Shown: in pieces, positions 1 to 64,000 of the stretch | Layout of the letters: each line of letters begins with the position of its first letter | Position numbering within the stretch: position 1 is the first letter of the stretch | Source of the DNA: an uncultured Alphaproteobacteria bacterium | GTDB lineage: Bacteria > Pseudomonadota > Alphaproteobacteria > HIMB59 | Length of the DNA: 64,000 nucleotides | NCBI GenBank assembly: GCA_902599405.1 | Contig: CACKFO010000001.1 | Coordinates: forward strand, 62,001 to 126,000 | Direction of reading: 5' to 3' | Position numbers and translations under genes: made by a program | The notes under the pieces: model-generated | Told to the model about the DNA's origin: nothing | Database searches by the model: none | The model's input: only the letters and a program-made list of their open reading frames with translations

Positions 1-16
1 TTTTGACTTCGGACAT
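1..16 (-). CDS. 5-prime tip of a divergent gene, possibly irr (Fur family)
   Basis: An ATG on the minus strand at 16 opens a frame (MSEVK) that runs off the window edge, so only five codons are visible and the product cannot be read. In many alphaproteobacteria the iron regulator irr lies divergent from or next to fabA-fabB-fabI. Naming it irr is an inference from that gene order only. About 41 bp separate it from fabA and must hold any divergent promoters. Confidence 0.25.
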
Positions 17-57
17 AAACAAACTACAATTAACAAATAAAGATTGTCCTCATTAAT

Positions 58-573
58 ATGAATACATTTACACCTCAATCTAGTTATAGTTACGAAGAAA
101 TAATTGAATGTGGTAAAGGAAATTTATTTGGAAAAGGAAATGCTCAACTACCAGCACCTCCTATGCTTATGTTTGATCGCATTACTAATGTCAATAAAGA
201 TGGTGGAGTACATGGGAAAGGAGAAATAACTGCTGAACTGGATATAAATGAGGATTTATGGTTCTTTAAATGTCATTTCTTGGGTGATCCAATTATGCCC
301 GGATGTTTGGGTCTTGACGCTTTATGGCAAATGTTGGGTTTTTATCTAGGTTGGCTTGGGTATCCTGGGAAAGGTCGTGCTTTGGGTGTTGGGGAAATAA
401 AATTTGTTGAAGAAATTAAACCGGACAAAGAATTAATAAAATATAAAGTTAGTTTAAAAAAATCTTTAAATAAAAAAGGGTTATCAATTGGGTATGGAGA
501 TGGGCAGATAATTCACAAAGAAAAAACAATTTACCATGCCAATGATTTAAGAGTGGGTTTATTCAATGAGTGA
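58..573 (+). CDS. fabA: 3-hydroxydecanoyl-ACP dehydratase/isomerase FabA
   Basis: A bifunctional cytosolic enzyme of anaerobic unsaturated fatty acid synthesis. It dehydrates 3-hydroxydecanoyl-ACP and isomerises trans-2- to cis-3-decenoyl-ACP. At 171 residues it is the normal family length. The hot-dog fold catalytic pair is visible as His73 in [12 protein letters not shown] and Asp87 in LDALWQ, equivalent to E. coli His70 and Asp84. The stop overlaps the start of fabB by 8 bp, so the two are translationally coupled. Together with FabB it sets membrane fluidity. The ATG at 58 is the first in frame; no strong Shine-Dalgarno is visible before it. Confidence 0.96.
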
Positions 574-1783
574 TAAAAGAGTTGTCGTTACTGGATACGG
601 TATTGTTTCTTGTATAGGAGATAATAAAAAAGAAGTTTTACAGAGCTTAAGAGATGTGAAATCTGGGATTAGTCATTGCAAGGAATATGAAGAACTTGGA
701 ATGAGAAGTCATGTACATGGAAAACCTAAAATAAATATTAAAGAAAATGTAGATCGAAAAATTTTGCGTTTTATGGGGGAAGGCGCAGCTTACAATTATA
801 TTGCAATGAAAGAGGCAATTGAACATTCAGGTCTTGATGAGGGACTTATATCTAATGTTAATACTGGGTTAGTGATGGGATCAGGTGGACCTTCAACGTA
901 TCAATTGCAACAAGCATTTGACATAGCAAGAGAAAAAGGCGTTAAAAAAATTGGACCTTATATGGTAACTAGAACAATGGCATCAGGAAATTCTGCTACT
1001 TTAGCAACTCCTTTTAAAATTAAAGGTGTAAATTACTCCATTAGTTCAGCTTGTTCGACAAGTTTGCACTGCATTGGCAATGCTTATGATCTCATAAGAC
1101 ATGGGCAACAAGAAATTGTATTTGCAGGTGGTGGTGAGGAAACCCATTGGACAATGTCTATTTTATTTGATGCCATGGGTGCCTTATCAAGCAAATATAA
1201 TGAAACACCAGAGGTTGCCTCTCGAGCTTACGACTCTTCTAGAGATGGGTTTGTCATTGGGGGGGGTGCAGGTGTTTTAGTAGTTGAGAGCCTTGATAGC
1301 GCTAAAGCTAGAGGGGCCAATATTATTGCAGAAATTCAAGGTTTTGGTCAGACTTCAGATGGATATGACATGGTTCAACCCTCTGGAGAGGGAGCAGTAA
1401 GGTGTATGCAGATGGCAACACAGGGTAGACCTGTTGATTATATCAACGCTCATGGAACATCAACACCTGTCGGAGACATGATTGAGTTAAAAGGTATTAA
1501 AGAGGTTTTTGGAGATAACATTCCTCCAACCAGCTCTACAAAGTCACTAACGGGTCATTCATTAGGAGCAACTGGTGTACAAGAAGCCGTTTACTCTCTT
1601 TTAATGATGGAAAATGATTTTATGGTTGAGTCAGCCAATATTACAGACTTAGATGAAAAGGCTGAAGGAATGAATATTCTCTTAGAGAATCAAAATGATA
1701 TCAAAATCAATTCTATACTTTCGAATAGTTTCGGTTTTGGCGGAACGAATGCATCTATCTATCTAACTAGCTTTAATGAGTAA
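566..1783 (+). CDS. fabB: 3-oxoacyl-ACP synthase I FabB
   Basis: The beta-ketoacyl-ACP synthase that elongates the cis-unsaturated acyl chain released by FabA, using malonyl-ACP. At 405 residues it matches the KAS I family. The nucleophile is Cys163 in SSACSTSLH, and the two catalytic histidines lie in [10 protein letters not shown] and TGHSLGATG. The C-terminal glycine-rich [10 protein letters not shown] motif is typical. It overlaps fabA by 8 bp and fabI by 8 bp, giving a compact three-gene operon. A KAS II (FabF) reading is less likely because of the direct fabA linkage. Confidence 0.95.
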
Positions 1784-2552
1784 AATTTTAGAGGGCAAAA
1801 AAGGATTGGTTGTTGGTATAGCCAATGATCATTCAATTGCATGGGGTATTGCAAAGACCCTGAGTGATGAAGGTGCAAGTATGTATTTGACCTATCAGAA
1901 TGACTCAATCAAAAAAAGAGTTGAGCCTCTATCTGAGAAAATTAATTGCTTAGGAATTATGCCTTGTGACGTATCTGAAACATCTTCACTTGAAAATGTT
2001 TGTAATGGCATTAAAGGAAATATTGATTTTTTTGTTCACGCAGTTGCCTATTCAGATAAAAATGAACTTTCAGGTAAATATTTAAATACCACTAGAGAAA
2101 ATTTTCTTAAAACGCTTCATATTTCTGCATACTCATTGACTGAAATGGTCAGGATGCTCTCACCAAAAATGAATGATGGAGCATCAATCATGGCCCTTAC
2201 TTATTATGGGTCCACAAGATACATGCAAAGTTATAATGTAATGGGTGTTGCCAAAGCTGCATTGGAAACATCAATAAAGTATCTTGCTGTTGATATGGGT
2301 GAAAGAGGAATTAGAGTTAATGCAATTTCAGCTGGGCCAATGAGAACTCTAGCAGGTGCCGTTATAAACAAATCGAGAAAAATTTATAACTATACAATTG
2401 AAAATTCTCCTATTAAAAAACCATTATCATTAGAGGATATTGGTAAGTCATCTGTTTACTTGATGAGCGATCTATCTAAAGGCGTTACAGGCGAAATACT
2501 TTACGTAGATAACGGATATAACAACGTAGGAATGAGTGTTCAAGAGCTATAG
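1776..2552 (+). CDS. fabI: Enoyl-ACP reductase FabI
   Basis: A short-chain dehydrogenase fold enzyme that reduces trans-2-enoyl-ACP with NAD(P)H, the last step of each fatty acid elongation cycle. At 258 residues the length is standard. The N-terminal dinucleotide site reads [15 protein letters not shown]. The FabI active site is Tyr153 and Lys160 in [12 protein letters not shown]. It is the last gene of the fabA-fabB-fabI operon, followed within 10 bp by a hairpin terminator. FabI is the target of triclosan-like inhibitors in other bacteria; nothing here speaks to sensitivity. Confidence 0.94.
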
Positions 2553-2560
2553 TTTATAGT

Positions 2561-2588
2561 ATCAGGGGCAAAAACCCCTTGATTTTTG
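2561..2588 (+). terminator. Intrinsic terminator after fabI
   Basis: ATCAGGGG, loop CAAAAA, then CCCCTTGAT form a stem with one bulged T, followed by a T-run on the plus strand. It ends the fabA-fabB-fabI transcript in the gap before the convergent pnp gene. On the minus strand the T-run is lacking, so it is mainly one-directional. Confidence 0.75.
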
Positions 2589-2617
2589 ATAATTATTTAA
2601 ATTGAGAAGTAACTATT

Positions 2618-4681
2618 TTAAACTTCTTTCATGCTAAGCTTTACTTTACCCGCACGATCAACATCAAGTACTTTGACTTGAACTTCTTGACCCTCAGATA
2701 AAACATCAGAGACATTCTCGACTCTTTTTTGCGAAATTTGTGAGACATGAAGTAATCCATCTCTAGCACCCATAAAGTTTACAAAGGCTCCAAACTCAAC
2801 AATTTTAACAACTTTACCAGTATAAACTTTGCCAACTTCTGGCTCCGCAACAATGTCTTCAACCATTTGCTTAGCTTTGTTAATTGACTCTTCATTATTG
2901 GAAGCAATTTTTACAATTCCATCATCGTTGACCTCTAGTTTTGCACCAGAGACTTCGACTATATTTTTAATTACCTTTCCACCTGAGCCAATCACATCTT
3001 TAATTTTAGCTTTATCAATAGTGATGGAAATTACTTGAGGAGCATGCTTAGAAAATTTTGTTCGAGCTTCTGATATGGCATCCGACATAACACCAATAAT
3101 ATGTTTTCTTCCACCTGATGCTTGATTTAAAGCAATTTCCATAATCTCTTTAGTAATACTGGTAATCTTAATATCCATTTGAAGAGAAGTAATACCATCC
3201 ATAGTACCGGCAACTTTAAAGTCCATATCACCTAAGTGATCTTCATCTCCTAGAATATCACTAAGCACCACAAAGTTCTCACCCTCTTTGATTAGACCCA
3301 TTGCTATACCGCCAATATGTTTTTTAATTGGTACACCCGCTGCCATCAAAGCAAGAGAAGAGCCACATACTGTAGCCATAGAACTAGAACCATTAGACTC
3401 AGTTATCTCGGATACTAATCTTAGTGTGTATGGGAAGTCCTCTTTTTTTGGTAACATTGGATGAACTGCACGCCATGCTAGTTTTCCATGACCAATTTCT
3501 CTTCGACCAGTTGCTCCTACTCTTCCTACTTCTCCTACAGAGTAAGGAGGAAAATTATAATGCAACATAAAATGTTGTTTATGCATAGGATCAAGAGAGT
3601 CAATCATTTGCTCATCATCGCCCGTTCCTAATGTGGTAACAACTAATGCTTGAGTTTCTCCACGAGTAAAGAGACTTGAGCCATGAGCTCGAGGAAGAAT
3701 ATCTAATTCACATGTAATTTGTCTTACTTCATCTAATTTTCTTCCATCAATACGGCTTTTATTTTTGATGATATCGCCTCGAACTACTTCTTTTTCTATA
3801 TCTTTGATAATTGTTGTAGCGGCTAAAATCTGATCATCTTCAACATTATCGATAATTGAAGATCTAATCTCTGTAAGTTTTTGACTTCGCTCTTGTTTAT
3901 CAACTAAACCGTATGCTTCACGAATAGGATCTGAAATTTTAGTTTCAACGTCTTTTTGTAAACCTTCATAAAAATCAGGTAGGCTTGGGACTTCAAAAGT
4001 CTTAATTTCTGTTTTGCTTGCAAAGCTTTGAACTTCTTTAATAAATGTCTGATAAAAATCATGTCCAAACATTACTGCCTCTAGCATGATGTTCTCAGAG
4101 AGTTCTTGGGCTTCAGACTCAACCATTAGGACACCCTCTTCTGTTCCAGCTACAACAAGATCTAGTTCAGAGTTTTCCATATCTTGGATAGATGGATTTG
4201 CAACTAGCTTTCCATCTATATATCCAACTCTAGCTGAACCCAAAGTACCTGCCACAGGAAGACCTGAAATCGCTAATGCTGCGCCAGTTGCATACATAGC
4301 AATAATATCAGGATCAACAACGCTATCGTAAGATAGCACAGTTAATGTTACTTGAGTTTCATTTTTAAAGTTTTTGTGAAATAGAGGCCTAATAGGTCTA
4401 TCAATTAAACGACTTGTTAATGTTTCTCTTTCAGTCGGTCTTGCCTCTCTTTTAAAAAAACCCCCTGGTATTTTACCTGAGGCATAATATTTTTCCTGAT
4501 AGTTAACTGTTAATGGGAAAAAATCAATATCAGGTTTTTGTGTTTTTGCTGCACAAATATTAGCCATAACCATTGTTTCGCCGCAGGTTACAACCACAGA
4601 TGCGTCTGCTTGTTTTGCTATTCGATTTGTTTCAAGTGTAATTTGTTGGTTACCCAACTCAAATTTATGTTCTATTTTCAT
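2618..4681 (-). CDS. pnp: Polyribonucleotide nucleotidyltransferase (PNPase)
   Basis: A phosphorolytic 3-to-5-prime exoribonuclease that releases nucleoside diphosphates and takes part in mRNA turnover, usually in the degradosome. The 687 residues hold two RNase PH-like domains (about 1-220 and 310-545), a KH domain containing [12 protein letters not shown] (about 555-610) and a C-terminal S1 domain (about 615-685). It ends right after the S1 domain, slightly shorter than many homologues. It lies 29 bp downstream of rpsO with no terminator between, the conserved rpsO-pnp arrangement, so both can share one transcript. Confidence 0.97.
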
Positions 4682-4710
4682 CTTCCTCTTTCTTTATAGC
4701 TAATTAAAAA

Positions 4711-4965
4711 TTATTTTTTTCTTAGCTTTAGTTTATCTGCTACTTCTGTGTACTTTCCTACATTCCTCTTCTTTAAATACGCCATCAATCTATTTCTTTT
4801 ACCAACCATCATCAGCAGACCTCTTCGAGAATGAAAATCTTTCTTATGGATTTTGATATGTTCTGTTAACAGATTAATTTTCTTTGTGAGAAAAAAAATT
4901 TGGGACTCTGGCGAACCAGTGTCATTATCAGCACGAGCTATATCGTTTATTTGTATTTCCGACAT
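4711..4965 (-). CDS. rpsO: 30S ribosomal protein S15
   Basis: A primary 16S rRNA binding protein at the central-domain three-way junction. The ATG at 4965 is preferred because GAAAGGAG sits just before it; upstream extension to 4992 would add MMFTLKGVL, which is not part of S15. This gives 84 residues, close to the usual 89. Family signatures [24 protein letters not shown] and [17 protein letters not shown]-type blocks are present. It lies between truB and pnp, its normal alphaproteobacterial place. Confidence 0.96.
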
Positions 4966-5013
4966 CAATACTCCTTTCAAAGTAAACATCATCTGACCAG
5001 GATGCCGCCCAGT
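4966..5013 (-). promoter_or_regulatory. rpsO leader, possible S15 autoregulatory element
   Basis: The gap between truB and the rpsO start contains an unusually GC-rich core on the minus strand (CTGGGCGGCATCCTGGTCAG) followed by GATG and the ribosome binding site GAAAGGAG. CATC and GATG can pair around a CTGGTCA loop. S15 is known to repress its own mRNA in several phyla, including alphaproteobacteria, through leader structures that mimic its rRNA site. The autoregulatory role here is inferred from position and base composition only. Confidence 0.35.
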
Positions 5014-5712
5014 TCAAATGGTAATCAGATTGGTATGTAAATCATTTATACTTGAGAAATCAAGGATTTTTTCATATGGAATAGCTTGATTTATATCAAA
5101 AGTCCCTATTTTCAATCTTTTAATCATACTTGCATAAGCTATATCACCTAGGGAATTTGCAAATTCTTCTGCGAATGATCTCACATAAAACCCTGAATGG
5201 CAATTCAACTCAACTCTCATTTTTGAGCTATTAGAAGATAGAATTTTTAGACTTTGAACTGATACTTTTTTATAACGATCTTCTATAGCTTTATTATCTC
5301 TAGCGAGTTCATAAAAATTTTTACCATTTAATTTATGCGCAGAAAAGTCTGGTATTTTTTGTTGATATGTTCCTATGAACTTTTTTAAATGTGAAACTCT
5401 TTCATTTATATTATGTGAGGACGACTCCATTTTAAAGAATCTACCCTCTGAGTCTAAAGTATTTGTTGAAGCACCAAATCGTATCTCAACCTCATAACTT
5501 TTTTTTTCTTGATGTATATTTGGTATTTTCTTCGTAGCTTTATTAATACCTACTAATAATAAACCAGAGGCTAAAGGGTCCAGAGTTCCAGCAAAGCCAA
5601 TTTTTTTAAACGAATAACGAAATTTTAATTTTCTAATAACTCCAAATGACTCTATACCCTGTGGTTTATTTATTAATAACCATCCATCACTGTGAAAGTT
5701 TTCTTTTACCAA
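5014..5712 (-). CDS. truB: tRNA pseudouridine-55 synthase TruB
   Basis: Forms pseudouridine 55 in the T-loop of most tRNAs. The catalytic aspartate lies in KIGFAGTLDPLASGLLLVGI near residue 43, and the GFYVRSFAEEFA block near residue 180 is also family-typical. The 232 residues end without the C-terminal PUA domain seen in longer TruB proteins, a shortening common in small genomes. It starts 4 bp after rbfA ends, in the nusA-to-pnp block. Confidence 0.94.
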   Translation of the reverse strand: MVKENFHSDGWLLINKPQGIESFGVIRKLKFRYSFKKIGFAGTLDPLASGLLLVGINKATKKIPNIHQEKKSYEVEIRFGASTNTLDSEGRFFKMESSSHNINERVSHLKKFIGTYQQKIPDFSAHKLNGKNFYELARDNKAIEDRYKKVSVQSLKILSSNSSKMRVELNCHSGFYVRSFAEEFANSLGDIAYASMIKRLKIGTFDINQAIPYEKILDFSSINDLHTNLITI

Positions 5713-5715
5713 GAT

Positions 5716-6060
5716 CTATAATTTATCGAGAAGTGATTGTACTTTTAAAGACTCTTGAAAAGATTCATCAAAAATTAAAGATATTTTTGGAGTATATTTA
5801 CTTGTAAGAGTTCTTGCGATTAAACTTTGTATTTCTCTTAGATAAAGTTTATTAAATTCTTTAAAATCCTCCTCTGAAATATTATGAATAAGATAAATTT
5901 TTGCAAATCTTAGATCTTTGCTTACTCTAACTTCAGTTATTTCGAAACGAACAGTTGGAAATTTTAAAAGATAATCTTTTTGAGTTACGAGATATTCAGA
6001 GACAAGCCTTTTAATTGAAAGTTCAACTTTTTTGGTTCGAAAACTTGGCTTATTGTCCAC
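5716..6060 (-). CDS. rbfA: 30S ribosome-binding factor A
   Basis: A late 30S maturation factor that acts on the 5-prime domain of 16S rRNA. The small KH-like protein of 114 residues shows the family core ITEVRVSKDLRFAKIYL followed by a helix-strand unit ending in LIARTLTSKYTPKISLIFDES-type sequence. It sits directly between infB (1 bp upstream) and truB (3 bp downstream), the conserved order, so it is almost certainly co-translated with them. Confidence 0.93.
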   Translation of the reverse strand: MDNKPSFRTKKVELSIKRLVSEYLVTQKDYLLKFPTVRFEITEVRVSKDLRFAKIYLIHNISEEDFKEFNKLYLREIQSLIARTLTSKYTPKISLIFDESFQESLKVQSLLDKL

Positions 6061-6061
6061 A

Positions 6062-8074
6062 CTATAATTCTTTTTGAACTTCCTTAGTTACATAAAATTC
6101 AATTTCATCTTTTTCCAAAATATCCGAGTAGTCTTTAAATGAAATACCACACTCGTAGTTTTCTCTAACCTCTTTGACATCATCTTTAAAACGCTTAAGA
6201 GTTCCAACTTCTCCTTCGTGTATGATTTTACCCTCTCTAACAAGCCTGATCTTAGCAGAATTTTGGACTATACCGTCAGTAACAAAGCAGCCTGCAATTG
6301 TACCAAACTTTGAGGATTTGAAAGTATCACGAACCTCGGCATGACCAATAATTTCCTCTTTAGTGTCTGGGGTGAGGAGACCAGAGAGCATTTTTTTCAT
6401 ATCGTCAATTAATTCATATATAATTGAGTAATATCGTATATCTACTTTATCTCGTTTTGCGATTGTTCTTGCTTGTGGGATTGCTCTGATATTAAAACCA
6501 ATTACAAGCCCTTGTGCAGAACTCGCTAAACTTACATCACTTTCATTAATTGCACCAATAGCGTTATGAACAACATTGATTTTTACTTCTTCATTTCCAA
6601 CTTTTTCTAGTGAAGAAACTATTGCTTCAAGAGATCCTTGGACATCTGCTTTCACAATGATTGGAAGTTTTTTCATATCTCCCTTTGATACATTAGCCAT
6701 CATTTCCTCTAGTGATGATTTTTTAACTGCTTCAGTATTTTCTAATTTTTTTTGTTCTTTTACTTTTTCTGTAATATCTTTTGCAATGTCCTCATTTGGC
6801 ATAACATAAACTGTATCACCTGCTTGTGGCACTGAGTCAAAACCCAACACTTCAATAGGCATGCCTGGGCTAGCTGATTTAATTCTGCTACCATTTTCAT
6901 CAAGTAAAGCTCTTACTCTTCCATAAGATGAACCACATGTAAAATGATCACCTTCTTTAAAAGTTCCATTTTTTACTATCACTGTTGCAACAGGTCCTTT
7001 TCCAGTTTCTATTTTAGACTCAACTACAATTGCTTCAGCGAGTTTATTATGTTCGACATTTAGATCTAGGATTTCTACTTGTAATAAAATGTTATCTAAT
7101 AATTTTTCTAGATTTGTTTTTTTAATTGCAGATATTTCAGTTTCTAATACATCTCCGCTGTAGCTTTCTACAACTACCTCGTGAGTTAACAAATCATTTC
7201 TAACAATGTTTGGGTCAACATCTGGTAAGTCCATTTTATTAATTGCAAGAACAATAGGAACTTTTGCTGCTTTAGCATGAGAAATTGCTTCAATTGTTTG
7301 AGGTTTAACACTATCGTTGGCAGCAACTACTAGTACAACAAGATCTGTTAAATTGGCTCCTCTAGAGCGAATATTTGAGAAAGCTGCGTGACCAGGTGTG
7401 TCCAAAAATGTAATGGGGTTGTTTTTATGTTGAATTTGATATGCACCAATATGTTGAGTAATTCCACCAGACTCTTTTGAAGTTACGTTAGAATTTCTAA
7501 GTGCATCCAACAAAGATGTTTTACCATGATCAACATGGCCCATTACAGTTACAATCGGAGGCCTAGGTGAAATTTTAGATATTTTTGTTTTTTGGTGATT
7601 TGCAATTTCATCTTTTAAACTGATCGCCTCTTCTCTTTTCGGTGTATGTCCTAATTCTGTAACTATCAGCTCAGCTGTATCTCCATCTATATATTGATTA
7701 GCCGTAGCCATAATTCCACTTTTCATAAGCGCTTTTACAACATCACCTGTTTTTTCAGACATTCTACTCGCTAATTCCTGTACAGAAATTTTTACAGGTA
7801 TGTCAACTTCACGAACAATTTTTTGAGAACTAGTTAAATTTGGCTTAAATTTTGTTTTTTGTTTTTCTCTATTTCTTTTTGTTTTTGCAAGACTGGGCAT
7901 TTTTTCGTAGTCTGGTTCTTCATCTAAAAGATTATTAACTGAAATAGAGGAAAGTTTTTTTTGAAATGCTGTTGTATTAAGAGTCAGTTTTTTTCTGGGA
8001 GGTGCGGATGTTGTAGATGTAGGCGTGGAAGGTTTAGCCGAAGATGTATTTGTGTTCTTTGTCTCTTTTGTCAT
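6062..8074 (-). CDS. infB: Translation initiation factor IF-2
   Basis: The GTPase that delivers initiator fMet-tRNA to the 30S subunit. The 670 residues include a low-complexity Thr/Ser/Pro-rich N terminus (about 1-30), an IF2 N-terminal domain (about 95-145), the G domain with P-loop GHVDHGKTSLLDA near 177, the switch DTPGHAAF and NKMD, and then domains II, III and the C-terminal fMet-tRNA binding domain. The N-terminal region is much shorter than in E. coli, as in other streamlined alphaproteobacteria. It starts 6 bp after nusA; the ylxR gene often found between them is absent. Confidence 0.97.
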   Translation of the reverse strand: MTKETKNTNTSSAKPSTPTSTTSAPPRKKLTLNTTAFQKKLSSISVNNLLDEEPDYEKMPSLAKTKRNREKQKTKFKPNLTSSQKIVREVDIPVKISVQELASRMSEKTGDVVKALMKSGIMATANQYIDGDTAELIVTELGHTPKREEAISLKDEIANHQKTKISKISPRPPIVTVMGHVDHGKTSLLDALRNSNVTSKESGGITQHIGAYQIQHKNNPITFLDTPGHAAFSNIRSRGANLTDLVVLVVAANDSVKPQTIEAISHAKAAKVPIVLAINKMDLPDVDPNIVRNDLLTHEVVVESYSGDVLETEISAIKKTNLEKLLDNILLQVEILDLNVEHNKLAEAIVVESKIETGKGPVATVIVKNGTFKEGDHFTCGSSYGRVRALLDENGSRIKSASPGMPIEVLGFDSVPQAGDTVYVMPNEDIAKDITEKVKEQKKLENTEAVKKSSLEEMMANVSKGDMKKLPIIVKADVQGSLEAIVSSLEKVGNEEVKINVVHNAIGAINESDVSLASSAQGLVIGFNIRAIPQARTIAKRDKVDIRYYSIIYELIDDMKKMLSGLLTPDTKEEIIGHAEVRDTFKSSKFGTIAGCFVTDGIVQNSAKIRLVREGKIIHEGEVGTLKRFKDDVKEVRENYECGISFKDYSDILEKDEIEFYVTKEVQKEL

Positions 8075-8080
8075 TCAAAA

Positions 8081-9583
8081 TTAGCTATTAAGATAAATCT
8101 CCCTAGCATCCATTATAATTTTTTCTGCAGCAGATTTTTCAACTCTTTTTTGTAGTATGCCATCTCTACCAACTAATTCATCAGTTGCTAAATCTGCAAG
8201 GTCTTGACGTGAAAAGATATTGTTCTCAATCAATGTAGCTAAAATTTTATTATCAAACTCTGAAATCCCTTTGACATAATCATCTAGTTTTGAAGATTGT
8301 ATTAATTTCTCAAGTTCTGCCTTCTCGTTTTCCATATACTGCGTAGCACGCGCATATATCTCAGCAGCAAGCTCATTATCAAATCCTTCAATTTTTTCTA
8401 TATCTTGGATTGAAGCATTAGCAATTTTTTCAATACTTGTATATCCCTCAACCGCCAATAATTGTGCGATCATGTCTTCGAGATCGAGTTTTTCAGCGAA
8501 AAGAGAGGTGATTTTTTTAAATTCTTCTTGTCTTCTTTCTGCATCTTCTTTTTCAGTTAGTATGTCAATTTCAAGATTGGTAAGTATTGAAGCTAATTTT
8601 ACATTTTGACCTCTTCTACCAATAGCAATACTTAACTGATCCTCAGGTAAGACTATCTCTACTCTATTTGAGTCTTCAAATTCATTAACCTTTGCAACTT
8701 GTGCGGGTGCAATGGCATTTTGAACATACATCGACTTTAGCTCTGACCAATTTACGATATCAATTTTTTCACCCTGTAATTCATTAACAATAGCCTGAAC
8801 TCTTGAACCTCTCATACCTACGCATGCCCCTACTGGATCGATGGACTTATCGTTCGCACGAACTGTAATCTTTCCTCTGCTACCAGGGTCTCTTGCAACA
8901 GATAAAATTTCTATTTGACCTTCATATATTTCAGGTACTTCCTGTTCAAATAATTTTGCCATAAACTGAGGGTGGGTTCTTGAAAGAAAAATTTGATGTC
9001 CTTTAGCTTCTTCTTTTATATCAAAAAAGTAAGCTCTAATACGATCACCGTTTTTAAAATTCTCTCTTGGAATGAGTTCATCTTTTCTCAAAAATCCCTC
9101 AGCTTTACCAAGATCAACAATAATATTTCCAAATTCAATTCTTTTTACAATACCCGACAAAACTTCTCCGACACGATCTTTAAAATCATTAAACTGTCTT
9201 CTTTTTTCAGCTTCTCTTACTCTGGAGTAAATAACTTGCCTTGCCATATTGGCTGTAACTCTTCCGAAGTTTACGGATGGTAAAGGAATTGTTATTTGTT
9301 TTCCAATTTCAGTATCAGCATCATATTTTTTAGCATGGTCTAATAAAATTTGATTTGCCTGCAAAACAGGATCAATTTTTTCAACTACATCTTTAATATG
9401 AGATAAACTTATATTTCCTGTCATACGGTCAATAGATGCTTTAATGTTATTGTCCATTCCGTATTTTGATTTTCCAATAATTTCAAAAGACTCCTCAAGA
9501 GCCTCCATTACTATATCCATTTCGATGCCCTTCTCTTGTGAGACGACTTCGGCAACTTTTAATATTTCTGTGTTATTTAGCAT
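8081..9583 (-). CDS. nusA: Transcription termination/antitermination protein NusA
   Basis: Binds RNA polymerase and nascent RNA, and modulates pausing, termination and antitermination. The 500 residues contain the N-terminal polymerase-binding domain, an S1 domain (about 130-200), two KH domains including the SIAIGRRGQNVKLA loop near 310, and two C-terminal acidic helix-hairpin-helix repeats. It is the first gene of the nusA-infB-rbfA-truB-rpsO-pnp run. A terminator-like hairpin lies only about 15 bp upstream, suggesting autoregulation by attenuation. The rimP gene usually placed before it is missing. Confidence 0.96.
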   Translation of the reverse strand: MLNNTEILKVAEVVSQEKGIEMDIVMEALEESFEIIGKSKYGMDNNIKASIDRMTGNISLSHIKDVVEKIDPVLQANQILLDHAKKYDADTEIGKQITIPLPSVNFGRVTANMARQVIYSRVREAEKRRQFNDFKDRVGEVLSGIVKRIEFGNIIVDLGKAEGFLRKDELIPRENFKNGDRIRAYFFDIKEEAKGHQIFLSRTHPQFMAKLFEQEVPEIYEGQIEILSVARDPGSRGKITVRANDKSIDPVGACVGMRGSRVQAIVNELQGEKIDIVNWSELKSMYVQNAIAPAQVAKVNEFEDSNRVEIVLPEDQLSIAIGRRGQNVKLASILTNLEIDILTEKEDAERRQEEFKKITSLFAEKLDLEDMIAQLLAVEGYTSIEKIANASIQDIEKIEGFDNELAAEIYARATQYMENEKAELEKLIQSSKLDDYVKGISEFDNKILATLIENNIFSRQDLADLATDELVGRDGILQKRVEKSAAEKIIMDAREIYLNS

Positions 9584-9597
9584 TATCTTTTCTAGTT

Positions 9598-9622
9598 AAA
9601 AAAAAAGGCGGGATAACCCACC
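9598..9622 (-). terminator. Terminator/attenuator between trmB and nusA
   Basis: On the minus strand GGTGGG, loop TTAT and CCCGCC form a six-pair stem with one G-U, followed directly by a run of nine Ts. The T-run ends about 15 bp before the nusA ATG, leaving no room for a new promoter. It therefore most likely works as a partial terminator or attenuator controlling entry into nusA-pnp. NusA-dependent leader termination is known for this operon in other bacteria. Confidence 0.8.
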
Positions 9623-9635
9623 TCCTCATCGTTGG

Positions 9636-10280
9636 TTAATAATTTTTAAGAACGCTAAAATAGAATAATTTATGATTTTTGTCTAAGGCTTTTTTCTCAA
9701 ATTTAGTGTGTAAAGCGTTGGAATCACTATATTTCCAACATTTAGGGCTAATATCTGGCATGGTGTATTTGAACTTTTTCATCAAGGCTAAAGCTTCAAT
9801 AAAATAGTCACCATGATCAGTTGCAAAACGAACAAATCCATTTTTTTTTAGTTTTTTAGTGAGATCTTTTACAAGGAGTTGGTTAACAGTTCTTCTTTTT
9901 TTATGCTTATTTTTGGGCCAAGGATCTGGAAAGTATATTCTTATTTCCTGAAGATAATTGTTTGGTATGAATAGTAAAAGATCTTGAATGTTTAAATGGA
10001 ATACTTGAAGATTTTTCAAATTATCATCAACAGAGTTTCTGATAGCTCTTAGAACTCCATCAGCAAAAATATCACAACCAATAAAGTTTATTTTTGAATA
10101 TAGTTTTGCATCTTCACTAATTTTTTCTCCATCACCAATTCCAATTTCTAAAATTCTTGGTGTTTTGATTTTATTAAATAACTTTTTGTTTGGTTCTTTA
10201 AGAAATTTCGAGTATTGCTCGAGTCTTACAAATGACTTTCCTTTTTTTCTACCAAAGTATTTATTTTTTGATTCGAACAT
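9636..10280 (-). CDS. trmB: tRNA (guanine-N7-)-methyltransferase TrmB
   Basis: Makes m7G46 in tRNA variable loops with S-adenosylmethionine. The Rossmann-type SAM site is LEIGIGDGEKI near residue 45. The family block IYFPDPWPKNKHKKRR near residue 115 contains the catalytic aspartate and basic substrate-binding residues. At 214 residues it is of normal length. It starts inside the 3-prime end of lnt (20 bp overlap) and is followed by the attenuator before nusA. Confidence 0.93.
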   Translation of the reverse strand: MFESKNKYFGRKKGKSFVRLEQYSKFLKEPNKKLFNKIKTPRILEIGIGDGEKISEDAKLYSKINFIGCDIFADGVLRAIRNSVDDNLKNLQVFHLNIQDLLLFIPNNYLQEIRIYFPDPWPKNKHKKRRTVNQLLVKDLTKKLKKNGFVRFATDHGDYFIEALALMKKFKYTMPDISPKCWKYSDSNALHTKFEKKALDKNHKLFYFSVLKNY

Positions 10281-11775
10281 ATAAAAAACTAACTAAAAAC
10301 ATTAAGAAAATCGTAAGAGTAACTGGAAATAAAGTTGATGAACAATTTAATTTATATTTATTAATTGGATGTTGATAATAGAGGTAACCTTTTTTGTTTG
10401 TTGGAATAGTCTCAATAATTTTACCCGAATAATCAACAACAGATGTAATACCTGAAGGAGTTGATCTTATGAGAGGTTTTTGGAATTCAACACTTCTTAA
10501 AAGGGAATTAGCCAGGTGTTGATGTGGCCCGTACCATTTACCAAACCAAGAGTCATTTGAAATTTGTATCACCATATCTGCATTACAAACCTCAGTATTA
10601 ATTGATTTGTAATTAAAAATAGACTCAAAACAAATCATTGGAACAGCGTTTATATTTTTAGGTAATTTTAAGATTTTTTGATTAATTCCAGGAGTATAGT
10701 TCATTCCTAAATTTAAAAACTTGCTTACAAAAGGTTTTACAAAGGGAATGTATTCTCCAAATAAAACCAACTTTTGTTTATCATAAAAATCAATAATCTT
10801 TCCTTGATGATCGATGATATATAGACGATTAAATAATTGGTTTTCCTCGATAGCACTCGACCCAACTATTATTTTTTGATCCTCATTAATTAAAGAGGAT
10901 AATCTACTAAGAAGTCCGTCCCTGTTATTCAAATCAATTGGTAATGAGCCTTCAGGCCAAATAATTAAATCTGCTTTTGGAGTATTTGTAAGAGCTTCTA
11001 GGGTTAATTTTTCATATATTTCAAGGTTTCTTAGAACGTCAAATTCTACTAATGACTCATAAAGATTAGGTTGAATTAAAAGAATGTTCAGAGTTTCATT
11101 GTTTGTTTTTCTCTCAGTATTATTTTCAAAAAAACCAAATACATAAATTAAAACAAGTACTGATGATAAACTAAAAGTTACAACTTTATTTTTGCAATAA
11201 AGAAAATAAATAATTAAACCCACAATCAAATGGATAACTAATCCCAAACCATAAACGCCTAAAAATGGTAGTGACTTTAAGATCCAAATATTTTTGTAAT
11301 ATATAATTGCACTAGGATTCCAAGGGAAGCCTCCAAAAATAAATTCCTTTAGTATTTCTACTATAGATAAACCTAGTGGTAATAAGAAAATCTGTAATAA
11401 TTTTTTTTTAAATGTAACTAAGATGAGAATTGTTGCTGAATAATGTAGGAATGCAATAAATATAGAGAGTACACCAACTAAAATAATACCTAAGAATAAA
11501 TACCCAAAACCTCCTGAATAAAAGGACTGAGTAATCCAGCTTAATGTAATTATTTGAGTAAATAAGAAAAAATAAAATATGTTTTTTTTTGAAAAATTAT
11601 TATTAGTTAGAATATTATAAAAAATGATTGAAAATGATAAGTAATAGAAAACAGATACTCCAAATGGAGGAAGAGAAAATACATAAACAATAGAAAAAAT
11701 AATTATTAAGCTTATTGGCCTAGAGAGATAGGGAAGTAGATTATTGAGATTTGACACCACTAACCACAACTTCAA
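10261..11775 (-). CDS. lnt: Apolipoprotein N-acyltransferase Lnt
   Basis: An inner-membrane enzyme that adds the third acyl chain to lipoproteins, using phospholipid as donor. The N-terminal half carries about six hydrophobic segments; the C-terminal half is a nitrilase-like domain. The Glu-Lys-Cys triad is visible as WPEGSLP, KQKLVLFGEYIPF and MICFESIF. A last transmembrane helix closes the protein (504 residues in the open frame). The first possible start is a TTG at 11775 that overlaps the upstream CBS gene by 35 bp; nearby GTG codons could be the true start. Confidence 0.93.
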   Translation of the reverse strand: MKLWLVVSNLNNLLPYLSRPISLIIIFSIVYVFSLPPFGVSVFYYLSFSIIFYNILTNNNFSKKNIFYFFLFTQIITLSWITQSFYSGGFGYLFLGIILVGVLSIFIAFLHYSATILILVTFKKKLLQIFLLPLGLSIVEILKEFIFGGFPWNPSAIIYYKNIWILKSLPFLGVYGLGLVIHLIVGLIIYFLYCKNKVVTFSLSSVLVLIYVFGFFENNTERKTNNETLNILLIQPNLYESLVEFDVLRNLEIYEKLTLEALTNTPKADLIIWPEGSLPIDLNNRDGLLSRLSSLINEDQKIIVGSSAIEENQLFNRLYIIDHQGKIIDFYDKQKLVLFGEYIPFVKPFVSKFLNLGMNYTPGINQKILKLPKNINAVPMICFESIFNYKSINTEVCNADMVIQISNDSWFGKWYGPHQHLANSLLRSVEFQKPLIRSTPSGITSVVDYSGKIIETIPTNKKGYLYYQHPINKYKLNCSSTLFPVTLTIFLMFLVSFLYVRIKK

Positions 11776-12568
11776 GAATTTTTCTTGTTGATACCTTGTG
11801 AATGGTGAAAGATAATTTTTTATTTATTGTAAATTTTTCTTTTTTCTTTGGTATACGACCAGCTATATTAAATATGATACCGCCTATAGTTCCCACATCC
11901 TCTTTTAAATCATCTGGGATATTGACATCAAATTCTCTTTCAAAATCATCAACAAGCATTGCGGCATCCATAATTATATTATTGTTTTTTTGTCGAAACA
12001 TTGGTGCTTCATCCTTATCGTGTTCGTCTTCAATCTCACCTACTATTTCTTCCACTAAGTCTTCAATGGTAACTAAACCAGTAACACTATTAAATTCATC
12101 CATAACAATCGCCAAATGGATATTTTGTTTTTTCATTTTTTGAAGAAGATTAAAAACAGGTGTAGCAGAGGGAATATAAATGACCTCTCTTAACAAACTC
12201 TTAATATTAAAGGACTTATTATTGATTTTCTTGAATAAATCCTTGATATGAACCATTCCCAAGCAATGTTCTAAGTCCTTTTTTACGACTGGCATTCTTG
12301 AGTGAGCTTCTTTATTGATGATTTTAATGATGTTTTCTTTATCAATATTTTGATCAATAAAAATTATTTCACCTCTTGGAACCATTACATCATCAACTGT
12401 TTTTTTGTGAACCTTTAAAAGATTATTAAAGATTTTTTTTTCTTCATTCTTGGCAATCCCTGAACTATCTGAAGTCGCTGAGATAAGATCAATAATATCT
12501 TTTTTAAAATTCTCGTCTTGAATCAGTTCTTTGACTAATTTTATGGCTAAATTTTTTTTAATTTTCAT
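11741..12568 (-). CDS. CorC/TlyC-type CBS-domain protein
   Basis: A soluble 275-residue protein with two CBS domains (about 60-190, including VMVPRGEI and LVTIEDLVEEIVGEIEDEHD) followed by the small CorC_HlyC domain. Family members are linked to magnesium/cobalt efflux or to membrane-protein partners, and in alphaproteobacteria the gene lies between ybeY and lnt as here. It lacks the transmembrane DUF21 domain of the larger relatives, so it must act at the cytosolic face or through a partner. It overlaps ybeY by 11 bp. Confidence 0.88.
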   Translation of the reverse strand: MKIKKNLAIKLVKELIQDENFKKDIIDLISATSDSSGIAKNEEKKIFNNLLKVHKKTVDDVMVPRGEIIFIDQNIDKENIIKIINKEAHSRMPVVKKDLEHCLGMVHIKDLFKKINNKSFNIKSLLREVIYIPSATPVFNLLQKMKKQNIHLAIVMDEFNSVTGLVTIEDLVEEIVGEIEDEHDKDEAPMFRQKNNNIIMDAAMLVDDFEREFDVNIPDDLKEDVGTIGGIIFNIAGRIPKKKEKFTINKKLSFTIHKVSTRKILEVVVSGVKSQ

Positions 12569-13007
12569 GTACTTTTTTTAAACCTAATAGTTTCATCAGT
12601 GTGTTTTCTAAAAATCTCATATTACTTCTCGATTGTTTATCGTAGTGATGATAACCAAATAAATGATGTAATCCATGACTCACTAGCATAAAAAAGTTTT
12701 GTTCGTTAATTTTTTTATTGCGATTTAAAATATAACTATCTGCAATAGCAATATCACCAGAAAAGTCTCCATCAGGAAAAGATAACACATCAGTGATTTT
12801 ATTTTTATTTTTAAATTTTTTGTTCATGCTTTTAATTTCTTCATTAGAAACTATTTTTATTGTCAGTTGTGTTTGATGATCAGCTTGGTGGATTGTTTGA
12901 AAATATTCTGACAACTTTTTTAGCTTTTCCTTGGAGGATTTTAGAAATTGCTCTAAATTCTTGTCTCCAATTATCTCAATCACAAATTTTTTATTACTAA
13001 TCCTCAA
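12558..13007 (-). CDS. ybeY: Endoribonuclease YbeY
   Basis: A zinc-dependent endoribonuclease involved in 16S rRNA 3-prime maturation and 70S quality control. The metal site HGLHHLFGYHH lies near residue 110 and matches the family pattern, with His replacing the usual Asp near the end (family form H-x3-H-x4-DH). The VLSFP core is also present. At 149 residues it has normal length. It follows phoH by 2 bp in the conserved miaB-phoH-ybeY-corC-lnt order. Confidence 0.93.
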   Translation of the reverse strand: MRISNKKFVIEIIGDKNLEQFLKSSKEKLKKLSEYFQTIHQADHQTQLTIKIVSNEEIKSMNKKFKNKNKITDVLSFPDGDFSGDIAIADSYILNRNKKINEQNFFMLVSHGLHHLFGYHHYDKQSRSNMRFLENTLMKLLGLKKVHEN

Positions 13008-13009
13008 AA

Positions 13010-13966
13010 TTACTTATCGTAAGCATTAATTATTTTTTCTACTAGTGTATGTCTGCATACATCACTACTATTTAAATGAACAAACCCGATGTCTTTAACT
13101 TTTTCTAATTTTTCCATTGCGTCCTGCATTCCACTTTTTGCATTATCGGGTAAATCTTTTTGACTTAAATCTCCCGTGATTACCATTTTTGAGTTTTGTC
13201 CTAATCTAGTTAAGAACATTTTCATCTGTGTCGATAAGGTGTTTTGTGCTTCATCTAAAATTATAAATGATTTATTTAATGTTCTTCCTCTCATAAAGGC
13301 AAGAGGAGCTATTTCTATTAAATTATTTACCATTTTTCGGTCAATTTCCTCACCTGGCATCATCTCATACAAGGCATCGTAGAGTGGTCGTAAATAGGGA
13401 TCAATTTTCTCTTTCATATCTCCAGGTAAAAAACCTAATCGTTCACCCGCTTCAACTGCTGGTCTTGATAATATTAATCGATTAATTTTACCCTCTACAA
13501 AAAGACTAACTGCATATGCAACAGCTAAATAAGTTTTTCCTGTTCCCGCTGGACCAACAGCAAAAACGACATCTTTTGATCTCATTTCTTTTAAAAAGAG
13601 CTCTTGGTTTTTAGTCTTGGGATAAATTGTTTTTAATTTTGTATTGATTTGAAATTTCTGATCTTGTTCGATTTGTTCTTTGATATATGTAGGTTTTGCT
13701 AAATCAATATTGTTTTCTATTTCTTCTGCAGAAATATCGTTATTCTTCAATTTTTGATATAAGCCTTGAATAATAAAGTAGGCTTTTTCAACTGGATCTC
13801 TATTGCCTTTTATAGATAGAAGGTTGCCTCTTGTGTATAGCTTTACTTTAAATTTATTCTCTAAGACCTTTAAATTTTTATCGTGGTAACCAAATAGGCT
13901 TGATAGAAATTGATTATCCTCAAACTCGAGTTGTTTTTGATGGGAAGAAATATTTACAGGACTCAA
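13010..13966 (-). CDS. PhoH-like ATPase
   Basis: A cytosolic P-loop ATPase of the PhoH/YbeZ type, functionally tied to YbeY in ribosome and RNA quality control. Walker A is GPAGTGKTYLA near residue 137, and Walker B is FIILDEAQNT near residue 238. The N terminus (about 15-85) resembles a small KH-like extension. Length is 318 residues. It starts directly after the miaB stop and ends 2 bp before ybeY. The name does not imply Pho-regulon control here; no Pho box is seen near it. Confidence 0.92.
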   Translation of the reverse strand: MSPVNISSHQKQLEFEDNQFLSSLFGYHDKNLKVLENKFKVKLYTRGNLLSIKGNRDPVEKAYFIIQGLYQKLKNNDISAEEIENNIDLAKPTYIKEQIEQDQKFQINTKLKTIYPKTKNQELFLKEMRSKDVVFAVGPAGTGKTYLAVAYAVSLFVEGKINRLILSRPAVEAGERLGFLPGDMKEKIDPYLRPLYDALYEMMPGEEIDRKMVNNLIEIAPLAFMRGRTLNKSFIILDEAQNTLSTQMKMFLTRLGQNSKMVITGDLSQKDLPDNAKSGMQDAMEKLEKVKDIGFVHLNSSDVCRHTLVEKIINAYDK

Positions 13967-15280
13967 CTAAATTTTTTCTCCCAATAATGAGTGTGTTAAA
14001 ACCTCTTTGATTTGCACAGGAATTATTTGACCTATTATTTCTTTTTCTCCCTGCAGGGCTACACTTTGATTAAATTGTGACTTGCCTTTGATTTGTCCTG
14101 AGTGTTTACCAGCACCATCAATTAATACTTGCACTGTCTTTTTTACAAACTGGTTGTTGTATTCAATTTGTTGTTCATTGAGTAAATCTTGTGTTATCTT
14201 TAATCGCTCATTGAGAATTACTTGATCTATTTCTTCACGATCGGCAGCAGGCGTACCTGGTCTTGGGCTGTACTTAAAAGAGTAAGAATTCATGTATTTA
14301 ACTCTTTCAATTAGATCGATTGTGTCTTCAAAATCTTTGTCTGTTTCTCCAGGAAAACCAATAATAAAGTCCGAGGAAAGTGCTATATCGGGTTTTACTT
14401 TTCTGACCTTTTCGATGATTTCAAAATAATAATCCCTGGTATGTTTTCTATTCATTAATTTTAAAACTTTGTCGGAACCTGATTGAACAGGAAGGTGAAG
14501 ATAGGGCATAAGTTTTGAGTTTTCACCATGAAGGAAAATTAGATCGTCAGTCATATTCACAGGGTGACTTGTAGAATAGGTAATTCTCTCAACTCCATCT
14601 ATTAAACTAATACTGTTAATAAGAGATGCTAGATTATTTGATTGACCTTGAGTGTCTAAACCGTGATAGGCATTAACATTTTGACCTAGAAGTGTGAATT
14701 CCACCACCCCCTGATCAATTAAAGATTTAACCTCATCAGAGATTTCCTTAACTGTTCTTGAATATTCTGATCCTCTTGTATAAGGAACAACGCAGAAATG
14801 ACAAAACTTATCACAGCCTTCTTGGATAGTCACAAATGCAGATTTATTCGATGTATTCGTTTTAATATGATTGAGCGTGTCAAATTTTTCAATCACATCA
14901 AATTCAGTGATAGAGGTTTTTGGTAAGTTATTTTTATCTAAAAATTTATTTAATGACTGAATAGATTGTGGTCCGATCACTAAGTCCACGTAAGGTGCCC
15001 TTTTTTGAATTAATTCACCTTCAGCTTGAGCTACACAACCAGCAACAATAACTTTTTGATCTTCTTTCCCCTTTTTATGAATTTTTCCTAAATCTGAAAA
15101 TGTTTTTTCTGTTGCCTTTTCACGGATGTGGCAAGTATTTAAAACTACATAGTCTGCATTTTGAAAGTCATCGGTTTGATTAATATTATGCGATAGAAAA
15201 ATATCTTTCATTTTATCAGAGTCATAAACATTCATCTGACAACCAAATGTTCTAATATAAAATTTCTTATTTGATGGCAT
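13967..15280 (-). CDS. miaB: tRNA-2-methylthio-N6-dimethylallyladenosine synthase MiaB
   Basis: A radical-SAM methylthiotransferase acting on i6A37 of tRNAs. The N-terminal cluster cysteines are in FGCQMNVYDS, LNTCHIREKA and GCVAQAEGE; the radical-SAM motif CDKFCHFC lies near residue 155; a C-terminal TRAM domain ends the protein. The ATG at 15280 (MPSNKKFYIRTFG) is preferred over an upstream TTG at 15295, giving 437 residues. Its 5-prime end overlaps rimI by 14 bp. Confidence 0.94.
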   Translation of the reverse strand: MPSNKKFYIRTFGCQMNVYDSDKMKDIFLSHNINQTDDFQNADYVVLNTCHIREKATEKTFSDLGKIHKKGKEDQKVIVAGCVAQAEGELIQKRAPYVDLVIGPQSIQSLNKFLDKNNLPKTSITEFDVIEKFDTLNHIKTNTSNKSAFVTIQEGCDKFCHFCVVPYTRGSEYSRTVKEISDEVKSLIDQGVVEFTLLGQNVNAYHGLDTQGQSNNLASLINSISLIDGVERITYSTSHPVNMTDDLIFLHGENSKLMPYLHLPVQSGSDKVLKLMNRKHTRDYYFEIIEKVRKVKPDIALSSDFIIGFPGETDKDFEDTIDLIERVKYMNSYSFKYSPRPGTPAADREEIDQVILNERLKITQDLLNEQQIEYNNQFVKKTVQVLIDGAGKHSGQIKGKSQFNQSVALQGEKEIIGQIIPVQIKEVLTHSLLGEKI

Positions 15281-15746
15281 TAAGGGATTTTGCAAACAAA
15301 ATTGCGTCTTGCGTATTTGGAGCGTTTATAGACTTACTCCGATAATAGTTTTTTCTTTCATTGTAGGCTTTATAGCCTAATTTTTCATAAAGTTTAATAG
15401 CAAATTTATTAATAGCACTCGCTTCCAGAAAGATTTTAAATGATTTTCCAGTACTTTTGAGTTGTTTTTCAAGCTCTTCTAAAATCATTCTTCCCAACCC
15501 TTGGTTTCTAAATTCAGGCAAAACAGCAATATGTAAAATTTCAAATTCACTGACCTTTTGATCTTGATATAAAAAATGTCCTATCAAAGCACCTTTGACG
15601 TTAGTTTGATCTAGAAGATAAATATTAAAACTTGTTTCTTTATTGAGGTGAAGCTCAATATCTTTTTCACTCCAATTAATCTCTAGTTGGTCTTTATGAT
15701 TGATAATCCAATTTTTAGAATCAGATAGAGTATGTGTAAAATTCAA
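15267..15746 (-). CDS. Ribosomal-protein-alanine N-acetyltransferase-like GNAT protein (RimI type)
   Basis: A GNAT acetyltransferase of 159 residues. The acetyl-CoA binding motif A is visible as VLPEFRNQGLGRMILEELE near residue 85, followed by EASAINKFAIKLYEKLGYK, the usual RimI layout. It sits between miaB and a glycosyltransferase gene. In many alphaproteobacteria rimI is coupled to tsaB; here the tsaB-like gene is 23 kb away. The substrate (ribosomal S18 or another protein) cannot be read from sequence. Confidence 0.82.
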   Translation of the reverse strand: MNFTHTLSDSKNWIINHKDQLEINWSEKDIELHLNKETSFNIYLLDQTNVKGALIGHFLYQDQKVSEFEILHIAVLPEFRNQGLGRMILEELEKQLKSTGKSFKIFLEASAINKFAIKLYEKLGYKAYNERKNYYRSKSINAPNTQDAILFAKSLNAIK

Positions 15747-16735
15747 GCCACAATATTATCATAAAAAACCTTGGAACACTCATACCAGTTAAATTTTTTT
15801 GTATATTCTTGACATTTTTTTCGATCGATAGTCAAACAATTCAAAACATTATCTTTTAAGTTATCACCAATAAAGCCGTTGACCCCATTAACAATAATAT
15901 CTTTAGGACCTGTTACATCATAAGCAGCGACTGGTGTGCCGGTTGCATTTGCCTCAGTTACCACATTTCCAAAGGTATCAGTCTTGCTAGGGAAAACCAT
16001 TACATCTGAACTAGCATAGTAATTCACTAAATTCTGGCCAAACTGGTAACCAACAAATTTTATATCTGTATATTTTTTTTTTAGTTTATTTAACTGTGGT
16101 CCATCGCCAACGACAACTTTAGTACCTTCTAAATCTAAATCTAAAAAAGCTTGAATATTTTTTTCAGTAGCCACTCGACCGATATAAGAAAATATTGGTC
16201 CCGGGCCTAAGTCTAATTTTTGATAGTTGCCAAATTTTTGATGATCTACACCTCTTGACCAAACAACGGTATTTTTAAAATTCATATTTATTAATTCGGC
16301 CTGCATGGATGGGGTAGGAACAAGAACTTTTTTCGCTTTATTGTGAAAATGCTTTATGAAGAAGTAAAAGAAACTTGCAGGTATTTTTATACGTTGTTGA
16401 ATATACTCAGGGAAACGAGTATGAAATGAAGTTGTAAAAATAATTTTTTCTGAAAGACATATTTTTCTGGCCAAAAAACCTAGGGGCCCCTCTGTAGCAA
16501 TGTGAATATGATCAGGATTGATCTGATCCATCATATTTTTCAATGTTTTTTTGCGAGTAATCACAACTTTAATCTCATTATACGAAGGAAGGCCAAAGCG
16601 AACTTTAAATAACTCAGGGTGTATTACTTCTACCTGCATACCCATTTTTTCCAATTCCGGTATGGTATTCAGATAAGAACGGACGACGCCGTTTACCTGA
16701 GGTTTCCATGCATCTGTTACTAATAATAATTTCAA
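15743..16735 (-). CDS. GT4 glycosyltransferase, probable Agt (glycosyl-diacylglycerol synthase)
   Basis: A GT-B fold glycosyltransferase of family 4, 330 residues. The N-terminal domain starts LLLVTDAWKPQVNGVV; the C-terminal nucleotide-sugar domain has GRVATEKN and VVGDGP, and the EX7E-type motif FPSKTDTFGNVVTEANATG. It overlaps the PlcP-type gene by 4 bp. In marine and soil alphaproteobacteria a glycosyltransferase (Agt) paired with phospholipase PlcP makes mono-glycosyl-diacylglycerols that replace phospholipids under phosphate starvation. The pairing and the upstream Pho-box candidate point to that role; the sugar donor is not known. Confidence 0.75.
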   Translation of the reverse strand: MKLLLVTDAWKPQVNGVVRSYLNTIPELEKMGMQVEVIHPELFKVRFGLPSYNEIKVVITRKKTLKNMMDQINPDHIHIATEGPLGFLARKICLSEKIIFTTSFHTRFPEYIQQRIKIPASFFYFFIKHFHNKAKKVLVPTPSMQAELINMNFKNTVVWSRGVDHQKFGNYQKLDLGPGPIFSYIGRVATEKNIQAFLDLDLEGTKVVVGDGPQLNKLKKKYTDIKFVGYQFGQNLVNYYASSDVMVFPSKTDTFGNVVTEANATGTPVAAYDVTGPKDIIVNGVNGFIGDNLKDNVLNCLTIDRKKCQEYTKKFNWYECSKVFYDNIVA

Positions 16736-17520
16736 GCTACAGATACCTTATTAAGAGTTTGTTTTTCTAAAGACTGGATTTTTTTTTCATTCCAAAAGAC
16801 TAACTCCAAGTTGCCTTTAAAGTCCTCAACCATTGCACTACAGCTATCTACCCAATCTCCTAGATTATGATATGTCTTGTCACCAATTTTTTTTATTTGG
16901 GGATGGTGAATATGACCACAAACAATTCCATCACAATTATTTTTTTTTATTCTCTCAAGACATGCATTTTCAAAATTTTCAATATATCGTTGAGCATCTT
17001 TTACTCGTGTTTTTAAATATCCTGATAAAGACCAATACGAAAGACCAAGTTTTCTTCGACAGAAATTTAAAATATTATTAAACCAAACAGAGTAGTCATA
17101 AAGGACGGCACCTATCTTTGCTAACCATTTTGAATTTAGAACTATTCCATCAAATTCATGCCCATGCATTAAGAGAAGTCTTTTATTGTTCGCTGTTGTA
17201 TGAATTCTATTTTTTCGAACTTTAATGTTTGCAAATGAAAAACCACAATAATCTGAAAAAACTTCATCATGGTTTCCAGGTATATAATAGACTTTGGTAC
17301 CTGAACGTGCTTTTCGTAAAACTTTTTGTATGAAAGTATTAAAATCAGGATTCCAAAACCAATTTTTTTTTAGACGCCATCCGTCTATAATATCTCCAAG
17401 TAAATAAAGATGATCACAATCATTATATTTTAAAAAGTGTAAGAGCTCCTTTACTTTTGAAGCACGTATGCCAATATGAATGTCTGAAATAAATATGGAT
17501 CGATGTTTTTTGATTTGCAT
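16732..17520 (-). CDS. Metallophosphoesterase, probable phospholipase C PlcP
   Basis: A calcineurin-like dimetal phosphoesterase of 262 residues in the COG2908 (LpxH-like) group. Metal ligands are visible in SDIHIG, LGDIIDGW, PGNHDE, MHGHEFDG and CGHIHHP. Such proteins are often labelled UDP-2,3-diacylglucosamine hydrolases, but the relatives next to an agt gene (first shown in Sinorhizobium meliloti) are PlcP, which strips head groups from phospholipids to give diacylglycerol when phosphate is scarce. The downstream overlapping glycosyltransferase, the nearby dgkA and a Pho-box candidate 45 bp upstream favour PlcP. LpxH remains an alternative. Confidence 0.75.
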   Translation of the reverse strand: MQIKKHRSIFISDIHIGIRASKVKELLHFLKYNDCDHLYLLGDIIDGWRLKKNWFWNPDFNTFIQKVLRKARSGTKVYYIPGNHDEVFSDYCGFSFANIKVRKNRIHTTANNKRLLLMHGHEFDGIVLNSKWLAKIGAVLYDYSVWFNNILNFCRRKLGLSYWSLSGYLKTRVKDAQRYIENFENACLERIKKNNCDGIVCGHIHHPQIKKIGDKTYHNLGDWVDSCSAMVEDFKGNLELVFWNEKKIQSLEKQTLNKVSVA

Positions 17521-17564
17521 AGAATCTAAAAATAGATATATCTACGATTGATAGTATTGAGGAT

Positions 17565-17581
17565 TGTTAAAGTTTTATTAA
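17565..17581 (-). promoter_or_regulatory. Candidate Pho box before plcP-agt
   Basis: The minus strand reads TTAATAAAACTTTAACA, identical over 17 bp to the copies before pstS and before the ATP-grasp gene. Against the E. coli Pho box CTGTCATAAAACTGTCACA the shared core is ATAAAACT with flanking T and A/C positions kept. The box ends 45 bp upstream of plcP and could replace the -35, with TACTAT about 8 bp downstream as -10. Its other end touches the ATG of the SET-domain gene. Confidence 0.6.
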
Positions 17582-18100
17582 ATGGACTCTTCACAAAAGC
17601 TTTATATTAGAAAAAATTCTAAAATTCATGCATCTGGTCTTTTTGCAAAAGCTGATATCAGTGCTGGCACTAGAATCATTGAATATCGCGGGTTAAAGAT
17701 AACTAAAGCTCAATCCGACAAGATTGCTGATGTTCACATAGAGGCAAACAAAAGGGCTAAAACAGTCGGGTCTGTTTACATTTTTACACTGAATCAAAAA
17801 TACGACATCAATGGAAAAGTAACATGGAATTTAGCAAAATATATTAATCATTCCTGCGACCCTAATTGTGAAACTGATATCATCAAAGGAAAAATATGGA
17901 TTAGCGCAATTAAAGATATTAAGAAAGGCGAGGAGCTGTCCTACGACTATGGATATGACATGTTTTGTTTCGAGGATCACCCGTGTCGATGTGGGTCTCA
18001 AAACTGTATTGGATATATTGTTCGAAGCAATCTTAGATGGAGAGTTAAAAAAAGGTTAATTGAAAATAAAAAGTCAAGATTTAACAAAAACTTCACATAA
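17582..18100 (+). CDS. SET-domain protein methyltransferase with post-SET motif
   Basis: A 172-residue protein that is almost only a SET domain, the fold of eukaryotic lysine methyltransferases, also found in some bacteria. The SAM/active-site motifs are NHSCDPN (89-95) and GEELSYDYG (116-124); the zinc-binding post-SET cysteines are CRCGSQNC (135-142) with Cys93-type ligands before it. It is followed by a basic tail. The target is unknown; ribosomal or DNA-binding proteins are possible. Its ATG directly follows the Pho-box candidate, with no Shine-Dalgarno, so it may be leaderless. dgkA starts 17 bp downstream on the same strand. Confidence 0.85.
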   Translation: MDSSQKLYIRKNSKIHASGLFAKADISAGTRIIEYRGLKITKAQSDKIADVHIEANKRAKTVGSVYIFTLNQKYDINGKVTWNLAKYINHSCDPNCETDIIKGKIWISAIKDIKKGEELSYDYGYDMFCFEDHPCRCGSQNCIGYIVRSNLRWRVKKRLIENKKSRFNKNFT

Positions 18101-18117
18101 GTAGTTAAACTTCAGAT

Positions 18118-18465
18118 ATGGATTTTAAAAATAAAAATATAGTAGATGCTTTTTGGTGTTCAATTGAAGGCCTAAAAATTCTCCTTCAAGAAAAAGCAGC
18201 AAGAAGAGAGCTATTATTGCTTCCCTTGTCTGCTCTATACATCGTAATTTTTCAACCGGCTCTTTTGTTCATACTTTGGCTGATAATTTTACCTTTGCTC
18301 ATACTTAGTATTGAGGCTCTAAACACTGCAATAGAATATACCTGTGATAAAATTACTATGGATAAGTCAAACAAAATAAAGAAAGCTAAAGATTTGGGCT
18401 CTGCTGCAATTTTTTTATCTCTAACAGCCTATGGAATAGTTTTATTCTTAGGTTTATTTAATTAA
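18118..18465 (+). CDS. dgkA: Diacylglycerol kinase DgkA
   Basis: A small integral inner-membrane kinase that turns diacylglycerol into phosphatidic acid with ATP. The 115 residues show three hydrophobic segments and the family signature EALNTAIEYTCDKI followed by KKAKDLGSAAIFLSL, which carries the catalytic Glu and nucleotide-site residues. The N-terminal amphipathic part FWCSIEGLKILLQEKAARRELL is also typical. Next to plcP-agt it could recycle diacylglycerol released from phospholipids. It follows the SET gene and precedes a structured intergenic hairpin. Confidence 0.9.
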   Translation: MDFKNKNIVDAFWCSIEGLKILLQEKAARRELLLLPLSALYIVIFQPALLFILWLIILPLLILSIEALNTAIEYTCDKITMDKSNKIKKAKDLGSAAIFLSLTAYGIVLFLGLFN

Positions 18466-18469
18466 TTTG

Positions 18470-18541
18470 GGAAGATTGACATGATTTTTCTACAAGTAGA
18501 GGAGGTCTATGTTTCAATCACAGGGGAAATGCCAATCTTCC
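18470..18541. other. Structured hairpin element between dgkA and arsC
   Basis: GGAAGATTG (18470-18478) pairs perfectly with CAATCTTCC (18533-18541); after one mismatch CAT pairs with ATG. Inside lies a small TCTAC/GTAGA hairpin and the G-rich strings GGAGG and AGGGG. Neither strand has a T-run after the stem, so it does not look like a plain intrinsic terminator. The genes on both sides converge on it. It may be a small RNA, a 3-prime UTR stabiliser or a bidirectional stop; no known RNA family is recognised. Confidence 0.5.
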
Positions 18542-18581
18542 ACCTAATAAAATAATCATTTATATTAAATTAAAGTTAAAT

Positions 18582-19052
18582 TTAGATTAAATTTCCAATT
18601 TCTTTTATTTGATCGATATTTAATAAGTTGTTTTGCTTATAATTTTGAACTAGTGCAAGACATCTTTTTTTAAGAACATTGAATACTTTTAAAAATTCTA
18701 TCTCAGCTTCCTCTTCAGTGCCTTTAAATTTTGCAGGATCAGCTACACCCCAATGTGCCTTTAATGTATTTTTGAGATACAGGGGGCAAGTTTCTCCAGC
18801 TGCATTATCACACACAGTAATAACCAAATCAAAATTAATATCTGAAAAATCATTCCATGATTGACTTTTAAAATTGTCTAGGAAAATTTTATTTTTTTCT
18901 AATGTTTTGATACTTAATGGATGCACATATCCTGCAGGGTGGCTTCCTGCACTATAAGCATTAAAAAATTCTTTCCCATAATGGTTTAAAAGCCCCTCTG
19001 TTATAATTGATCGACAAGAGTTACCTGTACAAAGTACAAGAATTTTAATCAT
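18582..19052 (-). CDS. arsC: Arsenate reductase, low-molecular-weight phosphatase type
   Basis: Reduces arsenate to arsenite through a cysteine cascade in the LMW tyrosine phosphatase fold. The P-loop is Cys8 in LCTGNSCRS, and the redox pair Cys81 and Cys89 appear in VITVCDNAAGETCP, matching thioredoxin-coupled ArsC of the Staphylococcus type. At 156 residues it is slightly long at the C terminus. It starts 1 bp after phoB, as the last gene of the pst/pho run. This makes sense because the high-affinity phosphate transporter also admits arsenate. No arsenite exporter is in the window. Confidence 0.9.
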   Translation of the reverse strand: MIKILVLCTGNSCRSIITEGLLNHYGKEFFNAYSAGSHPAGYVHPLSIKTLEKNKIFLDNFKSQSWNDFSDINFDLVITVCDNAAGETCPLYLKNTLKAHWGVADPAKFKGTEEEAEIEFLKVFNVLKKRCLALVQNYKQNNLLNIDQIKEIGNLI

Positions 19053-19053
19053 T

Positions 19054-19743
19054 TTAATTTTCTGAATCGATAGAGTAGCCAGCGGATCTAACTGTTCGAA
19101 TGAAATCTTTTTCTCCTGTTAAATTCAGCTCTTTTCTGAGTCTTCTTATGTGAACATCAACTGTTCTAGGTTCAACGTAAGCGTCATTTAACCAAACATT
19201 ATCCAATAGTTGCTGCCTAGAATAGACTCTACCTTTATTTTCAATAAAAAATTTTAAAAGATTAAATTCAGTCGGTCCTAAATTTAATTTTCTCTCACCC
19301 CTTGTTACCCTTCTGTTGGTGAGATTAATGTTTATATCATGAAACTTGAGTGAGTCGTTCTCTTCTCTTGCTTTTGTTCTTTTAAGTAATGATTTAATTC
19401 TAGCAAGGATCTCACTTGGAAGAAAAGGTTTGGTTACATAATCCTCTACACCTAATTCAAAACCTCTAATTTTATCATCTTCTTGACCTTTAGCTGTTAA
19501 CATTATAATTGGAATTTTTTTTAGATTATCTTTTCTTTTAATTCTCTTTAAAACTTCAATGCCCGATATATTTGGTAGCATCCAATCTAATAAAATTAAA
19601 TCAGGCAGCCAATGTTCGATCTCTTGGATTGCAGATTCTCCGTCGTATGAAAATTTTATTTGGTAGTTTTGTTGTTCTAAATGAAATCCAATTAATTCTG
19701 AGATTGGTTTTTCATCCTCTACAACTAAAATCTTGTCTGTCAT
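19054..19743 (-). CDS. phoB: Phosphate regulon response regulator PhoB
   Basis: An OmpR-family response regulator, 229 residues. The receiver domain (1-120) has phospho-acceptor Asp53 in LILLDWMLPN and the conserved Lys in DYVTKPFLP; the winged-helix DNA-binding domain (about 130-227) includes TEFNLLKFFIENKGRVYSR-type and VDVHIRRLRKEL blocks. Phosphorylated by PhoR, it binds Pho boxes, most likely the 17-bp sites described here. It overlaps phoU by 4 bp and lies downstream of the pst genes, the usual alphaproteobacterial layout. Confidence 0.95.
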   Translation of the reverse strand: MTDKILVVEDEKPISELIGFHLEQQNYQIKFSYDGESAIQEIEHWLPDLILLDWMLPNISGIEVLKRIKRKDNLKKIPIIMLTAKGQEDDKIRGFELGVEDYVTKPFLPSEILARIKSLLKRTKAREENDSLKFHDININLTNRRVTRGERKLNLGPTEFNLLKFFIENKGRVYSRQQLLDNVWLNDAYVEPRTVDVHIRRLRKELNLTGEKDFIRTVRSAGYSIDSEN

Positions 19744-20423
19744 TCAAAATCAGATTTTTTTAAATCAATATAATGACCTGTAATGTTAAAAATGACCTCT
19801 TCAGCTATGTTAGTAGCATGATCACCTATTCTTTCTAAGGACTTTGCAATTAAAATTGGCTTAGTGCCTTCATCAACAACACTTGTTTCTTTATTGTGCA
19901 TTCTTTCTATTAAATCAGATAATAAAGATTTGTACTGCCTGTCAATTTCTGCATCTTGATTCCATGAGATCCTTGCCTGTACCTCATCTTTTTTAAAAAA
20001 ACTCTCAAGTGTTTGATTAACCATTTTTTGGACACCTTTACCTAAATTATGCATTTGGTCCGTTAAATCCTCGTCAAATGAAGAAGAAATTGAAATAGCT
20101 CTTTTTGCTAAATTTCTAGAGTGATCTCCCATTCTCTCAAGCTCTTTTGAAACTTTGAGGGCAGTGAAAACTAGTCTTAAATCACTGGCAACGGGTCTAT
20201 GTAAAGTCATAATTTCGAAACTTAAATCCCTAACATCTCTTTCCACTTCATCAACTTGTTCATCAAGATTCTGTGTTGTCTGTGCATCAGATGAGTCTTT
20301 AGATTTAATAACATTTACTGCAATTTCAATTTGTTTCTCAACAATATTACTCATTTTAATTAAATTATCTGTAAGATGATTTAACTTTTGTTCAAAGTTT
20401 TTATCTGTGTGTGCTGTTTCCAT
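19740..20423 (-). CDS. phoU: Phosphate transport system regulator PhoU
   Basis: A negative regulator that links PstSCAB to PhoR and prevents excess phosphate uptake. It consists of two PhoU three-helix bundles (about 10-110 and 115-215); metal-binding ExxxD-type positions such as ELERMGDHSRNL and SLERIGDHATNI mark each repeat. The ATG at 20423 (METAHTDKN), just after the pstB stop and preceded by GGAAGG, is preferred over a TTG at 20432. Length is then 227 residues. It sits between pstB and phoB and overlaps phoB by 4 bp. Confidence 0.94.
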   Translation of the reverse strand: METAHTDKNFEQKLNHLTDNLIKMSNIVEKQIEIAVNVIKSKDSSDAQTTQNLDEQVDEVERDVRDLSFEIMTLHRPVASDLRLVFTALKVSKELERMGDHSRNLAKRAISISSSFDEDLTDQMHNLGKGVQKMVNQTLESFFKKDEVQARISWNQDAEIDRQYKSLLSDLIERMHNKETSVVDEGTKPILIAKSLERIGDHATNIAEEVIFNITGHYIDLKKSDFE

Positions 20424-20424
20424 T

Positions 20425-21201
20425 TTAACCAAACCTTCCAGTTATGTAGTCATTTGTTTGTTCTTTATCAGGTTTTGTAAATATCTTACCAGTTTCTCCA
20501 TATTCGACAAGGTTACCTAAATGAAAAAACGCAGTTTTAGATGATACTCGTGATGCTTGAGACATAGAATGAGTTACTATAATAATTGTGTAATTTTCTT
20601 TCAATTCGTTAATTAAATCTTCTATTTTTGCGGTTGCTATTGGATCTAATGCAGAACAAGGTTCGTCCATCAAAATGATTTCCGGTCTTATAGCAATCGC
20701 TCTTGCAATGCACAATCTTTGCTGTTGTCCTCCTGATAAACCGGTAGCAATATCATCCATTCTATCTTTTACCTCTTCATAAAGACCCGCTCTGTGAAGT
20801 GAGTCTTTTACTATTTCATCTAATTCATTTTGAGAAGAAGCAATACCATGAATTTTTGGTCCGTAGGCAACATTATCATAAATAGTTTTTGGAAAAGGAT
20901 TGGGTTTTTGAAAAACCATTCCAACTTTTTCGCGAAGAGTTTCTACCTGTATATCAGGGCTATATATATCAACATTGCCATTCAACAAAAACTTACCTTT
21001 AACATTACAAATATCTATTACATCATTCATACGGTTTAAACATCGCAAAAATGTCGACTTACCACAACCTGAGGGTCCTATAAGAGAAGTTACTTCATTT
21101 TTTGGAAAATTAAGAGCAACGTTATTGATTGCCATTTTTTTTCCATAGTGGACATATACCTCACTTGTTTGCAAAGCATAATTGCTGTTTTGATCTACCA
21201 T
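20425..21201 (-). CDS. pstB: Phosphate ABC transporter ATP-binding protein PstB
   Basis: The ATPase of the high-affinity phosphate importer. Walker A is [21 protein letters not shown], the Q-loop [20 protein letters not shown] is PstB-typical, the signature is [16 protein letters not shown] and Walker B is [12 protein letters not shown]. At 258 residues it is of normal length. It overlaps pstA by 7 bp and is followed directly by phoU. Confidence 0.97.
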
Positions 21202-22445
21202 TTCACCTCCAATTTTCTTCTTACCAACACTGCCACAGTATTCATTATAATCAAAAAAGATAAAAGTAGCATTATTCCTGCAGATGTTTTTTCGAGGAAA
21301 CCTCTTTCAGCGCTCTCAGACCATAGATATATTTGTGAAGGAAGACCAGTGGCAGGGTCGAATGCCCCTCCCGGTATTTCCATCACAAAAGCAACCATAC
21401 CTACCAATAATAAAGGGGCTGTCTCACCCAAAGCTTGTGCCATTCCAATAATTGTTCCAGTAAGAGTACCTGGCAAAGATAAAGGGATTACATGATGAAA
21501 TACAGTTTGCATTTTAGTAGCCCCCACAGCAAGTGCTCCCTCTCTAATTGAAGGGGGGACGCCTCTGAGCGATGCCCTAGATGCTATAATAATTGTTGGT
21601 AAAGTCATAAAACCTAAAACTAATCCTCCAACTAAAGGGACTTGATATGGCATCCCAAAAACTCCAATTAGCATACCTAAGCCTAAAAGTCCGTAAACAA
21701 TAGAGGGAACCGCCGCAAGGTTATTTATATTTACTTCAATAATGTCAGTTATTTTTCCTGGTTTAACAAATTCCTCTAAGTACACAGAAGCCAAAAGTCC
21801 GATTGGAAAAGCAAAACTAAAACAGATCAATAAAGCATAAAAAGACCCCATAAGTGCTCCAAGTATTCCGGCTGTTTCTGGATCTCTTGAGTCTCCATTT
21901 GTGAAAAACCAAAAATTGAATGTCTTAGACATTTTACCTTTGGAGTCTAAAGAGTCTAAGATAGAAAGTTGATAATCATTTATTTTTCGTTGTGCTTCGG
22001 GAACATTTCTTGGATAGTTTCCTTTGACAATTTGGTCAAGATCTGATGAGGCAGATATATCTAAATTGACAGTTTTTCCAATTACATTTGGATTGTTTGC
22101 AATATAATCTCTCAGCTGATAATCAAATTTTCTTGTGTACATTTCTCTGACTTTAATAAAATTTTCTTCATCTAATCCAGGATGGTTTTGGTTAATCACT
22201 TGATCAGCAAGATCAACATAAGATGCTTTCATTATTTCTTTTTTGGAGGAGTTACTAGAAACCTCTATAAAATTTGGGTCAAAATAAACATCAGCATTAA
22301 TAGTTGTTCTAACAAAAGCACCACTGCCGGTAGAAAAAATTTTATACATTAAAATAAGCACGAAGAACAAAGAGAGAGTCATCGCAAACATTCCATAAAA
22401 TTTGAAACGTTTCTCTGCTGCAAGTCTCTTTTCTAAACTACTCAT
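21195..22445 (-). CDS. pstA: Phosphate ABC transporter permease PstA
   Basis: A transmembrane subunit of the phosphate importer. The 416 residues are longer than the E. coli protein because of an N-terminal periplasmic insert between the first helix (about 16-38) and the core permease (about 190-410), an arrangement known in alphaproteobacteria. The coupling-loop region reads [22 protein letters not shown], with the EAA-type glycine. It overlaps pstC by 8 bp and pstB by 7 bp. Confidence 0.94.
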
Positions 22446-23874
22446 ATTTTTCTCTGTACTTTTTTACTATTGTTATAGCAGCAATATTAAGAATTAATGT
22501 CATTACAAATAAAGTTAGGCCTAAAGCAAAAGCAACTAAGGTTTTTGGATTATCAAACTCGACATCTCCTATCAAACTTGTAACAATCTGTGTTGTTATT
22601 GTAGTCGCTGGCTCCAAGGGATTAAAAGTAAGATTTGCTCTTAGGCTGGCGGCCATAACGACAATCATTGTCTCACCTATTGCCCTAGATATAGCTAATA
22701 AAAATGAGCCCATTATTCCAGCTAGAGCTGCTGGTAAAATTACTTTTTTAATAGTTTCTGATTTAGTTGCTCCAATTGCATAAGAACCCTCTCTTAAAGA
22801 TTGAGGAACTGCTTTTATGACATCGTCACTAAGAGAGGAAACAAAAGGTATGATCATAACACCCATCGCTAAACCTGCAGCTAGAGCACTTTCAGCGGAC
22901 ACCGGTAATCCAACGCCTTCACCGACATCTTTTATGAAAGGTGCCAGTGATAAAGCAGCAAAAAATCCATAAACAACTGTGGGTATGCCAGCAAGAATTT
23001 CAATTATTGGTTTAGCTATATCTCTTACTTTTGATGACGCATACTCTGCTAAATAAATTGCTGTTAGCAGTCCTAAAGGAACAGCGACTAACATGGCAAC
23101 AGATGCAATTAAAAGCGTTCCGGTAAGCAAAGGTACAAAACCAAAAGCCTCTTTTAAAGCCTCTTGATCGAAGCCTTCTGATGCATTGATAACAAAAGCT
23201 CTATTGGGATTCCATGCCGTATTAAAGAAAAAGTCCATAAAATTTACGTACCGAAAAAAATTAATGGCCTCGAAAACAAGAGAAAAGAAGATTCCAAAAG
23301 TAATGAATATTGCAATATAAGAACTGCCCTTGATAACATATGAAATTATTTTCTCAACAATTGGCTGTGCATTTAGTTTTCCTGATATTGATTTCGTAGC
23401 CAAAAATCCTAAAAGCACAGGTAGAATAATAAATAGAGTTAAATTCGACCATCCGTAGATCTTGTCAAAATTTGCTAAATTTTTTGCTGCAATTATCTCA
23501 CTCTCACTGGCCATTTTTAAAATTGATTTATCGCCTACGGTCAAATCAATTTCTGATAAATTAACAATCATAGATAGGTTGCTAATCTTATTCATAATTA
23601 AACCGAATTTTCCAGAGCTCCATGTAGCTACATCTGGAAATAACACAGGGGACATTACAAACATCTCTTGAAAGTTTGATTTAAAAATAAGTAAAAAGAA
23701 CCAAATAATTATTGCTGGAAAAAAAACTAAAAGGACAACGTAATATCCATAATAATCTGGAAGAGAGGAAAGATTTTCATTTTTTTTAAATTTTAGGCTT
23801 AATGCTCTTTTTTTACCATAGAAGTAAAAAGAGTAAGAAAGTATAAAAACAAAAACAAGTGATAAATAAAGCAT
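22438..23874 (-). CDS. pstC: Phosphate ABC transporter permease PstC
   Basis: Partner permease of PstA. The 478 residues include an extra N-terminal membrane region (helices near 1-15, 45-65, 145-165 and 185-205) before the conserved six-helix core. The coupling loop is PQSLREGSYAIGATKSETI near residue 370. It begins 80 bp after pstS, beyond a strong hairpin that may lower expression of pstCAB relative to pstS. Confidence 0.94.
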   Translation of the reverse strand: MLYLSLVFVFILSYSFYFYGKKRALSLKFKKNENLSSLPDYYGYYVVLLVFFPAIIIWFFLLIFKSNFQEMFVMSPVLFPDVATWSSGKFGLIMNKISNLSMIVNLSEIDLTVGDKSILKMASESEIIAAKNLANFDKIYGWSNLTLFIILPVLLGFLATKSISGKLNAQPIVEKIISYVIKGSSYIAIFITFGIFFSLVFEAINFFRYVNFMDFFFNTAWNPNRAFVINASEGFDQEALKEAFGFVPLLTGTLLIASVAMLVAVPLGLLTAIYLAEYASSKVRDIAKPIIEILAGIPTVVYGFFAALSLAPFIKDVGEGVGLPVSAESALAAGLAMGVMIIPFVSSLSDDVIKAVPQSLREGSYAIGATKSETIKKVILPAALAGIMGSFLLAISRAIGETMIVVMAASLRANLTFNPLEPATTITTQIVTSLIGDVEFDNPKTLVAFALGLTLFVMTLILNIAAITIVKKYREKYE

Positions 23875-23906
23875 ACTGTCCTATTCCTCTATAAACTGAT
23901 TTTGTC

Positions 23907-23932
23907 TTAGGGGCAAGAAATCTTGCCCCTAA
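23907..23932. terminator. Hairpin between pstS and pstC
   Basis: TTAGGGGCAAG and CTTGCCCCTAA are perfect 11-base arms around an AAAT loop. On the minus (transcribed) strand no T-run follows, so full termination is unlikely. A stable stem placed after the binding-protein gene commonly protects its mRNA or partly stops transcription, raising the ratio of PstS to membrane subunits. Confidence 0.75.
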
Positions 23933-23954
23933 AAATAAGATAATTAATTAATGC

Positions 23955-25031
23955 TTACTTACAAAGTCCGCTTGAAAAAGCGTAACCAGCATCTTTTAAT
24001 GGATGTTTTTTTTCAGCACATGCTGCAATATCAAATCCCATTGCATCTAAGCTGTCAGTAACGTTTCTTACTCTATTGATAAGGTCTGGTACCATAGGTG
24101 CAGCACCAATTTTTGTTAGGTAACCGTTATCACCAATTGCTTCATCACTTACCATCATTTGTGCAAACTCCTGAATGCCAGGTACAACCCCGATGTGATC
24201 TGCTTTTAAGTATATGAAAAGAGGTCTTGCCATTGGATACTCATAAGTTGCAATAGATTCAGCAGATGGTACTACTCCCTCAACAGTAGATGGTTGTAAT
24301 TTATCTCCGTTGTCTTTTAGATAAGAATAACCAAAGTAACCAAAACGTTCTGGATCCTCAACTAGTTTTTGAACAATAAGAGTGTCATTCTCACCCATCT
24401 CGATGATTTTTCCATCTTCTCTGTAATCAGTACATCCATCGTCACTGCCAGTAACTGCTTCTAATGTACATCCAGCTTCCATTACTTTACCATCAAATGC
24501 ATCTCTTGTTCCTGAGGTTGGAGGAGCTACTAATACTTCAATTTTATATGCTGGAAGGCTTGGGTTAATTTCGTTCCAAGTTTGATATGGATTTTCGACC
24601 ACTTCACCATCAACAACAACTTTTGCAGCCATAGCTGTAAAGATTTCTTCTCTTGTTAGAGAAAAAGGTTCTGCTTCGTTGGAGTGAGAAAAAGTAATAC
24701 CGTCATTAGCCCACATCACTTCAATTACGTTTGTTACACCGGCTTCAAGACATAATTTAGCTTCTTTAGCTTTCATTGGTCGTGACGCTCCAGTAATATC
24801 TGGAAATTCAACTCCCACACCAGCACAAAATGCTTTCATTCCACCACCAGTTCCAATTGGGTTGTAAGTGGGGGTTTTAAAACCTGACTCGCCGAGTCTT
24901 TGTGCGTTTACTGTTCCATATGGGTATACTGTTGATGAGCCAACAATATTAATTTGATCTCTTGCAAAAGTTTCAGCAGAGAAAAGTACGCTTACTGCTA
25001 GAGCAAGAAAAGTTAACATAGATTTTTTCAT
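23955..25031 (-). CDS. pstS: Periplasmic phosphate-binding protein PstS
   Basis: The substrate-binding subunit that captures orthophosphate in the periplasm. A signal peptide with cleavage after SAETFA (about residue 23) precedes the mature protein. Phosphate-loop features include VGSSTVYPYG near 31, GTGGGMKAF near 62, GASRPMK near 81 and SGTRDAF near 180. At 358 residues it is close to other marine PstS proteins. It starts 72 bp downstream of the Pho-box candidate and is the first gene of the pst operon. Confidence 0.95.
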   Translation of the reverse strand: MKKSMLTFLALAVSVLFSAETFARDQINIVGSSTVYPYGTVNAQRLGESGFKTPTYNPIGTGGGMKAFCAGVGVEFPDITGASRPMKAKEAKLCLEAGVTNVIEVMWANDGITFSHSNEAEPFSLTREEIFTAMAAKVVVDGEVVENPYQTWNEINPSLPAYKIEVLVAPPTSGTRDAFDGKVMEAGCTLEAVTGSDDGCTDYREDGKIIEMGENDTLIVQKLVEDPERFGYFGYSYLKDNGDKLQPSTVEGVVPSAESIATYEYPMARPLFIYLKADHIGVVPGIQEFAQMMVSDEAIGDNGYLTKIGAAPMVPDLINRVRNVTDSLDAMGFDIAACAEKKHPLKDAGYAFSSGLCK

Positions 25032-25091
25032 AGTTAAGTTCCTTTATGTTGTTTAAATTGAGCTAAAAATATCCATTAGAAGTAAATCTTA

Positions 25092-25119
25092 TGTTACAAA
25101 TATGTTAAAGTTTTATTAA
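25092..25119 (-). promoter_or_regulatory. Candidate Pho box and promoter before pstS
   Basis: The 17-bp motif TTAATAAAACTTTAACA (25103-25119) is followed on the minus strand by a further half-site TGTAACA (25092-25098), giving an 11-bp repeat period as expected for PhoB dimers. CATAAG or TCTAAT further downstream are -10 candidates. The box overlaps the last codons of phoR, so pstS has its own promoter inside the run. This copy is the strongest of the three because pstS is the classical PhoB target. Confidence 0.7.
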
Positions 25120-26381
25120 GCATGCTTTGGAATTGTGATTAAAAACTCTGAGCCTTTTCCAACTTCACTTTTTATGTCAATAAAACCCATGTTTTTATTC
25201 AAAATATGTTTCACAATTGAAAGGCCTAATCCAGTACCACCAACCTCTTTGGATCGAGCACTGTCCACTCTGTAAAATCTCTCGGTAAGCCTTGAGATGT
25301 GCTCTTCTGCAATGCCTATGCCATTATCCTTGAAGGAAATTTCGACATATTCAGTCATATTACTAGTATTCATTTTTTCACGAGCTTTAATTAAAATTTT
25401 AGCACCATCTTTTGAATATTTAACAGCGTTGTTAACGATATTGACAACCACTTGAATAAATTCTTCATGAGGACATCCAACTAAAAGAGATTGGTCTAAA
25501 TTAATATCAACATTTATTTTTTTCTTTAAAATTTTTGACTCCAATGAGTTTATTCCAATTTTAACGGTATTTAATAAATTACAAAATTGGTCATTCTCAT
25601 TAGTTTTTTTATTCTCGATGGAACTTAAACTTAATAGATCATCAATCAAAGAGTTCATTCGATTTGACTGATCTTGAATAATTGAAATAAATTTTTTTTT
25701 ATTTTTTTCATCGTCAACAGTTAAAAGTGTTTCTAAATATCCTATTATTGAAGAGAGTGGAGTTTTTAATTCGTGACTTACATTAGCTACGAAGTCAGTT
25801 CTTACCATCTCAAGATTTTTAATTGCAGTAATTTCTTTAAAAGCAACGCAAAAAAAATCGTTAATTGGAAATCCTGTAACGTCGTAATATCGGTCATTTG
25901 GTATTAATCTGTTCCACTCAAAAATTTTTTTTGATTTAGTTTTAAGTGCGTTACTTAGATTTTCAGACAAAGATAAGTCTCTTAAACCTATTTTAAGGTT
26001 ATCTGCATTTTCTAAATTAAATGTCTCTTTGAAATTATTATTAACGAATATGATATTATAATCGTAATCTATAATAACTATTGAGAGGTCTAAGGAGTTA
26101 AGAATGTCTTGATACTCCAAACTTTGTTTGTCACCAACTTCGATGCGTCTTTCTTTGTCTAAAAGAGTCTCTTCTAAAATATTTCGGACTTTTGTAAATA
26201 ACATATTGTCAGATTTTCTTAGGTCAAAAGTTTTTTTTTCAAGATAGCTCTCAAAGAAATAATAAGAAATGAAATAAACTAAACTCTGAGAAATAATTGA
26301 TATTAAAAAAATATTAATTGAAGTACTAAAAAACAAAAATAGGTTTAAGGAAAGAACAGCAATAGAAAATACAAATAACAT
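25116..26381 (-). CDS. phoR: Phosphate regulon sensor kinase PhoR
   Basis: A membrane histidine kinase of 421 residues that senses phosphate status through PstSCAB-PhoU. Two hydrophobic N-terminal segments (about 1-18 and 24-44) are followed by a PAS domain (about 90-190), the HisKA domain with His203 in FVANVSHELKTPLSS, and a HATPase domain with the N box VNIVNNAVKYS and G boxes DNGIGI and GGTGLGLSIVKHI. It begins 1 bp after ppk and ends in the pstS promoter. Confidence 0.94.
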   Translation of the reverse strand: MLFVFSIAVLSLNLFLFFSTSINIFLISIISQSLVYFISYYFFESYLEKKTFDLRKSDNMLFTKVRNILEETLLDKERRIEVGDKQSLEYQDILNSLDLSIVIIDYDYNIIFVNNNFKETFNLENADNLKIGLRDLSLSENLSNALKTKSKKIFEWNRLIPNDRYYDVTGFPINDFFCVAFKEITAIKNLEMVRTDFVANVSHELKTPLSSIIGYLETLLTVDDEKNKKKFISIIQDQSNRMNSLIDDLLSLSSIENKKTNENDQFCNLLNTVKIGINSLESKILKKKINVDINLDQSLLVGCPHEEFIQVVVNIVNNAVKYSKDGAKILIKAREKMNTSNMTEYVEISFKDNGIGIAEEHISRLTERFYRVDSARSKEVGGTGLGLSIVKHILNKNMGFIDIKSEVGKGSEFLITIPKHA

Positions 26382-26382
26382 T

Positions 26383-28467
26383 TTATTGTTTTTCTATTTT
26401 TTTATAGACCTTTTTGGCAGCAGTGCCTCTTCCTGAGAGACTAGGGTTGGTCATAAAATATTTATGTGAGTCTATTTTTAGTTTAGAGTTTATTTTTTGA
26501 TAATTTCCATCTGAGTCGAGTATCCAAGTATTTTGATTATCGTTAATGGCAGTGTACATAATTTGATATAAAATTTGTTCGTGAACAGTTTTGTTATCGA
26601 TAGGAACTAATGTTTCCACGCGCCTGTCAAAATTTCTAGTCATCCAGTCAGCAGATGAAATATAAATTTTTGCTTTTTTACTGGGTAGTTTATTGCCTTT
26701 TCCGAAACAAACTACACGTGAATGCTCTAAAAATCTTCCTACAATACTTTTAACTTCTATGTTTTCTGACATTCCTTTAACACCAGGAACTAAGCAGCAG
26801 ATACCTCTAATTAAACAAGTAATTTTCACTCCTGCTTTAGATGCTTCGTAAAGTTTGTTAATTATTTCTTGATCAACTAAATTATTCATCTTGATCCATA
26901 TGTTAGCTGGCTTTTTAATTTTTGATAAACCTATTTCGTAGTCAATATGTTCGTATAGTTTTTGTCTTAAGTTATATGGAGAGAAAGATATTCGTTTAAA
27001 ATCTTTTGCCATGTTGTAACTACTCATATAATGAAATAATTTTATAGCATCAGATGCTAGATCTTTATTACAAGTAAAAAATGATAGATCTGTATAAACC
27101 TTTGCTGTTTGAGGGTGATAGTTACCAGTACCATAGTGAACGTAATGGACTAAATTTTTTTTTTCTCTTCTAGTAACTAAGGAAACTTTTGCATGAATTT
27201 TTAGATTTAAAAAACCATACACTACTTGAACTCCAGCTTTTTCCAAATTTGATGCCCACTGTAGATTTTTTTCTTCATCAAACCTTGCTTTTAACTCAAC
27301 AACTGCTGTTACAGATTTACCAGCATCAGCAGCACGAATGAGTGCATCAATGATTGGCGATTGATCGCTAGTACGATACAAAGTTTGCTTAATTGCCACA
27401 ACGTTTTTGTCGTTTGATGCTTGATCTAAAAAACTAACAACAACATTAAAAGACTCAAAAGGGTGGTGTACAACTAAATCCTTTTTTTTGATTGCTGCAA
27501 AACAATCACCGCCAAAATCATTTATTCGCTGTGGGAAACGAGGTTTAAATTTTTTATAATTTAAATTCTTGTTTTTTATATTTCCAAAGACTTCTGATAA
27601 TTGGTCGAACCCCAGTAGATCTTCGTATTCAAAAATTTCATTTTCAGATACATTCAACTCGTTAATGATGAATGATTTAAAATTATTATTAAGACTTTTT
27701 TGAACATCTAATCTGATTACCTGTCCTCTTTTTCTTTCCCTGACAAGTTTTTTAAACTCTCTGATAAGATCGTCTGCCTCCTCCAAAACCTCTAAATCAC
27801 TGTCCCTTATTACGCGAAATAGATTTGTATCAATAACATCAAAATCATGGAATACATCCCCAACATAATTGTTAATTATTGACTCTACGGGATAAAAATA
27901 AATACCCTGTTTATCAATAATTTTAAGAAAGCGTTGTTTTAAATCTGATACTCTCATAACTGAGATAAATTCTTTTTTTGATTTTTTATTTTTAATTTTA
28001 GCGATAAGACACAAACTTAAATTTGGTATAAAGGGCAAAGGGTGTGTGCTATCAACTGTAATTGGTGTCAGAATCGAAATAATTTCATTCAAATAATAAT
28101 TTTTTATGTGGGACAAATGTTTTTTTAAAAACTTATCTCTTAAAATATAGATTTTATTTTTTTTTAATTCTTTTTCAATTTGACCATACGATTCATTTTG
28201 CCTTTTAATCAAACCTCTTGTTAATGAGTCAACAATTTTAATTTGATCCTCAATCTTCATTCCATCAAAACTTTTTTTATTAGGAGTGAGTTTTAACTGT
28301 TCAATTAATCCAGCCACTCTTACTGAAAAAAATTCATCTAAGTTTGATGCAGCAATACTTATAAAATTTAGTCGTTCTAAAATTGGGACGTTTTTATCAT
28401 AGGATAATTCATTTACTCTCTCATTAAATTTTAGCCAGGATATTTCTCTATTAAAATACTTATTCAT
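26383..28467 (-). CDS. ppk: Polyphosphate kinase 1
   Basis: Reversibly polymerises ATP gamma-phosphates into inorganic polyphosphate. The 694 residues start with the family NREISWLKFNERVNELS. Conserved histidines of the two phospholipase-D-like domains are in VHYGTGNYHPQTAKVYTDLS and FLEHSRVVCFGKGNK. Its 5-prime end overlaps sixA by 8 bp and phoR follows after 1 bp, so polyphosphate synthesis and phosphate sensing are transcribed together. Confidence 0.96.
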   Translation of the reverse strand: MNKYFNREISWLKFNERVNELSYDKNVPILERLNFISIAASNLDEFFSVRVAGLIEQLKLTPNKKSFDGMKIEDQIKIVDSLTRGLIKRQNESYGQIEKELKKNKIYILRDKFLKKHLSHIKNYYLNEIISILTPITVDSTHPLPFIPNLSLCLIAKIKNKKSKKEFISVMRVSDLKQRFLKIIDKQGIYFYPVESIINNYVGDVFHDFDVIDTNLFRVIRDSDLEVLEEADDLIREFKKLVRERKRGQVIRLDVQKSLNNNFKSFIINELNVSENEIFEYEDLLGFDQLSEVFGNIKNKNLNYKKFKPRFPQRINDFGGDCFAAIKKKDLVVHHPFESFNVVVSFLDQASNDKNVVAIKQTLYRTSDQSPIIDALIRAADAGKSVTAVVELKARFDEEKNLQWASNLEKAGVQVVYGFLNLKIHAKVSLVTRREKKNLVHYVHYGTGNYHPQTAKVYTDLSFFTCNKDLASDAIKLFHYMSSYNMAKDFKRISFSPYNLRQKLYEHIDYEIGLSKIKKPANIWIKMNNLVDQEIINKLYEASKAGVKITCLIRGICCLVPGVKGMSENIEVKSIVGRFLEHSRVVCFGKGNKLPSKKAKIYISSADWMTRNFDRRVETLVPIDNKTVHEQILYQIMYTAINDNQNTWILDSDGNYQKINSKLKIDSHKYFMTNPSLSGRGTAAKKVYKKIEKQ

Positions 28468-28969
28468 TCTTGTAATTATAACTTTTAAGTCTTTTTACTA
28501 ATTGTAGTTCTTTAATTTCACCAGTATTTTTTTTTATCTCACTCCAGGAATTAATATATAGATTAATCTCGCAAAATGCACATGTTGGAAATTTTATTAT
28601 TTTATCTTTTGCAATATAGTTAATTAAATCAATCAAAGCTGGATTATGACCTACTATCATTAAATTTTTGTTAATTTTAATTTTTTTTATCCATTTAATT
28701 AAATCGTTAAAGTTGAAAGTATATAGTTCACTTTCAAAATTAACTTTAATTGAGTCTTTAAATATTTTTTTGCAAGTCTCTTGTGTTCTTTTTGAATTCG
28801 ATGAAAAAATTGAGATATCTTTAAAATTTAGTTTTTTAAAAATATGCGTTGCCATTACTTTGCAACTAAAAATCCCCCTCTCAGATAATGGTCTTTCATG
28901 ATCGTCTAATTCTAAATTTTTCCAAGAGGATTTAGCGTGACGTAATAAAAATAGTTTTTTTTCAATCAT
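28460..28969 (-). CDS. SixA-like phosphohistidine phosphatase
   Basis: A small histidine-phosphatase superfamily protein of 169 residues. The catalytic motif LLRHAKSSW is at 8-16 and the second histidine is in LMIVGHNPAL near 125. SixA proteins remove phosphate from histidine of phosphotransfer proteins. It is the first gene of the sixA-ppk-phoR run and divergent from ppx with only 11 bp between. A direct role in polyphosphate or Pho signalling is plausible from context but not shown. Confidence 0.85.
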   Translation of the reverse strand: MIEKKLFLLRHAKSSWKNLELDDHERPLSERGIFSCKVMATHIFKKLNFKDISIFSSNSKRTQETCKKIFKDSIKVNFESELYTFNFNDLIKWIKKIKINKNLMIVGHNPALIDLINYIAKDKIIKFPTCAFCEINLYINSWSEIKKNTGEIKELQLVKRLKSYNYKNE

Positions 28970-28980
28970 CTGTTAAATAT

Positions 28981-30441
28981 ATGCAATATAATATGCTTAA
29001 TAAAAAAGATTCTATTGCAGTAATAGATATAGGGTCAAATTCAGTAAGATTGTGTGTATTTAGGGGCAATATGAGAAGCCCTGATGTGCTCTATAATAAA
29101 AAATTTTTTTGTGGGTTAGGTGAATACCTTCCAAAAACAAAATTGATCAGCAAAGAGGCTGAAAAAAAATGTATCAACTCAATAATTTTTTTTAACTCAA
29201 TAATTGAAGAAATAAAACCTAACCACTCTGTCGCTTTGTGTACTGCAGCAATTCGAAATGCTTCTAACAAAAAACAAATTACAAATAAGATACAAAAAGT
29301 TTTTAAGGGAAAAGTTTTAACTTTATCTGGAAGACAAGAGGCCTCCTATGCCACACTAGGCGTTCGTTCTGCAATACCTAGGGCCAATGGGACCATTATT
29401 GATATGGGAGGTGGCAGTCTTGAATTAGCACAAATAACACCACATAAAATTAAAAATATATCTTCTTTTCCTTTGGGTATATTAAACTTCACTAAAGAAC
29501 ATAAAGAGCATAAAAAAATTAACAAAGAAATAAATTCAAAACATAAAAATCAAAAAATCTTCTATTTAATTGGTGGAGCATTTAGGACAATTGCAAGATG
29601 TTATATTTATTTTAATAAATTGCCCTTTAATGAAATACACAACTTGAGTATCTCTCGGAAAAATTTTTATGAATTAAAATCAGAATTACAAAAAATTGGG
29701 ATTGACGACCTACAAAAAATTCCGAAAATTTCTGTCGACAGAATAAAACATATTCATATTGCAATAGAAGTATTGGACAAGGTGTTAAAATTATCAAACT
29801 GCGAGCAGTTTATTTATCCAAGATACGGGATTAGAGAGGGTTTCATTTACGAAAATCTTCCCAAAAAGCAAAGGCTTTTAGATCCAACTGAAATTTCTTT
29901 AGAATTAATAGCTAAAAGTAGATGTCGTTTTTTAATATTTAATAAAAAGACTTTTGCTTGGATTAAAAATGTTTATTTAAAATTTATAAATTTAAAAATG
30001 TCCCCTAACCAACTGAGAGTAATAAAACTCTCATGCATTATTTCAGATTTGGGATGGGAGCAAACAGCCAAAATTAGAGCTTCTTATGCATTCAACCTAA
30101 TATTAAATAGTCCTCTAGTAGGAATAGAACAATCAGAAAAAGTATTTATTGCATATTTAGTGTATTTAAGGCACACGAAAAATATCTTAGACCAAAGGGT
30201 TATTGAAAAAGAATTAAGTACCTATTTATCTTATTTATCAAGTGACGAAAAAAAGTTAGCTTATCAGATTGGGTGTGTATTAAATTTTTTATACTCTATA
30301 ACTAAGGGTTCTTCTTTTTTATTAAAACAGCTTGATCTTAAATCTTTAACATTGGCAGAGCAAAAAAAGGTTTCGTCTATTCAAAAAGTACCAAAATCAG
30401 GCAAAACTGAACAGCTTTATAACCTAATTAGAAAATTTTAA
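28981..30441 (+). CDS. ppx: Exopolyphosphatase / guanosine pentaphosphatase (Ppx/GppA)
   Basis: Degrades polyphosphate from the ends or hydrolyses pppGpp. The actin-like ATPase fold is visible as IAVIDIGSNSVRL near 13, ALCTAAIRNASN near 84, GRQEASYATLGVR near 115, and IDMGGGSLELA near 140. The 486 residues include a C-terminal HD-like helical region. The first ATG (28981) and a second at 28993 are both possible starts. It is divergent from sixA-ppk, pairing synthesis and breakdown of polyphosphate at one locus. Confidence 0.92.
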   Translation: MQYNMLNKKDSIAVIDIGSNSVRLCVFRGNMRSPDVLYNKKFFCGLGEYLPKTKLISKEAEKKCINSIIFFNSIIEEIKPNHSVALCTAAIRNASNKKQITNKIQKVFKGKVLTLSGRQEASYATLGVRSAIPRANGTIIDMGGGSLELAQITPHKIKNISSFPLGILNFTKEHKEHKKINKEINSKHKNQKIFYLIGGAFRTIARCYIYFNKLPFNEIHNLSISRKNFYELKSELQKIGIDDLQKIPKISVDRIKHIHIAIEVLDKVLKLSNCEQFIYPRYGIREGFIYENLPKKQRLLDPTEISLELIAKSRCRFLIFNKKTFAWIKNVYLKFINLKMSPNQLRVIKLSCIISDLGWEQTAKIRASYAFNLILNSPLVGIEQSEKVFIAYLVYLRHTKNILDQRVIEKELSTYLSYLSSDEKKLAYQIGCVLNFLYSITKGSSFLLKQLDLKSLTLAEQKKVSSIQKVPKSGKTEQLYNLIRKF

Positions 30442-30494
30442 TATTAGATTAATATTTTTTTAATTAAAATTACATAATCAATAAATCTAATATT
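30440..30494. repeat. 11-bp inverted repeat before the choice-of-anchor I gene
   Basis: AATATTAGATT (30440-30450) and AATCTAATATT (30484-30494) are perfect inverted arms 33 bp apart, filling the gap between ppx and the next gene. The arms frame the likely promoter. They may be a regulator-binding site pair or the ppx 3-prime hairpin; there is no T-run after the second arm. Confidence 0.45.
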
Positions 30495-30517
30495 CTTTGG
30501 TATTTGGAGAAAAAATA

Positions 30518-32077
30518 ATGAAATTATTATTATCAATGCTTTTAAGCTTTGTTTTTTTCAATGTAAATGCATTGGAACTTAATAAAATCTCAGGCTATTC
30601 AACTTTTTCATGGGACGAAGGTGGATCAGAAATTTTAGCTTACGACTCTCAAAGAAACAGAATATTTGTAACAAACAATCTAACAAAATCTGTAGATGTT
30701 TTAGATATTACAAGATTACCTTATACAGAAAAATTAATTTCAATCAAACCAAGAGCAGGTGTTGGTGGAATAAACAGTGTTGCTGTTTCAGAACAAGCAG
30801 GTTTGCTTGCTTTAGCAATCGAGGCAGAAGACAAACAAGACAATGGTGCTGTTTTGTTCTATAATCTTAATACATTAAAATTGGCTTTTGGGTACTCAGT
30901 AGGTGCGCTGCCTGATAATGTTGTATTTACTCCGGATGGGAAATATGCATTGGTCGCCAATGAGGGTGAGCCAAATGATGACTACACTGTTGATCCCAAA
31001 GGATCTGTTTCAATTATTGATTTAAACAAATGGTTTGTCGGCCCTAGTGAAGATAAAATCAGAAATATAAACTTTTATTACAATGGGGCTCCAGAGGGTG
31101 GCAGAATTGTAAAACCTGGATCATCTTTTTTGTATGATGCTGAACCAGAGTTTATAGCGGTTAGCGGTGACTCTAAAAGAGCTTATGTAGCTCTTCAAGA
31201 AAATAACGTTATTGCAAAGATAGATATTAGTTTGGGCATAGTTACTGATTACTTTGGTTTAGGCTATAAAGATTGGTCTCAGTCCGCTCTTGATGCTTCA
31301 AATAAGGATAACAGAGTTAATATACAGCCTTGGCCGGTTAAAGGAATGTATCAACCAGACACCATGGTAGTTGTCAGTAAAGAGATTAATGGTGAAATGT
31401 ATGATTATGTTTTAATGGCTAATGAGGGAGATGCAAAAGATTACGATGGATTCTCAGAAGAGGTAAGGGTCGCTGATTTAACTTTAGACCCTTCAGTCTT
31501 TCCTAATGCCTCGGAGCTCCAAAAAAAATCAAATCTCGGTAGGTTAAAAACAACTACTACTATGGGAGATGCTGATGGTGACGGTTTTTATGAAGAAATC
31601 TATACCTACGGCGGAAGATCTTTTTCAATTTTGGACGGTAATACCGGACAAATTATTTATGATAGCGGTAATGATATTGCTGTTAGAACAGCGTTTTCAG
31701 GTTTTTTTAACTGGAATGAGGATGCGGGATCTTTTGATGACAGAAGTGACGATAAAGGTGCAGAGCCAGAGGCTCTTACAGTTGGAGAAATTGATGGAAG
31801 AACAATAGCTTTTGTAGGTCTTGAAAGACAGGGCGGTATCATGATGTACGATATTACTGGTATGGTAAAACCAAAATTTCTTGGATATTTTAATGGTAGA
31901 AACTTTTTTGGCGATGGTACAAAACAAACTGGTGGTGACATATCTCCTGAATCATTAGTTTTTATACCTGCCGACAAGACACCTCCACTTTATCATGTCA
32001 GAAAAGGAACTCCTTTATTGATTGGAGCCTATGAACTTTCGGGTTCAACTGCTATTTACGAAGTTATAATTGATTAG
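30518..32077 (+). CDS. Exported choice-of-anchor I family beta-propeller protein
   Basis: A secreted or periplasmic protein of about 519 residues. The ATG at 30518 follows GGAG and opens a clear signal peptide ending near NVNALE; an upstream TTG at 30497 is rejected. The body has YVTN-like propeller repeats (RNRIFVTNN, GKYALVANEGEPNDDY, SKRAYVALQENN) and late blocks YTYGGRSFSI and PEALTVGEIDGRTIAFVGLERQGG, which mark the choice-of-anchor I family. Some family members are fused to or annotated as phosphatases, and its place after ppx invites a phosphate role, but no catalytic site can be named. Confidence 0.75.
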   Translation: MKLLLSMLLSFVFFNVNALELNKISGYSTFSWDEGGSEILAYDSQRNRIFVTNNLTKSVDVLDITRLPYTEKLISIKPRAGVGGINSVAVSEQAGLLALAIEAEDKQDNGAVLFYNLNTLKLAFGYSVGALPDNVVFTPDGKYALVANEGEPNDDYTVDPKGSVSIIDLNKWFVGPSEDKIRNINFYYNGAPEGGRIVKPGSSFLYDAEPEFIAVSGDSKRAYVALQENNVIAKIDISLGIVTDYFGLGYKDWSQSALDASNKDNRVNIQPWPVKGMYQPDTMVVVSKEINGEMYDYVLMANEGDAKDYDGFSEEVRVADLTLDPSVFPNASELQKKSNLGRLKTTTTMGDADGDGFYEEIYTYGGRSFSILDGNTGQIIYDSGNDIAVRTAFSGFFNWNEDAGSFDDRSDDKGAEPEALTVGEIDGRTIAFVGLERQGGIMMYDITGMVKPKFLGYFNGRNFFGDGTKQTGGDISPESLVFIPADKTPPLYHVRKGTPLLIGAYELSGSTAIYEVIID

Positions 32078-32090
32078 TAATATTTATTTT

Positions 32091-32116
32091 ACCCTCTCTA
32101 AATTAATAGGGAGGGT
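32091..32116. terminator. Hairpin between convergent genes
   Basis: ACCCTCTC and GGGAGGGT form an eight-pair stem (one G-U) around a ten-base AT loop, in the 38-bp gap between the choice-of-anchor I gene and the convergent ATP-grasp gene. A-rich sequence to the left gives Ts on the minus strand, so it can serve the minus gene and probably both. Confidence 0.6.
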
Positions 32117-32970
32117 TAGATTAAATAGCTTTTTCTAAACTTGTCATTAATAAGTGCAATAGCTTTTTTTCCATCCTCAAGTGAAATCTTATCTGGCGGA
32201 CCCCAAGCAGTTTTATTGACATCAACAATATAAATTTTTTTCGTATCCCTATCTCTTAAAATGTCTAACTCCCCAAAATCTAGTTTAAATTTTTTACAAA
32301 ATTCATTTATTAAACTAATCTCTTCATTTTCAAATAAAGAACAAATTGAGACTATTTTTGAATAAACAGTTTTAGATTTAAAGCGATATTCTTTTTGAGC
32401 AAATTTCACGTAAGCTAATACAATTTCATCTTTAACCCATACGACCCTATAATCGACAGCAAATTCGTTATAAATATTATTAATTAATTTTTGGTAAACC
32501 TTATTTTTATAAATTTTAAATCCTAACGAAGAACTATTTATAATCTTCCCGTCATGTTTTGCATTTTGCTCTGATTTTTCTAAAATTGAACCATGATAGT
32601 TTTTTGGATCTAAGTTCAGAGAATAACCAAAAATCTCTAAGAAAACTCTATCAACATTAGATTTACTGATGTCAGTGCAATTTTTATTTATTACTATTTT
32701 TTTTGGATTTTCAGAGACTTGGTAGTTACTATTAGTTTTGTCATAAAAATATAATTCTATGTCAGCTAGTTCTGGGGAGGACGTAAACTTAACTGGCAAG
32801 CCCCATCTAACTTTAGCTAAAGAATAAAGTGGATTGAAAGGCCTTCTAGGGTAACAGATTATTTTTTTTTTATTTGATGAGTTAGATTCATATAAGCTAA
32901 TCAAAAAATAAACATCTCTCAGCCCTCGAAGAATAGTACTAATTACGTCTGAAACAGTTATTGATGACAT
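32116..32970 (-). CDS. ATP-grasp-like protein of unknown function
   Basis: A 284-residue protein if the ATG at 32970 (MSSITVSDVIS) is used; a TTG at 33003 would add 11 residues. The C-terminal part resembles the ATP-grasp fold: an acidic strand in DFGELDILRD and the Asp/Asn pair in IYIVDVNKTAWGPP (about residues 231-258) match the Mg-ATP ligand positions. The N terminus reads KKIICYPRRPFNPLYSLAKVRWGLP and looks like a small Rossmann-type part. The gene stands alone with a Pho-box candidate 34 bp upstream. The ligation product is unknown; relatives with a sugar- or peptide-ligase role are possible. Confidence 0.6.
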   Translation of the reverse strand: MSSITVSDVISTILRGLRDVYFLISLYESNSSNKKKIICYPRRPFNPLYSLAKVRWGLPVKFTSSPELADIELYFYDKTNSNYQVSENPKKIVINKNCTDISKSNVDRVFLEIFGYSLNLDPKNYHGSILEKSEQNAKHDGKIINSSSLGFKIYKNKVYQKLINNIYNEFAVDYRVVWVKDEIVLAYVKFAQKEYRFKSKTVYSKIVSICSLFENEEISLINEFCKKFKLDFGELDILRDRDTKKIYIVDVNKTAWGPPDKISLEDGKKAIALINDKFRKSYLI

Positions 32971-33003
32971 AAATTGATTCTTTAGACCATTACATATATA
33001 CAA

Positions 33004-33020
33004 TGTTAAAGTTTTATTAA
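33004..33020 (-). promoter_or_regulatory. Candidate Pho box before the ATP-grasp gene
   Basis: The third exact copy of TTAATAAAACTTTAACA on the minus strand. TATATA or TGTAAT lie downstream at -10 distance for the minus gene. Its other end is the A of the glnD ATG, the same geometry as the copy at the SET-domain gene. Binding of PhoB here could also affect glnD. Confidence 0.55.
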
Positions 33021-35572
33021 TGAAAGATATCTCTCAAATAAAAAAGAAGTATCAATCAAATAAGGTTAAATTATTTCAAAAATTAGCATCAACTAATGAT
33101 GGCTTCTATTTTAATAAAAATCATACAGATCTTGTTGATACAGTTGTAAAAGAAATAGTTAAAGGAATTTATAATATTTATCCAATAGAAGATTTCTCTT
33201 TAATCGCTGTAGGTGGGTATGGCAGACATGACTTGTCACCAAAAAGTGATGTTGATTTGTTATTTATTTATAAAAAATCTAATAGAAATATAAGAGATTT
33301 TATTACTCAATTAAATAATACACTGTGGGATATTGGATTAGAAGTCGGCATATCTTTTTTAACAATTAAACAAGCATTAATCGATTCTAAGAAAGATATA
33401 AAGACAATTACAAAATTTGTTGAGACTCGTTTTATCATTGGTGATGAAATTCAATACGGAGAGTTTGTTCGGTCTATTAAAATTTTAATTGGAAAACAAA
33501 ATCCCCTAAAGCTCAGCGAATTAAAGCTTATAGAGTTGGTTGAAAGACATGACTATCGAATAGGAATTAAAAGTAATTTAGAGCCGAATATCAAAGAGGG
33601 TATTGGGGGTCTTAGAGATATTCATACCATACTGTGGGTATCGATCTTTATGTTTAATATTTATAAATTAGAAGACTTAACATCTATTAATATCTATACC
33701 AAAGAGGAAATTAAAGAATTAAAGAATGCTTGGAAATTTCTCTTAACCATTCGAGCATTTATTCATTTATTTAACGAAAGCAAAGGCGATGTTTTATCTA
33801 TTGAAAATCAATTAAAAATTTCAAAAAAACTCTCTTACAAAGACAAAAAGAAAGAAAAAGGAGTAGAGATTTTTATGAAAGATTTGTTTGTGAATGTTGC
33901 AAAGATTAATTCTCTCTTAAGAACCTTTTATTCAAAACTTCCAGAGGATTTAATAATCAAAACAATTTATAAAAGAAAACCTACTAAAACTAAATCATTA
34001 GAAAAAGAATTTATAATTGAAAAAGGTTTTCTTAATTTAAAAAATAATACACCTAAAAACCTTCGACTAAAATGGGCAAACGTCTTTGAAAAATCCTTGG
34101 AACATAATTTACTCATTCATCCTCGCTTTTTAAAGACCGTCGAGGAAAAAAGAAAAGTTTTAAAAAAAAGCACAGATAAACAGCACCTCCAATCATTTTT
34201 AAATATTGTCGTCTCCAAAAAAAATCCTATACAGGCCCTTCATGATTTTAATGATACCCAGCTATTTAGCGAAATATTTCCTGAGTTTGGCAGAGTTTGG
34301 GGACAAGTGCAGTTTGATATTTATCATCACTACACCACCGACGAACACTTATTATTAACACTGCACAACCTAAATGAGCTAAGACAAAAATCCTTTTATA
34401 ATGAAATATATAGCAGGTTATCCTCAAGAGAAGCCCTTCACATCGCTTTATTATTTCATGATATTGGAAAGAAGGGGCCAAAAAATCATTCTGTATATGG
34501 AACAGAGTTAACCAACAAGGTCCTAAAAAGACTTCCTGTATCAGAAGAAGTGAAAGAATTGACATTGTGGTTAGTTGAAAACCATTTAGCAATGAGCGAT
34601 ACAGCTTTTAAAAATGACACTCAAAGTCCTGAGGCAATTGCTAAATTTACTTCTATTGCGAACACAGAAGAAAAAATAAACTCATTGTTTCTTTTTACCT
34701 TATGTGACATTGCCTCTGTCGGACCAAACGTTCTAAACGAATGGAGAATAAGCCTGCTTAGAAGTTTATTTTATAATGCAAGAGATTTTCTGCAAAGAGG
34801 TCTAGACACAAAAACTTATTCTACTTCTGTTCAAGTATCTTTAAAGAAATCAGTATTACAAAAATCTGATGTTAATTTAAAAAAGTTTATAAAAAATTCG
34901 ATAAATGAATTTCCAAATCAATTCTGGGAAGCCTTTTCATCAAGAATGATCGTCGATATTTTTAAAATTTACCAAAGAAATAAAAAAGCAAAGGTTATTA
35001 ACTCTGTAAATTTTCTTAATTATGAAAATAAAGAATATAGTGCTGTTGTTGTCACAAGTAAAAATAGACCAGGAATTTTAAAAGATATTGTTTCGGGGTT
35101 TACACATTCTCAATCGAATATTCTTAGTTCTAGAATAATATCTTTAAATAACAATCAAGTAATTGATGTGTTTTGGGTAACCAATTTTTTGAATAAAGGT
35201 GTTTTAGATTTAAACGAACAGAAAAGAGCAGCTAAACATGTAATGAGTGCTCTTGATCAAAAAGATTTTAAACCCTTACGGTCATTTACCAAAGGTTTAC
35301 AAAAACTTACTGTAAATCCTCAAATTACAATTGATAACGATATGAGTAAGCAAGTCACTACTTTTCAAATATTATCTGGCGATAGGCCTGGATTATTAAT
35401 GGATATTTTAGGAGTATTTCATGACAAAAAAATAAGTGTCCAATCAGCAAAAATTTCCACATACGGTGAAAAGGTTTTCGATATTTTTCAATTAACAAAT
35501 AGCAATAACCAAAAAATCAAAGATGAAAAATTACTCAAATCAATTGAAAAGGATTTGATGTCTATTTTTTAG
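33020..35572 (+). CDS. glnD: Bifunctional uridylyltransferase/uridylyl-removing enzyme GlnD
   Basis: Senses glutamine and adds or removes UMP on PII proteins. The 850 residues show the nucleotidyltransferase site GGYGRHDLSPKSDVDLL near 66, the HD uridylyl-removing domain with HDIGKKGPKNHS near 490, and two C-terminal ACT domains (VVTSKNRPGILKDIVSG near 680 and ILSGDRPGLLMDIL near 785). No PII gene is in the window. The start abuts the Pho-box candidate and lacks a Shine-Dalgarno. trpS follows after 75 bp. Confidence 0.95.
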   Translation: MKDISQIKKKYQSNKVKLFQKLASTNDGFYFNKNHTDLVDTVVKEIVKGIYNIYPIEDFSLIAVGGYGRHDLSPKSDVDLLFIYKKSNRNIRDFITQLNNTLWDIGLEVGISFLTIKQALIDSKKDIKTITKFVETRFIIGDEIQYGEFVRSIKILIGKQNPLKLSELKLIELVERHDYRIGIKSNLEPNIKEGIGGLRDIHTILWVSIFMFNIYKLEDLTSINIYTKEEIKELKNAWKFLLTIRAFIHLFNESKGDVLSIENQLKISKKLSYKDKKKEKGVEIFMKDLFVNVAKINSLLRTFYSKLPEDLIIKTIYKRKPTKTKSLEKEFIIEKGFLNLKNNTPKNLRLKWANVFEKSLEHNLLIHPRFLKTVEEKRKVLKKSTDKQHLQSFLNIVVSKKNPIQALHDFNDTQLFSEIFPEFGRVWGQVQFDIYHHYTTDEHLLLTLHNLNELRQKSFYNEIYSRLSSREALHIALLFHDIGKKGPKNHSVYGTELTNKVLKRLPVSEEVKELTLWLVENHLAMSDTAFKNDTQSPEAIAKFTSIANTEEKINSLFLFTLCDIASVGPNVLNEWRISLLRSLFYNARDFLQRGLDTKTYSTSVQVSLKKSVLQKSDVNLKKFIKNSINEFPNQFWEAFSSRMIVDIFKIYQRNKKAKVINSVNFLNYENKEYSAVVVTSKNRPGILKDIVSGFTHSQSNILSSRIISLNNNQVIDVFWVTNFLNKGVLDLNEQKRAAKHVMSALDQKDFKPLRSFTKGLQKLTVNPQITIDNDMSKQVTTFQILSGDRPGLLMDILGVFHDKKISVQSAKISTYGEKVFDIFQLTNSNNQKIKDEKLLKSIEKDLMSIF

Positions 35573-35647
35573 GTTTTTTATGTTTATCGATTTAAGTCCC
35601 TCGATATTACTAGATAATTCTGATATCAATTTTAATAATATTTAAAT

Positions 35648-36652
35648 ATGAGCAGTTTCCAAAAAAGAGTTTTTTCTGGTGTTCAACCAACAGGAACCCT
35701 GCATTTAGGTAACTATCTTGGTGCGATAAAAAACTTTGTAGAGCTTCAAAAAGAATTTGAATGTATTTATTGTGTTGTAGATCAACACGCCATTACTGTT
35801 GAGCAAAATCCAGCTGAACTTCGCTCAAACACGCTAGAGGTATTAGCATCATTTATTGCAGCAGGAGTGGACTATAAAAAACAAATTATTTTTCAACAAT
35901 CAAGTGTAGCAGAACACTCTCAGCTTGCTTGGGTATTTAATTGTGTCAGTCGAATTGGTTGGCTTAATAGAATGACACAATTCAAAGATAAAGCTGGGAA
36001 GAATAAAGAAAACGTAAGTGTTGGCTTAATGGTTTACCCAAACTTAATGGCTGCAGATATTCTTGCTTACCTTGCAACGCATGTTCCCGTAGGTGATGAT
36101 CAAAAACAACATTTAGAACTGTCAAGAGACATTGCACAAAAATTTAATAATGATTTTAAAGTAGACTTCTTTCCGCTGCCAGAACCACTTATTTATGGAA
36201 ATGCGACAAGGGTTATGAGCCTTCGAGATGGAACTAAAAAAATGTCAAAATCTGATGCATCTGAATTTTCTAGAATTTTATTAACTGATAGTGATGATGA
36301 TATAAGTTCTAAAATAAAAAAGGCAAAGTCTGACTCAGACCTTATTCCTGATAACAAGGATCAATTACAAAATAAACCTGAATGCTTAAATTTAATCAAT
36401 ATTTTGTCTGCTTGTTCAAATGAAAGTATTGAAAAAACTCTGGTAAGTTATGCTGGCAAAGAATATTCAAAATTAAAAAATGACCTTGCAGACAAATTAA
36501 TTCAAGTCATAGGACCAATTAGAACCGAGATATTAAATCTTCTCAATAATAAGGATGAATTAAATAAAGTCCTAGATATGGGTAGCGAAAAAGCATCCAC
36601 AATTGCAGGCCCTATTCTCAAAGAAGTCTATAAGATAGTCGGTTTTAGATAG
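35648..36652 (+). CDS. trpS: Tryptophanyl-tRNA synthetase
   Basis: A class I aminoacyl-tRNA synthetase of 334 residues. The HIGH-like motif is PTGTLHLGNYLGA (16-28) and the KMSKS motif is KKMSKSDAS near residue 200. Specific TrpRS features such as DQHAIT and GDDQKQHLELSRD are present. It lies between glnD and the nfuA-like gene; in many alphaproteobacteria murJ lies between glnD and trpS, but here it is missing. Confidence 0.97.
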   Translation: MSSFQKRVFSGVQPTGTLHLGNYLGAIKNFVELQKEFECIYCVVDQHAITVEQNPAELRSNTLEVLASFIAAGVDYKKQIIFQQSSVAEHSQLAWVFNCVSRIGWLNRMTQFKDKAGKNKENVSVGLMVYPNLMAADILAYLATHVPVGDDQKQHLELSRDIAQKFNNDFKVDFFPLPEPLIYGNATRVMSLRDGTKKMSKSDASEFSRILLTDSDDDISSKIKKAKSDSDLIPDNKDQLQNKPECLNLINILSACSNESIEKTLVSYAGKEYSKLKNDLADKLIQVIGPIRTEILNLLNNKDELNKVLDMGSEKASTIAGPILKEVYKIVGFR

Positions 36653-36697
36653 ACACTTTGTCTTGAAATTTCCAATTTTATAGACATATTATTAGCA

Positions 36698-37255
36698 ATG
36701 TTCGTACAAACTGAACCAACGCCTAACCCTGCAACCTTAAAGTTTTTGCCAGGAAAAGAGGTCATGAAAGACGGAACTATGTTCTATCAAAACCAAGAGT
36801 CTGCCTCAAATTCACCTTTGGCAATGAACTTGTTTAATATTAAAGGTGTTGAGGGTGTTTTTTTTGGGTCTGACTTTATCACTATAACCAAAGGCAAAGA
36901 TAATGATTGGACGCTTATGAAACCTGCAATTTTGGGTTGTATCATTGAGCACTTTACAATGAACAAACCTATTATCTCAGAGCAATCTGCATCAACTGGA
37001 CATACAATTGATGAGAACGATAGTGATGTTGTAAAAAAGATCAAAGAACTTCTAGATAGTAAAGTAAGACCAGCTGTTGCTATGGACGGTGGAGATATCA
37101 TATTTGACAAATATAATGAGGGAATTGTATTTCTACAAATGCAAGGGGCCTGTCAGGGATGTCCAAGTTCAACGGCAACTTTAAAAATGGGAATTGAAAA
37201 TATGCTAAAGCATTATATTCCCGAAGTCCGTGAAGTACGACCCGTTGAAGTCTAG
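36698..37255 (+). CDS. NfuA/NifU-like Fe-S scaffold protein
   Basis: A 185-residue Fe-S cluster carrier. The N-terminal Nfu_N domain begins FVQTEPTPNPATLKFLPG; the C-terminal NifU-like domain carries the cluster motif GACQGCPSSTATLK. This two-domain form is common in alphaproteobacteria and mitochondria and delivers 4Fe-4S clusters to target enzymes such as MiaB. Its 3-prime end overlaps the bax-like gene by 26 bp. Confidence 0.92.
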   Translation: MFVQTEPTPNPATLKFLPGKEVMKDGTMFYQNQESASNSPLAMNLFNIKGVEGVFFGSDFITITKGKDNDWTLMKPAILGCIIEHFTMNKPIISEQSASTGHTIDENDSDVVKKIKELLDSKVRPAVAMDGGDIIFDKYNEGIVFLQMQGACQGCPSSTATLKMGIENMLKHYIPEVREVRPVEV

Positions 37256-38081
37256 TCTTTTACTTTTTTTTTTTGGATTTTTATTAAATTCATCTCTTAA
37301 CGCAGGAGAATTTCATAATTGGGTTGATTTAAATAAATATTATAAAAAAAATAATTTTATTCCTGAAATTTTAACGCAAGAAAATATTGGTCATCTTCCT
37401 ATAATATCAGAATTACCTGATGATTTTTCAGAAATACAAGATGTTCCAACAAAGAAAAAACTATTTTACCTCGTAACACTTCCTTTGATTTACAATGCGA
37501 ATGTCTCAATCATGCAAGAACGAAGGATGGTAATCAATATAGAAAAAAAATTTGCTAGAAAAGAATTAAACAAAAACGAAACTAACGAAATTATTAGGTT
37601 GTCAAAAAAATATAAATTAGATTATAGCGAAATTAACACAAAACTTTTTAGAAAACTTAAACAACGTATTAATATTATCCCAGTGTCACTAGCTCTTGGA
37701 CAAGCAATTATTGAAAGTGGTTGGGGACAGTCTAGATTTGCAACTGAGGGTAATGCTCTTTATGGTCAGTGGACTACAAGTGAAGATAAAGGAATCATTC
37801 CTCAAGACAGGGATGAGGATAAAACTCACGCAGTTTTAAAATTTAAAAATTTATCAGAAAGTGTTGAAGCCTATATGTTTAATATTAATACCCATCAAGC
37901 TTATTATAATTTTCGAGTCATTAGACGAATAGATGAGCGCATAAAATATACAGACCCTATTAGTATGAAAGTAAAATATTTAGCAGCCTATGCTGAAATC
38001 GGCGATAAATACGTTGATAAATTAGAGCTGATCATTGCTTCAAATAATCTTCAAGAATTTGATCGATTTAAATTTAATTAA
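37230..38081 (+). CDS. Bax-like glucosaminidase-domain protein
   Basis: A probable periplasmic peptidoglycan hydrolase of 283 residues. A hydrophobic segment (SLLLFFFGFLLNSSLNA) serves as signal peptide or anchor. The glucosaminidase domain is clear: ALGQAIIESGWGQSRFATEGNALYG carries the catalytic Glu, followed by FKNLSESVEAYMFNINTHQAY. The start is a GTG at 37230 inside nfuA, which places the signal sequence correctly. It is convergent with the deacetylase gene, sharing the 8-bp TTAATTAA stop overlap. The cell-wall role is inferred from the domain. Confidence 0.85.
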   Translation: MKYDPLKSSLLLFFFGFLLNSSLNAGEFHNWVDLNKYYKKNNFIPEILTQENIGHLPIISELPDDFSEIQDVPTKKKLFYLVTLPLIYNANVSIMQERRMVINIEKKFARKELNKNETNEIIRLSKKYKLDYSEINTKLFRKLKQRINIIPVSLALGQAIIESGWGQSRFATEGNALYGQWTTSEDKGIIPQDRDEDKTHAVLKFKNLSESVEAYMFNINTHQAYYNFRVIRRIDERIKYTDPISMKVKYLAAYAEIGDKYVDKLELIIASNNLQEFDRFKFN

Positions 38082-39075
38082 CTAAGTACTGATAACCAAA
38101 CCAGAAAATACCATTATTAACTTTTGTGCAATTAAACCTAAGCCTACCTTTTACAGGTAAACGATTAAGTTCAACTAATAACTTATTATTAAGATTTGTA
38201 ATTGTTGGATTAAATGATCCTTGAAAATCACTAATAAAACAATTTATGTTGGAAGAGTCCTCGTTAAAATCTAAAGCATATCTACTGATAGGCTCACTTT
38301 GATAAGGGTTGCCAGGTTCAATAAGCACATTATTAAAAGGTAAAACACTTGATGCATCTTTTATTCGATTAATAGATCCGTAATTCTCATTCAAGGGGAA
38401 TCTTGGAATAAAATATTTTTGATTAATTGAAAAGGCACCTGAATGTTGTCCAAATGCTGCATCAAAATACTGAGAAACTACTTTTTGTGCTATAGTGCTA
38501 TTTTCACCAAAAGGATAAGCAAATAAATTTGGAGTAATACCTAAATTTTCAAAAATAAGATCCTGTGATTTTTCTATTTCATTCACAATTTCAATTTCAC
38601 TAAGAATAGATAAACTTGAATGAGAGTGTGTGTGATTTTGAATATCTACACCACGACTAAGTACACTTTTAAGCTGAGTCCAATTCATATAATTTTGTCC
38701 ACCAACGTTTTCTGTATTTAAAAAAAGAGTGACTGGTATCTCATACTTTTCAAAAATAGGTAATCCCACCTCAAAAAATGATAAATATGCATCATCTACA
38801 GTTATTGAAATAGTTTTTTTTTGTAATTTATCTTCAAACAAAAGATCTCTAGCAAAAATAAAATAAAACCCCTGATCCTTTAAATACTCAAGATGACTTA
38901 CTAATTGCTCTTCGCGTATATTTGTTGAGGGATACTTATTTTCACCAAATCGATGATACATTAGAATATTATTTGGAATTGTATCATTCACACTTGTTGC
39001 ATAGGATGTGCTAATTGGAAAAGTAAAATTTGACACAAAAATGATCAGTAAAGTAAAAAATTTTGAAATAGGCAT
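38074..39075 (-). CDS. Exported polysaccharide deacetylase (NodB homology domain)
   Basis: A secreted carbohydrate esterase 4 type protein, 333 residues from the ATG at 39075 (MPISKFFTLLII), which opens a signal peptide ending near SYA. The upstream ATG at 39129 would put extra charged residues before it. The NodB metal motifs are TVDDAY and the histidines in NHTHSHSSL; NILMYHRFG precedes them as in the YadE/PgaB-like group. The last 120 residues are a non-catalytic C-terminal domain. Substrate could be peptidoglycan or a surface glycan. It is divergent from the tsaB-like gene with overlapping 5-prime ends. Confidence 0.82.
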   Translation of the reverse strand: MPISKFFTLLIIFVSNFTFPISTSYATSVNDTIPNNILMYHRFGENKYPSTNIREEQLVSHLEYLKDQGFYFIFARDLLFEDKLQKKTISITVDDAYLSFFEVGLPIFEKYEIPVTLFLNTENVGGQNYMNWTQLKSVLSRGVDIQNHTHSHSSLSILSEIEIVNEIEKSQDLIFENLGITPNLFAYPFGENSTIAQKVVSQYFDAAFGQHSGAFSINQKYFIPRFPLNENYGSINRIKDASSVLPFNNVLIEPGNPYQSEPISRYALDFNEDSSNINCFISDFQGSFNPTITNLNNKLLVELNRLPVKGRLRFNCTKVNNGIFWFGYQYLVN

Positions 39076-39694
39076 CGATAGCTCTTTATCATACTGTTCA
39101 ATTACTTTATTTAAAAATGAAAAAATCATTTGGGATAAAACTGTAAAAAGTGAGTATGGACATGAAAAAATATTATCCGAATTACTTCAAAACTTAGTAA
39201 CTAAAACAAAAATAAAGGCTGATCATATCAAAAAATTGCATCTAAATTATGGACCAGCACGCTTCACAGCAATAAGAAATTGTCACTCACTTATGAAAGG
39301 CTTTTTTATAGATCATAGAGTAGAAATTGTGGGTTATTCTATCTTTGAGCATTTCTTTTTAGGTATTAACAAAAAACTTACTAAAGATGTCTTGTGTGTG
39401 ATTGACACAAATAGAAAAGATTTAGCTATTCAAAAGATTGATATATCAGGCAAGTTAATTGGAAAGACAAAAACTTTAAAAATTGACTCAAACCTTGTGG
39501 ATATATTGAGTCAAAACTATTTTTTAATAGGAAACGGATTAGAAAAACTAAAAAAAATTTCTGAATTTGCCTTTATTAAAAATAAAATTATTTCGCCAAC
39601 AAAATTGAAATCAAATTATTTTATTAAAAAGCATTATAAGAAAAAATCTAATTATAAATTCCCAAAAATAATTTATCCCTACTCTCCGATTTAA
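39041..39694 (+). CDS. TsaB-like protein (t6A biosynthesis)
   Basis: A 217-residue ASKHA-fold protein in the TsaB/YeaZ group, which scaffolds TsaD in tRNA threonylcarbamoyladenosine synthesis. The N terminus has FEIGIDSSLSYCSI, and the family motif appears as GPARFTAIRNCHSLMKGF, diverged from the usual GPGSFTGLR. The ATG at 39041 is preferred; it overlaps the deacetylase 5-prime end by about 35 bp on the other strand. TsaB proteins are fast-evolving, so the weak motif is acceptable. No tsaD is nearby. Confidence 0.72.
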   Translation: MISKVKNFEIGIDSSLSYCSITLFKNEKIIWDKTVKSEYGHEKILSELLQNLVTKTKIKADHIKKLHLNYGPARFTAIRNCHSLMKGFFIDHRVEIVGYSIFEHFFLGINKKLTKDVLCVIDTNRKDLAIQKIDISGKLIGKTKTLKIDSNLVDILSQNYFLIGNGLEKLKKISEFAFIKNKIISPTKLKSNYFIKKHYKKKSNYKFPKIIYPYSPI

Positions 39695-39697
39695 AAA

Positions 39698-40162
39698 TTA
39701 AAAATTTAAAAAAGAATATTTTTTTTCCATATACTTTTGATGATAATCCTCTGCGGGACAGTAATTCTTAACGGGTTCTATAATCGTAGTAATTTTTTGA
39801 TTAAATTGGCTTTCGTTCAATTTGTCTGTGATCTGCTTTGCTATTTCACATTGAGTTTCATCATAATAGCCTATCAATGATCGGTATTGAGATCCTCGAT
39901 CTGGGCCTTGTTGATTTAAAGTTGTTGGATCATGAATTTGATAAAAAAACTCCACAAGGTTAGTGTATGAAATAAGATTTTCATCAAATTTTAAGAAAAC
40001 GACTTCAGCATGATTTGTATTACCTTTGCAAACTTCTTCGTAAGAAGTTTTATCAGTTAAGCCTTGAGAGTAGCCTACTTGGGTTTCAATCACACCTTTG
40101 ATCTCAGAAAATTTTTTTTCAGGCCCCCAAAAACATCCTGCACCAAATAATGCTTTAGACAT
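39698..40162 (-). CDS. msrA: Peptide-methionine (S)-S-oxide reductase MsrA
   Basis: Repairs methionine-S-sulfoxide in proteins. The catalytic cysteine is in FGAGCFWGPE (Cys10), and the core HDPTTLNQQGPDRGSQYRSLI is fully family-typical. A late cysteine in PVKNYCPAEDYHQKY can act as resolving residue. At 154 residues it is a short MsrA without the usual C-terminal tail. It overlaps the DUF2805 gene by 8 bp. Confidence 0.94.
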   Translation of the reverse strand: MSKALFGAGCFWGPEKKFSEIKGVIETQVGYSQGLTDKTSYEEVCKGNTNHAEVVFLKFDENLISYTNLVEFFYQIHDPTTLNQQGPDRGSQYRSLIGYYDETQCEIAKQITDKLNESQFNQKITTIIEPVKNYCPAEDYHQKYMEKKYSFLNF

Positions 40163-40373
40163 AATCTTTTCCTTTTAGTTGTGTCTTTTGGGCACTTCTT
40201 TGGTGAATTCTCTTTCTCCAAATTTCATAGCTTTTTTGTTTAATATTTTTTTTCATAATTTTTTTAACATCACCCTCATCAATTTCATAAATTTTTTTGA
40301 TATGACTAAAATCTGTTTGATCGTCCCAAGCCATTTGAATTATTTCACTAATCTGAGATTGATTAAATTTCAT
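40155..40373 (-). CDS. DUF2805 family protein (TIGR03643)
   Basis: A small soluble 72-residue protein of unknown function. It reads ISEIIQMAWDDQTDFSHIKKIYEIDEGDVKKIMKKN-like in short blocks, matching the TIGR03643/DUF2805 pattern of a helix-turn-helix-like N part and an IWRKR C part. It lies between the SMP-30 gene (2 bp) and msrA (overlap 8 bp), so the three are likely one transcript. The basic tail could bind nucleic acid, which is only inference. Confidence 0.75.
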   Translation of the reverse strand: MKFNQSQISEIIQMAWDDQTDFSHIKKIYEIDEGDVKKIMKKNIKQKSYEIWRKRIHQRSAQKTQLKGKDYV

Positions 40374-40375
40374 AC

Positions 40376-41287
40376 TTAATGATACAAATCGGGGATATTT
40401 TCAGATCTATAACAATTTGAAGCATAGCCTTGTTCTTGGGTAACAAACTTAAACAGTTTTCCTGCATGCGGTTGTCTTTCTGCTTCAATGTCGTTGAGAC
40501 CAACAGATGCAGTTGTAATAAAAAGCTCATTGAGATATTTCCCACCAAAAGTGCAACTTGTTACTTTTGAAACAGGAAGTTGTAAAATTAATTTAAGTGA
40601 ACCTTTTTTATCAAAACAACAAACCTTGCCACTTCCCCACATTGCTACCCATAAGTTACCATTTTTATCAACTGTCATTCCATCTGGGTTTCCATCGATT
40701 TTGTTCATGGAAAGAAAAACTTTTTTATTTATTCCATTGCCTGACAAATTATTGATAGAAAAAATATAAATAATTCTTTTTATAGAGTCAGTTACATAAC
40801 CTACATTTCTCTCGTAGTCAAAAACTGGTCCATTTGAAATAATATAAGAGTTATCTGAGTATATTGGTTTTAAATTAGAGTCATGACATATAACTTTTCC
40901 AGTCTGAGACTTTTGTTGAATATCCATTGTTGATATCCAAATTTGTCCATTTAAATCTATGTCTGCATCATTAATCCTGTTATTTGGACTATCAAAATTG
41001 ATCTTTGTTAGAAGCTGTTTTTTAGATAATGAGGGATGAATTGAATAAAGAGAGTCGTATGAACTCATGATATAATTTTTATTATCTTGTAAAAGAATAT
41101 TGGTGACACCGTCTTGTACTGAATATTGACGTTCTTCGTTATTATCTTGATCAGTTTCAATTATTTTATTTTCATAAATATCCACCCATAACAGCTTATC
41201 GTGCCTCCAATCCCAAATTGGTCTTTGACCTAGAACACTTTTATATGATTGATGGCAAACAGACGGTTGCTCATATTTAATTCTCAC
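40376..41287 (-). CDS. SMP-30/gluconolactonase family protein
   Basis: A six-bladed propeller lactonase-like enzyme, 303 residues, without a signal peptide. Typical blocks are LGQRPIWDWRHDKLLWVDI near 20, NRINDADIDLNGQIWISTMD near 105, and NPDGMTVDKNGNLWVAMWG near 200, which supply the divalent metal ligands Glu/Asn/Asp. It probably hydrolyses a sugar lactone; the substrate is unknown. The first blade has Asp-Trp where many members have a Glu ligand (GPxW), so activity should not be taken for granted. Confidence 0.82.
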   Translation of the reverse strand: MRIKYEQPSVCHQSYKSVLGQRPIWDWRHDKLLWVDIYENKIIETDQDNNEERQYSVQDGVTNILLQDNKNYIMSSYDSLYSIHPSLSKKQLLTKINFDSPNNRINDADIDLNGQIWISTMDIQQKSQTGKVICHDSNLKPIYSDNSYIISNGPVFDYERNVGYVTDSIKRIIYIFSINNLSGNGINKKVFLSMNKIDGNPDGMTVDKNGNLWVAMWGSGKVCCFDKKGSLKLILQLPVSKVTSCTFGGKYLNELFITTASVGLNDIEAERQPHAGKLFKFVTQEQGYASNCYRSENIPDLYH

Positions 41288-41413
41288 AAAGATGATTATA
41301 AACTAAATATTTAGATGAAAAAAGTATGTTGGAGATTTGTTTTGATTGTCTTATCGTGTTTTTAATATAGAAATTGCATGAGCTATTTGTGTTCTTATTG
41401 ATTTAAGAGTTTG
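41288..41413. other. Intergenic gap without recognisable gene
   Basis: About 126 bp between the SMP-30 gene start and the lipoprotein gene. It must hold the divergent promoters. A 16-codon frame at 41315-41365 (MKKVCWRFVLIVLSCF) resembles a bare signal sequence, but ends at once. No RNA gene or repeat is seen. Confidence 0.6.
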
Positions 41414-41830
41414 ATGAATTTAGTTAAATTATCTAAATATTTTATTTTTATTTCTTTTCTGATTATAGCAACAAGCTGTGAAACAACTGATGTAGAAGAG
41501 AAAGTAATAAAACCAGAGCCTGTACCTAAAATTATATATACCCCTGAAGTAGAGGAAACTGTTGAGGAAAGTGATGAAATTGTTGAGCATTTCAAAGGTG
41601 TAGAACTATTTTTAAATAAATCGCTAAATGATTTAATTTTAAAATATGGAAAAGTTGATTTTTCAAAAATTGAGAGTGTTTATGAATTCCACAGATATAA
41701 CACTGATAATTGTAGAATCTTTATACAAAATAGATCTGTAGATAAAACAATAATAAACATTACGATTTACAACTATAAAAAGAATTTGTTTATCGAAACA
41801 TACTCAAAAGATTTGTGTACTGATATTTAA
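41414..41830 (+). CDS. Small putative lipoprotein, unknown function
   Basis: A 138-residue protein starting at the ATG at 41414. The N-terminal hydrophobic stretch FIFISFLIIATSCE ends in a lipobox-like ATSC, so it is predicted to be lipidated and membrane-bound. An acidic and proline-containing linker follows (VIKPEPVPKIIYTPEVEETVEES), then a small alpha/beta domain with SLNDLILKYGKVDFSK and DNCRIFIQNRS. This type of short lipoprotein is frequent in alphaproteobacteria; no function is known to me. A second small exported protein follows 41 bp downstream. Confidence 0.7.
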   Translation: MNLVKLSKYFIFISFLIIATSCETTDVEEKVIKPEPVPKIIYTPEVEETVEESDEIVEHFKGVELFLNKSLNDLILKYGKVDFSKIESVYEFHRYNTDNCRIFIQNRSVDKTIINITIYNYKKNLFIETYSKDLCTDI

Positions 41831-41871
41831 AATAGATAATTGTTTAATAACAAATAATATAATTCTTAATT

Positions 41872-42270
41872 ATGAAATTTAAGTATGGGATATTTATTTT
41901 ATTTTTCTCAATAAATTGTTTTGCTCATCATCCAGGAAATCAGATAGATGCTGATAAGCCTTACCCTTCAATTAATTTAACAGTCATCAAAGATAAAATT
42001 GATGGTTACAATATTTTTATAGATTTAAAAAATTTTAATCTAAACCCTTCAGAAATTGGAGGTGAAAATATTTCAAACTCTGGATATTTACAGCTTTTTA
42101 TAAATGATATAAGAATCACAAGAATTTATTCTGACTGGGTACACGTACCTCAACGTTTTTTTAATCTGAAAGAAAACTTTATCAAAATTACAATTCATTC
42201 CTATCTCCATGATCAGTTTACTATTAAGGGGAAACCAATAGAACACATAGTAAAAGTTATCGATAATTAA
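41872..42270 (+). CDS. Small exported protein, unknown function
   Basis: A 132-residue protein with a signal peptide (FGIFILFFSINCFA-like, cleavage before HHPG). The mature part is a beta-rich domain with paired histidines at its N terminus and SDWVHVPQRFFNLKENFIKITIHSYLHDQF later, an Ig-like or copper-chaperone-like appearance. The HHPG start could bind metal, which is speculation. It follows the lipoprotein gene on the same strand and is convergent with the NTF2-like gene. Confidence 0.65.
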   Translation: MKFKYGIFILFFSINCFAHHPGNQIDADKPYPSINLTVIKDKIDGYNIFIDLKNFNLNPSEIGGENISNSGYLQLFINDIRITRIYSDWVHVPQRFFNLKENFIKITIHSYLHDQFTIKGKPIEHIVKVIDN

Positions 42271-42352
42271 ATTTAATTTAAAGAATTTAAAAAAACTTAC
42301 TCTATGTACAAAAGTTAAATGAATTTCGGATTTTCTAAAAATAAATAGTTAC

Positions 42353-42826
42353 TCAAGCTTTATAAGGAAGTGAAGAGTGATGCAAAACTATTTTTAATAT
42401 ATCGTTTTCAGTTTTTTTATATCCCCAGCTCTTATCAACTTTGACAGAGGTTCCTTCTTTGTTTATCAAAGTTACCCAACCCATCCACATTGCTACATTT
42501 TGATCAATAAACACGGATGATGTTTCTGATTTGACTTCGAGCCAATCTTTAATTCCAAAACCACTGTCTGTTGGGTACTTTGGATTATTTCCAACAAAGT
42601 ATGAAAGTGCTCCCTCTTTGTCTAATCGAAATGTTTGATTACCACCACTAAGAGTTGGTTTAAATAATACTGATCCTAACTCAAAACCGTAAAGATTATC
42701 TAACATTTCGTTTGCAACTAAAGTAGCTTGATCAATACCTTTTTTTTCATAAGCCTGTGAAATTGCAATCATGCTCTCTCCCCAAGCAGTACGAGCATTC
42801 GTTAAATCATTTTCATTTATTGTCAT
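42353..42826 (-). CDS. NTF2/SnoaL-like protein
   Basis: A 157-residue cytosolic protein. The pattern of an N-terminal helical part (ARTAWGESMIAISQAYEKKG) and a curved sheet ending in NVAMWMGWVTLINKEGTSVKVDKSWGYKKTENDILKIVLHHSSLPY fits the NTF2-like/SnoaL fold used for ligand binding or small-molecule catalysis. Similar marine proteins are sometimes mislabelled phosphoribosyl-AMP cyclohydrolase; the cyclohydrolase cysteines are absent. It is 37 bp from the prenyl synthase gene and on the same strand. Confidence 0.6.
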   Translation of the reverse strand: MTINENDLTNARTAWGESMIAISQAYEKKGIDQATLVANEMLDNLYGFELGSVLFKPTLSGGNQTFRLDKEGALSYFVGNNPKYPTDSGFGIKDWLEVKSETSSVFIDQNVAMWMGWVTLINKEGTSVKVDKSWGYKKTENDILKIVLHHSSLPYKA

Positions 42827-42863
42827 TGGCTATGTGTTATTTTAAATTTATAAAAATGATTAT

Positions 42864-43763
42864 TCATTTAATACGATTAACGATAAAATTAACAAGACTC
42901 GACATATATAGCAAGGGTTCCCTCTTTTTATTAAAGAAATTTTGCATTGCTTTGTAATTTCTATTTTGAATCAGTTTTAAATACTTAATACATTCAGTAC
43001 GATTAAGCTTATATGCAATATTTGCTTTTTGTGAGTCTTTTTTAATTTTCTTTCCAACTTTTTTCTCATTGCCCCATCTATCAAGCATATCATCAGTAAC
43101 TTGAAAAATTTTTCCAATTGTATCTCCAATTTTTTTTAGCTCTCTTTTTTTATTTAAATTTAATTTTTTTACAGTTAAAAGAAGATTGAAACATAAACTG
43201 AATAATGCACCTGTTTTTAAAAGATGCATTGTCTCTATATCCTTTATTATTGAATTTTTTTTCATGTAAATATCCATGGATTGTCCAGCAATCAAACCCT
43301 CCAAACCGTTAGCTTTTGAAAGCATCTGTATTGATTTGATTTTCTGGTTATCAGAGAGATTTTTTGACTCAGCTAGCGTTTTTACTGATAAGACTTGAAA
43401 CATATCTCCAGCTAAGACAGCAGTTGCCTCATCAAATTTTTTATGCACAGTTAATTTACCCCTTCTATAGTCATCGTTATCCATAGACGGTAAATCATCG
43501 TGGATTAGTGAGTGCAGGTGAACACATTCTATCGAAAGGGCAAAGTCATCTAATATTTTCGGCTTAATATCTAGATATAAACCCATTCGACAAAGCAAGA
43601 ACGGTCTAATCCTCTTGCCACCAGTTTTGGCAAAATAAATCATTGCCTTCTTAATTCGTTTATCGGGTGACTTTAATTCTTGTATGTGTCTAATAAGCTT
43701 TTTATCAAAATTCAGAGAAAATGATTTAATTTGCTTTTTCTCAAAGTTTTCACTTATTTTCAT
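42864..43763 (-). CDS. crtE: Polyprenyl diphosphate synthase (GGPP/FPP synthase, CrtE/IspA-like)
   Basis: A class I isoprenyl diphosphate synthase of 299 residues. The two aspartate-rich motifs are HDDLPSMDNDDYRRG near residue 92 and QVTDDMLDRWG near 215, and the allyl-binding GGKRIRPFLL lies near 49. It lies on the opposite strand just upstream of the proteorhodopsin/carotenoid genes, so it probably supplies geranylgeranyl diphosphate to CrtB. It may also serve as the housekeeping farnesyl synthase. Product length cannot be fixed from sequence by eye. Confidence 0.85.
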   Translation of the reverse strand: MKISENFEKKQIKSFSLNFDKKLIRHIQELKSPDKRIKKAMIYFAKTGGKRIRPFLLCRMGLYLDIKPKILDDFALSIECVHLHSLIHDDLPSMDNDDYRRGKLTVHKKFDEATAVLAGDMFQVLSVKTLAESKNLSDNQKIKSIQMLSKANGLEGLIAGQSMDIYMKKNSIIKDIETMHLLKTGALFSLCFNLLLTVKKLNLNKKRELKKIGDTIGKIFQVTDDMLDRWGNEKKVGKKIKKDSQKANIAYKLNRTECIKYLKLIQNRNYKAMQNFFNKKREPLLYMSSLVNFIVNRIK

Positions 43764-43767
43764 TTAA

Positions 43768-43977
43768 TTACAAGTTATCCAAGTAATGAGAGGTGTGATT
43801 ATCGAAAATGAATATAATTACACCTATAAATACAAGGTAAACAAAGAAATTAATGATTTTCTTAGTTTTTTTGTTATTTATGTAGCTTTTATTGAATTTC
43901 AGTATTATCCATAGCAATAGTGTGGATAAAAAGAATAAAAACCCATTAAACAGTACACTATCTTGAAAAATAGCCAT
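43768..43977 (-). CDS. Small two-helix membrane protein
   Basis: A frame of 69 residues from the ATG at 43977 (73 from 43989). It has two hydrophobic segments, VLFNGFLFFLSTLLLWIIL and FFVYLVFIGVIIFIF, separated by the basic loop KSYINNKKTKK. It lies 4 bp upstream of the prenyl synthase and is probably co-transcribed with it. No family is recognised. Position next to the rhodopsin cassette is the only hint at a role. Confidence 0.5.
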   Translation of the reverse strand: MAIFQDSVLFNGFLFFLSTLLLWIILKFNKSYINNKKTKKIINFFVYLVFIGVIIFIFDNHTSHYLDNL

Positions 43978-44022
43978 TTTTTTACCCACTATACTCCCAA
44001 AATATATTAATAAAAGTCATAT

Positions 44023-44128
44023 TAGGTATTTTTTTTTTGCAATTTATACCTATAATCCCCTGAAATTAACAAATCCTTACATTTAGGATTCTGTTATAAG
44101 TTTTAGAACTTAAGAAAAGGAGTACTCA
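44023..44128 (+). promoter_or_regulatory. Proteorhodopsin promoter region with two inverted repeats
   Basis: A TATAAT at 44051-44056 is the best -10 candidate. TAGGTAT (44023-44029) and ATACCTA (44046-44052) form a 7-bp inverted repeat that overlaps it. A second repeat AATCCT/AGGATT lies at 44072-44090 in the leader. The ribosome binding site AAAAGGAG precedes the ATG at 44129. These repeats are candidate operator or RNA-structure sites; whether expression responds to light is not visible. Confidence 0.45.
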
Positions 44129-44896
44129 ATGATTAAGTTTTTAAAATCTATGGCTATCCCAACAGCTGCTCTAGTAGCACTGCCAGGAATAGCTTCTGCA
44201 AGCGTTGGCTTAGCGCCAGACGACTTTGTTGGGATATCTTTTTGGGTTATCTCAATGTGTATGGTTGCCGCTACTGCATTCTTTTTCCTAGAAACTAACA
44301 ACGTATCAGGTAAGTGGAAGACATCTCTTGCACTTGGTGGTCTTGTTTGTCTAGTTGCCGCAGTACACTACTTCTATATGAGAGAAGTATGGGTAACAAC
44401 AGGTGATACACCTACTGTTTATAGATATGTTGACTGGTTAATCACTGTTCCATTACAGATGATTGAATTCTACATTATCCTTGCTGCAGTTGCTGCAGTG
44501 TCAGCTGGTATTTTCTGGAGACTGTTAATCGGTACTTTAGTGATGCTTGTTGCTGGTTATGCTGGTGAAGCTGGTTTCATCAACGCATGGGCAGGATTCA
44601 TTGTAGGTCTAGCTGGTTGGGCATACATTTTATATGAAATTTTTGCTGGTGAAGCTGGTAAAGCTGCTGCTGACAAATGTCCTGCAGCTGTTCAAACAGC
44701 TTTCAACACAATGAGATGGATCGTTACAGTTGGTTGGGCAATTTATCCATTAGGATATTTCTTCGGTTACTTAACTGGAGGAGCTGATGCTGTAACTCTA
44801 AACGTTATCTATAACGTTGCTGACGTTGTGAATAAGATTGCTTTTGTCGCAGTTATTTGGGCTGCTGCTGTAGCATCTTCAGGCAAAAAAGCTTAA
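44129..44896 (+). CDS. Proteorhodopsin, blue-absorbing proton pump type
   Basis: A seven-helix retinal protein of 255 residues with a signal sequence (about 1-24). Proton-pump residues are Asp102 (acceptor), Thr106 and Glu113 (donor) in DWLITVPLQMIEF, the D-T-E set. His80 corresponds to the counterion partner His75 of green proteorhodopsin. Lys236 in NVADVVNKIAF forms the Schiff base. Gln110 is at the spectral tuning site (105 in the reference), which predicts blue light absorption as in open-ocean and deeper-water variants. It carries a strong ribosome binding site, a better codon mix than its neighbours and its own terminator, pointing to high expression. Confidence 0.97.
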   Translation: MIKFLKSMAIPTAALVALPGIASASVGLAPDDFVGISFWVISMCMVAATAFFFLETNNVSGKWKTSLALGGLVCLVAAVHYFYMREVWVTTGDTPTVYRYVDWLITVPLQMIEFYIILAAVAAVSAGIFWRLLIGTLVMLVAGYAGEAGFINAWAGFIVGLAGWAYILYEIFAGEAGKAAADKCPAAVQTAFNTMRWIVTVGWAIYPLGYFFGYLTGGADAVTLNVIYNVADVVNKIAFVAVIWAAAVASSGKKA

Positions 44897-44919
44897 TAAA
44901 GCTTTATAACCTATTTAAA

Positions 44920-44951
44920 CCAGGCAAGGCTAACTTGCCTGGTTTTTTTTT
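44920..44951 (+). terminator. Intrinsic terminator after proteorhodopsin
   Basis: CCAGGCAAG, loop GCTAA, CTTGCCTGG and a run of nine Ts. It separates the rhodopsin transcript from crtI, so crtIBY-blh are made by read-through or from a weak promoter in the next 28 bp. This would give much more opsin than carotenoid enzyme. Confidence 0.9.
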
Positions 44952-44978
44952 GTCTAAATTTCATATACTTTAACTATC

Positions 44979-46466
44979 TTGAGTAAGAAAGTTGTAGTTA
45001 TTGGTGGGGGTTTTGGAGGACTAGCTGCTGCCTTAAGGTGCAGAAAACTTGGTTTTGATGTCACCCTGCTTGAAAGACTTAACATGCTTGGCGGAAGAGC
45101 AAGAGTTTTCGAAAAAGACGGTTATAGACACGATGCTGGACCAACTGTTATAACAGCACCCTTTCTATTTGAAGAACTTTTTGAATTATTTGGTGAAAAC
45201 TTAAAAGATCACTTAAATTTTAAATCCTTAGACCCTTGGTACAGATTTTACTTTCACAATGGAAAAACTTTTGATTATCGACCATCTATCGAAGATACAA
45301 ATAATGAAATAAGAAAATTTGATGAAAATGACGTTGATGGATATGACAAATTATTAAAAACATCAAAAGATATTTTTGAGATAGGTTTCGAAAAGTTATC
45401 GGATAAGCCATTTATTTCCTTTTGGGAAATGGCAAAGCAAATACCATCGTTAATAAAACTCAAAAGTTATTTAACAGTCAGTCAATTAGTAAATAGTAAA
45501 TTAAAAAATAAGTATCTGCGGAAGGCATTTTCGATACATCCTTTATTAGTTGGGGGCAATCCGTTCACTACAACATCTATATATGCATTAATACACTATC
45601 TTGAAAGAAAGTGGGGGGTGTACTTTTGCATGGGAGGCACAGGTAAAATTGTGAGAGAGTTAGAAAATTTAATGTTAAGACAGGGTATTACTGTTAATAA
45701 AGAAACAGATGTAGAGCAAATTTCCATTATAAATGGTAAAGCGGAAAACGTGGTGCTTAATAACGGAAAAAAAATACCTGCGGATCTTGTGATTTGTAAT
45801 GCAGATCCCCCTACAGTTTACAGTGAAATGTTACCATTAGAATACTCCAGAGATAGTCTTCTCAAACCTAAGAAATTTACACATTACTCTATGGGCCTTT
45901 ATGTTCTTTTTTTTGGATCGAAGAAAAAATTTTCTGATGTCGCTCACCACACTATTTGGATGTCTGAAAGATATAAGGAACTGCTTCACGATATTTTTGA
46001 GAAAAAGATTTTGACAGAGGATTTTTCACTTTATCTTCATCGTCCAACAGCAACAGATGATACTTTTGCACCAGAGGGATGTGATAGTTTTTATGTTTTA
46101 TGCCCTGTTCCTAATCTTCAAGGAGATGTTCAATGGAATTCAGAGGGTCCAAAACTTAAGGATAGAATAGTTGAAGCACTGGATAAAACTATTATGCCAG
46201 GACTAAAAGAAAACATTGAGGCAGAATTCTGGATGACTCCTGAGGATTTTAAAAATGATTATAGATCAAAATACGGAGCTGGATTTTCTGTGGCACCAAT
46301 TTTTTCTCAATCGGCATGGTTTCGCTATCACAACAAAGATAAGAAAATACCAAATTTATATTTTTCAGCTGCGGGATCACACCCAGGTGCCGGAATACCT
46401 GGCGTATTGTGCTCTGCTAAGGTAATAGAGAAGCTTATAATTAAGGATTTCAAAGTTAGTCATTAA
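44979..46466 (+). CDS. crtI: Phytoene desaturase CrtI
   Basis: Introduces four double bases into phytoene to give lycopene at the membrane. The FAD-binding motif is VIGGGFGGLAAALRC at the N terminus, and the C-terminal signature SAAGSHPGAGIPGVLCSAKV is CrtI-typical. Length is 495 residues. The start is a TTG at 44979, with no better ATG nearby. It opens the crtI-crtB-crtY-blh run, 1 bp from crtB. Confidence 0.95.
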   Translation: MSKKVVVIGGGFGGLAAALRCRKLGFDVTLLERLNMLGGRARVFEKDGYRHDAGPTVITAPFLFEELFELFGENLKDHLNFKSLDPWYRFYFHNGKTFDYRPSIEDTNNEIRKFDENDVDGYDKLLKTSKDIFEIGFEKLSDKPFISFWEMAKQIPSLIKLKSYLTVSQLVNSKLKNKYLRKAFSIHPLLVGGNPFTTTSIYALIHYLERKWGVYFCMGGTGKIVRELENLMLRQGITVNKETDVEQISIINGKAENVVLNNGKKIPADLVICNADPPTVYSEMLPLEYSRDSLLKPKKFTHYSMGLYVLFFGSKKKFSDVAHHTIWMSERYKELLHDIFEKKILTEDFSLYLHRPTATDDTFAPEGCDSFYVLCPVPNLQGDVQWNSEGPKLKDRIVEALDKTIMPGLKENIEAEFWMTPEDFKNDYRSKYGAGFSVAPIFSQSAWFRYHNKDKKIPNLYFSAAGSHPGAGIPGVLCSAKVIEKLIIKDFKVSH

Positions 46467-46467
46467 G

Positions 46468-47343
46468 GTGACATCATTTAAAACAAATACCTATAGCATT
46501 AAATCGGAAGGTAAAAGTTTTTATTGGGCAAGTTTTTTTTTACCCAAAAAAAATAGAATTGCAGCTTCAAGGCTCTATAGCATATGTCGATATCTAGATG
46601 ATGTGGCAGATAATTCGAAGTTAGATACCTCTTCTCAAATAAAAAATATATTTAATCAAATAAAAGAAAATGAGAGCTCTGAGATAAATATCTTTTTTAA
46701 AAAAAATAATATTAACATTGGTATTTTAAAAGATCTAATAGATGGTTTGATCAGCGATCAGCAGAACGTCAGAGTTACAGATGAAAAAGAATTAATAGAT
46801 TACTCATACAAGGTTGCTGGAACAGTGGGTTTGATGATGTTACCAATAATTAATACCAAAGATGCTGAAGCAAGAAAGCATGCTATTGATTTAGGAATTG
46901 CTATGCAACTAACAAATATTGCAAGGGATGTTTACGAGGACGCAAAAATGAATAGGTTATATCTACCAAAAGAATGGTTAGGACAAGTCTCAATAAGTGA
47001 CCTAATAGATAATAAGTTAGATGATCAAAAAAAAAAATTGATTGAATTATCTATTAAAAATTTAATAGAACTCTCTGATAAATTCTATGCAAACGGTTTT
47101 TCTGGTATGAAATTTATTCCTCTTAGAACCAGACTAGCAATATTTTTTGCAGCAAAAATTTACAAAGGGATTGGGGAAAAGATTAAAAGCGGTGGTTATG
47201 TTTACAAGCTTGAAAGAATTTATTTAAACAAATTAGAAAAGTTATGGATTACAATAATTTCTATACCTGAATTTTTATTTTTAAAAAATATTTTTAAATC
47301 CTACAAATCGATTAGGGGCTCATTTAAAAATGAAAATATATGA
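46468..47343 (+). CDS. crtB: Phytoene synthase CrtB
   Basis: Condenses two geranylgeranyl diphosphates to phytoene. The two aspartate-rich motifs are YLDDVADN near 42 and TNIARDVYEDAKMNRLYLP near 150. The 291 residues match the family. It begins with GTG 1 bp after crtI and overlaps crtY by 14 bp, so translation is coupled along the carotenoid operon. Confidence 0.94.
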   Translation: MTSFKTNTYSIKSEGKSFYWASFFLPKKNRIAASRLYSICRYLDDVADNSKLDTSSQIKNIFNQIKENESSEINIFFKKNNINIGILKDLIDGLISDQQNVRVTDEKELIDYSYKVAGTVGLMMLPIINTKDAEARKHAIDLGIAMQLTNIARDVYEDAKMNRLYLPKEWLGQVSISDLIDNKLDDQKKKLIELSIKNLIELSDKFYANGFSGMKFIPLRTRLAIFFAAKIYKGIGEKIKSGGYVYKLERIYLNKLEKLWITIISIPEFLFLKNIFKSYKSIRGSFKNENI

Positions 47344-48415
47344 TGTAGCATTTTTGGGCATGGGTGCCAGTGCCCTTGCTACTGCAAAATTAAAGTATAA
47401 GGGAACAAGTGTTAGTTTAATTGGCATTGATAAAAATTATCATAGCAAAAGAAATAATTTTTTTGCATTTTGGCTGACAGATTGGATGAAAGATTTTGAT
47501 AGTCTTGCACAAAAAAAATGGTTTTGCTGGAACTTTTACTTAACAAATAATCATATAAAACATGAAACTAAGGATTTACCCTATTGCACTATAAGATACC
47601 AAGATTGGAAAAATTATTGCTTAAAAGGCTTAGAAAACTTATCAATTAAAGAGTTCAATGTTCAAAGTATTACGAATTTAAAAAAATACTATGAAATCAA
47701 GCTAGAGAATGGTGAGGAAATTTTTGCTAAGAAAATTTATGATTCTCGTACGCCGAAATTGGAAAATGAAAAAGTAAAACAGCATTTTTTTGGATACCTT
47801 ATAGAAACTAAACAAATGATAAATGGTAATAGTGTGACCTTAATGGATTTTCGTGTTGAACAAAAAATGGGATTACATTTTATGTATTGTTTACCAATAG
47901 ATGAAAATAGAATGTTAGTTGAGTCAACAGTTTTTTCTTCAGAAATCCAAGAGGATGGATGGTATCAAAAACAGATATTAGAATACATTGAGACAAAATT
48001 AAATTTATCTGAATATAAAATAGTTGATGAAGAAAAAGGGGCGTTACCAATGTATGATATTGAAAACAAATCAAGTGAAAATTATATTCATATCGGTTCA
48101 AGAGGTGGTGCCACCAAAATATCAACCGGGTATGCTTTTTCCTTTTTTCTAAAAAACATAATGTTAAATTTTGAAAATATTAATAAAGCTCATCACTCAT
48201 ATTTTGATAAATGGATGGATAAGGTATTTGTGAATTATCTGAAAAATAATAGTGGAACAGAGAAGGTTTTTATTAATATGGCTTACTCTTTAAATGGCAA
48301 TGAATTTGCATCATTTATGATGGGTGTAGCTGATTTTCCGACAAAATTAAAGGTCATTATGTCAATGCCAAAAATTAAATTTATAAAAAGTGCATTAAGC
48401 ACCATTCGTAATTAA
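47330..48415 (+). CDS. crtY: Lycopene beta-cyclase CrtY
   Basis: Closes both ends of lycopene to make beta-carotene. The N terminus has the dinucleotide site VAFLGMGASALATAKLK, and MDFRVEQKMGLHFMYCLPID with GSRGGATKISTGYAF matches the bacterial CrtY family. At 361 residues it is slightly short. The stop codon is directly followed by the blh ATG with no spacer. Confidence 0.9.
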   Translation: MKIYDVAFLGMGASALATAKLKYKGTSVSLIGIDKNYHSKRNNFFAFWLTDWMKDFDSLAQKKWFCWNFYLTNNHIKHETKDLPYCTIRYQDWKNYCLKGLENLSIKEFNVQSITNLKKYYEIKLENGEEIFAKKIYDSRTPKLENEKVKQHFFGYLIETKQMINGNSVTLMDFRVEQKMGLHFMYCLPIDENRMLVESTVFSSEIQEDGWYQKQILEYIETKLNLSEYKIVDEEKGALPMYDIENKSSENYIHIGSRGGATKISTGYAFSFFLKNIMLNFENINKAHHSYFDKWMDKVFVNYLKNNSGTEKVFINMAYSLNGNEFASFMMGVADFPTKLKVIMSMPKIKFIKSALSTIRN

Positions 48416-49231
48416 ATGTATGAATTAAGCTTTATATCTTTACTTGCTCTTTGCATGGTTTCATTTATTGGTGTGCCGCATGGTTCATTTGACGGAGCTG
48501 TAGCTGCACTGTTAGGTTATAAGACAAGAAAAGATTTTTTTATATTTGTATTCTTATATTTAATTATTTCTGCAGCAGTAATTATATTTTGGATTTACTT
48601 TTCCGTAATCGCTTTAATTTTATTCATTTTAATGAGTATCGTTCATTTTGGATTATGTGACTGGTCCTATCTAGGTTTGAAGAAATATAAATGGTCTGTT
48701 TCTTTAACGCATGGTTTAAATATTGTATTTGGGATTATTTTTTTTCACACTAACGAAACATTTGAGATATTTACTTTTTTATCAAATCTATCTTTTAATC
48801 AATTTCAAGAATATCTATATATTGTTTACATTTGTTACTTTTTTCTTTTGATTAGATATGCATATTTGGCAATTAAATTTACAAGATTAAGATGGGGGAT
48901 ATTAGAAATGTCTATTATTTTATTGGTAATATTTTTAACAGAACCGCTCGTGGCATTTTCTATCTATTTTTGTTTCATTCATACTTTTAAACATGTCAAA
49001 TCAATATTAAAAGATACATCAAAATATTTATCAAATAACAAATTTATAACTATAACTACCATCTCTTTTACAATCTTAACATGGGTCGGCGGCAGCTTAG
49101 CAATTATCTACCTTCATAAGAGTTTTTCTTTTGATGAGTCTTTTATAAAGACACTGTTTATTGGATTAGCGGCATTAACTCTTCCCCATATGACTTTAGT
49201 AGATATCTTTTATAGAAGAAAATTTAATTGA
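48416..49231 (+). CDS. blh: Beta-carotene 15,15-prime-dioxygenase Blh
   Basis: An integral membrane enzyme of the Brp/Blh family that splits beta-carotene into two retinals, the chromophore of proteorhodopsin. Histidines for iron are visible in GVPHGSFDG near residue 22, SIVHFGLCDW near 76, FIHTFKHVK near 190 and LPHMTLVDI near 260. About seven to eight hydrophobic segments span 271 residues. It is the last gene of the cassette and overlaps the convergent ispH by 8 bp. Confidence 0.93.
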   Translation: MYELSFISLLALCMVSFIGVPHGSFDGAVAALLGYKTRKDFFIFVFLYLIISAAVIIFWIYFSVIALILFILMSIVHFGLCDWSYLGLKKYKWSVSLTHGLNIVFGIIFFHTNETFEIFTFLSNLSFNQFQEYLYIVYICYFFLLIRYAYLAIKFTRLRWGILEMSIILLVIFLTEPLVAFSIYFCFIHTFKHVKSILKDTSKYLSNNKFITITTISFTILTWVGGSLAIIYLHKSFSFDESFIKTLFIGLAALTLPHMTLVDIFYRRKFN

Positions 49232-50162
49232 GAAAATTAGGTATTTTAAATGTGATGTTTTCATCCTCTTTAAAATTTAAAACTTCGATTGCATAAACTT
49301 TTTTTATCTGATCAATGAATAAATTTAATTGTTCTTCAGGAGCAGATGCACTAGCTGTCAAACCTATTGTATTAAATTCTGATAAATTTGAATAATCAAA
49401 GTCGTTTATATTTTCAACTAGTTCACTATGTTTACAACCAAATCTTTTAGCAGTTTCGACTAACCTAATTGAATTGGAACTATTGTGGGCACCAATCACA
49501 TAAAAAGCATCAACATTTTTAGACATTTCTTGTACAGATAATTGTCTATTTGAAGTTGCATAGCAAATATCGGATTTTTTAGGAGCTAGAATTGAAGGAA
49601 ATTTTTTTTCTAAAGCATCAACAATACTTTGTGTATCAAAAACTGATAAGGTTGTTTGTGTTATATAGGCAAGTTTTTGATTTGATGGGAAATATAATTT
49701 TTCAACATCCTCAATATTTTGAACTAAAGTTAAATTGCTAATATCCTTGAGCTGTCCAGCTGTCCCGTCAACTTCAGGGTGATGTTCATGACCGATCATA
49801 ATTATTTTATATTCGTTTTTTTCTAATTGAATTATTTCTTTATGAATCTTACTGACTAATGGGCAGATGGCATCATAAAATAATAGATTATAATCTTTGG
49901 CTTTGTTAATTACTCTTTGTGCAACACCATGCGCAGAAAAAATTACAGGTTGTTTTGTATTTTTAGGAATTTCTTCTAGCGAATCTACAAATACAACGCC
50001 TTTTTCTCTCAAATTACTGACAACAAATTTATTATGAACAATCTCATGACGTACATAAACTGGAGCTCCATATTTCAAAAGGCTTTTTTCGACCATTTCA
50101 ACAGCTCTCTCAACCCCAGCACAAAAACCTCTGTGTTTGGCAGTTATAATCTTTTTAACCAC
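49224..50162 (-). CDS. ispH: 4-hydroxy-3-methylbut-2-enyl diphosphate reductase IspH
   Basis: The last enzyme of the MEP isoprenoid pathway, a 4Fe-4S protein making IPP and DMAPP. The three cluster cysteines are in HRGFCAGVERAVE, YDAICPLVSKIH and SDICYATSNRQ. The substrate-binding blocks SAHGVAQ, GHEHHPEVDGTAGQ and TQTTLS are present. At 312 residues it is of normal length. Being next to the carotenoid genes places precursor supply and use together, although it is convergent and transcribed separately. Confidence 0.96.
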   Translation of the reverse strand: MVKKIITAKHRGFCAGVERAVEMVEKSLLKYGAPVYVRHEIVHNKFVVSNLREKGVVFVDSLEEIPKNTKQPVIFSAHGVAQRVINKAKDYNLLFYDAICPLVSKIHKEIIQLEKNEYKIIMIGHEHHPEVDGTAGQLKDISNLTLVQNIEDVEKLYFPSNQKLAYITQTTLSVFDTQSIVDALEKKFPSILAPKKSDICYATSNRQLSVQEMSKNVDAFYVIGAHNSSNSIRLVETAKRFGCKHSELVENINDFDYSNLSEFNTIGLTASASAPEEQLNLFIDQIKKVYAIEVLNFKEDENITFKIPNFLN

Positions 50163-50194
50163 GGTAAATTGTTATCATATTATTAAGAGAAAAA

Positions 50195-53100
50195 TTATTT
50201 TATAATTAATAAAAGTTGCTGAGCCTCAATATTTTCACCAGCTTTTACGCACAGTCTCTCAACTATTCCAGGTTGGTCTGCGTAAATAACTGTTTCCATT
50301 TTCATGGCCTCAATAGTGCATAATTTAGCACCCTTTGGCACTTTTATTCCTTCAGTAACAGCAACGTCTACAAGTAAACCAGGTATTGGGGCCGCAACAT
50401 GATCTTTGTTGCTAGGATCAGCAATTTCTTTAGCTAAATCGTCAACTGCAATGGAATTATCTTTGATGTCAACTGATCTGGCCTGGCCATTCAATTCAAA
50501 ATATACTGTCCTGTAACCTTTTTCGTTTGGCTCACTTAAAGTGAAATATCTTATTATAAGAGTTTTACCAGGTTCTATAGAGACATATATCTCTTCCCCT
50601 GTATTCATCCCAAAGAAATAGTTTGATGTTGGGATAACACTAGTATTACCAAATTTCTTTTTGTGTTTTATATACTCATCAAAAACCTCGGGAAAAAATA
50701 TTTGTGAAATTGTATCTTTCTCTGAAATAGTCTCGCTATACTTCTTTTCCAATTCCTTCGTTCTATTTTTAATTTTTAATGAGGGTAACTTTGATCCAAA
50801 TCTATAATTAATAGGTTTTTTTCCTTTTAAAATTTTCTTTTGGAGTGCTTTTGGAAAACCTTTATATGGTTGACCTAATCGGCCACTAAAGAATTCGATG
50901 ACTGATGCAGGAAAGCCAACATCCTTTTTAGGGTCTAAAACATCTTGAATTTGAATATTATTTGCCAACATGTAAATTGCCATATCACCAACAACCTTAG
51001 ATATAGGTGTAACTTTAATTACATCACCAAATATTTTGTTCACTTCGGCATACATTGATGCAAGTTCTGGCCATCTCTCGTCTGTAATACCCATTGACCT
51101 TGCTTGCTCTCTTAAATTAGTGTACTGGCCTCCTGGCATCTGATGTAAATATACCTCTGACATACTAGTGCGAGTTTTACTTTCGAAAGGTTGGTATTGT
51201 TTTCTAACACCTTCCCAATAATTTGCAGCAGTCCTGACAACTGCAGAAGAAATTTTTGGATCTCTTTTATTGCCATCAAGAGACTCTAAAACTGCACCAA
51301 AACTAGGTTGCGATGTGAAGCCAGACCAAGAGTCAATTGCTACATCAACAATATCTACCCCTGCTTCTGAGGCATTAAGCAATGTTGCAACACCATTTCC
51401 ACTTGTATCGTGAGTATGGAAATGAATTGGAATTTTTATGCTTTTTTTTAATTCTTTGAATAAAATTTTTGCTGCCTTGGGTTTACACAAACCTGCCATA
51501 TCTTTGATTGCAAGAAAGTGAACTCCCATTTTCTCAAGCTTTTGCGCCATTTTTAAGTAGTAATCAAGTGTATATTTTTTCTCTGCTGGAGACGATAAAT
51601 CGCCGGAGTAACAAATAGAAGCTTCACAGATTTTTCCAGATTTTAATACTTCGTCAATAGAGACTCTCATATTTTCAATCCAGTTTAGTGCATCAAATAT
51701 TCTAAAAACGTCAATCCCAGACTGAGCGGAGAGTTGTATAAACCTTCTTAAAACATTATCAGGATAGTTTGTATATCCAAGAGCATTCGATCCTCTGAAT
51801 AACATTTGTAATAGGGCTGAGGGCATTTGTTCACGTAACTTTTCTAGACGTTCCCAAGGGTCCTCTTTTAAGAATCTTAATGCAACATCAAAAGTTGCAC
51901 CACCCCAACACTCAACTGAGAATAGATTTTTAAGTCTTTCTTCATATAAGTCAGTTATGCCTAACATATCTTGTGTTCTCATTCGAGTTGCAATTAAAGA
52001 TTGATGAGCATCTCTAAAGGTAGTGTCTGTAATCAATAATTGTTTTTCTTTTAACACAGTCTCAGCAACAGCAGATGGACCATTAGTATCTAAAATTTGT
52101 TTATATGTTTTATCGACAGTCTCTTGTGCTTTTTTTGATCTAGATATTCCATAGTCTGAGAGTTTTGCTGGTGTTGTCTCTCTTAATTTTGGTCTATTAG
52201 CGACTTCTGGGTTACCATTAACAATAACTTCGGCTAAGAAGTTTAATGTTTTGGTTGCCCTATCTTTTCGACCAGAGAATTGAAATAAACTTTTTTCACT
52301 ATCTATAAATTTTGTATGGTATTTAAAAACATCGAAACCTTTGTGGTTAATTAACTTTAATAAAAAAGGTATATTTGTTTTTACACCTCTGACGCGAAAT
52401 TCACTCAATGCTCTATTCATTCGTCTCTTTGCTTCAATAGGGGTTTGGCCTTTTGCAGTTACTTTAACTAAAAGAGAGTCATAATAAGGAGTAATAACCG
52501 TACCAGTAGATGCAGTTCCAGCATCTAGTCTTATTCCCAAGCCACTTGCAGATCTATAAACATTAATTTTACCGTAATCTGGGGCAAAATCATTAGCGGC
52601 ATCTTCTGTTGTAACCCTTGATTGGATAGCATGACCTTTCATATGAATGTTTTTTTGAGTTGGCACACCACATATATCATCTCCAATTTTAGCACCAGCT
52701 GCTAAGAGGAACTGAGCTTTTACAATATCAATACCAGTAATTTCTTCTGTTACGGTGTGTTCAACTTGAACTCTTGGATTAACTTCAATGAAGAAAAAAT
52801 CTCTAGATTTAGCATCCATTAAAAACTCTACAGTTCCCGCACATGAATAATTAACTTGTTTTCCTATTCTAACACCTGCGTTACAAATCTCATTTCTCTC
52901 TTTGTCAGATAGGTAGGCAGCAGGAGCTCTTTCTACTACCTTTTGATGTCGTCTTTGAAGAGAACAATCTCTTTCAAAAAGGTGAACTATATTGCCATGC
53001 GTATCGCCAATTATCTGAACTTCAACATGAAAAGCTTTTTCGATTAACTTTTCAAAAAATACATCATCTTTTCCAAAGGCACTTTTAGCTTCTCTCCTAG

Positions 53101-53659
53101 CGGTGTTGATTTGATTTTCTAATTCTGTTTCTTTTCTGATCACTCGCATTCCACGACCGCCGCCACCCCAAGATGCTTTGAGCATAATTGGATATCCAAT
53201 TTTTTTTGCAAGATCTTTACATTTTTTTAAATCTTTTGGTAAGGGTCCTGTGGAAGGTATGGTTGGTACTTTAGCTTTGCCTGCAGTTTTTTTAGCTTCT
53301 ACTTTATTTCCAAGTGATCGCATAATCTTTGGAGAGGGTCCAACAAAAATAATATTATGTTTTGCACATTCATCAGCAAATTCTGGGTTTTCAGATAAGA
53401 AGCCGTAACCTGGATGGATGGCATCACAACCTGAATTAACAGCAATTTGTACGATACCTTTGTAATCTAGGTAAGCCTGGATAGGACCTAATCCTGATCC
53501 AACAAGATAGCTTTCGTCTGTTTTGAAGCGGTGCAATGCAAAACGATCCTCGTACGAGTAAATGGATACAGTCCTAAAGCCCAATTCAGTTGCTGCACGA
53601 GATATTCTAATTGCAATTTCACTTCTGTTAGCAATTAATATTTTCTTAATTTGTTTCAT
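50195..53659 (-). CDS. pyc: Pyruvate carboxylase
   Basis: A biotin enzyme that makes oxaloacetate from pyruvate and bicarbonate, replenishing the TCA cycle. The 1154 residues include the biotin carboxylase domain (about 1-460, with KASWGGGGRGMRVI), the carboxyltransferase domain (about 535-810, with DTTFRDAHQSLIATRMRT), the PYC_OADA domain, and the biotinyl domain with Lys1120 in EAMKMET. In proteorhodopsin bacteria light-boosted anaplerotic CO2 fixation is known, so its place near the cassette is of interest. Confidence 0.97.
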   Translation of the reverse strand: MKQIKKILIANRSEIAIRISRAATELGFRTVSIYSYEDRFALHRFKTDESYLVGSGLGPIQAYLDYKGIVQIAVNSGCDAIHPGYGFLSENPEFADECAKHNIIFVGPSPKIMRSLGNKVEAKKTAGKAKVPTIPSTGPLPKDLKKCKDLAKKIGYPIMLKASWGGGGRGMRVIRKETELENQINTARREAKSAFGKDDVFFEKLIEKAFHVEVQIIGDTHGNIVHLFERDCSLQRRHQKVVERAPAAYLSDKERNEICNAGVRIGKQVNYSCAGTVEFLMDAKSRDFFFIEVNPRVQVEHTVTEEITGIDIVKAQFLLAAGAKIGDDICGVPTQKNIHMKGHAIQSRVTTEDAANDFAPDYGKINVYRSASGLGIRLDAGTASTGTVITPYYDSLLVKVTAKGQTPIEAKRRMNRALSEFRVRGVKTNIPFLLKLINHKGFDVFKYHTKFIDSEKSLFQFSGRKDRATKTLNFLAEVIVNGNPEVANRPKLRETTPAKLSDYGISRSKKAQETVDKTYKQILDTNGPSAVAETVLKEKQLLITDTTFRDAHQSLIATRMRTQDMLGITDLYEERLKNLFSVECWGGATFDVALRFLKEDPWERLEKLREQMPSALLQMLFRGSNALGYTNYPDNVLRRFIQLSAQSGIDVFRIFDALNWIENMRVSIDEVLKSGKICEASICYSGDLSSPAEKKYTLDYYLKMAQKLEKMGVHFLAIKDMAGLCKPKAAKILFKELKKSIKIPIHFHTHDTSGNGVATLLNASEAGVDIVDVAIDSWSGFTSQPSFGAVLESLDGNKRDPKISSAVVRTAANYWEGVRKQYQPFESKTRTSMSEVYLHQMPGGQYTNLREQARSMGITDERWPELASMYAEVNKIFGDVIKVTPISKVVGDMAIYMLANNIQIQDVLDPKKDVGFPASVIEFFSGRLGQPYKGFPKALQKKILKGKKPINYRFGSKLPSLKIKNRTKELEKKYSETISEKDTISQIFFPEVFDEYIKHKKKFGNTSVIPTSNYFFGMNTGEEIYVSIEPGKTLIIRYFTLSEPNEKGYRTVYFELNGQARSVDIKDNSIAVDDLAKEIADPSNKDHVAAPIPGLLVDVAVTEGIKVPKGAKLCTIEAMKMETVIYADQPGIVERLCVKAGENIEAQQLLLIIK

Positions 53660-53722
53660 AATGCTAAATAAGTTTATTTTTATACATTATTCTGTTTTTT
53701 TTCATAGACAATCTATAGAAAA

Positions 53723-54376
53723 TTAAGGTTTTTTTACTTTTATAGCCTTTCTTCTGTTTGGATAACAGTCTGTGCAAATTTTGCATTCAACACCAAAGCA
53801 GCTTCTAGCTTTGCAATATTCTCTTCCATAAAAAATCATTTGTAAATGAAGTCTGTTCCAAGTTGCCTTAGGAAATAATTTTTTAATATCTAATTCAGTT
53901 TGGACTACATTTTTACCATTTGTCAGACCCCACCTTTGTGCTAGACGATGAATATGAGTATCTACAGGGAATGCAGGGTGACCAAAACCTTGGGACATTA
54001 CTACACTCGCTGTTTTATGACCAACTCCCGGTAAATTTTCTAAATCTTCAAAAGTCTCTGGGACCCTACCATTGTATTTTTTAATTAATATTTTTGAGAG
54101 TTTAGAAATAGCTTTTGATTTTTTAGGTGCAAGTCCACATGGTTTAATGATTTTATAAATTTTATTAACAGGCACCTTTGCCATATCATGAGGATTATTT
54201 GCCGTTTTAAATAGTAAAGGTGTAATCTTATTCACACGTTCGTCTGTGCATTGAGCACTTAATAAAACTGCTATTAAAAGCTCATATACATTTTTATGTT
54301 TAAGAGGGATCGGGATATTTGGATAAAATTTGTTTAAATTATCCAATACCACATTTGCTCTTTCTTGTTTTTTCAT
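53723..54376 (-). CDS. nth: Endonuclease III
   Basis: A DNA glycosylase/AP lyase for oxidised pyrimidines. The helix-hairpin-helix LPGVGHKTASVVM near 112 and the catalytic Asp in FPVDTHIHRLAQRWG near 138 are clear. The C-terminal Fe-S loop is odd: cysteines read C-KARS-C-FGVE-C-KI-C-TD-C, not the classic C-x6-C-x2-C-x5-C. Five cysteines are available, so a cluster may still form. Length is 217 residues. Confidence 0.94.
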   Translation of the reverse strand: MKKQERANVVLDNLNKFYPNIPIPLKHKNVYELLIAVLLSAQCTDERVNKITPLLFKTANNPHDMAKVPVNKIYKIIKPCGLAPKKSKAISKLSKILIKKYNGRVPETFEDLENLPGVGHKTASVVMSQGFGHPAFPVDTHIHRLAQRWGLTNGKNVVQTELDIKKLFPKATWNRLHLQMIFYGREYCKARSCFGVECKICTDCYPNRRKAIKVKKP

Positions 54377-54439
54377 ATTATTATTGGTGTGCTATTAAAA
54401 CTATTATAAATATAAATATAATTTTATAAACTTATAGAA

Positions 54440-54874
54440 ATGACAAGAAAGCTTCATATCAAACCAAATAGGAGTCTGACAAATCTTCAAATTCTATTTT
54501 TTTTATTCATTACAGGTTTCTTGATCATTTTTATTGGTGGAAGATTTTTATTAGTCGGTGCTTGGCCGATAATTATATTTGGTATTGTTGAATTTTCTAT
54601 TTTGGTCGTATGCACTTATTTTTTTGTAAAGAGTTTAAAAAAAACAGAAAAAATTTCATTAGAATCAAAATCTATGCAATTAGAGCGGCTTGATGGAGAT
54701 GAGGTTATTGAACAAAACAGTTATAATTTGAATTGGTTGAAGATAAAGAATGAAAAAAATTCATTAAGTGTAAATTATGCTGGAAAGAAAAAATTCTTCG
54801 CCAGTTTTTTGAGTGAGGATAGAAGGAAAAAATTAAAAAGAATTATTGAGAAGTACAGCTCCTCGTCTAGCTAA
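54440..54874 (+). CDS. DUF2244 membrane protein
   Basis: A 144-residue inner-membrane protein with two close hydrophobic helices (about 18-36 and 41-63) and a cytosolic C-terminal domain containing LERLDGDEVIEQNSYNLNWLKIK and FFASFLSEDRRKKLKRII. The start MTRKLHIKPNRSLTNLQ is typical of DUF2244, an alphaproteobacterial family often found beside nth. Function is unknown. It is divergent from nth and overlaps convergent dapB by 8 bp. Confidence 0.82.
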   Translation: MTRKLHIKPNRSLTNLQILFFLFITGFLIIFIGGRFLLVGAWPIIIFGIVEFSILVVCTYFFVKSLKKTEKISLESKSMQLERLDGDEVIEQNSYNLNWLKIKNEKNSLSVNYAGKKKFFASFLSEDRRKKLKRIIEKYSSSSS

Positions 54875-55646
54875 TCATGTCTTTAAAGGTGTAAAAGCCT
54901 TTTTCCTTTGATGATAACCATACTGCTGCTTGAATAGCGCCATCAGAAAAAATTTTTCTGTTGTGGGCCTTATGTGTTAATTCTATAGACTCATTGTCAC
55001 CGTGAAATATGACCGTATGTTCTCCTGGAATATTTCCACCTCTAATAGATGAGAAACCAATTTCATTTTCTTTTCTTTGGCCTTCTTGATTCTGACGTTT
55101 AAAATTAAAATTTGATTTGGATAGCCCAAGCTCTTCTACAATTTCTTCTCCGAGCTTTAAAGCTGTACCACTAGGTGCATCCTTTTTGTGTCGGTGGTGT
55201 GTTTCAATTATTTCTATATCGAAATCTTTTAAGTGTTTTGCGGCTTTTCTTGCTATTTCAAAAAATGTATTAACTCCATAACTCATATTCGGCGCGTAAA
55301 ATACTTTTGTTGAATTACTTGTTTGCTTTAAAAGGTTAAAATGGCTCTCATCTAGTCCGGTCGTTCCTATAACTAAACCAGTATTATTAGAAACGGCAGC
55401 TTCCGTGAAATTAAATAAGGCCTTAGGTGTTGTAAAATCTATAACTATATCTGCTTTTTCAAATGATTCTTCCCTAGTGGTAAAAACATTTTCTTGAATT
55501 TGATTTTTATTAATAAAACTAGGGTCAATATCGTTAACATCGAATACTCCAACGAGCTCAACTTTATTATTCGATAGAGCGGAATTTATGAGATTATTTC
55601 CCATTCTTCCTAATGCCCCTGCGATAGCTATTTTTGTTCTAGACAT
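54867..55646 (-). CDS. dapB: 4-hydroxy-tetrahydrodipicolinate reductase DapB
   Basis: An NAD(P)H-dependent enzyme of the lysine and meso-diaminopimelate pathway. The dinucleotide site is IAGALGRMGNNLI near 8. The substrate motif ETHHRHKKDAPSGTALKLGE (about 147-166) holds the catalytic His and Lys residues. At 259 residues it is normal. The 5-prime side faces the small membrane ORF at 55721 across 74 bp. Confidence 0.95.
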   Translation of the reverse strand: MSRTKIAIAGALGRMGNNLINSALSNNKVELVGVFDVNDIDPSFINKNQIQENVFTTREESFEKADIVIDFTTPKALFNFTEAAVSNNTGLVIGTTGLDESHFNLLKQTSNSTKVFYAPNMSYGVNTFFEIARKAAKHLKDFDIEIIETHHRHKKDAPSGTALKLGEEIVEELGLSKSNFNFKRQNQEGQRKENEIGFSSIRGGNIPGEHTVIFHGDNESIELTHKAHNRKIFSDGAIQAAVWLSSKEKGFYTFKDMIS

Positions 55647-55720
55647 GATTAAGACTTGTTATACATAAATTAGCAGATATGGAATAGCAAAATTATTAAA
55701 TTTTATGCTAAAATTAACTT

Positions 55721-55891
55721 ATGATTAGACTTGCACTTATTCTTCTTATTTTATTACTAGCTAGTTTATTAATATTTAATAAGAAATTTAGGGAGGCTTT
55801 TACAATATCAGTGATACCTCTTGTCTTACTAGTTGTAGGACTTATCGGATATATGATTTACTATATGTTCAGTACCAACTATTTTTCTTAG
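55721..55891 (+). CDS. 56-residue two-helix membrane protein
   Basis: A short reading frame in the 263-bp gap between dapB and the rhodanese gene. It encodes MIRLALILLILLLASLLIF, a basic loop NKKFREAF, then TISVIPLVLLVVGLIGYMIYY and a short tail, so two transmembrane helices are predicted with a positive cytosolic turn. The length, charge pattern and good fit into the gap suggest a real gene, but no Shine-Dalgarno stands out and no family is recognised. Confidence 0.55.
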   Translation: MIRLALILLILLLASLLIFNKKFREAFTISVIPLVLLVVGLIGYMIYYMFSTNYFS

Positions 55892-55909
55892 AGGTTTTAG
55901 AATTATGAA

Positions 55910-56308
55910 CTATATACCTTGCTCGGTTTTAAAACCTAAATTAATCCAATCAATTAAACCTTTGTCCATTTCATAAATAGTACCCTGATAACCTTCAGAT
56001 ACTAGATTATCTGCAACTTTTTTAGAGGTAATACCTGCAGTACAGTGAATAATAATATCCTTATTATCGGGGTTTATGGAGTTGATTTTTTCAACAGTTA
56101 TTTCTTTAAAAGGTATATTGTGTGAGTTCTCAATTCGAATCATATTATGTTCTTTTGGATATCTGACATCGATCACAATTGCACCCTCTTGAATTCTTTT
56201 AAACGACTCTTCGGTATCTATAGGTGTGTATTTCATTGTATTACTCTGAGCAAATAATAAATTAGTTAACAGAAAAAAAAATAGAAAAAAAATTTTTAGT
56301 AAATTCAT
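55910..56308 (-). CDS. Exported rhodanese-domain protein
   Basis: A single rhodanese domain of 132 residues behind a signal peptide (FFLFFFLLTNLLFAQS). The active-site loop IIHCTAGITSKKVADNL holds the persulfide-forming cysteine. Blocks EGAIVIDVRYPKEH and HNIPFKEI are standard. A periplasmic rhodanese may handle sulfane sulfur or bind oxyanions. It follows the cytochrome c-prime gene by 5 bp. Confidence 0.85.
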   Translation of the reverse strand: MNLLKIFFLFFFLLTNLLFAQSNTMKYTPIDTEESFKRIQEGAIVIDVRYPKEHNMIRIENSHNIPFKEITVEKINSINPDNKDIIIHCTAGITSKKVADNLVSEGYQGTIYEMDKGLIDWINLGFKTEQGI

Positions 56309-56313
56309 TTTTA

Positions 56314-56727
56314 TTAATTTTTAAAGCGAGAATGGCAACTCTTACAGCTTCCAAAAAGATTTTGGTGGAATTGCATAACATTTTCAAATTCTCCTTCTTG
56401 AGCAGAAAGTTTGGCAAGCGCTGCACTGTTCTCGGTCTCTTTTGCAATTTGATTAAATAATTCCCTATTGTCAATTATGTCAGTACTAGCTTTTGACTTA
56501 CCACCAAAAGAGTCATCTGGAAATAAAGTCGGATATACTCTGATAATCTCTTCGATTTCTTCATAAATTGATGCTAGGTCATCATTTATTTCATTTTCTC
56601 TGATCAAGTTATTTGCTGCCCTCATGAGTTTGTTATAATCTCTCATTAATTCTTGTCTATCAGATATTGGGTTTGCATAGAGTAATGACTGTGCAAGAAG
56701 AAAAAAAATTAAAATTAATTTAAACAT
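56314..56727 (-). CDS. Cytochrome c-prime family protein
   Basis: A periplasmic four-helix cytochrome of 137 residues with an N-terminal signal peptide ending near LYANP. The covalent haem site CKSCH lies at the C terminus (FGSCKSCHSRFKN), as in cytochrome c-prime and c556. Such proteins bind NO or transfer electrons. It is upstream of the exported rhodanese gene in what looks like a two-gene transcript, next to the tungstate transporter and cytochrome b561. Confidence 0.88.
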   Translation of the reverse strand: MFKLILIFFLLAQSLLYANPISDRQELMRDYNKLMRAANNLIRENEINDDLASIYEEIEEIIRVYPTLFPDDSFGGKSKASTDIIDNRELFNQIAKETENSAALAKLSAQEGEFENVMQFHQNLFGSCKSCHSRFKN

Positions 56728-56759
56728 AACTTATTAACGTATCATAAAAAATTATAGAC

Positions 56760-57371
56760 TTATTTTTTTGTAAATTTTTTAATAGTGTCATTAAATATTA
56801 TCTTTCCTGAGTCCAAAATTACTAAATAGTCTGCAAAATCTTTTATATAGGTTAAATTATGTAAAGTTAATACAATAGTTTTATTTTTCATTTTAGACAA
56901 AGATGAAAAAAAAGATTTTTCACTCTCAAGGTCTAGATTTTGATTAGGTTCGTCAAGTATAATTAAATCTTGTTCGAAACTCATAAATCTAGATATAAAC
57001 ACTTTCTGCTTTTCCCCTTCCGATAAATTTTGAAACTTACGTTTTTTTAATTTATTTAAATTGAAAAGATTAAAATAAGATTTATTAACCTTGGATCTCT
57101 TAATATTACTTAATAATAAAAAATTATCTTCTAGACTTTTATTTAAAGAAATAGGTTTTTGAAAAAGCATCGGAATAGGTTCAGAGTAGTCAGATTTAAT
57201 TGATCCTTTACTAGGAAAAATAATCTTATTTATAATTTTTATTAAGGAGCTTTTACCAGAACCGTTTTTTCCAGTGATTACTGTAATTTTGTTCCTTCTA
57301 ATATTTAGATTGATATTTGAAAGTATATTTTTTCCATTAATTGCATATGAAATATTATTAATTTTAATCAT
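56760..57371 (-). CDS. tupC: Tungstate-type ABC transporter ATP-binding protein
   Basis: The ATPase of an oxyanion importer. Walker A is VITGKNGSGKSSLIKII near 32, the signature LSEGEKQKVFISR near 117 and Walker B LIILDEPNQNLD near 135. At 203 residues it is a short ABC domain without the extra C-terminal regulatory (TOBE/Mop) part of molybdate ModC. It overlaps the permease gene by 4 bp. Confidence 0.85.
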   Translation of the reverse strand: MIKINNISYAINGKNILSNINLNIRRNKITVITGKNGSGKSSLIKIINKIIFPSKGSIKSDYSEPIPMLFQKPISLNKSLEDNFLLLSNIKRSKVNKSYFNLFNLNKLKKRKFQNLSEGEKQKVFISRFMSFEQDLIILDEPNQNLDLESEKSFFSSLSKMKNKTIVLTLHNLTYIKDFADYLVILDSGKIIFNDTIKKFTKK

Positions 57372-58009
57372 TTTTTATTTAAAAAGTTAAGAGATATTGA
57401 AATTAAAAGTGTCAGAGAGATAAGAATAACTCCTAAAATAATACCTAGTGAGACATTGCCTTTAGATGTTTCTAATGCAATTGTAGCTGTCATGTTTCTT
57501 GTGAAGTGATCAATTGAACCTCCTACTATCGCAGCCGCACCGTACTCACTAATAGCTCGGCCAAAACCTAACAAAAGAACTGTTATGTAGATATTTGTTT
57601 TATTTGAAAAGAGTATGAAAATTATATCTTTTTTGGACGCTCCATAAGACATTAATTCATCTCTATAAATTGGGTAATCCTCTTCAATGTTTTTAATTAT
57701 TAAAGTAATCATAATTGGGAAGATAATTACGATCTGGGCAATGATCATTGCTATAGGTGAGTATAAAATTTCCATCCAACCTAAGGGGCCAGATCTACTT
57801 ATGAGTATATAGACTAATAGCCCTGCGCATACGGGAGGGATAGAGGTGAGAGAGCTTAAGAAAATTACAATTGGTTTTTTTAATTGGAATTGATAAATAG
57901 CAATTAAATAGCCAAAAATCATTGATAAAAAAAATGCAATTAATGTTGAAAAAATACTTACATAAATTGTAATAAAAACTGCGGATTGTATTTTTTCAAA
58001 AGTTAGCAT
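57368..58009 (-). CDS. tupB: Tungstate-type ABC transporter permease
   Basis: A 213-residue inner-membrane permease with about five to six hydrophobic segments. The EAA loop reads ELMSYGASKKDIIFILF near 140, followed by LLGFGRAISEYGAAAIVGGSI, a stretch typical of TupB/ModB-like permeases. It lies between the binding protein and ATPase genes. Specificity for tungstate over molybdate is taken from the binding-protein sequence. Confidence 0.86.
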   Translation of the reverse strand: MLTFEKIQSAVFITIYVSIFSTLIAFFLSMIFGYLIAIYQFQLKKPIVIFLSSLTSIPPVCAGLLVYILISRSGPLGWMEILYSPIAMIIAQIVIIFPIMITLIIKNIEEDYPIYRDELMSYGASKKDIIFILFSNKTNIYITVLLLGFGRAISEYGAAAIVGGSIDHFTRNMTATIALETSKGNVSLGIILGVILISLTLLISISLNFLNKK

Positions 58010-58019
58010 TTAGGTAATA

Positions 58020-58814
58020 TTAATTGGTATGAAACAACTTTTCACCGTTATATGTAAACCTATTAATAACATCTTTGCCCTCACCTGCAATCAACCATTC
58101 AATGAACTTCATAGATTTATTATACTCAACATGAGGAAATTTTTCAGGATTGACTGCAATAATTCCATAAGGATTATGTAATTCATCACCACCCTCAAAA
58201 AGAATTTTTAAATTATTTTTATTTTTAAAAGATAGCCAGGTGCCTTTGTCACTTATCGTATAGGCATCAATTTCAGAGGCAATATTTAATGTATTGGCCA
58301 TGCTTGTTCCAGTTTTTATATATTTATCAGAGTCAAATTTTTTGATATTTGCCAAACTCCATAATTCTTGTTCTTTTTTATGAGTTCCAGAATTATCATC
58401 TCTTGAAATAAATTTGTATTCTGAGTTATATATTTTTTTTAATGCGGATAAAATATCTTCTTCTTGTGATATTTTCAGTGGGTCAGATTTTGGACCAACT
58501 AAAATAAACTTATTGTACATAACCTCATATCTTTGAACACCATAGCCCTCATCTATAAATTCTAATTCATCTTTTTTTGAATGAACAAATAATAAATCTC
58601 CATCGCCCCTTTTTGCGTTTGCAATAGCATTCCCGGTTCCAACTGCAATAGGTCTTATACTTATTCCAGTTTTATTTTTAAATTCTGATGCTAAGAGATC
58701 AAGCAAACCCGTATTAGCAATGCTTGTTGTAGACTGAATGATTATAAAATCTTTAGAATAAACACTTATGGAAAAAAATAAAAATAACGATAAAAATAAA
58801 TTTTTTAATTTCAT
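58020..58814 (-). CDS. tupA: Tungstate-type periplasmic binding protein TupA
   Basis: A 264-residue substrate-binding protein with a signal peptide (LSLFLFFSISVYS). The oxyanion loops are IIQSTTSIANTGLLD near 25, AVGTGNAIANAKRGDGDLLFVH near 57 and DDNSGTHKKEQELW near 138. The TTS, GTG and RGD-DLL-VH blocks are the TupA signature and differ from ModA. Tungstate or molybdate would feed molybdopterin-type enzymes. It heads the tupABC operon and is divergent from the cytochrome b561 gene. Confidence 0.87.
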   Translation of the reverse strand: MKLKNLFLSLFLFFSISVYSKDFIIIQSTTSIANTGLLDLLASEFKNKTGISIRPIAVGTGNAIANAKRGDGDLLFVHSKKDELEFIDEGYGVQRYEVMYNKFILVGPKSDPLKISQEEDILSALKKIYNSEYKFISRDDNSGTHKKEQELWSLANIKKFDSDKYIKTGTSMANTLNIASEIDAYTISDKGTWLSFKNKNNLKILFEGGDELHNPYGIIAVNPEKFPHVEYNKSMKFIEWLIAGEGKDVINRFTYNGEKLFHTN

Positions 58815-58851
58815 TTATAATCAACAATATTAACATACATAATTGAAGATA

Positions 58852-59388
58852 ATGAAGTTAGCAAACAGCGCAGATAATTACGGTTTAATTAGCAAGTTAT
58901 TTCATTGGATTATGGCTGCTCTTATAATTGCAACATACTTACTAGGCAAAAATTTAGAGAATAATTTCGAGTATTACTATGAGATATTGATGATACACAA
59001 CACACTAGGCCTTTCAATTCTTGTCCTGGCCATTTTTAGATTAAGCTGGAAATTTATCAATATTAGGCCCAAGCCCATCTTAAAAAATAAAATATTAATT
59101 TATGTTGCGAAAACTAATTATTTTTTATTTTACTCAATATTTTTCTTACAACCAATATCTGGATACATCCTTACAAACTTGCAAGGTGACACGGTAATGT
59201 TTTTAAATTTTGAATTAATAAATTTATTAGATCACAACAGTGATTTAAGGTACTTGTTCAAAAGTTTCCATGAATATTCTAGTAATGTTTTATTAGTTTT
59301 ATTTTTTATACATTCAGGAGCCGCGCTTATGCACCATTTTGCATTTAAAGATAGAACTTTAAAAAGAATGACTTTTGATAGTGATTAA
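58852..59388 (+). CDS. Cytochrome b561 family protein
   Basis: A four-helix dihaem membrane cytochrome of 178 residues. The ATG at 58852 (MKLANSADNYGLISKLFHWIMA) is preferred over a TTG at 58843. Haem-binding histidines are in KLFHWIMA, LMIHNTLGLSIL, and FHEYSSNVLLVLFFIHSGAALMHHF. Bacterial b561 proteins pass electrons between quinones and periplasmic partners, for example cytochromes c or superoxide. It is divergent from tupA and convergent with the cysteine synthase gene. Confidence 0.88.
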   Translation: MKLANSADNYGLISKLFHWIMAALIIATYLLGKNLENNFEYYYEILMIHNTLGLSILVLAIFRLSWKFINIRPKPILKNKILIYVAKTNYFLFYSIFFLQPISGYILTNLQGDTVMFLNFELINLLDHNSDLRYLFKSFHEYSSNVLLVLFFIHSGAALMHHFAFKDRTLKRMTFDSD

Positions 59389-59392
59389 TATT

Positions 59393-60385
59393 TTAAAGCC
59401 ACTCGGGTATGGGAAGTTTTTTTGATATCAGATATTCTTTGTTATATAACTTACTAAAATACTTGTTAGCATCATCACACAGAATTGTAACAATGTTTTT
59501 ACCCGGTCCCATTTCTTTAGCCATTTCGATAGCCCCTGCTACGTTTACTCCAGAACTAGAGCCAAGAAATAAGCCCTCTGTTTTGACCATTTTATATAAA
59601 AGTTCAAACGCTTCATAATCAGTAATATGGTATGAGAAATCAATAAGGGAAGGTTCAACATTTTTTGTCACTCTATACTGGCCTATTCCCTCAGTTTCTG
59701 ATGGATCGCCTTTAACTTCCAATTTAGAATATTTAAAATAATTATACATTTGAGCACCTTGTGGATCTGTGCAAGCTATTTTTATATTTGAATTTAATTC
59801 TTTGAGTCCAATAGATGTACCTGCTAATGTTCCACCCGACCCAATTGCACAAGTAAAACCATCTACTTTTCCTTCAAGCTGATTGAATATTTCTTTAGCT
59901 GTGGTTTTTGCGTGAAATTTGTAATTTGCTGTGTTGTCAAATTGGTTTGCCCACATAACTGAAGTCTCTCCTTTTGATTGTAGATCTTCAACTAACCTCT
60001 TTGATACATGCTGATAATTACCCGGATCAGAATAAGGTTTAGTTGGCACAACTTTAAGCTTTGCCCCCATATTTCTTAAAATGCTTTGCTTCTCCTCTGA
60101 AGCACCGTCAGGCATTACAATTATAGTTTTGTATCCTCTAGCATTGTTAATCATTGTTAAAGCAATACCTGTGTTTCCAAAGGTACCCTCAACGACAGTG
60201 CCGCCTGGTTCAATTAAATTATTCTCTTCAGCATCAAGGATTATACCCAATGCCGTTCTATCTTTGATAGAACCAGCTGGATTCATAAATTCTGCTTTAC
60301 CATAAATATTACAACCCGTAATTTCAGATGGATATTTGAGTTTAATAAGTGGCGTATTGCCAATAAAATCAACTATGTCTCTCAT
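59393..60385 (-). CDS. Cysteine synthase / cystathionine beta-synthase-like enzyme
   Basis: A PLP enzyme of fold type II, 330 residues. The PLP lysine is in NPAGSIKDRTALG (near 42), the substrate loop is EGTFGNTGIAL near 64, and the phosphate cup is GSGGTLAG near 183. It could be CysK (O-acetylserine plus sulfide) or a cystathionine beta-synthase without regulatory domain. It starts 1 bp after the cystathionine gamma-synthase/lyase gene, so the pair may run transsulfuration in either direction. Confidence 0.88.
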   Translation of the reverse strand: MRDIVDFIGNTPLIKLKYPSEITGCNIYGKAEFMNPAGSIKDRTALGIILDAEENNLIEPGGTVVEGTFGNTGIALTMINNARGYKTIIVMPDGASEEKQSILRNMGAKLKVVPTKPYSDPGNYQHVSKRLVEDLQSKGETSVMWANQFDNTANYKFHAKTTAKEIFNQLEGKVDGFTCAIGSGGTLAGTSIGLKELNSNIKIACTDPQGAQMYNYFKYSKLEVKGDPSETEGIGQYRVTKNVEPSLIDFSYHITDYEAFELLYKMVKTEGLFLGSSSGVNVAGAIEMAKEMGPGKNIVTILCDDANKYFSKLYNKEYLISKKLPIPEWL

Positions 60386-60386
60386 T

Positions 60387-61526
60387 TTAAATCTTTGATA
60401 GGGCTTGGTCTAAATCTGAGATCAAATCATCTACATCTTCAATACCCACAGATATTCTTAGTAATGTTTCTGATATGCCTAATTTTTCTCTAATTGATGG
60501 ATCTATGGAAGCATGGGTCATGATGGCTGGATGCTCAATCAAACTTTCGACTCCTCCTAGGCTTTCCGCGAGTGTAAATAAATTTAAATTTTTTAGAAAA
60601 GTTTTTACCCCGCTAATATCTGAGTCAATTACAAAAGACATCATTCCACCAAAACCATCCATTTGTTTTTCTGCAATTTCCTTGTGCCTTTTATCAGTAC
60701 CCGGAAAAAAAACTTTTTCTATCTTAGGATGATTGGATAAATAATTAGACACAGCAATAGCATTTTCATTATGTTGCTTCATTCTTACAGAGAGTGTTTT
60801 GATGCTTCTTGTTAATAAATAACAATCAAAGGGAGAGGGGACAGCCCCAACTGCATTTTGAATAAAAGAAATTTTTTCAGCGTACTCCTTATTTTCTTTA
60901 ATAACAATAGACCCGCCAACAATATCTGAGTGGCCTCCTAAATATTTTGTTGAAGAACTCACTACCATATCTGCACCTAATTCAAGTGGTCTCTGATTAT
61001 ATGGAGAGGCAAATGTGTTGTCACAAATTACAGGTAATTTAAACTCACTTGCAATATTAACAGTGTTTTTAATATCAATAATTTTCATTAAAGGATTTGA
61101 AGGTGTTTCAATCCATATAAATTTTGTGTTTTCTTTTATTTCATCATTCCAGTTTATATTTTTATCAAAGTCGATGTAAGTTACGTCAATGTTTGATTTA
61201 ACTTTATCGAATAACCTACGAGTACCCCCATATACATCATCAGAACAAACTATATGGTAGTTTTTGCCAAATAGGTCACAAACTGTATTTATTGCTGACA
61301 TGCCCGATGCAAATGCAAAAGCTTTATCTCCAGACTCAATTTGTGCCAGTAATTTTTCTAATATATCTCTAGAAGGATTTTTGGTTCTAGCATATTCATA
61401 CTCAAAATTTCCAGGTTCCGTTTGTTTGAAGGTTGATGAAAGATGTATTGGTGGCATAACGGCACCCGTTTCTTTATCTGGGCCATGCCCAGAATGAATT
61501 ACTTTTGTGTTAAATTTTTTTTTCAC
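60387..61526 (-). CDS. Cystathionine gamma-synthase/gamma-lyase
   Basis: A Cys/Met-metabolism PLP enzyme of fold type I, 379 residues. The PLP lysine is in SSSTKYLGGHSDIVGG near 205, with AFASGMSAIN near 75 and SLGGVESLIEHPAIMTHAS near 330. These are shared by MetB and the lyase, so direction is uncertain; pairing with a cysteine synthase/CBS-like gene suggests reverse or forward transsulfuration. The start is GTG at 61526. The 223-bp region upstream holds an unusual GC-rich leader. Confidence 0.9.
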   Translation of the reverse strand: MKKKFNTKVIHSGHGPDKETGAVMPPIHLSSTFKQTEPGNFEYEYARTKNPSRDILEKLLAQIESGDKAFAFASGMSAINTVCDLFGKNYHIVCSDDVYGGTRRLFDKVKSNIDVTYIDFDKNINWNDEIKENTKFIWIETPSNPLMKIIDIKNTVNIASEFKLPVICDNTFASPYNQRPLELGADMVVSSSTKYLGGHSDIVGGSIVIKENKEYAEKISFIQNAVGAVPSPFDCYLLTRSIKTLSVRMKQHNENAIAVSNYLSNHPKIEKVFFPGTDKRHKEIAEKQMDGFGGMMSFVIDSDISGVKTFLKNLNLFTLAESLGGVESLIEHPAIMTHASIDPSIREKLGISETLLRISVGIEDVDDLISDLDQALSKI

Positions 61527-61551
61527 AGCTCAATTTATAACTAATTAATTT

Positions 61552-61674
61552 TTAAATAACATCTATAACGATATTTTTCTTATTTGATAGGCTTTTTAAA
61601 TTATAAGAAATCTGTTTCATATCAACCAAAATTCGAATATTATACTCGTCCCCTAGCCGCTTGGGTTGAGACAT
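61552..61674 (-). CDS. Possible 40-residue protein in the metB-like leader
   Basis: An ATG at 61674 opens MSQPKRLGDEYNIRILVDMK and continues for 20 more residues rich in Lys, Asn and Ile to a TAA at 61552, 25 bp before the GTG of the next gene. No strong ribosome binding site precedes it; instead the start lies in the loop of the GC-rich hairpin at 61650-61699. It may be translated only when the hairpin is opened, or may be chance. Confidence 0.35.
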   Translation of the reverse strand: MSQPKRLGDEYNIRILVDMKQISYNLKSLSNKKNIVIDVI

Positions 61675-61699
61675 TGTCGAGGAGGAAGGTGGCAAGGGG
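61650..61699. promoter_or_regulatory. GC-rich hairpin in leader of the cysteine/methionine genes
   Basis: On the minus strand CCCCTTGCC and GGCTAGGGG can pair over eight of nine positions around a 32-base loop. A 19-residue frame (MKFIAPCHLPPRQCLNPSG, 61653-61712) with two cysteines runs through it and stops inside the 3-prime arm. On the plus strand TATACT at 61641-61646 sits just before the element like a -10. It is much richer in G/C than the gaps around it, so it is probably a functional RNA or leader. No known riboswitch is recognised. Confidence 0.5.
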
Positions 61700-61749
61700 C
61701 AATAAATTTCATTATTTCGTTAATCTATTTTCTTAAAAAATTGATTAAT

Positions 61750-62292
61750 TTAAGTTTCCTTTGACACCATTTGATGAAGATTTTCAATTTTCATATCAAC
61801 GGACAAATCATTTGGCATTAACTTTTTCATTTCTTGATAAACCTTAAGTGCTCCATCATAATTTTTGTAGCTTATAAGAATTCTACTCAAACCATCTAAT
61901 GCACCAAAATGTCTTGGTTCAAGATACAATGTAGCTTCAATATCTCTCATAGAGTTTTCATAGTCTCCCATCATAAAATAAAAAGTTGCTCTTTTGTTGT
62001 ATGCCTCCGCATAATTTGGCTCTAACTCAATAGCAAGAGTCAAAGCTGATATCGCAGATTGGTAGTTTTTAGATTCAAAAAAATCTGAAATATTATCCAT
62101 TACTATTTTTACATCTGGATTTTCAATTTTCATCCATTCTCCCCATATTTTTGATATAATTAGACTTTGTTCTTTTGAGTCTTTTACCTCGGAGAGCTGA
62201 CTGAATAATTCATCAAGTTTTGGGCTATTTTGATCTGCGTAACTATATGATATGTTCAAAAATAAGGCGAATATAATTAAAATGATTTTCAT
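61750..62292 (-). CDS. Exported TPR-repeat protein
   Basis: A 180-residue protein with a signal peptide (ILIIFALFLNISYSYA) and at least three tetratricopeptide repeats in its second half: YQSAISALTLAIELEPNYAEAYNKRA, then MGDYENSMRDIEATLYLEPRHFGALDGLS and YDGALKVYQEMKKLMPND-type units. It likely acts as a periplasmic scaffold. Similar single-gene TPR proteins are common in alphaproteobacteria and their partners are unknown. It is divergent from the DUF4864 gene, 30 bp away. Confidence 0.82.
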   Translation of the reverse strand: MKIILIIFALFLNISYSYADQNSPKLDELFSQLSEVKDSKEQSLIISKIWGEWMKIENPDVKIVMDNISDFFESKNYQSAISALTLAIELEPNYAEAYNKRATFYFMMGDYENSMRDIEATLYLEPRHFGALDGLSRILISYKNYDGALKVYQEMKKLMPNDLSVDMKIENLHQMVSKET

Positions 62293-62322
62293 CTATATTG
62301 TTTAATTACGCATATAAATATT

Positions 62323-62748
62323 ATGCAGTTTAAAAAATTAATTTACACCAGTTTATGCCTTTTACTTTTTAACACTATATCGATTGCAGAAACTATTGAT
62401 AAAATTGAGTTTAGTGAAACACAAGCTGTGATTGAAAGTCAACTAAAGGCCTTCATTAACAAAGATGCTGAAGGGGCTTTCTTCCATGCCTCACCTTACA
62501 TCAAAATGAGGTTCAATAATCCTCAAGATTTTATGAGTATGGTGAAAAACTATTATGAGCCTGTTTATAACCCTAAAAATTACTATTTTATGGAGTCAAA
62601 ATTTTTTGAAGGAGCAGTATATCATCAACTACAAATCGTCTCGCAAGATAATGTTTCTTATTTAGCAATGTACTCACTTATTAAAGACAAGGGAGAGTGG
62701 AAAATTTCAGGATGCTCCATTTACCCAATGGAAAAGCAATCAATTTAG
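62323..62748 (+). CDS. DUF4864 exported protein
   Basis: A 141-residue protein with a signal peptide ending near SIAET. The mature part, VIESQLKAFINKDAEGAFFHASPYIKMRFNNPQDFMSMVKNYYEPVY-like, shows the helical cone and sheet of a DUF4864 (NTF2-like) domain, ending with YSLIKDKGEWKISGCSIYP. Function is unknown; the family is found in alphaproteobacteria as a periplasmic protein. The 3-prime end overlaps the convergent EamA gene by 9 bp. Confidence 0.82.
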   Translation: MQFKKLIYTSLCLLLFNTISIAETIDKIEFSETQAVIESQLKAFINKDAEGAFFHASPYIKMRFNNPQDFMSMVKNYYEPVYNPKNYYFMESKFFEGAVYHQLQIVSQDNVSYLAMYSLIKDKGEWKISGCSIYPMEKQSI

Positions 62749-63612
62749 CTTTTTTAATTTAGAATAAACAAGATATCCAGAAATTATTATTAAAATTGCA
62801 CCGCATAATTCTATAATTGAGGGGTAGTGATTGAAAACAACAATACTAATTATTATTCCAAAAATGATCTGTGAATAATGTGTGATGCTAAAAAATGAAG
62901 CTTCTATTCTCCTAAGAGAATAAATTAAGATCATCATGGCCACACCATCAATAAGCCCCGCGCCTACCATTATTAAAAAATCGTACAAAGCGATATCTTT
63001 GTAATGGTTAATTGAAAATACTGTGAAAATTATGCCAGTAATTCCCATACTATAAAAAGTCAAAGCCATAGTTCTTTCAGATTTCCCATAAACTCGCACT
63101 GTAAAATCTAGACACGCTAATGAAATTACTCCTAATATAAGAAATATTACTCCCAAAGCATTAAAACCTGCGTTTAAACTAAAACCTGAGACCATAAAAA
63201 CAGCAATCATAGCTAGTATTAAAGAAATTATTTTGGATAGGTAAATCGACTCCTTTAAAATTACTATTCCCATAATTGAGAGTAACACAGGAGCTGACAA
63301 AATTATTGGATAAGCAATAGATAAAGGTAATAAGATGATACCTTTTACAACAAAATAATAGGTCAAAGTCATTAAAATACCTCTTATAAAATGAAGTTTA
63401 TAATTGCTTGTTTTTATTTCTTCTAAGCTCTTTCTGTACAGTAAATAAAAGAGCACTGGGATTATTGCGGAGAAACTCGCTATGGAAAATATAACTGTGT
63501 CTTTATATAAATCTCCAATTAACTTTATAATAGTGTCTGCAATTGAAAATAAGAAAAAGGCAACAGTGCCTAGTATGTAAATTACGTGTTTTTTACTCTC
63601 TAATTGAGACAT
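62740..63612 (-). CDS. EamA/DMT family transporter
   Basis: A ten-helix drug/metabolite transporter of 290 residues made of two EamA repeats (about 10-140 and 155-285). Characteristic spots are LIGDLYKDTVIFSIASFSAIIP in repeat one, SIAYPIILSAPVLLSIMGIVILKE at its end, and AGLIDGVAMMILIYSLRRIEAS in repeat two. The cargo is unknown. Its start lies inside the end of the upstream transporter gene (20 bp overlap), so the two are co-translated. Confidence 0.88.
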   Translation of the reverse strand: MSQLESKKHVIYILGTVAFFLFSIADTIIKLIGDLYKDTVIFSIASFSAIIPVLFYLLYRKSLEEIKTSNYKLHFIRGILMTLTYYFVVKGIILLPLSIAYPIILSAPVLLSIMGIVILKESIYLSKIISLILAMIAVFMVSGFSLNAGFNALGVIFLILGVISLACLDFTVRVYGKSERTMALTFYSMGITGIIFTVFSINHYKDIALYDFLIMVGAGLIDGVAMMILIYSLRRIEASFFSITHYSQIIFGIIISIVVFNHYPSIIELCGAILIIISGYLVYSKLKKLN

Positions 63613-64000
63613 TGAATTTACTTCTATATCTCATAACTAAGATTAATACGAACAATTTAATGGTAAGCGGTATAAAAAAATAAAATATCATAATATTTGG
63701 TATATTTGGGTGAATTGTAAAATTTATTGATTGTAAGTAACCATATCCCGTTAGTGCTATACCAGCAGCAATTCCTATAGCAGCTTTTCTTATAATTGAG
63801 AAAAATGAGGTAAAAAACTGTGATAAACGATTTTCATTATTTACATCTAATATGTCAGCTAACTCAATCTGGGGTATTATAAGATCAATTCCAATTCCAA
63901 TTCCTGTAATAAGTATGACAAATATATATATTTGCCAATAGTCACTGCTAGTGAAAATAACAAATAAAAAACCAAAAATAGTTATACTGGTTCCAATCTG
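63593..64000 (-). CDS. MFS/GPH-type transporter, C-terminal part
   Basis: A frame open from the window edge to a TAA at 63593 gives the last 135 residues of a membrane protein. Hydrophobic segments alternate with the loop IPQIELADILDVNNENRLSQ, which resembles the cytoplasmic loop of glycoside-pentoside-hexuronide (MFS_2) symporters (A-D-hydrophobic-D near a basic residue), followed by FFSIIRKAAIGIAAGIAL. The N-terminal part lies outside the window. It overlaps the EamA gene by 20 bp. Confidence 0.7.
   Translation of the reverse strand, partial: QIGTSITIFGFLFVIFTSSDYWQIYIFVILITGIGIGIDLIIPQIELADILDVNNENRLSQFFTSFFSIIRKAAIGIAAGIALTGYGYLQSINFTIHPNIPNIMIFYFFIPLTIKLFVLILVMRYRSKFNVSIRE

Follow-up and report, generated by a model that had tools for sequence, protein, structure and literature searches.

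A 17-nucleotide motif, TTAATAAAACTTTAACA, found before a plcP-agt pair, before pstS and before an uncharacterised gene in the 64,000-nucleotide stretch of DNA analysed here (the window), is very probably the operator, or Pho box, of the PhoR-PhoB system in an alphaproteobacterium of the HIMB59 lineage. The source lineage is HIMB59 (AEGEAN-169), and the island carried by the window is the flexible phosphate island fGIp described for the order HIMB59 in passages of PMC10734472. The reading is based on the sequence, place and conservation of the motif and on its co-occurrence with genes, from which we infer binding by PhoB, activation and a response to phosphate. The first-pass annotation had reported exact minus-strand copies of the motif at the three places listed in Table 1 and had proposed a lineage-specific Pho box. 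The copies are there as reported, and the proposal is supported by the grading of the pstS sites, the matrix ranks, the phosphate genes among the targets and the co-occurrence.

Table 1. Candidate Pho boxes of the window and the genes around them.
Feature	Position	Strand	Basis or remark
Candidate Pho box before plcP-agt	17565..17581	-	TTAATA / TTTAACA; ends one base before SET start codon
Candidate Pho box before pstS	25092..25120	-	Three half-sites TTAATA, TTTAACA, TGTAACA at 11-bp period; 17-mer at 25103-25119
Candidate Pho box before uncharacterised gene 32116-32970	33004..33020	-	Touches glnD start codon
plcP-like metallophosphoesterase, first of box-bearing pair	16732..17520	-	PF00149
GT4 glycosyltransferase, probable agt	15743..16735	-	PF13692/PF00534
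pstS, first gene of pstSCAB-phoU-phoB	23955..25031	-	TIGR02136 117.9 bits, cut-off 206.6 not reached; context
PhoB, proposed binding protein	19054..19743	-	TIGR02154 311.5 bits, above cut-off; DNA-binding domain aligned to 1gxp
PhoR-like sensor kinase	25116..26381	-	TIGR02966 E 3e-86, below cut-off
SET-domain gene, divergent from plcP, not the target	17582..18100	+	PF00856
glnD, divergent from third target, not the activation target	33020..35572	+	PF08335
Uncharacterised 284-aa protein, third target	32116..32970	-	Without family or solved-structure match

All three sites consist of the direct half-sites TTAATA and TTTAACA with an 11-bp period, and the added half-site described before pstS is real. 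The statement that the copies lie in three gaps needs correction. The sites are not wholly intergenic, two of them overlapping ORF ends or starts: the phoR ORF ends within the pstS site (bases 25116-25119), and the glnD ATG begins with base 33020 of the third site. For the third target the ATG at 32970, which congeners share, is a better start than the TTG at 33003. The name plcP is that of the first-pass annotation and rests on the family level and on the plcP-agt arrangement in passages of PMC4796936; NCBIfam matches of the plcP-like protein (LpxH type) fall below cut-off, and for the probable agt NCBIfam gives no match above cut-off. A dgkA-type diacylglycerol kinase at 18118-18465 follows the SET gene, divergent from plcP, and could recycle diacylglycerol made by PlcP.

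The corresponding places were found in 60 genomes, and 30 of 44 pstS places, 30 of 45 plcP places and all 18 for the 284-aa gene were read. Same-genus pstS loci numbered 27, from which L060, starting at the gene, was dropped. Among the remaining 26, the mismatches to the 17-mer were 0 in 15 loci, 1 in one, 2 in five, 3 in one, 4 in one and 5 in three. By eye the site is kept in 24 of the 26, so that a lack of conservation before pstS in relatives, which had been named as grounds for rejecting the proposal, was not encountered; only G011 and G020 are without the box. The diverged congener pstS sites (by eye) are GTAACAAAACTTTAACA, TTTCATAAAACTTTAACA, TTGTCATAAATCTTTCATA, TTGTCATAAATCTTTAATA, TTGTCATAAAAGTTTAACA and CTGTCATAAAACTTTAACA, and the three sister-family pstS loci read carry TGTAATAAAATTGTAATAAAG (two loci) or the weaker CTGTAATAAATACTTAATA (one). 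The classical Pho box is of the TGTCAT type. Congener pstS sites shade into this form, CTGTCATAAAACTTTAACAT / TGTCATAAAAC, and the TGTCA half-site letters that are lost in the 17-mer are present in them. These graded sites therefore place the 17-mer at one end of a series with the classical Pho box at the other.

The plcP site is exact in 17 of 21 same-genus loci and has one mismatch in the other four; no box was found before plcP in nine sister-family loci. A comparison of the plcP gap between five genomes showed identity in the 17-mer and in the CAT next to it, much of the remainder differing or missing. Before the 284-aa gene the site is exact in 16 of 18 loci and has two mismatches in two. 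We infer that the identity of the three copies in the window arose by convergence and not by recent copying, because their flanks differ from one another and because in congeners the plcP site keeps its form while the pstS and third-gene sites vary.

Position matrices were built and used to scan the source genome and its relatives, along the lines suggested with the proposal. With a matrix made from pstS sites only, the third gene ranked 2nd (20.8 bits) and plcP 3rd (20.4 bits) among 64 upstream regions of the window, the next scoring 14.6 bits; the third-gene site in G008 and G025 reached just 9.9 bits. A 15-site model gave three window matches at 21-22 bits, with the next at 13.0, and in 52 same-genus genomes its strongest placed matches were the promoters of pstS, plcP, the 284-aa gene and phnS2. 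A matrix of 59 E. coli PhoB ChIP-seq sites, taken from passages of PMC10294691, was scored over 127,966 window positions. With the E. coli background, the top rank went to the second half-site pair of pstS, ranks 3 and 4 to plcP and the third gene, and rank 13 to the 17-mer pair at pstS; with the AT-rich background of the window the ranking is less sharp, at 2, 21, 40 and 34 for these sites in the same order. A genus-wide test of box against PhoB is circular, because the island sites themselves supply the best model matches and because many of the assemblies are incomplete.

A fourth site in the source genome, the degenerate TTCATAAATATTTAACA, is found on another contig, outside the phosphate island, some 90 nt upstream of a ugpB homologue (L169:3326-3350 and 3438-4745, G000:C16; NF008211 E 4e-76, 256 bits, cut-off 411 not reached). 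A ugpB match was present in 38 genomes, of which 36 were scored: a TTTCATAA-type site was found 89-90 nt before the ugpB start in 27 of these congeners and was absent in nine, seven of them with PhoB. The site is also present in nine incomplete assemblies in which PhoB gave no match. The gene phnS2 (TIGR03261, above cut-off) occurs in six of 52 genomes and is preceded by the box in all six, at 16.5-22.2 bits with the pstS-sites-only matrix; one of the six was in the 15-site model. The second pstS copy of G014, a fragment at a contig end, carries TTTGTAATAAAACTGTAATATTTCTGTAATATTT.

Box-like sites were seen elsewhere too. The variant TTAATAAAACTTTAAAA (one mismatch, 10.7 bits) at L032:1501-1517 (G027) lies in the gap before, and faces, a gene that we take to encode a ribosomal protein S1-like protein. 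It also occurs in G004, G013, G017, G029 and G032, the gene context given here having been read in L032, and within one mismatch none was found in the source genome. In two diverged genomes TGTAATAAAACTTTAACTAA (18.0 bits in L186) precedes a small ORF (L186:2459-2476 in G016, L188:2311-2328 in G008); no adjoining phosphate gene was seen at either locus, and a further target or a chance match are both possible. A 17.1-bit site at L176:19252-19271 lies in the phosphate region of G061 before the gene for a 683-aa protein, which has sub-cut-off matches to oligopeptide/nickel-binding proteins.

The DNA-binding domain of the window's PhoB aligns without gaps with 1gxp. The base-contacting residues of PhoB, given as T194, V197, R201 and R219 in passages of PMC3264566, are all unchanged in it. 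Despite these unchanged contact residues the 17-mer has lost the guanines of TGTCA, which counts against the Pho-box reading, as do the missing boxes before pstS in G011 and G020, before ugpB in nine congeners and before plcP in the sister family, the ugpB sites kept where PhoB gave no match, the low third-gene scores of G008 and G025 and the irregular -10 distances described below. As an alternative to PhoB, the regulator might be another member of the OmpR/PhoB family, KdpE-like, with TTTA-type direct half-sites. TTTAACA and TTAATA do resemble the KdpE half-site TTTA(T/C)A given in passages of PMC3264566, and some assemblies that lack a PhoB match still have the ugpB site. However, it is phosphate genes that bear the box, and before pstS the site passes by degrees into TGTCATAAAAC. 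The sites are also recovered by the matrix of E. coli PhoB sites, and a single protein of the source genome matches PhoB at E 1e-45, so that a regulator other than PhoB is improbable.

In G011 and G020, the two congeners without the pstS box, pstS adjoins glnD, phoR is absent there, and neither a PhoB match at E 1e-45 nor a pstS box was found, the assemblies being 81% and 79% complete. Otherwise their pstS leader is almost identical to the one in G009, a genome with phoR and the box, and divergence sets in at the box; this was probably one event. In the G009 locus itself (L057, G009:C4) pstC seems cut after about 128 aa with trpS directly next to it, either a deletion or a chimeric single-cell assembly. 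The ugpB site in G011 and G020 persists with one change, scoring 13.0 bits where the common form scores 17.2, and this cuts against a strict rule tying box to PhoB.

With PhoB as the regulator, the following mechanism is proposed. Under phosphate limitation, phosphorylated PhoB would bind the direct half-sites TTAATA / TTTAACA at their 11-bp period, three of them at pstS, and would recruit RNA polymerase to the minus-strand promoters just downstream. This would switch on pstSCAB-phoU-phoB, plcP-agt and the uncharacterised gene 32116-32970, and the ugpB homologue would be switched on from the degenerate fourth site. Activation of plcP-agt would lead to replacement of phospholipid by glycolipid. 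The box would have arisen in this lineage by drift of the classical TGTCAT-type Pho box toward A and T. Hexamers resembling a -10 element (5-6 of 6 letters) are found 8-9 nt downstream of the box in the plcP promoters of G029, G008, G025 and G061, and the hexamer of the window's own plcP promoter fits in just 4 of 6. Both third-gene promoters compared have such a hexamer 9 nt on, with 5 of 6 letters. Among the pstS promoters compared the -10 distance was not consistent, and the best phnS2 hexamer lies 15 nt on.

The orientation of the sites toward minus-strand genes was as had been claimed, and it is the presence and absence of plcP and of the third gene that ties the box to them and not to SET or glnD. 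The 17-mer immediately precedes the ATG of SET and overlaps that of glnD, in congeners too, as would be expected of a promoter or start-region element of these divergent genes. Against this, the best score of the pstS-sites-only matrix within 100 nt and with the same facing was 8.4 bits (G061), compared with 20.8 in the window, in 13 genomes with glnD and no adjacent 284-aa gene (nine without the gene; G060, G061, G069 and G073 outside the 284-aa-gene search; glnD start of G012 not readable). Beside SET in seven genomes without adjacent plcP (six without the gene; G072 outside the plcP search) the best was 2.4 bits, compared with 20.4. As no box stands beside a lone SET or glnD, the box travels with plcP and with the 284-aa gene. 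The pstS copy, moreover, has no divergent gene, and an element of SET and glnD is very improbable indeed. An additional role is conceivable for a Pho box that touches start codons: PhoB may also act as a repressor or roadblock for the genes concerned, which we consider unlikely. If true, binding of phosphorylated PhoB at the start of glnD in phosphate starvation would reduce PII-uridylyltransferase and at the same time activate the uncharacterised gene, and one 17-bp site would form a direct link from phosphate to nitrogen, present only in the island versions that carry the 284-aa gene.

The label ATP-grasp, given to the third gene in the first-pass annotation, is unsupported. Pfam and NCBIfam gave no match to the 284-aa protein at E 0.001 and none of ATP-grasp kind at E 5; PDB sequences gave one match, at E 0.14 and not of ATP-grasp kind, and the structure model, with a pLDDT of 32, is unusable. 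All 21 loci with relatives of the gene in named genomes come from uncultured Alphaproteobacteria or HIMB59 (MED-G104). The gene converges with a choice-of-anchor I gene (window 30515-32970), and the two are absent together between ppx and glnD in G010, G027, G073 and G069; from this distribution the pair behaves as an island cassette.

The motif is the sole 17-mer with at least three copies on the two strands of the window, nine others having two copies each. From a first-order Markov model the expected number of exact copies is 0.00035 for the window and 0.007 for 1.26 Mb. In the source assembly (1,258,564 bases, 34 contigs, 89.5% complete) the three copies, all exact, are the only matches with at most one mismatch. 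A reversed control pattern also gave two matches at this level, and therefore it is the exactness and place of the 17-mer that are remarkable and not the count alone. The nine two-mismatch matches in the source genome all touch an ORF, one by its last 4 bases only. Many copies throughout the genome without phosphate genes, which would have spoken against the proposal, were looked for and are absent: there are the three exact copies and one degenerate model match before the ugpB homologue. With up to three mismatches, matches are at background level (94 in the genome against 141 for the control; 5 in the window against 3.2 expected), as for a chance AT-rich repeat or a dispersed repeat element, a reading of practically negligible probability given the expected number of exact copies, the differing flanks and above all its contradiction by the conservation of the same places in many congeners.

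Several other matches were set aside. An exact 18-mer at 26 loci in viral contigs was taken as chance, none having a tblastn match (E 1e-5) to 27 window proteins, ugpB or phnS2, as were model matches within pdhA-like ORFs (four genomes) and within sixA (G025). One-mismatch matches in the sister family were dismissed, those read falling within coding sequence. A 14.6-bit match at 30334, inside the ppx ORF, was not counted because ppx carries the same letters in G010, G027, G073 and G069, where the downstream choice-of-anchor gene is absent.

Passages of PMC10294691 give the E. coli pstS Pho box as TGTCATAAAACTGTCATA, and the core match claimed for it holds, ATAAAACT being identical. Both boxes have two direct half-sites, an 11-bp period and an AT-rich spacer; the PhoB base-contact residues are identical, and pstS and ugpB are targets common to both. 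They differ in that the TGTCA half-sites have become TTAA/TTTAA here and in the extra targets, plcP-agt and the uncharacterised gene. In marine plcP clusters described by Sebastian et al. (PMC4796936, in the passages available) an agt-like glycosyltransferase comes after plcP and a PhoB site is predicted upstream, as here, whereas HIMB59 is named nowhere in that text and the drifted sequence is absent from those passages. The island content of the window fits version E of fGIp as matched from the text of Molina-Pardines et al. (PMC10734472), and genomes lacking both the choice-of-anchor and the 284-aa genes fit version D, likewise matched from text. That paper treats gene content, 'Pho box' and 'promoter' occurring 0 times in its main text. 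It reports that P metabolism has no further genes outside the island, whereas here a boxed ugpB homologue is found on another contig. No report of a HIMB59 Pho box was found among the literature matches listed, and an unlisted one is possible. The Pho box as a kind of element and plcP as a kind of target are already known (PMC4796936, as seen in those passages); what is new is the HIMB59 form of the box, the comparative list of targets and one uncharacterised target.

The motif allows a phosphate-response operator to be defined, in usable form, for HIMB59/AEGEAN-169, an ocean lineage dominated by uncultured members. With this definition a regulon, comprising pst, plcP-agt, the ugpB homologue, phnS2 and one uncharacterised gene, becomes readable from single-cell genomes. 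In this lineage the Pho box would have drifted to AT-rich letters while the base-contact residues of its regulator stayed unchanged, and boxes appear to come and go with the island genes that they serve.
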